From an uncultured Oscillospiraceae bacterium (lineage in GTDB: Bacteria > Bacillota_A > Clostridia > Oscillospirales > Oscillospiraceae), in the NCBI GenBank assembly GCA_944386965.1, contig CALXDE010000124.1:1-21360 (forward strand): a DNA stretch of 21,360 bases, written 5' to 3'. Made by a program: the position numbers and the translations under genes. Below are positions 1-21,360 of this stretch, one piece after another (positions within the stretch are counted from its first letter, which is position 1; every line of letters begins with the position of its first letter). The notes beneath the pieces were generated by a model. The model did not search any database. It had not been told where the DNA came from and saw only the letters and a program-made list of their open reading frames with translations.

Positions 1-2
1 GC

Positions 3-347
3 TACAACACCATGCTGACCGGCAACGGCGCCAACCTGTCCCAGGGCCAGCGCCAGCTGCTGGCCATCGCCCGGGCCGCTGTGGCCGATCCCCCGGTCAT
101 GATTATGGATGAGGCCACCAGCTCCATTGATACTCACACCGAGGCCATTGTCCAGCGGGGCATGGACGCCCTGATGACCGGGCGCACGGTGTTTGTCATC
201 GCCCACCGGCTCTCCACCGTCCGCAACTCCAACGCCATCATGGTGCTGGACCACGGCCGGATCATCGAGCGCGGCACCCACGACGAACTGCTGGCCCTCA
301 AGGGGACCTATTACCAGCTCTACACCGGCGCGCTGGAACTGGATTGA
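3..347 (+). CDS. ABC exporter ATP-binding/permease protein, C-terminal fragment (5' end outside window)
   Basis: This is the last third of the nucleotide-binding domain of an ABC half-exporter; the open frame runs off the left edge, so the membrane domain and Walker A are not visible. What can be seen in order is the signature motif NLSQGQ, the Walker B motif VMIMDEATSSID with the catalytic glutamate, and the H-loop AHRLST followed by the usual D-loop-distal tail ending in GTHDELL. The LSQGQ form of the signature is the one often found in the catalytically complete subunit of heterodimeric exporters (BmrD/YheH type), so a partner gene probably lies just upstream. It closely resembles, but is separate from, the exporter subunit at 6488-8263. 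A terminator follows 22 bp after the stop. Substrate is unknown; drug or lipid export is only a family-level guess. Confidence 0.93.
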   Translation, partial: YNTMLTGNGANLSQGQRQLLAIARAAVADPPVMIMDEATSSIDTHTEAIVQRGMDALMTGRTVFVIAHRLSTVRNSNAIMVLDHGRIIERGTHDELLALKGTYYQLYTGALELD

Positions 348-368
348 GTTCCGCCTTCCGTCCCGCGA

Positions 369-403
369 AGTCCCTCCTGCTTCAGGCAGGAGGGACTTTT
401 TCT
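369..403 (+). terminator. Rho-independent terminator after ABC exporter gene
   Basis: A 12-bp perfect stem (369-380 with 386-397) closes a 5-nt loop TTCAG and runs straight into a T-rich tract at 397-403. It ends the transcription unit of the exporter fragment and separates it from the promoter at 419. Confidence 0.9.
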
Positions 404-418
404 TCTCCGGGACGCGGA

Positions 419-448
419 TTGACAAATCCACCGGCTCTGTTGTATGCT
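419..448 (+). promoter_or_regulatory. Sigma-A type promoter for the DUF1638-moaC unit
   Basis: A perfect -35 box TTGACA (419-424) and a -10 box TATGCT (443-448) are separated by 18 bp. They lie between the upstream terminator and the start codon at 476, which makes this the likely promoter of the two following genes. It also argues against the longer reading frame beginning at 344, because that start would lie upstream of the promoter. Confidence 0.75.
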
Positions 449-475
449 GAGAGGCAGGGAAAGGGGGGACCACCC

Positions 476-1150
476 ATGGATCAAACCCGCGTCATCGCCT
501 GCTCCATGCTGCGAGATGAGCTGGAGGACGCCCTGGCGGAAACCGGCTGCCACTATCCCGTCACCTGGCTGGACGCCGGACTGCACAACCATCCGGAGCG
601 GCTGCGCCGGGAGCTCCAGGCCGCGCTGGACCAGTCGGCGGGGCATGACCGGGTGCTGCTGGCCTATGGGTTCTGCGGCAACAGCGTCGCGGGCATCCGC
701 TCCGGAGACTTCGAGGTGATCCTCCCACGCTCCGACGACTGCATCACGATTCTCCTGGGCTCCCGGCAGCGCCGGACGGAGCTGTCCCGGGAGGGCGGCA
801 CCTATTTTCTCACCCGCTCCTGGGTGCGTGGGGAGAGGAATCTGCTCGGGGAGTACGCCTATGTAACAGAAAAGTACGGCCAGGAGGAGGGGCAGGAGAT
901 CTTTGCCATGATGTTCAGCAACTACCGCCAGCTGGCTCTGCTGGACGACGGGTGCTATGACCTGGACCAGGTGGACGCCGAGGTCCGGAAGACCGCGGCG
1001 CTGCTGGGGCTGGCATACCGGCGGTTTCCCGCCTCCAACCAGCGGCTGCGGCAGCTGCTCACCGGCCCGTGGCCGGCGGAGTGGTTTCTCCGCCTGGGCC
1101 CCGGGGAGACGCTGACCCTGGACCGGCTGACCGGAGAGCGGGTCCCCTGA
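476..1150 (+). CDS. DUF1638 family protein
   Basis: A 224-residue soluble protein that resembles the DUF1638 family (PF07796). The recognisable parts are the N-terminal strand RVIACSMLRDEL, the central LLAYGFCGNS segment (residues 62-70) and the following PRSDDCI segment (84-90). Cys9, Cys67, Asp87, Asp88 and Cys89 are candidate metal-binding or active-site residues, which is an inference. The biochemical function is not established; family members are often found in anaerobes, in some genomes beside corrinoid-dependent methyltransferase genes, but no such gene is visible here. The start at 476 was chosen over an upstream in-frame ATG at 344 because a G-rich ribosome binding site (AAAGGGGGG) ends 7 nt before it and the promoter lies at 419-448. 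moaC follows 34 nt downstream with its own ribosome binding site, probably on the same transcript. Confidence 0.8.
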   Translation: MDQTRVIACSMLRDELEDALAETGCHYPVTWLDAGLHNHPERLRRELQAALDQSAGHDRVLLAYGFCGNSVAGIRSGDFEVILPRSDDCITILLGSRQRRTELSREGGTYFLTRSWVRGERNLLGEYAYVTEKYGQEEGQEIFAMMFSNYRQLALLDDGCYDLDQVDAEVRKTAALLGLAYRRFPASNQRLRQLLTGPWPAEWFLRLGPGETLTLDRLTGERVP

Positions 1151-1184
1151 GGCCGGGAACGGGAGACAAGATTGGAGGAATACC

Positions 1185-1679
1185 ATGCAGGACTTTACCC
1201 ACTTTGACGAGAGCGGCCGGGCGCACATGGTGGACATCACCGCCAAGGGCGACACGGTCCGCGCCGCCACCGCCGCCGGCCGGGTGCTGGTGAACGCGGA
1301 AACCTTTCGCCTGATCCAGACTGGCGGCATGAAAAAGGGGGACGTGCTGGGCACAGCCCAGATCGGCGGCATCATGGGCGCCAAGCGGACGCCGGACCTG
1401 ATCCCCATGTGCCACCCCATTCTGCTCCGGGGCGTGGAGGTGTCCTTCGCCCTCAACGAGGCGGACCTGGCGGTGGAAATCACCGCCACCGTCCGGTGCA
1501 CCGGCCCCACCGGGGTGGAAATGGAGGCCCTCACCGCCGTGTCCGTGGCGGCCCTCACGGTGTACGACATGTGCAAGGCCGTGCAGAAGGACATGGTCAT
1601 CGACTCCGTCCGCCTTTTGAAAAAGAGCGGCGGAAAGTCCGGGGACTTCACCGCGGAGGACCAATCCTCCAGGAGGTGA
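1185..1679 (+). CDS. moaC: Cyclic pyranopterin monophosphate synthase MoaC
   Basis: MoaC converts the 3',8-cyclo-GTP derivative made by MoaA into cyclic pyranopterin monophosphate, the first stable intermediate of molybdenum cofactor synthesis, in the cytoplasm. The 164-residue length is typical. The family hallmarks are all present: TPDLIPMCHP, GVEMEALTAVSVAALTVYDMCKAV and the terminal KKSGGKSG. Residues equivalent to the E. coli catalytic set fall at the same numbers: Lys51, His77, Glu112, Glu114, Asp128 and Lys131. GGAGGA at 1174-1179 precedes the ATG by 5 nt. It is downstream of the DUF1638 gene and no other moa, moe or mog gene is in the window, so the rest of the pathway must be elsewhere. 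The C-terminal DFTAEDQSSRR is ordinary family tail. Confidence is high. Confidence 0.97.
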   Translation: MQDFTHFDESGRAHMVDITAKGDTVRAATAAGRVLVNAETFRLIQTGGMKKGDVLGTAQIGGIMGAKRTPDLIPMCHPILLRGVEVSFALNEADLAVEITATVRCTGPTGVEMEALTAVSVAALTVYDMCKAVQKDMVIDSVRLLKKSGGKSGDFTAEDQSSRR

Positions 1680-1726
1680 GGGCAGACCGCTCCGAAGGGC
1701 TTGCCGTGCCCGCCCCTATCCGCAAA

Positions 1727-1772
1727 AACCAGGGGGGACGCCGAGAGAATTCTCTCGGCGTCCCCCCTGGTT
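1727..1772 (-). terminator. 46-bp perfect palindrome acting as terminator between convergent genes
   Basis: Positions 1727-1749 are the exact reverse complement of 1750-1772, centred on GAATTC with no loop bases. On the minus strand the hairpin is followed by TTTTTGCGG (T-run reaches 1724), so it fits an intrinsic terminator for the symporter gene, whose stop is 15 bp upstream of it. On the plus strand the flank is TTGAGTG, a poorer tail, so termination of moaC transcripts here is possible but weaker. Confidence 0.8.
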
Positions 1773-1787
1773 GAGTGCCGGACTGAC

Positions 1788-3185
1788 TTACCGGTGCAGG
1801 GGATTCTGGAAGTACGCCCTGATGAGACGAATGGCGGTGCCGCTCAGGAGCAGCAGGGCGATGAGGTTGGGAATGGCCATCAGCCCGTTGAGGGTGTCGG
1901 AGATGCTCCACATCAGCTGGCCGCTGCCGGCGGCCCCCACCGCGCAGGCCAGAATGAACAGCACCTTGTAGAGAAAGAGGACCACGGGGTTGTTGCCCGT
2001 GAGATAGCCCCAGCAGCACGCTCCGTAGTAGCTCCAGCCCAGGATGGTGGTCAGGGCAAAGAACAGCAGGCTGATCTGGAGCACGATGCCCCCCAGCTGA
2101 CCGGGGAGGATGGCGTTGAACGCGGCGGCGGCCGCCGCGCCGCTGCCGCCCAGGGCGTCCACGCCGCCCGGGGTATTCAGCACGCCGGAGAGGAGCACCG
2201 CCATAGCGGTGATGGTGCAGATGACGATGGTGTCCACAAACACCTCGAACACGCCCCACATCCCCTGTTCCACCGGGTCCCGGGTTTCGGCGGCGGCGTG
2301 GGCCATGGGGGCCGAGCCCAGGCCCGCCTCGTTGGAAAACACGCCCCGGGCGAAGCCGCTGCGCATGGCCGCCAGAATGCCGCAGCCAAAGAGGCCGCCG
2401 CCTACGGCCTCAAAGCGGAAGGCGCCGCGGAAGATGGCGGCGAAGGCCGCCGGCACGTCCGTGATGCGCAGGGCGATGATGGCAGCGCCCGCCAGAACAT
2501 AGAAGATCGCCATGAAGGGCACGAGGCAGGCGGCCAGGCGGCCAATGCGCCTGGCGCCTCCCAGAATCACCGCCGCCACCACCGCGGCCAGCACAACGCC
2601 CGAGGCGCGGCCGCTCCAGCCCAGGAGGCTCCTGAGGGAGCCGGCGATCTCCACGCTTTGGGCAATATTGCCGATGCCAAAGCTGGCCGCGCCGGCGGTC
2701 AGGGCAAATACCACCGCCAGCCACCGCATCCCCAGCCCCTTCTCCATGTAGTACATAGGCCCCCCGTAGTGGAGGCCGTCCCGGTCCACCTGGCGGTACT
2801 TCACCGCCAGGACGATCTCCGAGAGCTTAGTGGACATGCCGAAAAAGGCCGCCACCCACATCCAGAACACCGCGCCGGGGCCGCCGGCGAAAATAGCGCC
2901 GGTGACGCCGGCGATGTTGCCGGTGCCCACCGTGGAGGCCAGGGCGGTGCTCATCGCCTGGAACGCGGTGAGGTTTTTGGAATCTCCCCGGCTTTTGTCC
3001 GGCTTTTTCAGCAGGGACCCCACGGTTTTCCGCAGGATGTATCCAAACCGGGTGGCCTGCACACACCCGGTGCGGATGGTGAAATAGGCGCCTGTTCCCA
3101 CCAGGAGCGCCAGCATCACCGGCCCCCAGACCACCTGACCGACCGCGGTGTTGACGCCCTGGACAATCTCCACAGCTCTCTCCAT
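1788..3185 (-). CDS. Sodium:alanine/glycine symporter, AgcS family
   Basis: A polytopic membrane protein of 465 residues that imports alanine or glycine with sodium (AgcS/AlsT family, PF01235). Family segments are clear: GVNTAVGQVVWGP near the N-terminus, GTGNIAGV (88-95), GGPGAVFWMWVAAFFGM (101-117), GGPMYYMEKG (141-150), the long motif GVFSNEAGLGSAPMAHAAAE (281-300) and ILGWSYYG (381-388). About ten hydrophobic segments are visible. The ATG at 3185 was chosen because a Shine-Dalgarno AAGGAGA lies 8 to 9 nt upstream; an in-frame ATG at 3194 sits directly against that site and the longer frame to 3299 adds a proline/arginine-rich stretch unlike the family. It appears monocistronic, ended by the palindrome at 1727-1772. 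No clear -35/-10 pair was found upstream. The exact amino acid carried cannot be told from sequence. Confidence 0.93.
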   Translation of the reverse strand: MERAVEIVQGVNTAVGQVVWGPVMLALLVGTGAYFTIRTGCVQATRFGYILRKTVGSLLKKPDKSRGDSKNLTAFQAMSTALASTVGTGNIAGVTGAIFAGGPGAVFWMWVAAFFGMSTKLSEIVLAVKYRQVDRDGLHYGGPMYYMEKGLGMRWLAVVFALTAGAASFGIGNIAQSVEIAGSLRSLLGWSGRASGVVLAAVVAAVILGGARRIGRLAACLVPFMAIFYVLAGAAIIALRITDVPAAFAAIFRGAFRFEAVGGGLFGCGILAAMRSGFARGVFSNEAGLGSAPMAHAAAETRDPVEQGMWGVFEVFVDTIVICTITAMAVLLSGVLNTPGGVDALGGSGAAAAAAFNAILPGQLGGIVLQISLLFFALTTILGWSYYGACCWGYLTGNNPVVLFLYKVLFILACAVGAAGSGQLMWSISDTLNGLMAIPNLIALLLLSGTAIRLIRAYFQNPLHR

Positions 3186-3369
3186 ACAAAGCATTCTCCT
3201 TCCCGGATGCCGGCCGGGCGGAGACAGCAAAGGGGGAGAGCGCCGCCCCATGGCAACACTCCCCCCTCTTCTGCCCGCTTCCTGTGCCGCTCCCCACATC
3301 AGTCTATGGCGGCGGCAGGGAAAGTAGTCCTGTCTGCCTTCGGGCGGGCCGTCCGAAGGCGCTGTACCC

Positions 3370-3424
3370 CTCCCGCGGAGAAATCCGTCCGCGGGAGCGG
3401 TCCGCTCCCCTCTGTTTTGGGGAG
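3370..3424 (-). other. Two tandem hairpins downstream of the DUF1653 gene
   Basis: The first dyad pairs 3370-3379 with 3388-3397 (10 bp, 8-nt spacer). The second pairs CTCCCC at 3405-3410 with GGGGAG at 3419-3424. They follow the DUF1653 stop on the minus strand, where transcription of the dehydrogenase unit should end, but neither has a T-tract. They may act as weak terminators or 3'-end stabilisers. The rest of 3186-3431 shows no convincing gene or promoter. Confidence 0.4.
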
Positions 3425-3431
3425 GGGCGCG

Positions 3432-3644
3432 CTACTCCCCCATGTAGGCGAAGCGCGGAAAACGTTTTCCGTCCCGCTCCACCATTTCGGTCCACATGGC
3501 CGCCGGCCGGACCCACAGCCCCTGTTCCCCGTAGAGAGCACGGTATACCACCAGCTCCTCCAGCGTTTCCGAGTGGCGGCCCACGCCGATGACCTCATAC
3601 TCCCCGCCCTTGAAGTGGCGGTAGCGCCCCGGTTTGATCTCCAT
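3432..3644 (-). CDS. DUF1653 domain-containing protein
   Basis: A 70-residue protein that is almost entirely one DUF1653 domain (PF07866). The hallmarks are GRYRHFKGGEYEVIGVGRHSET in the first half and LVVYRALYGEQGLWVRP in the second, ending with an RF-aromatic segment (RFAYMGE). The small beta-rich fold has no established function. It starts 6 nt after the stop codon of the alcohol dehydrogenase gene, with no good Shine-Dalgarno of its own, so it is probably translated by coupling to that gene. Length and motif order match the family, so the call is firm although the role is unknown. Confidence 0.9.
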   Translation of the reverse strand: MEIKPGRYRHFKGGEYEVIGVGRHSETLEELVVYRALYGEQGLWVRPAAMWTEMVERDGKRFPRFAYMGE

Positions 3645-3650
3645 GGGCGC

Positions 3651-4832
3651 TCAGCGGGCGGCGGTGTAGATGGCCAGCATATCCGCCCGGTGGAGCACCT
3701 TCATCTTGCCCAGGTTGTCGTTGGCGGTGGCGCTGCACTTGTCCGCCAGCTCCTCCAGCTGCGCGTCGGTGATTTCGGCGCCCACCAGATCGTGGATATT
3801 GATGGGCATGCGGATGGATTGGAAGAATTCCTCCATGGCGGCGATGCCCAGCAGGGCAGTCTCCTCATCCGTTCCGGCGGGCCGCACCCCCAGCACGTTC
3901 ACCGCCAGCTTGGCAAAGCGGTCCGGGCGCTCCCGGTAGACATACCGGGCCCAGCTGCCCCAGATGGCCGCCAGCCCCGCGCCGTGGGCCACGTCGAACA
4001 TGCCGCCCAGCTCGTGCTCCATGCGGTGGGTGGCCCAGTCGCCCCCGTCGCTGCCGCAGCCGGTGAGGCCGTTGTGGCTGAGGCTGCTGGCCCACATGAC
4101 CTCCGCCCGGGCGTCATAATTCTTGGGATCATCCCGCAGAATCACCGCGTCCTTCATCACCGTGCGCAGCAGGCCCTCGGCCAGGGCGTCGGTGAGCTCC
4201 ATGGTGTCGTCGTGGCCCAGATAGCGCTCCATGGTGTGCATCATGATGTCCGTGCAGCCGCTGGCGGTCTGGTAGTCCGGCAGGGTGATGGTCCGCTCCG
4301 GGTTCATCACGGCAAACTTGGGCCGGCAGATGTCGTTGTTGTAGCCCCGCTTGCTCCAGCCCTCCTCATTGGTGATGACGGAGGAGTTGCTCATCTCGCT
4401 GCCCGCCGCGGCGATGGTCAGCACCGCCCCCACCGGGAAGCATGCCGTTGGCACGCGCTTGCCGCAGTAGATGTCCCACACATCCCCCTCGTTGGCCAGG
4501 CCATAGGCGATGGCCTTGGAGGAATCGATGACGCTGCCGCCGCCCACGGCCAGGATGAAGTCCACCCCCTCCGCCTTGCACAGGCGGATGCCCTCGTACA
4601 CCAGGCTCAGCCGGGGGTTGGGCACCACGCCGCCCAGAGTGACATAGGCGACCCCCGCCGCCTCCAGCGAGGCGGCCACCGTGTCCAGCAGCCCCGAGCG
4701 CTTGGCGCTGCCGCCGCCGTAGTGGATGAGCACCTTTTTGCAGCCCTGCTCACGGACCAGGGCGCCGATCTGGGACTCCGCCTCCCGGCCAAAGACCACC
4801 TTGGTCGGGGTGTAGTAGGTAAAATCATGCAT
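3651..4832 (-). CDS. Iron-containing alcohol dehydrogenase (butanol dehydrogenase-like)
   Basis: A 393-residue group III alcohol dehydrogenase (PF00465) resembling the NAD(P)H-dependent butanol dehydrogenases; it would reduce an aldehyde to an alcohol, or the reverse, in the cytoplasm. The opening YYTPTKVVFG is typical of this branch. The nucleotide-binding GGGS motif is at 97-100, followed by VIDSSKAIA. The four metal ligands are all present with correct spacing: Asp195, His199, His269 and His283 (in the context HELGGMFDVAHGAGLA). The ATG at 4832 follows GGGAGG with 8 nt spacing; the frame extends to 4895 but that extension overlaps the promoter. The DUF1653 gene follows 6 nt downstream. In an amino-acid fermenter the enzyme would serve to reoxidise reduced cofactor. 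The exact substrate is unknown. Confidence 0.94.
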   Translation of the reverse strand: MHDFTYYTPTKVVFGREAESQIGALVREQGCKKVLIHYGGGSAKRSGLLDTVAASLEAAGVAYVTLGGVVPNPRLSLVYEGIRLCKAEGVDFILAVGGGSVIDSSKAIAYGLANEGDVWDIYCGKRVPTACFPVGAVLTIAAAGSEMSNSSVITNEEGWSKRGYNNDICRPKFAVMNPERTITLPDYQTASGCTDIMMHTMERYLGHDDTMELTDALAEGLLRTVMKDAVILRDDPKNYDARAEVMWASSLSHNGLTGCGSDGGDWATHRMEHELGGMFDVAHGAGLAAIWGSWARYVYRERPDRFAKLAVNVLGVRPAGTDEETALLGIAAMEEFFQSIRMPINIHDLVGAEITDAQLEELADKCSATANDNLGKMKVLHRADMLAIYTAAR

Positions 4833-4865
4833 AGGACATACCTCCCTGTTGGATAGATTGTCTCT

Positions 4866-4895
4866 AGTATATACCAGGATTTCCCCCTGACGCAA
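4866..4895 (-). promoter_or_regulatory. Probable promoter of the alcohol dehydrogenase-DUF1653 unit
   Basis: On the minus strand TTGCGT (4890-4895) and TATACT (4866-4871) are 18 bp apart, and the -10 box lies 33 nt before the start codon. It faces away from the dpaL promoter about 50 bp further on, forming a divergent control region. Confidence 0.5.
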
Positions 4896-4947
4896 TACAT
4901 AAAGTCGCCGGCTTGCCCGGTAAATGAAAAATTCCTCCGCTTCCCCC

Positions 4948-4975
4948 TTGACTTCCGCTCCAGGTGTGATATGAT
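4948..4975 (+). promoter_or_regulatory. Promoter of dpaL
   Basis: TTGACT (4948-4953) and TATGAT (4970-4975) are separated by 16 bp, and a TG dinucleotide at 4967-4968 makes it an extended -10 element. It lies about 58 bp before the dpaL start. The AT-rich leader 4980-5020 shows no clear hairpin. Confidence 0.7.
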
Positions 4976-5033
4976 ATCGGCGGATTCAAACAAAAAATTA
5001 GTCATACATAAAAATTTTGAGAGGAGTGGAACC

Positions 5034-6251
5034 ATGAAGCAGGAATCCATCCGCTGGGTGGACAACCACATGCCCGCCAGCGAGGACAAGAATCTCGCCA
5101 TCATGTCCCTGAACAACGTGGCCAAGGCCCGCTTCTTCCACAGCAGCTTTCCTCAGTACTCTGTCACCCCCCTGGCCCGGCTGGACGGGATGGCCAAATA
5201 CCTGGGACTGGGGGGCCTGTTTGTCAAGGATGAGTCCTACCGCTTCGGGCTCAACGCCTTCAAGGTCCTGGGGGGCTCCTTTGCCATGGCCCGGTACATC
5301 GCCCATCAGATGGGCCGGCATGTCTCAGAGATGACCTACGACTACCTCACCAGCGAGGAGCTGCAGCAGGAATTCGGACAAGCTACCTTCTTTACCGCTA
5401 CCGACGGCAACCACGGCCGGGGCGTGGCCTGGGCCGCCAACAAGCTGCGCCAGAAGGCCGTGGTCCACATGCCCAAGGGCTCCAGCCAGGCCCGCTTCGA
5501 CAACATCGCCAGGGAGGGTGCCCAGGTCACCATCGAGGACGTGAACTACGACGACTGCGTCCGCATGGCCGCCGCCGAGGCCGCCCAAACCAAGCACGGC
5601 GTCATCGTCCAGGACACCGCCTGGCCCGGGTATGAGGAGATCCCCGCCTGGATCATGCAGGGATACGGCACCATGGCCGCCGAGGCCGCCGAACAGCTGC
5701 GGCAGATGGAGATCAACCGCCCCACCCACATCTTTGTCCAGGCAGGCGTGGGAAGTCTGGCCGGGGCGGTGGTGGGCTACTTTGCCAATCTCTTCCCCTC
5801 CGCGCCCCCCAAGTTCATCGTCATGGAGGCCCGGGCGGCGGACTGCCTGTACCAGGGCGCCCTGGCCGGGGACGGCCAGCCCCGGAAGGTGGAGGGGGAT
5901 CTGAAGACCATCATGGCGGGGCTGGCCTGCGGAGAGCCCAACACCATCTCCTGGGACATTCTGCGCAACCACGTCTCCGCCTTTGTCTCCTGTCCGGACT
6001 GGGTCAGCGCCCGGGGCATGCGGATGCTGGGCGTGCCGGTGAAGGGGGACCCCACGGTGATTTCCGGGGAATCCGGCGCCGTGGGCATGGGCCTCATTGC
6101 CGCGCTGATGGAGACGGACCAGTACAGGGATCTGCGGGACTATCTGGAGCTGGACCGGTTCAGTCAGGTGCTGCTGTTCTCCACCGAGGGCAACACCGAC
6201 CCCATGAAGTTCCGAAAGGTGCTCTGGGACGGGGAGTATGCCACGGCATAA
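5034..6251 (+). CDS. dpaL: Diaminopropionate ammonia-lyase
   Basis: A PLP enzyme of fold type II (EC 4.3.1.15) that breaks 2,3-diaminopropionate into pyruvate and two ammonia. The 405-residue length fits the family. The PLP lysine is Lys77 within SYRFGLNAFKVLGG; the catalytic aspartate matching E. coli Asp120 is Asp124 in TDGNHGRGVAWAA, and VQDTAW at 192-197 holds Asp194. Other family blocks are IMQGYGTMAAEA, QAGVGSLAGAVVGY, MAGLACGEPN and ISGESGAVG. GAGGAG at 5021-5026 sets the start at 5034; the longer frame from 4971 begins inside the -10 box. In Enterobacteria this gene (ygeX) sits in a purine/amino-acid catabolic cluster, but here it stands alone, divergent from an alcohol dehydrogenase. 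The natural source of its substrate in this organism is not shown by the neighbourhood. Confidence 0.96.
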   Translation: MKQESIRWVDNHMPASEDKNLAIMSLNNVAKARFFHSSFPQYSVTPLARLDGMAKYLGLGGLFVKDESYRFGLNAFKVLGGSFAMARYIAHQMGRHVSEMTYDYLTSEELQQEFGQATFFTATDGNHGRGVAWAANKLRQKAVVHMPKGSSQARFDNIAREGAQVTIEDVNYDDCVRMAAAEAAQTKHGVIVQDTAWPGYEEIPAWIMQGYGTMAAEAAEQLRQMEINRPTHIFVQAGVGSLAGAVVGYFANLFPSAPPKFIVMEARAADCLYQGALAGDGQPRKVEGDLKTIMAGLACGEPNTISWDILRNHVSAFVSCPDWVSARGMRMLGVPVKGDPTVISGESGAVGMGLIAALMETDQYRDLRDYLELDRFSQVLLFSTEGNTDPMKFRKVLWDGEYATA

Positions 6252-6274
6252 CCCACTTTCCGTGGCTTATGCCG
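6244..6274 (+). other. Hairpin overlapping the dpaL stop codon
   Basis: CGGCATAA (6244-6251) pairs with TTATGCCG (6267-6274); inside it CCAC (6253-6256) pairs with GTGG (6262-6265), leaving one C-C mismatch. The TAA stop of dpaL is part of the stem. There is no T-tract directly after, so it may be a 3'-end protector rather than a terminator. Confidence 0.5.
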
Positions 6275-6306
6275 AATAACGCCGATACTTTCCCGCCGCG
6301 CGGGCC

Positions 6307-6333
6307 ATAAGCCATGCCCGACATGGCTTATTT
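6307..6333 (+). terminator. Possible weak terminator of dpaL
   Basis: ATAAGCCATG (6307-6316) pairs with CATGGCTTAT (6322-6331) around a 5-nt loop, followed by a short TTTA. It shares the GGCTTAT word with the hairpin just upstream, so the two could refold into each other. The remaining stretch to 6438 holds only GC-rich dyads (for example CGCGAGG paired with CCTCGCG) and no gene. Confidence 0.45.
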
Positions 6334-6438
6334 ATGGGGCATTTGATCCCACGCGAGGCGGGCTGCGCCCCCTCGCGCTCCCCCCAACGGCGTTTCTCCA
6401 GCCCGCGCATAAAAACGGACATTCGCAAAACCACACAA

Positions 6439-6470
6439 AAAGGCCGCCAGGCGATCGCCTGGCGGCCTTT
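6439..6470 (-). terminator. Terminator of the heterodimeric ABC exporter operon
   Basis: A perfect 32-bp palindrome (6439-6454 with 6455-6470). On the minus strand it runs into TTTTTGTG and lies 17 bp past the stop of the second exporter gene, so it fits an intrinsic terminator for that operon. Confidence 0.8.
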
Positions 6471-6487
6471 GCTGTTTCAGGGCGTTC

Positions 6488-8263
6488 TCAGATCTGCACG
6501 CCCTCGAACTGACTGTTGTAGAGCTTGGCGTAGAACCCGTTTTGGGCCATCAGCTCGTCGTGGCGGCCCTGTTCGACGATGCGGCCGTCCCGCATCACCA
6601 GAATCACATCCGCCTCCCGGATGGTGGAGAGCCGGTGGGCCACGATGAAGCTGGTGCGCCCGGCCATCATCTGGCCGAAGGCGTCCTGAATCTTCAGCTC
6701 CGTGCGGGTGTCGATGGAGCTGGTGGCCTCGTCCAGGATCAGCATGGGGGGCAGATAGAGCATGACCCGGGCGATGCACAGCAGCTGCTTCTGGCCCTGG
6801 CTGAGATTCCCGCCGTCCTCGGAGACGACGCTGTCATAGCCGCCGGGCAGGCGCTTGATAAAGCTGTGGGCATGGGCGCGCTTGGCCGCGGCGATGATCT
6901 CCTCCTCCGTGGCGTCCGGCCGGCCATAGGCGATATTCTCCCGGATGGTGCCGGACTTGAGCCAGGTATCCTGGAGGACCATGCCGTAGCTCCGGCGCAG
7001 GGCGTGGCGCTTCAGGGCGCGGATGTCGCGGCCGCTGACGGCGATGGTGCCGCCGTCCACATCGTAAAAGCGCATGAGGAGGTTGATGAGGGTGGTCTTG
7101 CCGCAGCCTGTGGGACCCACGACAGCGACGTGCTGACCGGGCCGCACATGGAGGTTGAAGTCCTCGATGAGGGGCCGGTCCGCCTCGTAGCGGAAGGCGA
7201 CATGGCTCAGGTCCACCGCGCCGGAAACCTCCTCGGCGGGGAGGTCCAGGGCGTCGGCGCCGTCGGGGATCTCCTCCGCCTCGTCCAGCAGCTCAAAGAG
7301 CCGCCCGGCGCAGGTCAGGGCGTTCTGCAGCTCCGTCACCACACCGGAGATCTCGTTGAAGGGCTTGGTGTACTGGTTGGCGTACCCCAGGAAGCTGGTG
7401 AGATTGCCCACAGTAATCGCGCCGTTCACCGCGAACACCGCCCCGGCGATGGCCACCCCGGCGTAGACCATGCTGTTGACAAAGCGGGTGACGGGGTTGG
7501 TGAGACTGCTGTAGAACACGGCCCGGAGGCTGGCGTGCTGGAGGCGGCCGTTGATCTCGTCGAACCGCTCCACGTTGTTTCGCTCCTGGCCGAAGGCCTG
7601 GACCACCTTCTGCCCCTCGATCATCTCGCTGACCAGGGCTGTCTGCTCGCCGCGGATCTCGCTCTGGCGGCGGAAGTACTTCTCGCTGTGGGTGGCGATG
7701 AAGGCGGCGGTGAAGATGCTCAGGGGCGTGATGACCACCACCACCAGGGTGATGGGCACGTTGAGGTAGAGCATGAAGGCCAGGGTGCCCAGAATGGTCA
7801 GCACCCCGCTGAACAGCTGGGTAAAGCCCATGAGCAGGCCGTCGGAGAACACGTCCACATCGGCGATGACCCGGCTCACCAGATCCCCGGTGGGGTGAGC
7901 GTCCAGGTACTTGAGGGGCAGGACCTGGATTTTGCGGATGGCCGCGTTGCGCAGGTCCCGGCTGACACAGAAGGTCATGCGGTTGTTGCACTCGTTCATG
8001 CCCCACTGGGCCACCGCCGTGATCCCCACGGAGATGGCGATGGCGCTCAAAATCTCCAGCAGGGCCGGAAAGTCCACCTGGCCCGCCCCCAGCATCTCGT
8101 CGATGGCGTTGCCGGTGAGCACCGGTACCAGCAGCTGCGTCCCCACGCTCACCGCCGCCAGCACCAGGCTCAGGGCCAGAAATACCCAGTAGCGCCGGAT
8201 GCTTCCCAGCACCCGCAGCACCACAGCCTTGTTGACCGCTCTCTGCTTCTGTTTCGCGCTCAT
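6488..8263 (-). CDS. Heterodimeric ABC exporter, subunit with canonical ATPase site
   Basis: A 591-residue half-exporter: six-helix membrane domain (about residues 20-320) followed by an ATPase domain (about 350-585). Walker A is GPTGCGKT (383-390), the signature is the variant LSQGQ (487-491), Walker B is LILDEATSSID with catalytic Glu512, and the H-loop is His543. It resembles BmrD/YheH-type subunits. The start ATG at 8263 overlaps the stop of the upstream partner by 4 nt (ATGA), and GAGGAGG lies about 9 nt upstream, so both subunits should be made together by translational coupling. With its partner at 8260-10002 it would form one export pump in the membrane. Substrate is unknown; drugs, lipids or peptides are all possible for this family. 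Confidence 0.94.
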   Translation of the reverse strand: MSAKQKQRAVNKAVVLRVLGSIRRYWVFLALSLVLAAVSVGTQLLVPVLTGNAIDEMLGAGQVDFPALLEILSAIAISVGITAVAQWGMNECNNRMTFCVSRDLRNAAIRKIQVLPLKYLDAHPTGDLVSRVIADVDVFSDGLLMGFTQLFSGVLTILGTLAFMLYLNVPITLVVVVITPLSIFTAAFIATHSEKYFRRQSEIRGEQTALVSEMIEGQKVVQAFGQERNNVERFDEINGRLQHASLRAVFYSSLTNPVTRFVNSMVYAGVAIAGAVFAVNGAITVGNLTSFLGYANQYTKPFNEISGVVTELQNALTCAGRLFELLDEAEEIPDGADALDLPAEEVSGAVDLSHVAFRYEADRPLIEDFNLHVRPGQHVAVVGPTGCGKTTLINLLMRFYDVDGGTIAVSGRDIRALKRHALRRSYGMVLQDTWLKSGTIRENIAYGRPDATEEEIIAAAKRAHAHSFIKRLPGGYDSVVSEDGGNLSQGQKQLLCIARVMLYLPPMLILDEATSSIDTRTELKIQDAFGQMMAGRTSFIVAHRLSTIREADVILVMRDGRIVEQGRHDELMAQNGFYAKLYNSQFEGVQI

Positions 8264-10002
8264 GCGGACTCGCCTCCTCTCTGGAACTGGCTGTCGTAGA
8301 TCTCCCGGTATACCTCGCAATGCTCCAGCAGCTGCTGATGGCTGCCAAGGCCCGCCTGATGGCCGTCCTCCAGCACCAGGATCTCATCGGCGTGCTGGAG
8401 ACTGGAGGTGCGCTGGCTGACGATGACCACCGTCAGATCCCCGGGCAGGGCCTTCAGGGCCTTGCGCAGGGCGGCGTCGGTGGCAAAATCCAGGGCGCTG
8501 GCACTGTCGTCCAGAATCAGGATGTCCGGCTTCTTCACCAGGGCCCGGGCAATGGTCAGGCGCTGGCGCTGGCCGCCGGAGAGATTCCGCCCGCCCTGTT
8601 CCACCGCCTCGTCCAGGCCCAGGGGCCGCTGCCGGACGAAGTCCGCGGCCTGGGCCGTCTCCAGGGCCGCCCACAGTTCCTCGTCCGTGGCGTTTTCGTT
8701 GCCCCAGAGGAGGTTGGAGCGGATGGTGCCGGAGAAGAGCTGGGCCCGCTGGGGCACCACGCCCACCACCGCCCGCAGCTGCTCCCGGGGATAGTCCTGG
8801 ATGGGACGGCCGAAGAGACGCACCTGACCCTGGGTGGCGTCGTAAAACCGGGGGATCAGGTTCACCACGCTGGACTTTCCGCTGCCGGTGCCGCCGATAA
8901 TGCCGAAGGTCTGTCCCCGGCGGATGGAGAAGGAGATGCCCTGGAGACTCTCGCCGTCGGCGTCAGCGTAGGTGAGAGCCACGTTCTCAAAGCCCAGGGC
9001 CTCCTGGCCAGCGCGCTCGGCCGGCTGCTCCGGGAAGGTCATCCGGGGCTCCAGCTCCAGCACCGACTGAATCCGGCTGGTGCAGGCCAGGGCCTTGGAT
9101 ACCAGGACGATGGTGTTGGCCAGCTTCACCAGCTCCACCAGGATCTGGCTCATGTAGTTGATGAGGGCGTAGACATCGCCGCTGAGGAGGACGCCGCCCT
9201 CCACCTGCTGGCCGCCCACGTACAGCACCGCCACCGCCGCCAGATTCACCACCACATAGGTCATGGGATTCATCAGCGCGGAAAGGCGGCCCACCGCCAG
9301 CTGGATGTGGGTCAGGCGCTGGTTCTCCTGATAGAACTGCCGCTCCTCCTGCTCCTCCCGTCCAAAGGCCCGGACCACCCGGACGCCGGTGAGGTTCTCC
9401 CGGGTCAGACGCAGCACCCGGTCCAGCTGCCCCTGGGTCTTTTTATACCGGGGGCTGGTCAGGCGCATGATGCCGAAGACGATTAGGCTGAGCAGGGGCA
9501 CCGTGGCCACAAATACCATCGCCGCCCGGGTGTCGATGGTGAAGGCCATCACCACGCTGCCCAGCACGATGAAGGGGGAGCGCAGGAACAGGCGCAGCGC
9601 CATGTTCAGCCCGTTCTGCACCTGGTTGATGTCGCTGGTGAGGCGGGTGATCAGGGTGCTGCCTCCCAGCGTGTCCATCTGGGAGAAGTCCAGGGTCTGG
9701 ATGTGCTGGTAGAGGGTGTGGCGCATGGAGGTGGCGCAGGCAATGGCCGCCTGGGCCGCGAACCACTGGGCCGTGATGGAGCAGGCCAGCCCCACCACTC
9801 CCAGCAGTACCAGCAGGCCGCAGCAGCGCAGGATAAAGCCCGTGTCCCCCTGGTTGATGCCCACGTTGATGATCTCCGCCACCACCAGGGGGACCAGCAG
9901 GTCGAACAGGGCCTCCAGCAGCTTGAACAACGGCGCCAGGATGCTCTGCCGCCAGAACCCATCCAGGTACCGGAGCAGGCCGCGCCCCTTTTTTGCCTTC
10001 AT
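8260..10002 (-). CDS. Heterodimeric ABC exporter, subunit with degenerate ATPase site
   Basis: A 580-residue half-exporter and first gene of the two-gene operon. The membrane domain spans about residues 15-320. Walker A GGTGSGKS is at 370-377 and the signature is canonical LSGGQ (474-478). Walker B reads LILDDS, so the catalytic glutamate is replaced by Asp499, and the H-loop histidine is replaced by Gln530 in VSQRTSS. Together with the LSQGQ signature of the partner this makes one of the two composite ATP sites degenerate, the established arrangement in heterodimeric exporters such as BmrCD and TM287/288. The ATG at 10002 has GAGGTG about 8 nt upstream; the frame extends to 10065 but that part covers the promoter. 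It is transcribed divergently from the LysR regulator. Confidence 0.94.
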   Translation of the reverse strand: MKAKKGRGLLRYLDGFWRQSILAPLFKLLEALFDLLVPLVVAEIINVGINQGDTGFILRCCGLLVLLGVVGLACSITAQWFAAQAAIACATSMRHTLYQHIQTLDFSQMDTLGGSTLITRLTSDINQVQNGLNMALRLFLRSPFIVLGSVVMAFTIDTRAAMVFVATVPLLSLIVFGIMRLTSPRYKKTQGQLDRVLRLTRENLTGVRVVRAFGREEQEERQFYQENQRLTHIQLAVGRLSALMNPMTYVVVNLAAVAVLYVGGQQVEGGVLLSGDVYALINYMSQILVELVKLANTIVLVSKALACTSRIQSVLELEPRMTFPEQPAERAGQEALGFENVALTYADADGESLQGISFSIRRGQTFGIIGGTGSGKSSVVNLIPRFYDATQGQVRLFGRPIQDYPREQLRAVVGVVPQRAQLFSGTIRSNLLWGNENATDEELWAALETAQAADFVRQRPLGLDEAVEQGGRNLSGGQRQRLTIARALVKKPDILILDDSASALDFATDAALRKALKALPGDLTVVIVSQRTSSLQHADEILVLEDGHQAGLGSHQQLLEHCEVYREIYDSQFQRGGESA

Positions 10003-10032
10003 GCGCAACACCTCGCAAGTTTCTTGCTTTTT

Positions 10033-10060
10033 ATTATACCATCCCTCTTGATAAATGCAA
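10033..10060 (-). promoter_or_regulatory. Promoter of the ABC exporter operon
   Basis: On the minus strand TTGCAT (10055-10060) and a perfect TATAAT (10033-10038) are 16 bp apart, about 31 nt before the start codon at 10002. It interlocks with the promoter of the divergent LysR gene. Confidence 0.75.
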
Positions 10061-10076
10061 TTCATTGAATTAGAAT
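10048..10076 (+). promoter_or_regulatory. Probable LysR-gene promoter overlapping a LysR-type operator
   Basis: TTGATA (10048-10053) and TAGAAT (10071-10076) are 17 bp apart on the plus strand. Over them lies the inverted repeat ATTC-N9-GAAT (10060-10076), which contains the T-N11-A core (T10062, A10074) typical of LysR-type binding sites. It abuts the -35 box of the divergent exporter promoter, so one bound regulator could act on both directions. Confidence 0.5.
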
Positions 10077-10109
10077 ATTCATTATATAAAAAAGATATAA
10101 GGTGATACC

Positions 10110-11006
10110 ATGGACTTGAAACAGATCCGCTATTTCATCGAGGTGGTGGAGCAGGGCAGCATCAACATGGCCGCCCACAGGCTGGGCATGACCCAGCCCC
10201 CGGTGAGCAAGCAGATGCAGCTGCTGGAGCAGGAGCTGGGCTGTGAGCTGTTCCGGCGCAGCAGCCGTCCCCTGGAGCTGACGCCGGAGGGAAAGGTGTT
10301 CTATGAGCGGGGCTCCGCCCTGCTGGCCATGGCCCAGGGGGTGGTGCAGGCGGTGGCCGACTGCCGGAACACCCAGGGGGGCACGCTGCACCTGGGGCTG
10401 GTGAGCAGTGTCAGCGAGATGGCGGTCCAGCGGTGGATCGCCCCCTTCGGGCAGCAGCACCCCGGCGTGGACTTCGCCCTGTATGAGGACAACACCTATG
10501 CCCTGCTGGAGCAGCTGCGCCGCCGGGCCTTCGACCTGGCATTGGTGCGCACTCCCTTCTCCTCCCGCGGGCTGCTCACCCAGATGCTCCCCCCCCAGCC
10601 CATGCTGGCCATCTGGCATCCGGACCACTGGACGCTGACGCCGGAGGGGGGCAGGCTGTCCCTGGCCCAGCTGGCCGAGTGCCCCCTGGTGCTCTACCGC
10701 CGGTGGGAGCCCATCATCCAGTCCGCCTTCGACCGGCACGGGCTGCAGCCCCGGTCCATCGCCCGGGACGACAGCGCCCGGACCTGCCTGGCCCTGGCCC
10801 GGGCTGGCCTCGGGGTGGCCATGGAGCCGGACACCATGCGCCAGCCCGCCCTGGAGGCCGGGCTGGCCGCCGCGGAGATCGACGAGCCCACACTGTACAG
10901 CCGGATCGCCCTGGTGTGCAACGAGGGGGGGTGCGACACGGCGGCGGGGCGTGCCTTCTGGGACTTCTACCGCCAGTGCCCGGCACAGCCGGTCCCCGAC
11001 GTCTGA
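10110..11006 (+). CDS. LysR family transcriptional regulator
   Basis: A 298-residue DNA-binding regulator. The N-terminal winged helix-turn-helix is plain: MDLKQIRYFIEVVEQGSINMAA, then RLGMTQPPVSKQMQLLEQELGCELFRRSSRPLELTPEG (residues 1-60). A linker helix and a periplasmic-binding-protein-like effector domain (about 90-290) follow. AAGGTG lies about 5 nt before the ATG. It is divergent from the ABC exporter operon and upstream of the peptide importer unit on the same strand. A T-N11-A dyad lies in the shared divergent promoter. Family practice is control of the divergent operon plus autoregulation, so the exporter is the first-choice target; control of the importer operon is also possible. 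The effector is unknown. Confidence 0.94.
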   Translation: MDLKQIRYFIEVVEQGSINMAAHRLGMTQPPVSKQMQLLEQELGCELFRRSSRPLELTPEGKVFYERGSALLAMAQGVVQAVADCRNTQGGTLHLGLVSSVSEMAVQRWIAPFGQQHPGVDFALYEDNTYALLEQLRRRAFDLALVRTPFSSRGLLTQMLPPQPMLAIWHPDHWTLTPEGGRLSLAQLAECPLVLYRRWEPIIQSAFDRHGLQPRSIARDDSARTCLALARAGLGVAMEPDTMRQPALEAGLAAAEIDEPTLYSRIALVCNEGGCDTAAGRAFWDFYRQCPAQPVPDV

Positions 11007-11028
11007 TCGCGGCCCCTCACACAGTCAA

Positions 11029-11066
11029 ACGGCCCTCCCCCGAGCCCTCGGGGAGGGCCGTTCCTC
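11029..11066 (+). terminator. Terminator after the LysR gene
   Basis: A GC-rich 12-bp stem (11029-11040 with 11050-11061), extended by two more pairs after a bulged C at 11041, closes the loop GCCC and ends in TTCCTC. The T-tail is short, so termination may be partial. The following 11067-11275 holds a 10-bp direct repeat ATCTGATCTC (11087 and 11103) but no gene I can support. Confidence 0.6.
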
Positions 11067-11275
11067 ATCCCGGCACTTCACCCGGGATCTGATCTCTCCA
11101 TCATCTGATCTCACCGGCATCCGCCCCCCGTTTCCCCCACGCCGCCCCCGGCCTGGGCTCTGCCCTGAAGATCTTGCGGCAGTGACCTCCCTACAAAAAC
11201 ATCAAACCGCCACTGGCGAACAAAGTCGTTTTTTATGGAAATCGCTGAAGTTTTGCGATGTACTGAAATAAAGTG

Positions 11276-11304
11276 TTGCTTTTTCCCGCAAGAGCTCCTA
11301 TATT
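11276..11304 (+). promoter_or_regulatory. Probable promoter of the peptide importer operon
   Basis: TTGCTT (11276-11281) and TATATT (11299-11304) are 17 bp apart, 75 nt before the first permease start. The 75-nt leader shows no strong hairpin. AGGAGG at 11366-11371 is the ribosome binding site for the first gene. Confidence 0.5.
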
Positions 11305-11379
11305 TCTTCATATGATCCTGAATTTTTTCTGAACCCCCGCAGTCCCATTTGTCGGTCCAAATCTGAGGAGGCATCGTCC

Positions 11380-12321
11380 ATGCGAAGATATATCATCAAA
11401 CGGATCCTGCTGATGCTGCTGCTCCTGCTGGGCATGAGCTTCATCGTGTTCGCCAGCCTCTACATCGCCCCCGGCGACCCGGCGGCCATGGTGGCCGGGC
11501 CCAGCGCCACCACTGAGGACATCGAGGCGGTGCGGGTGAGCCTGGGGCTGGACCGGCCCTTCCTGGTCCAGTACCTGATCTATCTGCGCAACCTGCTCAC
11601 CCTGGACCTGGGCACCTCCTACACCTCCCGCCAGCCCATCCTGGATGAGATCCTGGTGCGGCTGCCCAACACGCTGAACCTGGCCTGCGCCAGTATGATC
11701 CTGGCCGTTTTGGTGGGCATCCCCTGCGGCATCATCACCGCCCTGAAGAAGGACAAGCTCACCGACAATGTCCTGACCACCTTCTCCCTGGTGGGCATCT
11801 CAATCCCCAACTTCCTGCTGGGCACGGTCCTGATGTACATCTTCGCCGTCCGGCTGGAGCTGCTTCCCACCGGCGGCATGACCCATTATTTCTGGACGCC
11901 CACCGGGTTCCGGCAGGCCATCCTCCCGGCCATCGCCCTGAGCACCGGCACCATCGCCAGCTTCACCCGCATCGGCCGCTCCGCCATGCTGGACGTGCTC
12001 CAGTCCGACTACATCCGGACCGCCAAGAGCAAGGGGCTCAAGCAGAAGACCATCATCGGCATCCACGCCCTGCGCAACGCCCTCATCCCCCTGGTGACCC
12101 AGTTCGGCACCAGCTTCGGCGGCCTGCTGGGGGGCGCCATCATCACCGAGCAGGTCTTTGTCATCAACGGCGTGGGCACCTACCTCATCTCGGCCATCAA
12201 CAACCGCAACTACCCGGTGGTCCAGAGCACCGTGCTGGTCATCGCCACCCTGTTCATCCTGATCAACCTGGTGGTGGACATCCTGTACTGCGTGATCGAC
12301 CCGCGCATCAGCTACGAATAA
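11380..12321 (+). CDS. Peptide ABC importer permease, DppB/OppB-like
   Basis: A 313-residue inner-membrane permease (BPD_transp_1, with the DppB/OppB N-terminal region). It begins with MRRYIIKRILLMLLLLLGMSFIVFASL, the typical first helix, then the periplasmic-side segment with APGDPA. The cytoplasmic EAA loop that contacts the ATPases reads DYIRTAKSKGLKQKTIIGIH followed by LRNALIPLVT. It ends ILYCVIDPRISYE, the normal family end. It is the first gene of the operon B-C-A-D-F-hydrolase, and the second permease starts 13 nt later. With that protein it forms the membrane channel for substrate imported from the binding protein at 13311-14918. Related GsiC (glutathione) and NikB (nickel) permeases look alike, so peptides are the likely but not proven cargo. 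Confidence 0.94.
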   Translation: MRRYIIKRILLMLLLLLGMSFIVFASLYIAPGDPAAMVAGPSATTEDIEAVRVSLGLDRPFLVQYLIYLRNLLTLDLGTSYTSRQPILDEILVRLPNTLNLACASMILAVLVGIPCGIITALKKDKLTDNVLTTFSLVGISIPNFLLGTVLMYIFAVRLELLPTGGMTHYFWTPTGFRQAILPAIALSTGTIASFTRIGRSAMLDVLQSDYIRTAKSKGLKQKTIIGIHALRNALIPLVTQFGTSFGGLLGGAIITEQVFVINGVGTYLISAINNRNYPVVQSTVLVIATLFILINLVVDILYCVIDPRISYE

Positions 12322-12334
12322 GGAGGGGACTGCA

Positions 12335-13258
12335 ATGGATGAAAACAACAAGCACGGACATCCGGTCCGCGCCGCCTTCCAAAAGCTGCTGCAGAACAAG
12401 CTGGCCACCATCTGCTTCGTCATCCTGATCCTGGAGGTCATCCTGGTGGCCCTGGCCCCGGTCATCGCCCCCTACGGCTATGACGACCAGGACCCGTCCA
12501 TCCGCCTGCGGCCCGGCTTCTGGGCCCAGTGGACGGCGGTGACCGACCCCAACGACCCCAACTATGACGAGAACGAGCTCTATGTCCCCGGCCACCTGCT
12601 GGGCACGGACGACTACGGCCGGGACAACCTCTCCCGCCTGCTGTACGGCGGGCGGATCTCCCTGATGGTGGGCTTCGTGTCCACGGCGATGGGCCTGGTG
12701 GTGGGGGTGATCTGCGGGCTGCTGGCCGGCTACTACAAACGGCTGGACAACCCCATCATGCGGGTGATGGACCTGCTGTTCACCTTCCCGGGGATCCTGC
12801 TGGCCATGCTGATCATCGCCATGCTGGGCAACAGCACCTTCAACGCCACGGTGGCCATCAGCATCTGGTCCATCCCCTCCTTTGCCCGCATGGTCCGGGG
12901 CAAGGTGCTCCAGATCAAGGAGGAGGACTATATCCTGGCCACCCGCTCCCTGGGGGCCAAGGACTCCCGCATCATCTTCGTCCACATCCTGAAAAACTGC
13001 CTGCCGGTGATCATCGTCATCGCCACCATGCGCATGGCCACCTCTATCATCTCCATCTCCACCCTGAGCTATCTGGGCATGGGCGTCACGCTCCCCATTC
13101 CGGAGTGGGGCAACATGATCTCCACCGGCAAGCAGTACCTCTGGGACCGGCCCAGCCTGATCTTCATCCCCGGCATCGCCGTCATGATCACGGTGATCTG
13201 CTTCAACATCCTGGGGGACAAGCTCCGGGACATCCTGGACCCCAGCCTGAGAGACTGA
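12335..13258 (+). CDS. Peptide ABC importer permease, DppC/OppC-like
   Basis: A 307-residue second permease. The N-terminal HPVRAAFQKLLQNKLATICF segment with its first helix and the LGTDDYGRDNLSRLLYGGRISL block (about residues 89-110) are hallmarks of OppC/DppC/GsiD. The EAA loop reads DYILATRSLGAKDSRIIFVH then ILKNCLPVIIV. The C-terminus GDKLRDILDPSLRD is the standard family end. AAGGAGGGG just upstream provides the ribosome binding site. It pairs with the permease encoded at 11380-12321. The segment between residues about 50 and 85, containing FWAQWTAVTDPNDPNYDENE, is a somewhat long extracytoplasmic stretch but within family range. Confidence 0.94.
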   Translation: MDENNKHGHPVRAAFQKLLQNKLATICFVILILEVILVALAPVIAPYGYDDQDPSIRLRPGFWAQWTAVTDPNDPNYDENELYVPGHLLGTDDYGRDNLSRLLYGGRISLMVGFVSTAMGLVVGVICGLLAGYYKRLDNPIMRVMDLLFTFPGILLAMLIIAMLGNSTFNATVAISIWSIPSFARMVRGKVLQIKEEDYILATRSLGAKDSRIIFVHILKNCLPVIIVIATMRMATSIISISTLSYLGMGVTLPIPEWGNMISTGKQYLWDRPSLIFIPGIAVMITVICFNILGDKLRDILDPSLRD

Positions 13259-13310
13259 TATGTCTGCCAAAGACGGCATCATATAGATATCCAAAGTAAG
13301 GAGAGAGAAC

Positions 13311-14918
13311 ATGAAAACCTGGAAGAAGCTCTTGAGTATCGCCGCAGTCTTTGCCCTGGCCGCCAGTCTGCTGGCCGGCTGCAGCGGCACCACCACCCCC
13401 ACCAGCGCCGACCCTGACGGCGGCGCCAGCTCGGACGCCCAGGGCGCCGACGGCGGGATGTTCAACATCGCCCTGACCGCCACCTTCACCGGCTTCGACC
13501 CCCTGCGCACCAACGACTCCGCCTCCACCTACATCAATGCCCAGATCTATGAGACCCTCTACCGCATCGATCCCGAGACCGGGGAGTACGTCCCCCTGCT
13601 GGCCGAGTCCCTCCCCGAATACTCTGACGACGGCCTGACCGTCACCATCAAGCTGCGGGAGGGCGTCACCTTCCAGGACGGCACCCCCTTCAACGCTGAG
13701 GCCGTGATGTACACCTTTGATCTGATCCGCGACCCCGACTTCGGCTCCGCCCGGGCCTCCATCGCCAGCTCCATCGACACCATGGAGTGCCCCGACGAGT
13801 ATACCATCGTGTTCCACCTGCTCTATGAGGACGGCGTGTTCACCGCCAAGCTGGCCCACACCAACTCCGCCATCGTCTCCCCCACCGCCCAGCAGAACCA
13901 GGACCTGATGGTGGAGCCCTGCGGCACCGGCCCCTATCAGTTCGTCTCCTCCGTGTCCGGGTCCAATGTGGTGCTCACCCGGTATGACGGCTACTGGGGG
14001 GAGGCGCCCGCCATCAAGGACGTCACCATGACCGTCATCACCGACGAGTCCACCGCCGTGTCCCGGATGGAGACCGGCGAGGCCGACTTCATGCCCAAGA
14101 TCAGCGTGGAGCAGCTCAGCCGGGTGGAAAACAACTCCAGCCTGACTGTGGCCACCTCCGAGGCTGCCGCCATCTACTACCTGGGCATGCGGGCCGACTC
14201 CTCCGCCAACCCCATCATGGCGGAGAAGGACTTCCGCACCGCCATCGCCAAGGCCATCGACAAGGAGGGCTTCGTGGAGTATATGCTGCAGGGCTACGCC
14301 GAGGTGGCCAACTCCATCCTGGGCCCCACCATCACCGGATACGACCCCGAGGCCGAGACCCACAACATCGCCTACGACCCCGAGGGGGCCAGGGCCATCC
14401 TGGACGCCCACCCCGGCTGGGCCGATGAGGAGATCCTCCTCCTGGCCGCCTCCACCCCCACCTATGCCCGGATGGCTGAGTATTTCCAGTCCAACCTGTC
14501 CGACGCCGGCTTCAACAACGTGCGCATCGAGACCCTGGACTGGTCCGCCTGGCTCACCGAGAGCCAGACCGCGAACCGCTTTGACATCACCGTGTACGGC
14601 TGGTCCAACGTCACCCGGGACGGCACCGAGCTCATGGAGCCCAACTTCCACTCCGTCAACGGCCAGCACCGCATGTATCTGACCGCCGAGGACGCCGCCC
14701 TGCTGGACAGCTACATCGACGCCAGCAAGACCACCTCGGACATGGCGGTGCGCACGGAGAACCTGCTGGCCGCCAACGCCCTGCTGATGGACGGGGCCTA
14801 TGTCCAGCCCATCTACAACTCCACCAACCTGTTCTGCTACAACAGTGAGTACACCAACATCACCCTGGATGCCGGCGGCGCCTTCTACATCTCCGACTTC
14901 CAGTACGCCGCCAACTGA
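13311..14918 (+). CDS. Peptide-binding lipoprotein of the importer (SBP family 5)
   Basis: A 535-residue extracellular solute-binding protein (PF00496) anchored to the membrane as a lipoprotein. The signal peptide has the charged start MKTWKK, a hydrophobic core and the lipobox LLAGC, with Cys24 as the lipidated residue; a low-complexity Ser/Thr/Gly/Asp linker follows. Family blocks include TFTGFDPLRTNDSASTYINA, LTVTIKLREGVTFQDGTPFN and the GTGPYQFV region; AKAIDKEGFVEYMLQGYA is in the second half. AAGGAGA about 7 nt before the ATG gives the ribosome binding site. It delivers substrate to the two permeases encoded upstream. Two strong hairpins follow the gene (14935-15034), which may keep its transcript level above that of the ATPase genes. 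Peptide length or type cannot be deduced. Confidence 0.94.
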   Translation: MKTWKKLLSIAAVFALAASLLAGCSGTTTPTSADPDGGASSDAQGADGGMFNIALTATFTGFDPLRTNDSASTYINAQIYETLYRIDPETGEYVPLLAESLPEYSDDGLTVTIKLREGVTFQDGTPFNAEAVMYTFDLIRDPDFGSARASIASSIDTMECPDEYTIVFHLLYEDGVFTAKLAHTNSAIVSPTAQQNQDLMVEPCGTGPYQFVSSVSGSNVVLTRYDGYWGEAPAIKDVTMTVITDESTAVSRMETGEADFMPKISVEQLSRVENNSSLTVATSEAAAIYYLGMRADSSANPIMAEKDFRTAIAKAIDKEGFVEYMLQGYAEVANSILGPTITGYDPEAETHNIAYDPEGARAILDAHPGWADEEILLLAASTPTYARMAEYFQSNLSDAGFNNVRIETLDWSAWLTESQTANRFDITVYGWSNVTRDGTELMEPNFHSVNGQHRMYLTAEDAALLDSYIDASKTTSDMAVRTENLLAANALLMDGAYVQPIYNSTNLFCYNSEYTNITLDAGGAFYISDFQYAAN

Positions 14919-14934
14919 CACCTATCCGGCCCAT

Positions 14935-14973
14935 CCCCGGCGGGCACGTCCCGCCGGGGCCGGCCGGCCTTTT
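14935..14973 (+). terminator. Partial terminator/attenuator after the binding-protein gene
   Basis: CCCCGGCGGG (14935-14944) pairs with CCCGCCGGGG (14950-14959) around CACGT. A GC-rich stretch and TTTT (14970-14973) follow. The T-run is short and displaced by 10 nt, so read-through into the ATPase genes is expected. Confidence 0.5.
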
Positions 14974-14996
14974 CAGACGACTGCCGCGCTGTATGT

Positions 14997-15034
14997 TAAG
15001 GTCTGTCCTCGCCAGGAGGCGAGGGCGGACCTTA
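14997..15034 (+). other. Long intercistronic hairpin before the first ATPase gene
   Basis: A 17-bp stem (14997-15013 with 15018-15034, including two G-U pairs in RNA) closes the loop AGGA. There is no T-tract. It ends 9 nt before the AAGGAGG site of the ATPase gene at 15063. It may stabilise the 3' end of the upstream mRNA or limit entry to the ATPase genes. Confidence 0.6.
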
Positions 15035-15062
15035 GGACACAGCAAGGAGGGAGGAACTTCCC

Positions 15063-16040
15063 ATGGAAAAAGTGCTCGAGGTAAAGGATCTGGTCACCAC
15101 CTTCCGGATCGGGAAGCAGGAATATGAGGTCCTTCGGGGCATATCCTTTGATATCCACGCCAACGAGACAGTGTGTATGGTGGGCGAGTCCGGCTGCGGC
15201 AAAAGCGTCACCACCCTGTCCATCATGGACCTTCTGCCCAACAACGGCCGGGTGGTCTCCGGGAGCATCAAGCTCAATGGCCAGGAGCTCACCACCCTGC
15301 CCCACAAAGCGCGCAACGCCCTGCGGGGCAAGCAGATGGGGATGATCTTCCAGGAGCCCATGACCGCCCTCAACCCCTTGCTGACCATCGGCCGCCAGCT
15401 GACGGAGGGCCTGCGGCTCCACCTGGGGATGAACAAGGCGGAGGCCTACCAGACGGCGCTGTCCTATCTGGAGAAGGTGGGCATCGCCAACCCGGAGGCC
15501 CGGATGAAGCAGTATCCCTTCCAGCTCTCCGGCGGCCTGCGCCAGCGCATCATGATCGCCATGGTCATGGCTGTCCAGCCCAGCCTGCTCATCGCCGACG
15601 AGCCCACCACCGCCCTGGACGTGACCATCCAGAAGCAGGTGCTGGTGCTGCTCAACAAGCTGAAAAAGGACGTGAGCACCGGGGTGCTCTTCATCACCCA
15701 CGACCTGGGGGTGGTGGCGGAGATCGCCGACCGGGTCATCATCCTCTACTCCGGCCGCAAGGTGGAGGAGGGGAGCATCGAGGCCATCTTCGCCCACCCC
15801 ATGCACCCCTATACCATCGGGCTGATGGACGCGGTCCCCAACGTGGACGAGGACGACTATGACATCCGGCCCATCCCCGGCACCTTCCCCAATATCACAG
15901 AGGACATCGGCGGCTGCCGGTTCCACCCCCGCTGCCCCTATGCCAGCGAACGCTGCCGCACCCAGGTCCCGGCAGAGCTGGAGGTGGAGCCGGGCCACTT
16001 CGTAAGCTGCCACAAAGTGGAGGAGGAGCGCAGGACATGA
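15063..16040 (+). CDS. Peptide ABC importer ATPase, DppD/OppD-like
   Basis: A 325-residue cytoplasmic ATPase. Walker A GESGCGKS is at 41-48, the Q-loop glutamine is Gln97 in MIFQEPMTALNP, the signature is LSGGLRQR (155-162), Walker B is LLIADEPTTALD with Glu180, and the H-loop is His213. The C-terminal oligopeptide/dipeptide transporter extension carries four cysteines (Cys285, 291, 298 and 316); such cysteine clusters bind iron-sulphur in some Dpp/Opp ATPases, so a cluster is a reasonable inference. The signature has Leu where most relatives have Met or Gln. AAGGAGG and a second GGAGG precede the ATG. The next ATPase gene overlaps its stop by 4 nt (ATGA), so the two are translationally coupled. 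Confidence 0.95.
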   Translation: MEKVLEVKDLVTTFRIGKQEYEVLRGISFDIHANETVCMVGESGCGKSVTTLSIMDLLPNNGRVVSGSIKLNGQELTTLPHKARNALRGKQMGMIFQEPMTALNPLLTIGRQLTEGLRLHLGMNKAEAYQTALSYLEKVGIANPEARMKQYPFQLSGGLRQRIMIAMVMAVQPSLLIADEPTTALDVTIQKQVLVLLNKLKKDVSTGVLFITHDLGVVAEIADRVIILYSGRKVEEGSIEAIFAHPMHPYTIGLMDAVPNVDEDDYDIRPIPGTFPNITEDIGGCRFHPRCPYASERCRTQVPAELEVEPGHFVSCHKVEEERRT

Positions 16041-17617
16041 GCGAAGAGAGAAAGGTGCTTCTGGAGCTCAAGAAGCTGAAAAAATATTTCCCCGTCCGCC
16101 GCGGCGTGAGCGTCAAGGCCCTGGAGGACGTGACGTTTTCCATCTACGAGGGGGAGAAGTTCGGCGTGGTGGGCGAGTCCGGCTGCGGCAAGTCCACCCT
16201 GGGCCGGGTGATCCTCCAGCTCTACCCCCAGACCAGCGGGGCCTGCATCTACTACGGACGCACCCGGGACGAGATGTGCCCCAAGTACCTGGCCAAGGAG
16301 GTGGCCAAGCTGCCGGAGTACCAGCGCAGGGCCACCGAGTTCTACCAGAAGTCCCTGGAGGTGGATCGGAAGGCGGAGGCCCTGCGCCGGGAGATCGACG
16401 CCCTCTCCGCCCTGGGCACCGACAAGGAGGTGAAAAAGGAGGCCAGCCTCCAAAAGCGGCTGAGCGAGCTGGAGTTCCGCTCCAAGGAGCTGCGCAAGGA
16501 CGCCTCTCGCCAGCTCCGGGAGGGGTCGCGCACTGTGGGCTCCCTCATCCTCTGCAGGGACCTGCCCGCGGTCCAGGAGCTGTTCAGCAAGGCCCAGAAG
16601 GAGACGGCGGCCGCCTCCGCGGCCATCGAGGCCTTCCGGGAGCTGGAGAAGAAATACGAGCAGAGCAGGCTGTCCGGCGCGCCGGACGAGGCCCTCGCCC
16701 AGAAGATGGAGGAGGCCCGCAGCCAGGCCGCCGGCCATGTGGAGGCCTCCCGCGGCTACCGCCTGGAGGCGTTCCGCACCTACCGGGGCAAGGACATCCT
16801 CCCCATCACTGAGCGGACCCTGGACCCGGAATACCAGGCCAAGCTGGACCGCAACTATGAGACGGGCATCAACCTGGGCAAGCTGACCCGGGAAGAGATG
16901 CGGGGCATGCGCCGGGAGATGCAGATGATCTTCCAGGACCCCGCCGCCAGCCTGGACCCCCGGCAGTCCATCGGCAAGTCCATCGAGGAGGTCTATGTCA
17001 TCAACACTGACTACCCCGCCGCCGTGCGCAAGGAGAAGGTGATGGAGCTGCTGGAGCAGGTGGGCCTCAAGCGGGAGCACTACTGCTCTTACCCCCACGC
17101 CCTGTCCGGCGGACAAAAGCAGCGGGTGGGCATCGCCCGGGCCATCGCCCTGGACACCAAGTTCATCGTGCTGGACGAGTCGGTGTCCGCCCTGGACGTG
17201 TCGGTCCAGGCCCAGATCCTCCAGCTCCTGGGGGAACTGAGCGAGGAGAAGCATCTGACCTACTTCTTCATCACCCACGACCTGGGCGTGGTCAAGCACT
17301 TCTGCGACCGCATCCTGGTGATGTATCTGGGCAATGTCTGCGAGCTGGCGGACAGCAAGGAGCTGTTCCACCACCCCCTCCACCCCTACACCGAGTCCCT
17401 GCTGGCCGCTGTGCCCCGGCTGAAGATCGGCCAGGAGCACTCCACCGAATCCGTGCTGGAGGGCGACGTGCCCAGCGCCATGGACCCCCCCAAGGGCTGC
17501 CCCTTCCACACCCGCTGCGCCAAGTGCATGGACATCTGTGCCCAGGAGAAGCCGCCGGTGGTGGAAAAGGCCCCGGGCCACTTCGTGGCCTGCCACCTGT
17601 ACGACAACAAAACTTAA
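16037..17617 (+). CDS. Peptide ABC importer ATPase, DppF/OppF-like, with ~200-residue internal insertion
   Basis: A 526-residue ATPase, far longer than the usual 320-340. The normal parts are all present: the N-terminal KKLKKYFPVRRGV, Walker A GESGCGKS (46-53), Q-loop Gln300 in MIFQDPAASLDPR, signature LSGGQKQR (356-363), Walker B FIVLDES with Asp380 and Glu381, H-loop His414, and the C-terminal extension with Cys488, 494, 497, 501 and 519, a possible iron-sulphur site. The extra length lies between Walker A and the Q-loop: Lys52 to Gln300 is 248 residues, while E. coli DppF has 45 by my count. The insertion (about 75-283) is highly charged and looks helical or coiled-coil. No frame break or composition change marks its edges. 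Paired with the ATPase encoded just upstream, it should still hydrolyse ATP for import. Confidence 0.93.
   Translation: MSEERKVLLELKKLKKYFPVRRGVSVKALEDVTFSIYEGEKFGVVGESGCGKSTLGRVILQLYPQTSGACIYYGRTRDEMCPKYLAKEVAKLPEYQRRATEFYQKSLEVDRKAEALRREIDALSALGTDKEVKKEASLQKRLSELEFRSKELRKDASRQLREGSRTVGSLILCRDLPAVQELFSKAQKETAAASAAIEAFRELEKKYEQSRLSGAPDEALAQKMEEARSQAAGHVEASRGYRLEAFRTYRGKDILPITERTLDPEYQAKLDRNYETGINLGKLTREEMRGMRREMQMIFQDPAASLDPRQSIGKSIEEVYVINTDYPAAVRKEKVMELLEQVGLKREHYCSYPHALSGGQKQRVGIARAIALDTKFIVLDESVSALDVSVQAQILQLLGELSEEKHLTYFFITHDLGVVKHFCDRILVMYLGNVCELADSKELFHHPLHPYTESLLAAVPRLKIGQEHSTESVLEGDVPSAMDPPKGCPFHTRCAKCMDICAQEKPPVVEKAPGHFVACHLYDNKT
16259..16885 (+). other. Coding segment for the helix-rich insertion in the DppF/OppF-like ATPase
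   Basis: This in-frame segment encodes residues of roughly 75-283 that have no counterpart in standard OppF/DppF. Runs such as DRKAEALRREIDAL, LQKRLSELEFRSKELRKD and FRELEKKYEQS have the charge pattern of amphipathic helices. A more ordinary stretch SRTVGSLILCRDLPAV (164-179) interrupts them. The segment ends just before LTREEMRGMRREMQMIFQ, where normal family sequence resumes. Boundaries are by eye and could shift by about ten residues. Confidence 0.75.
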
Positions 17618-17633
17618 GGAGGCGCTCTTCCCC

Positions 17634-19265
17634 ATGTACACCCCTTTTGACCCCACCTATCAGCGCTATCCCTCCCAGCGCTACCCCATCTACGCCCGGG
17701 GGGGGATGGTGAACTGCTCCAGCCCCCAGGCCGCCGCCGCCGGGCTGGACGCCCTGCGGCGGGGTGGCAATGCCATGGACGCCGCCGTGGCCGCCGCCGC
17801 GGCCCTCACCGTGGTGGAGCCCACCGCCAACGGCATCGGCTCGGACGCCTTCGCTCTGGTGTGGTCGGCCAGGGAGGGGAGGCTGTACGGCCTGAACTCC
17901 AGCGGCCCGGCCCCCATGGCCGCCTCCATCGACCGGGTCTTAGCCGACGGGAAGGACGAGGGGGGCAAGATGCCCGTCTACGGCTGGACCCCGGTCACCG
18001 TCCCCGGCGCGCCCATGGCCTGGGCGGAGCTGTCCACAAAATTCGGCCGCCTGCCCCTCAGCCAGGCCCTTGCCCCGGCGGTGGCCTATGCCCGGGAGGG
18101 CTACCCCTGCTCCCCCAACCTGGCGGACATGTGGAAGCGGGCCTTCACCAAATACAAGCAGACCTGCACCGGGCCCGCCTTTGACGAGTGGTACGCCACC
18201 TTCGCCCCGGAGGGCCGCCCCTATGAGGCCGGCGACCTGATCCGGCTGCCCCACCACGCCGACACCCTGGAGGCCATCGGAGCGACCGACGCCGCCGCCT
18301 TCTACACCGGGGACATCGCCCGGCAGATCGACGCGGACAGCCGGAAGTTCGGCGGCTACCTCCGGTATGAGGACCTGGCGGCCTACCAGGCCCGGTGGGT
18401 GGAGCCCATCTGGGTGGACTACCGGGGCTACCGGGTGTGTGAGATCCCCCCCAACGGCCAGGGCATCGCGGCGCTGATGGCGCTGAACATCCTCAAGGAG
18501 TTCTCCTTCCCGGAAAAGGACTGCGCGGACACCTATCACCGGCAGCTGGAGGCCATGAAGATGGCCTTTGCCGACGCCTTCCGCTATGTTACCGACCCGG
18601 ACCACATGGAGCTGGACTACCACCGGCTCCTCCTCCCCGCCTACGGCGCCCGGCGGGCGGCCCAGATGAGGGACACCGCCCAGGTCTACTCCCACGATAT
18701 CCCCCCCAAGAGCGGCACAGTCTACCTGTGCTGTGCCGACGGGGAGGGCAACATGGTGTCCTACATCCAGTCCAACTACATGGGCTTCGGCTCGGGCATC
18801 GTGGTGTCCGGCACCGGGGTATCCCTCCAGAATCGGGGGCACGACTTCTCCCTGGATCCCCGGGACGCCAACTGCCTGAAGCCCGGCAAGCGCAGCTACC
18901 ACACCATCATCCCCGGCTTCCTGCTGAAGGCCGACGGCACCCCCGTGGGGCCCTTCGGGGTCATGGGCGGCTATATGCAGCCCCAGGGCCATGTCCAGGT
19001 GGTGATGAACTATGTGGACTTCCACCTGGACCCCCAGCAGGCGCTGGACGCCCCCCGGTGGCAGTGGATGCGGGACAACACCGTGACGGTGGAGACCCGC
19101 TTCGACCCGGAGCTGGCCCGTCTGCTCCAGCAGCGGGGCCATCAGATCCGGGTGGACCTGTCCACCCCCAATTTCGGCCGGGGCCAGATGATCGTCCGGC
19201 TGGACAACGGCGTGCTGGTGGGGGGCACCGAGTCCCGCACCGACAGCAACATCGCCTGCTTCTGA
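17634..19265 (+). CDS. Gamma-glutamyltransferase family Ntn hydrolase (YwrD/HpxW-like)
   Basis: A 543-residue protein of the gamma-glutamyltransferase superfamily (PF01019), whose members cut themselves before a threonine that becomes the nucleophile. N-terminal blocks GMVNCSSPQAAAAGLDALRRGGNAMDAAVAAA and NGIGSDAFALVW are typical. The likely nucleophile is Thr362 in KSGTVYLCCADGEGN; true glutathione hydrolases have a Thr-Thr-His sequence here. With the downstream SYIQSNYMGFGSG and GTGVSLQNRG it looks closer to the YwrD/HpxW branch (HpxW is an oxamate amidohydrolase) than to classical GGT. No signal peptide is seen, so it should act in the cytoplasm. It is the last gene of the importer operon, 16 nt after the ATPase; AAGGAGG (17616-17622) sets this start over the frame from 17538. 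It may cleave the imported compound. Confidence 0.88.
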   Translation: MYTPFDPTYQRYPSQRYPIYARGGMVNCSSPQAAAAGLDALRRGGNAMDAAVAAAAALTVVEPTANGIGSDAFALVWSAREGRLYGLNSSGPAPMAASIDRVLADGKDEGGKMPVYGWTPVTVPGAPMAWAELSTKFGRLPLSQALAPAVAYAREGYPCSPNLADMWKRAFTKYKQTCTGPAFDEWYATFAPEGRPYEAGDLIRLPHHADTLEAIGATDAAAFYTGDIARQIDADSRKFGGYLRYEDLAAYQARWVEPIWVDYRGYRVCEIPPNGQGIAALMALNILKEFSFPEKDCADTYHRQLEAMKMAFADAFRYVTDPDHMELDYHRLLLPAYGARRAAQMRDTAQVYSHDIPPKSGTVYLCCADGEGNMVSYIQSNYMGFGSGIVVSGTGVSLQNRGHDFSLDPRDANCLKPGKRSYHTIIPGFLLKADGTPVGPFGVMGGYMQPQGHVQVVMNYVDFHLDPQQALDAPRWQWMRDNTVTVETRFDPELARLLQQRGHQIRVDLSTPNFGRGQMIVRLDNGVLVGGTESRTDSNIACF

Positions 19266-19280
19266 AGCCTGAAAACAGCC

Positions 19281-19312
19281 TGAGGGGGCCCGCCATACGG
19301 CGGGCCCCCTCA
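19281..19312. terminator. Terminator between convergent importer operon and phosphatase gene
   Basis: A perfect 14-bp stem (19281-19294 with 19299-19312) closes the loop ATAC. On the plus strand it is followed by GACTATTTTAG, and on the minus strand by GGCTGTTTTC. It lies about 15 bp from both stop codons, so it probably serves both directions. Confidence 0.75.
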
Positions 19313-19327
19313 GACTATTTTAGCGGC

Positions 19328-19846
19328 TCAGCGGGATATCTGTCCCTGCGCTGCCAGCGTCTCCAGCAGCCCCCGGCAGCCCGCCTCCACGTCCCGCCAA
19401 GTGGCGTCGAAGTCCCCGGTGTACCAGGGGTCAGCCACCTCGTCGAAGCAATGGCCCAGGCCCCCTTCGCTGGGCTCCCGCTGGGACCCCTTCCGGCGGC
19501 CGGCGTAGTCCAGCAGGAGGTGGATCTTTCCATCCGGGTCACCGCCGCAGATGCGGCCCATGTTGCGGATGTTGGCCCGGTCCATGCCGATGAGCAGGTC
19601 GTACCTCCCGTAGTCCTCCCGCCGGAGCTGCCGGGCCGTCTTGCCGTCGCAGCTGATGCCGTGCTCGGCAAGCTTCCGCCGGGCGGGCGGGTAGACGGGG
19701 TTGCCGATCTCCTCCGTGCTGGTGGCGGCGGAGGAGATGTGGAACTGCCCAGCCAGCCCGGCTTTGGCCACCAGGTCCTTCATCGCGAATTCCGCCATGG
19801 GACTGCGGCAGATGTTGCCGTGGCACACGAACAATACACGCACCAT
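19328..19846 (-). CDS. Low-molecular-weight protein-tyrosine phosphatase
   Basis: A 172-residue cytoplasmic phosphatase (PF01451). The P-loop CX5RS reads CHGNICRS with nucleophile Cys8 and Arg14, and the general-acid aspartate is Asp139 in DPWYTGDF. Both are at the expected ends of the domain. Protein-arginine phosphatases such as YwlE have Thr at the position occupied here by Ile12; Ile is usual in tyrosine phosphatases, so phosphotyrosine is the better guess. The start at 19846 is preceded by a G-rich site (GGGGGGGAG) about 5 nt upstream; the frame to 19981 lies beyond the promoter. It stands alone, convergent with the importer operon. No tyrosine kinase gene is visible in the window. Confidence 0.94.
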   Translation of the reverse strand: MVRVLFVCHGNICRSPMAEFAMKDLVAKAGLAGQFHISSAATSTEEIGNPVYPPARRKLAEHGISCDGKTARQLRREDYGRYDLLIGMDRANIRNMGRICGGDPDGKIHLLLDYAGRRKGSQREPSEGGLGHCFDEVADPWYTGDFDATWRDVEAGCRGLLETLAAQGQISR

Positions 19847-19882
19847 CTTTTCTCCCCCCCTTCTCAGGTCATAGTCCCGTCT

Positions 19883-19891
19883 ATCATACCA
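19883..19891 (-). promoter_or_regulatory. Extended -10 promoter of the phosphatase gene
   Basis: On the minus strand TGGTATGAT forms an extended -10 element 37 nt before the start codon. No good -35 box is present at the right distance, which is common for extended -10 promoters. The rest of 19892-20051 holds GC-rich dyads (for example GGGGCGGC at 19936-19943 with GCCGCCCC at 19956-19963) and no gene. Confidence 0.45.
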
Positions 19892-20051
19892 CATGGGGCC
19901 GGAGATCCCCACTGTCGATCGTTCCAGAAATGCGCGGGGCGGCGGCAGGAGTTTTGCCGCCCCTTGATCTCCTATCTGCAAAGGCAGGTGGGGCGGCGGC
20001 GCTTATGCGCCGGTCATCGCCACCGCCCGCCGGCCCGGCCGGCTTTGCTGT

Positions 20052-20330
20052 TTATAGAATATCTTTTGCTTTCATTTTTTCAATTTCTTTTTTCTTTGCC
20101 GCCTGATGTCCTTGGAACCAAAACAGGAAAAAAATGAGGGTCGGAAAAACGATCATTTTCCAATCTTCTCCCAAACTGATTTTCCTGTTGATAAATAGAA
20201 ATACAAGTAATATGATCCACAAAAGAGGGATCACGCCGCCTAAATACCAAAATTTAGGGCTTCTTCGGCACAACCAGACATGAAGTATGATGACAACGAT
20301 CGCAATGATCAATGTGATGGCTGTATTCAT
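20052..20330 (-). CDS. Small three-helix membrane protein
   Basis: A 92-residue protein I do not recognise beyond its topology. Three hydrophobic segments are clear at about residues 3-21, 29-48 and 58-74, followed by a lysine-rich cytoplasmic-looking tail (AAKKKEIEKMKAKDIL). The ATG at 20330 was chosen because the first helix begins directly after it and AAGGAAAAA lies about 7 nt upstream; the longer frame from 20402 adds a charged stretch that simply overlaps the preceding gene. Its first 77 nt overlap the 3' end of the DUF2089 regulator gene in another frame, so the two are surely cotranscribed. The coding sequence is AT-rich, unlike the genes around it. A sensor, immunity or stress-envelope role is possible but unsupported. 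Confidence 0.75.
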   Translation of the reverse strand: MNTAITLIIAIVVIILHVWLCRRSPKFWYLGGVIPLLWIILLVFLFINRKISLGEDWKMIVFPTLIFFLFWFQGHQAAKKKEIEKMKAKDIL

Positions 20331-20628
20331 GATGTTTTTCCTTTTCCTGTTTATATTTTTCGATGATGATCTTTGCTGTTTCCAAATCGATCCTGGAGTC
20401 AACGGCTAATCCTTTGATAAATGCTGAAAATGGTTCCTCCTCCTTTTGGTCGCTCAATTCAATTTTTTGAATGAGTTTATCCAGTCTAAGTCGGACTGTC
20501 GGATAAGAAACTTCATACAAACGTGCAATTTCTTTCAATGAACCTGATCTCAAAACAAAGTTCTTTAGAAAGGTTGCGTCCTCTGGCTCTAATGCAAGTA
20601 TCCATTGAGGGATCTTATCTATCTCCAA
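20254..20628 (-). CDS. DUF2089-type helix-turn-helix protein
   Basis: A 124-residue protein resembling the DUF2089 family (PF09862). The core is PQWILALEPEDATFLKNFVL (7-26) and SGSLKEIARLYEVSYPTVRLRLDKLIQKI (28-56), the second being a helix-turn-helix. The start is a TTG at 20628: AGGAGA ends 6 to 7 nt upstream and no better ATG exists. From about residue 100 the coding region overlaps the membrane-protein gene out of frame and yields a tail rich in His and Cys (HHEYSHHIDHCDRCHHTSC). That tail may be a by-product of the overlap, a metal-binding addition, or the result of a shifted stop. The pair probably forms a regulator plus membrane-protein unit. Base composition is AT-rich, suggesting acquisition. 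Confidence 0.8.
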   Translation of the reverse strand: MEIDKIPQWILALEPEDATFLKNFVLRSGSLKEIARLYEVSYPTVRLRLDKLIQKIELSDQKEEEPFSAFIKGLAVDSRIDLETAKIIIEKYKQEKEKHHEYSHHIDHCDRCHHTSCLVVPKKP

Positions 20629-20660
20629 ATCAATTCTCCTTTCTTATTGAATTAAATTAT

Positions 20661-20692
20661 ATTTATAATATCATAAATAATATTAAAGTCAA
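20661..20692 (-). promoter_or_regulatory. Promoter of the DUF2089 unit with overlapping dyad
   Basis: On the minus strand TTGACT (20687-20692) and TATTAT (20665-20670) are 16 bp apart. A dyad TATTTAT-N6-ATAAATA (20660-20679) covers the -10 box and could be an operator, perhaps for the DUF2089 protein itself. The stretch 20641-20700 has only 8 G or C in 60 bases. Confidence 0.55.
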
Positions 20693-20825
20693 TAGAAAGC
20701 TGAAAATTATTTTTAGAAATAATATTGGCTGTCATCAGTCATTGCTGTTGTGTTGCTCTACCGCACATGAGCATTTCCCCAGGGCATATCTTGAGCGACC
20801 GGCGGGCTCCCATCCGCCGCCAGGC

Positions 20826-20863
20826 AAAAAGAGGACCGGCGCCCTTCGGCGCCAGTCCTCTTT
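20826..20863 (-). terminator. Terminator of valS
   Basis: A stem of 15 pairs with one C-A mismatch (20828-20843 with 20848-20863) closes a CTTC loop. On the minus strand it runs into TTTTT (20830-20826) and lies 26 bp past the valS stop. Upstream of it, 20693-20825 holds nothing I can identify. Confidence 0.85.
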
Positions 20864-20889
20864 GTATCCTGATCTCTTGATCTTGTCTG

Positions 20890-21360
20890 TCAGCCCATGG
20901 CGCTGAGCTGTTCCTCCAGCTTGGCGATCAGGGCCCTGAGCTTCTCCGCCCGGTCGCGCTCCCCGGCCACCACGGCCTCGGGGGCCTTGTTCAAAAAGCC
21001 GGGGTTGGAGAGCTTGGCCTCCAGGCCCTTGAGCTCCCCCTGCTTCTTGCCCAGGTCCTTCTGGAGCCGGGCCTTTTCCTTGGCAATGTCCACCAGCTCG
21101 GCCAGGGGCAGGTAGGCCTTGGCCATGTGGGTGACGTCGCACACCATCCCGGCGGTATCCGTCAGGTCGTCTCCCTGGACGGTGACGGAGGAGCACCAGG
21201 CCAGCCGCTTCAGGTGGGCCTGGCCGGCCTTAAAGATGTCCCCTGCGCTGGTGACCAGGGTGAGGGCCGCCTTCTTGGAGGGGGGCACGTTCATCTCCGC
21301 ACGGCGCGCCCGGATGGCCCGGATCACGTCCATGACGGCCTCCATGGCCTCCTTGGCCGC
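20890..21360 (-). CDS. valS: Valine--tRNA ligase, C-terminal part (5' end outside window)
   Basis: The last 156 residues of ValS, which charges tRNA-Val; the frame stays open to the right edge. The segment DVIRAIRARRAEMNVPPSKKAALTLVT belongs to the end of the anticodon-binding domain. It is followed by AYLPLAELVDIAKEKARLQKDLGKKQGELKGLEAKLSNPGFLNKAPEAVV, the antiparallel coiled-coil arm that is typical of the ValS C-terminus, and the closing RDRAEKLRALIAKLEEQLSAMG. The catalytic HIGH and KMSKS motifs are outside the window. The gene ends with a strong terminator, so it is the last gene of its unit. Confidence 0.95.
   Translation of the reverse strand, partial: AAKEAMEAVMDVIRAIRARRAEMNVPPSKKAALTLVTSAGDIFKAGQAHLKRLAWCSSVTVQGDDLTDTAGMVCDVTHMAKAYLPLAELVDIAKEKARLQKDLGKKQGELKGLEAKLSNPGFLNKAPEAVVAGERDRAEKLRALIAKLEEQLSAMG

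What the first reader, a model, noticed from the sequence alone, without database searches (positions are those of the whole stretch)
16259..16885. OppF/DppF-type ATPase with a ~200-residue charged helical insertion between Walker A and the Q-loop
Lys52 (Walker A) to Gln300 (Q-loop) spans 248 residues where E. coli DppF has 45 by my count. All catalytic motifs outside the insertion are intact and the frame is unbroken. The insertion lies where an ABC ATPase meets its own helical subdomain, so it could project into the cytoplasm and contact the partner ATPase, the hydrolase encoded next, or a regulator. I cannot exclude that clostridial relatives carry a similar insertion; I know of no assigned function.
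Basis: partly seen in the sequence, partly recalled or inferred. Interest (0 to 1): 0.72.

Follow-up and report, generated by a model that had tools for sequence, protein, structure and literature searches.

The report
Peptide-importer ATPase with helical arm
A gut bacterium's peptide-importer motor protein carries an extra, separately folding bundle of four helices that the same importer lacks in Bacillus-type bacteria, so nature offers with-arm and without-arm versions for finding out what the arm does.

Summary
ORF 16037-17617 (+) is a 526-residue OppF/DppF ATPase with 248 residues from Walker A Lys52 to Q-loop Gln300, against 44-50 in ordinary OppF relatives. The extra ~206 residues (71-276) are confidently predicted as four long helices. 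They also fold alone (pLDDT 91, pTM 0.82) and have no convincing structural match. The insertion sits in the beta-hairpin before the Q-loop, not in the helical subdomain.

It is a conserved family: 236 proteins match at E 0.001 or better (120 listed). In all 20 loci of its clade whose contig reaches that far, the inserted OppF is followed by a gamma-glutamyltransferase (GGT), in the operon OppB-OppC-SBP-DppD-OppF-GGT. Twenty Bacillus-type loci have the same six-gene operon with an ordinary OppF. Conversely, related arms occur in importers without GGT nearby.

Best guess, inferred: a cytoplasmic docking/regulatory arm moved by OppF's ATP cycle, its nearly invariant base (residues 149-172) binding a partner common to these lineages. 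Brace and tolerated-insertion rivals stay open. New variant of a known kind.

The parts
16037..17617 (+). OppF/DppF-type ATPase, 526 aa, bearing the insertion
   Evidence: PF00005 in two stretches, PF08352; NF008453 346 bits (cut-off 408); motif residues invariant
16247..16864 (+). inserted arm, residues 71-276
   Evidence: alignment to Rv1281c NBD2; model; (piece of 219 residues folded alone, pLDDT 91.1, pTM 0.82)
16283..16408 (+). arm helix 1 (residues 83-124, break at 91)
   Evidence: DSSP of the model
16421..16552 (+). arm helix 2 (residues 129-172)
   Evidence: DSSP of the model
16481..16555 (+). nearly invariant base segment (residues 149-173, SKELRKDASRQLREGSRTVGSLILC)
   Evidence: residues 149-172 mean column entropy 0.32 bits against 0.57 for NBD residues 285-440
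16562..16672 (+). arm helix 3 (residues 176-212), variable
16688..16783 (+). arm helix 4 (residues 218-249), variable; around the turn before it the longer relatives carry about 45 extra residues
16784..16888 (+). conserved return segment (GKDILPITER...NYETGINLGKLT, residues 250-284) leading back to the hairpin and Q-loop
15063..16040 (+). partner ATPase, DppD/OppD type, 325 aa, ordinary spacing
   Evidence: 0 of 107 DppD-type NBDs long (one has 74, the rest 48-52)
13311..14918 (+). solute-binding protein SBP_bac_5, lipoprotein by eye (LLAGC); best NCBIfam hit GsiB, below its cut-off
12335..13258 (+). OppC-type permease, 307 aa, ordinary
11380..12321 (+). OppB-type permease, 313 aa
17634..19265 (+). 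gamma-glutamyltransferase; start codon chosen by eye; no signal peptide seen by eye (no predictor run)
   Evidence: PF01019 E 7.4e-157; TIGR00066 345.7 bits (cut-off 357.85)

Best explanation
Shown: OppF of this six-gene importer operon carries an independently folding (predicted) four-helix domain inserted in the ABC-beta hairpin just before the Q-loop. The domain is conserved, looks to be under purifying selection, and has homologues at the same site in another group of Firmicutes importers. Inferred: it is a cytoplasmic arm tied by both ends to the ATPase core, so it moves with ATP-driven closure of OppF against DppD. Its nearly invariant base (residues 149-172 plus 250-284) docks a cytosolic partner or signal common to these lineages, and that docking tunes or licenses import; the variable outer hairpins (helices 3-4 and the tips) are reach or spacer. 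Substrate: gamma-glutamyl peptides such as glutathione, cut inside the cell by the adjacent GGT (inferred from gene content).
For: Confident fold in context and alone. Conservation concentrated at helix 2's inner half and the return segment, exceeding part of the ATPase core. dN/dS of the insertion 0.05-0.42 in the 6 of 9 pairs where it could be computed for both regions. Long in OppF only (48 of 112 OppF-type rows, a set gathered for long ones) and in 0 of 107 partner-type rows. The same base motif is in GGT-less importers (L155; a close variant in L153), so its binding target should not be GGT. Other subunits of the GGT operon have similar open-frame lengths with and without the arm, so no matching docking extension shows in the operon.
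Against: No partner identified; no complex was modelled; coordinates and PAE were not shown to me, so which surface the base faces is unknown. The conserved base could simply pack against OppF's own core. Bacillus-type orthologous operons do without the arm. dN/dS is higher in the insertion than in the NBD in 4 of the 6 pairs.
Confidence: 0.4

Rival explanations
1. Assembly brace: the arm packs against DppD or the cytoplasmic side of OppB/OppC and stabilises the heterotetramer or sets the NBD resting distance, with no outside partner.
For: Strong conservation towards the root of the arm, where own-transporter contacts would be; arm only in the OppF of the OppD/OppF pair; E. coli DppBCDF falls apart when its Fe-S cysteines are changed (passages of PMC12136057), so assembly can be limiting.
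Against: OppB, OppC and DppD open frames of arm-bearing GGT operons are of similar length to those of arm-less ones; no complex model.
Confidence: 0.3
2. Lineage-specific insertion that is structurally tolerated, with selection acting only to keep it folded and out of the way.
For: Outer helices vary and length changes (Walker A to Q-loop spacing 191 to 424 among the long rows); orthologous operons lack it; dN/dS above that of the NBD in 4 of 6 pairs.
Against: Residues 149-172 are more conserved than NBD residues 285-440, at positions that cover all faces of the helix; R158, R161 and R165 identical in 99 of 99 sequences.
Confidence: 0.18
3. The arm docks the adjacent GGT so that imported gamma-glutamyl peptides are handed straight to it.
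For: 20 of 20 arm-bearing loci of the GGT-linked clade, window included, have GGT after OppF (L006 is cut by its contig end and not counted).
Against: 20 Bacillus-type loci have the same operon without the arm; arms with the same or a close base motif occur without a GGT hit in the locus (L153, L155), and long OppFs of the other group show no GGT within 2.5 kb in 21 of 21 distinct loci with at least 1800 bases downstream.
Confidence: 0.06

Closest known systems
E. coli DppF/OppF (8z1v, 8z21), dipeptide/oligopeptide importer ATPase
   Different: No counterpart of residues 71-276
GGT-operon OppF of Bacillus-type bacteria (e.g. Parageobacillus, L008)
   Same: Same six-gene order; sister clade in the NBD tree (98*)
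   Different: Spacing 45, no arm; scores over the NF008453 cut-off (429.6 and 433.7 bits for L008 and L019), the window protein does not (346.2)
Long OppF of GGT-less importers in Clostridia and Bacilli (L143, L155 and others; no family model found here names them)
   Same: Insertion at the same site; arm homology strong for part of the Bacilli set (profile pieces down to E 3.4e-37), moderate for the clostridial set (hhalign 96.9%)
   Different: No GGT nearby; OppC carries RCC1 repeats in 11 of 11 scanned; arm length varies
Mycoplasma OppF model NF043078 (MMSYN1_0168, 649 positions)
   Same: Also a long OppF; four proteins of the Bacilli set (G863, G827, G875, G958) align over model positions 14/15 to 430-446
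   Different: Cut-off reached in 0 of 7 genomes; homology of the inserted part not shown
Hsp104 middle region and SMC/RecN coiled coils
   Different: Within the tool's stated chance range for helical bundles; no Foldseek match at E 0.001 or better

Membership tests
OppF/DppF peptide-importer ATPase | ABC ATPase motifs intact (Walker A, Q, signature, Walker B Glu, switch His) | tested here: met
   invariant in 99 of 99
OppF/DppF peptide-importer ATPase | oligo_HPY C-terminal region with four Fe-S cysteines | tested here: met
   PF08352 65.4 bits, cut-off 27.1; C488, C494, C501, C519, against DppF C293, C299, C306, C323 in passages of PMC12136057; cluster binding itself not tested
OppF/DppF peptide-importer ATPase | NBD fold of DppF/OppF | tested here: met
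OppF/DppF peptide-importer ATPase | Neighbouring OppD partner, two permeases and SBP | tested here: met
OppF/DppF peptide-importer ATPase | Walker A to Q-loop spacing near 45 | tested here: not met
   248 here; 59 of 64 ordinary OppF-type rows have 45, all 44-50; I treat it as a variant, not a non-member
NCBIfam NF008453 (dipeptide ABC transporter ATP-binding protein) | Score over curated cut-off 408 | tested here: not met
   346.2 bits in two stretches; arm-less GGT-operon OppFs L008 and L019 score 429.6 and 433.7
A known Pfam domain for the insertion | Pfam match within residues 71-276 | tested here: not met
   none lies within it at E 0.001; AAA_22 and AAA_16 run over from Walker A, below their cut-offs
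Hsp104 M-domain-like or SMC-like coiled coil | Structural match well above the background for helical bundles | tested here: inconclusive
Mycoplasma OppF NF043078 | Homologous insertion | tested here: inconclusive
   no cut-off reached, and N-part scores (70.6-94.9 bits) are close to that of an ordinary N-part (88.9 bits)

The most novel reading that the evidence does not exclude
A new kind of regulatory domain for ABC importers: an autonomous four-helix arm rooted in the ABC-beta hairpin of one of the two ATPases, spread among peptide importers of gut Firmicutes (possibly by recombination between the Walker A and Q-loop conserved segments), whose invariant base reads a cytosolic signal and gates peptide uptake.
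Probability: 0.28. Interest if true: 0.7.

Novelty: new variant of a known kind. Interest (0 to 1): 0.45.

Why it matters
Peptide importers are common uptake systems, and control of bacterial ABC importers from the cytoplasm is understood in few cases (recalled). Here a conserved, foldable but unannotated domain sits on the ATPase, and the same six-gene operon exists with and without it, so its role is directly testable by comparing or removing one domain. It also lowers the family-model score below the naming cut-off: 346 bits here against 430-434 for two arm-less OppFs of the same operon type.

Tried and rejected
Recombination as the origin of the arm in the GGT operon. The NBD tree without insertion columns puts the arm-bearing GGT clade (20 rows) beside an arm-less clade of 22 rows (20 with GGT; L023 and L027 without a GGT hit) at 98*, and both beside the other 28 arm-bearing rows (3 of them duplicates) at 95*. 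So a gain plus a loss, or a transfer, is needed. The N-terminal segment to 16 residues past the Walker A Lys groups the arm-bearing GGT rows with the other arm-bearing OppFs (SH-aLRT 88, 91), the C-terminal segment with the arm-less GGT clade (98 and 99). The shorter N-segment ending at Walker A recovers neither group. AU tests reject neither alternative (p 0.61 and 0.338; p 0.575 and 0.628 for the shorter segment, which used 84 of 112 rows, ordinary rows thinned to every third). Recombination is suggestive only.

Independent origin of the arms in the two importer groups: disfavoured. The A/B arm profile hits Bacilli GGT-less arms in pieces, at E down to 3.4e-37, and those OppFs lie inside the other arm-bearing clade. 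The clostridial type C link is weaker: hhalign 96.9%, 128 aligned columns within columns 1-147 of 219, the first few being NBD strand; the second half is not shown homologous.

Fold relatives: Foldseek gave no PDB match at E 0.001 or better; VIA-align rows and profile hits in the PDB at E 0.3 and worse look like chance helix matches. Rfam on the window: 0 matches at gathering threshold. Mycoplasma OppF relation: inconclusive.

Rows dropped: L153 fell out of the tree set because its C-terminal motif reads HPYS, not HPYT; L006 is cut by its contig end; one search used 113 of the 120 listed proteins (those of 500 residues or more); alignment A1 used 99 of the 100 representatives (P0115, chimeric-looking, left out); A2 and A3 used 17 of the 23 pieces printed.

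Papers: searches (OppF with insertion, insertion domain, coiled-coil, Mycoplasma; RCC1 with OppC; ABC-beta insertion; Erysipelotrichaceae) showed no paper that describes this insertion; searches listed none at all, searches listed three unrelated ones, of which I saw title and abstract start. Only open-licence PMC text is covered. Searches gave listings; PMC12136057 was read in passages only.

Full report
Observation. The window encodes on the + strand, in order, a LysR regulator (10110-11006), OppB (11380-12321), OppC (12335-13258), an SBP with a lipoprotein-like start (13311-14918), DppD (15063-16040), OppF (16037-17617) and a gamma-glutamyltransferase (to 19265). OppF is 526 residues with an unbroken frame. 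Walker A Lys52 and Q-loop Gln300 lie 248 residues apart. Pfam's ABC_tran matches in two stretches. Alignment with the second ATPase domain of Rv1281c (8j5q) pairs residue 70 with 418 and residue 277 with 422, so the insertion is residues 71-276. Catalytic and Fe-S cysteine positions are invariant in 99 of 99 homologues.

Is it unusual? Among OppD/OppF-type ATPases found by motif in L001-L090, 144 of 161 had a spacing of 40-54, one had 74 and 16 had at least 220; 6 of these 16 are second fetches of the same genes. L001-L080 are the best 80 of 571 confirmed relatives, so the sample leans towards this protein. In the larger set, 48 of 112 OppF-type and 0 of 107 DppD-type domains were long. That set was gathered for long OppFs, so 48 of 112 is not a frequency. 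The 64 ordinary OppF rows have spacing 44-50, 59 of them 45. In genome samples, the window's insertion matched 4 of 197 genomes of the order of an Intestinimonas MAG (1 full-length, the reference itself; 3 short matches to a divergent type). In its class, profile A2 (this type) matched 17 of 391 genomes (1 full-length) and profile A3 (divergent type C) 26 of 391 (16 over nearly the whole profile). In the order of an Erysipelotrichaceae MAG, A2 matched 40 of 196 genomes (14 over the whole profile or nearly so), and in its class 21 of 296.

Conservation. Residues 149-172 have a mean entropy of 0.32 bits, lower than NBD residues 285-440 (0.57) and far lower than helices 3 and 4 (2.14, 2.23). Of the 20 loci of this clade, 6 have spacing 248 (window included), 13 have 293-294 and L007 has 258; the extra stretch lies around the helix 3-4 turn. 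Nei-Gojobori dN/dS for the insertion was 0.05-0.42 in the 6 of 9 pairs where it could be computed for both regions; it was higher than in the NBD in 4 of these 6. Synonymous change is near saturation in L003-L004 and undefined in the 3 dropped pairs.

Context. All 20 arm-bearing OppF loci of this clade that reach far enough (window, L001-L005, L007, L130-L142) have GGT after OppF, with DppD, SBP, OppC and OppB before it as far as the contigs reach. L006 is cut before GGT and not counted. Of the 80 loci, 26 hold a GGT hit: the 6 arm-bearing ones and 20 Bacillus-type ones. These 20 have the same six genes in the same order with an ordinary OppF (open frames 324-381 aa against 529-598), the other subunits being of similar length. 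Conversely, the long OppFs outside this clade lack a GGT hit within 2.5 kb. Of 28 such rows (3 duplicates), the 21 with at least 1800 bases downstream are all GGT-free. Of these, L155-L157 carry arms that the A/B profile recognises strongly. L155 has the base motif KKEASRQLREGSRTVGSLIL; L153, outside that count, has a close variant. For the clostridial ones arm homology is moderate. GGT is thus neither necessary nor sufficient for the arm.

Evolution. On the NBD tree built without the insertion, the arm-bearing GGT clade (100*) is sister to the Bacillus-type clade (together 98*), and these 42 rows are sister to the 28 other arm-bearing rows (95*). One gain and one loss, or a transfer of the arm, fits. 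Segment trees hint at a crossover near the Q-loop, but AU tests do not reject a shared history. One present-day pair, P0115/P0117, is 98.7% identical up to the Q-loop and about 51% identical after it; it may be a real recombinant or an assembly chimera.

Mechanism. Shown, by sequence and prediction: an intact importer ATPase with an extra, folded, conserved domain at a peripheral hairpin. Inferred: because the domain is clamped by both strands of the hairpin it moves with the ATPase, and the invariant base, shared by importers with different neighbours, is more likely to meet something common to the host lineages or to the transporter core than the operon's hydrolase. I put 0.4 on a docking/regulatory arm, 0.3 on an assembly brace, 0.18 on a tolerated insertion and 0.06 on GGT docking. 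The glutathione/gamma-glutamyl peptide assignment rests on GGT and on GsiB being the best, below-cut-off NCBIfam hit of the SBP; it is not tested. Comparison with the Hsp104 middle region is an analogy only.

Novelty. No Pfam domain lies within the insertion, the NCBIfam hits shown are transporter ATPases, most of them split by it, and a profile of the insertion finds no PDB sequence better than E 0.3. The named paper searches found no description. It remains an OppF: a new variant of a known kind.

Noticed in passing
L094:6640-8613 (+); L143:7269-9125; L144:11443-13563; L145:6812-8806; L147:11566-13404; L149:6619-8463; L153:5185-7464; L154:4342-7788; L155:11442-13316; L166:10292-12169; L091:10988-12952: OppC permeases (open frames 613-1149 aa) carry RCC1 repeats (probable beta-propeller) between OppC_N and the permease domain: 11 of 11 scanned beside long OppFs of the GGT-less group. 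A paper search for RCC1 with OppC and permease listed nothing. L162 and L167 have a long OppF with ordinary-size OppC.
   Followed up: partly
P0115 against P0117: Two inserted OppF proteins are 98.7% identical to the Q-loop and about 51% identical after it; the C-part of P0115 is closest to ordinary OppFs among my loci. Recombinant or assembly chimera.
   Followed up: partly
L154, L159, L160 OppF: Walker A to Q-loop spacing of 418-424 residues, a size like that implied by the 649-position mycoplasma OppF model (inference).
   Followed up: partly
window 4971-6251 (+): 2,3-diaminopropionate ammonia-lyase, TIGR03528 617 bits over cut-off 532, near a Na:alanine symporter (1788-3299, -) and an iron alcohol dehydrogenase (3651-4895, -).
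   Followed up: no
window 6488-8320 and 8260-10065 (-): Two adjacent half-size ABC exporters (ABC_membrane plus ABC_tran), perhaps a heterodimer.
   Followed up: no
window 344-1150 and 1185-1679 (+); 19328-19981 and 20890-21345 (-): DUF1638 protein next to MoaC; low-molecular-weight phosphatase; C-terminal part of a valyl-tRNA synthetase.
   Followed up: no
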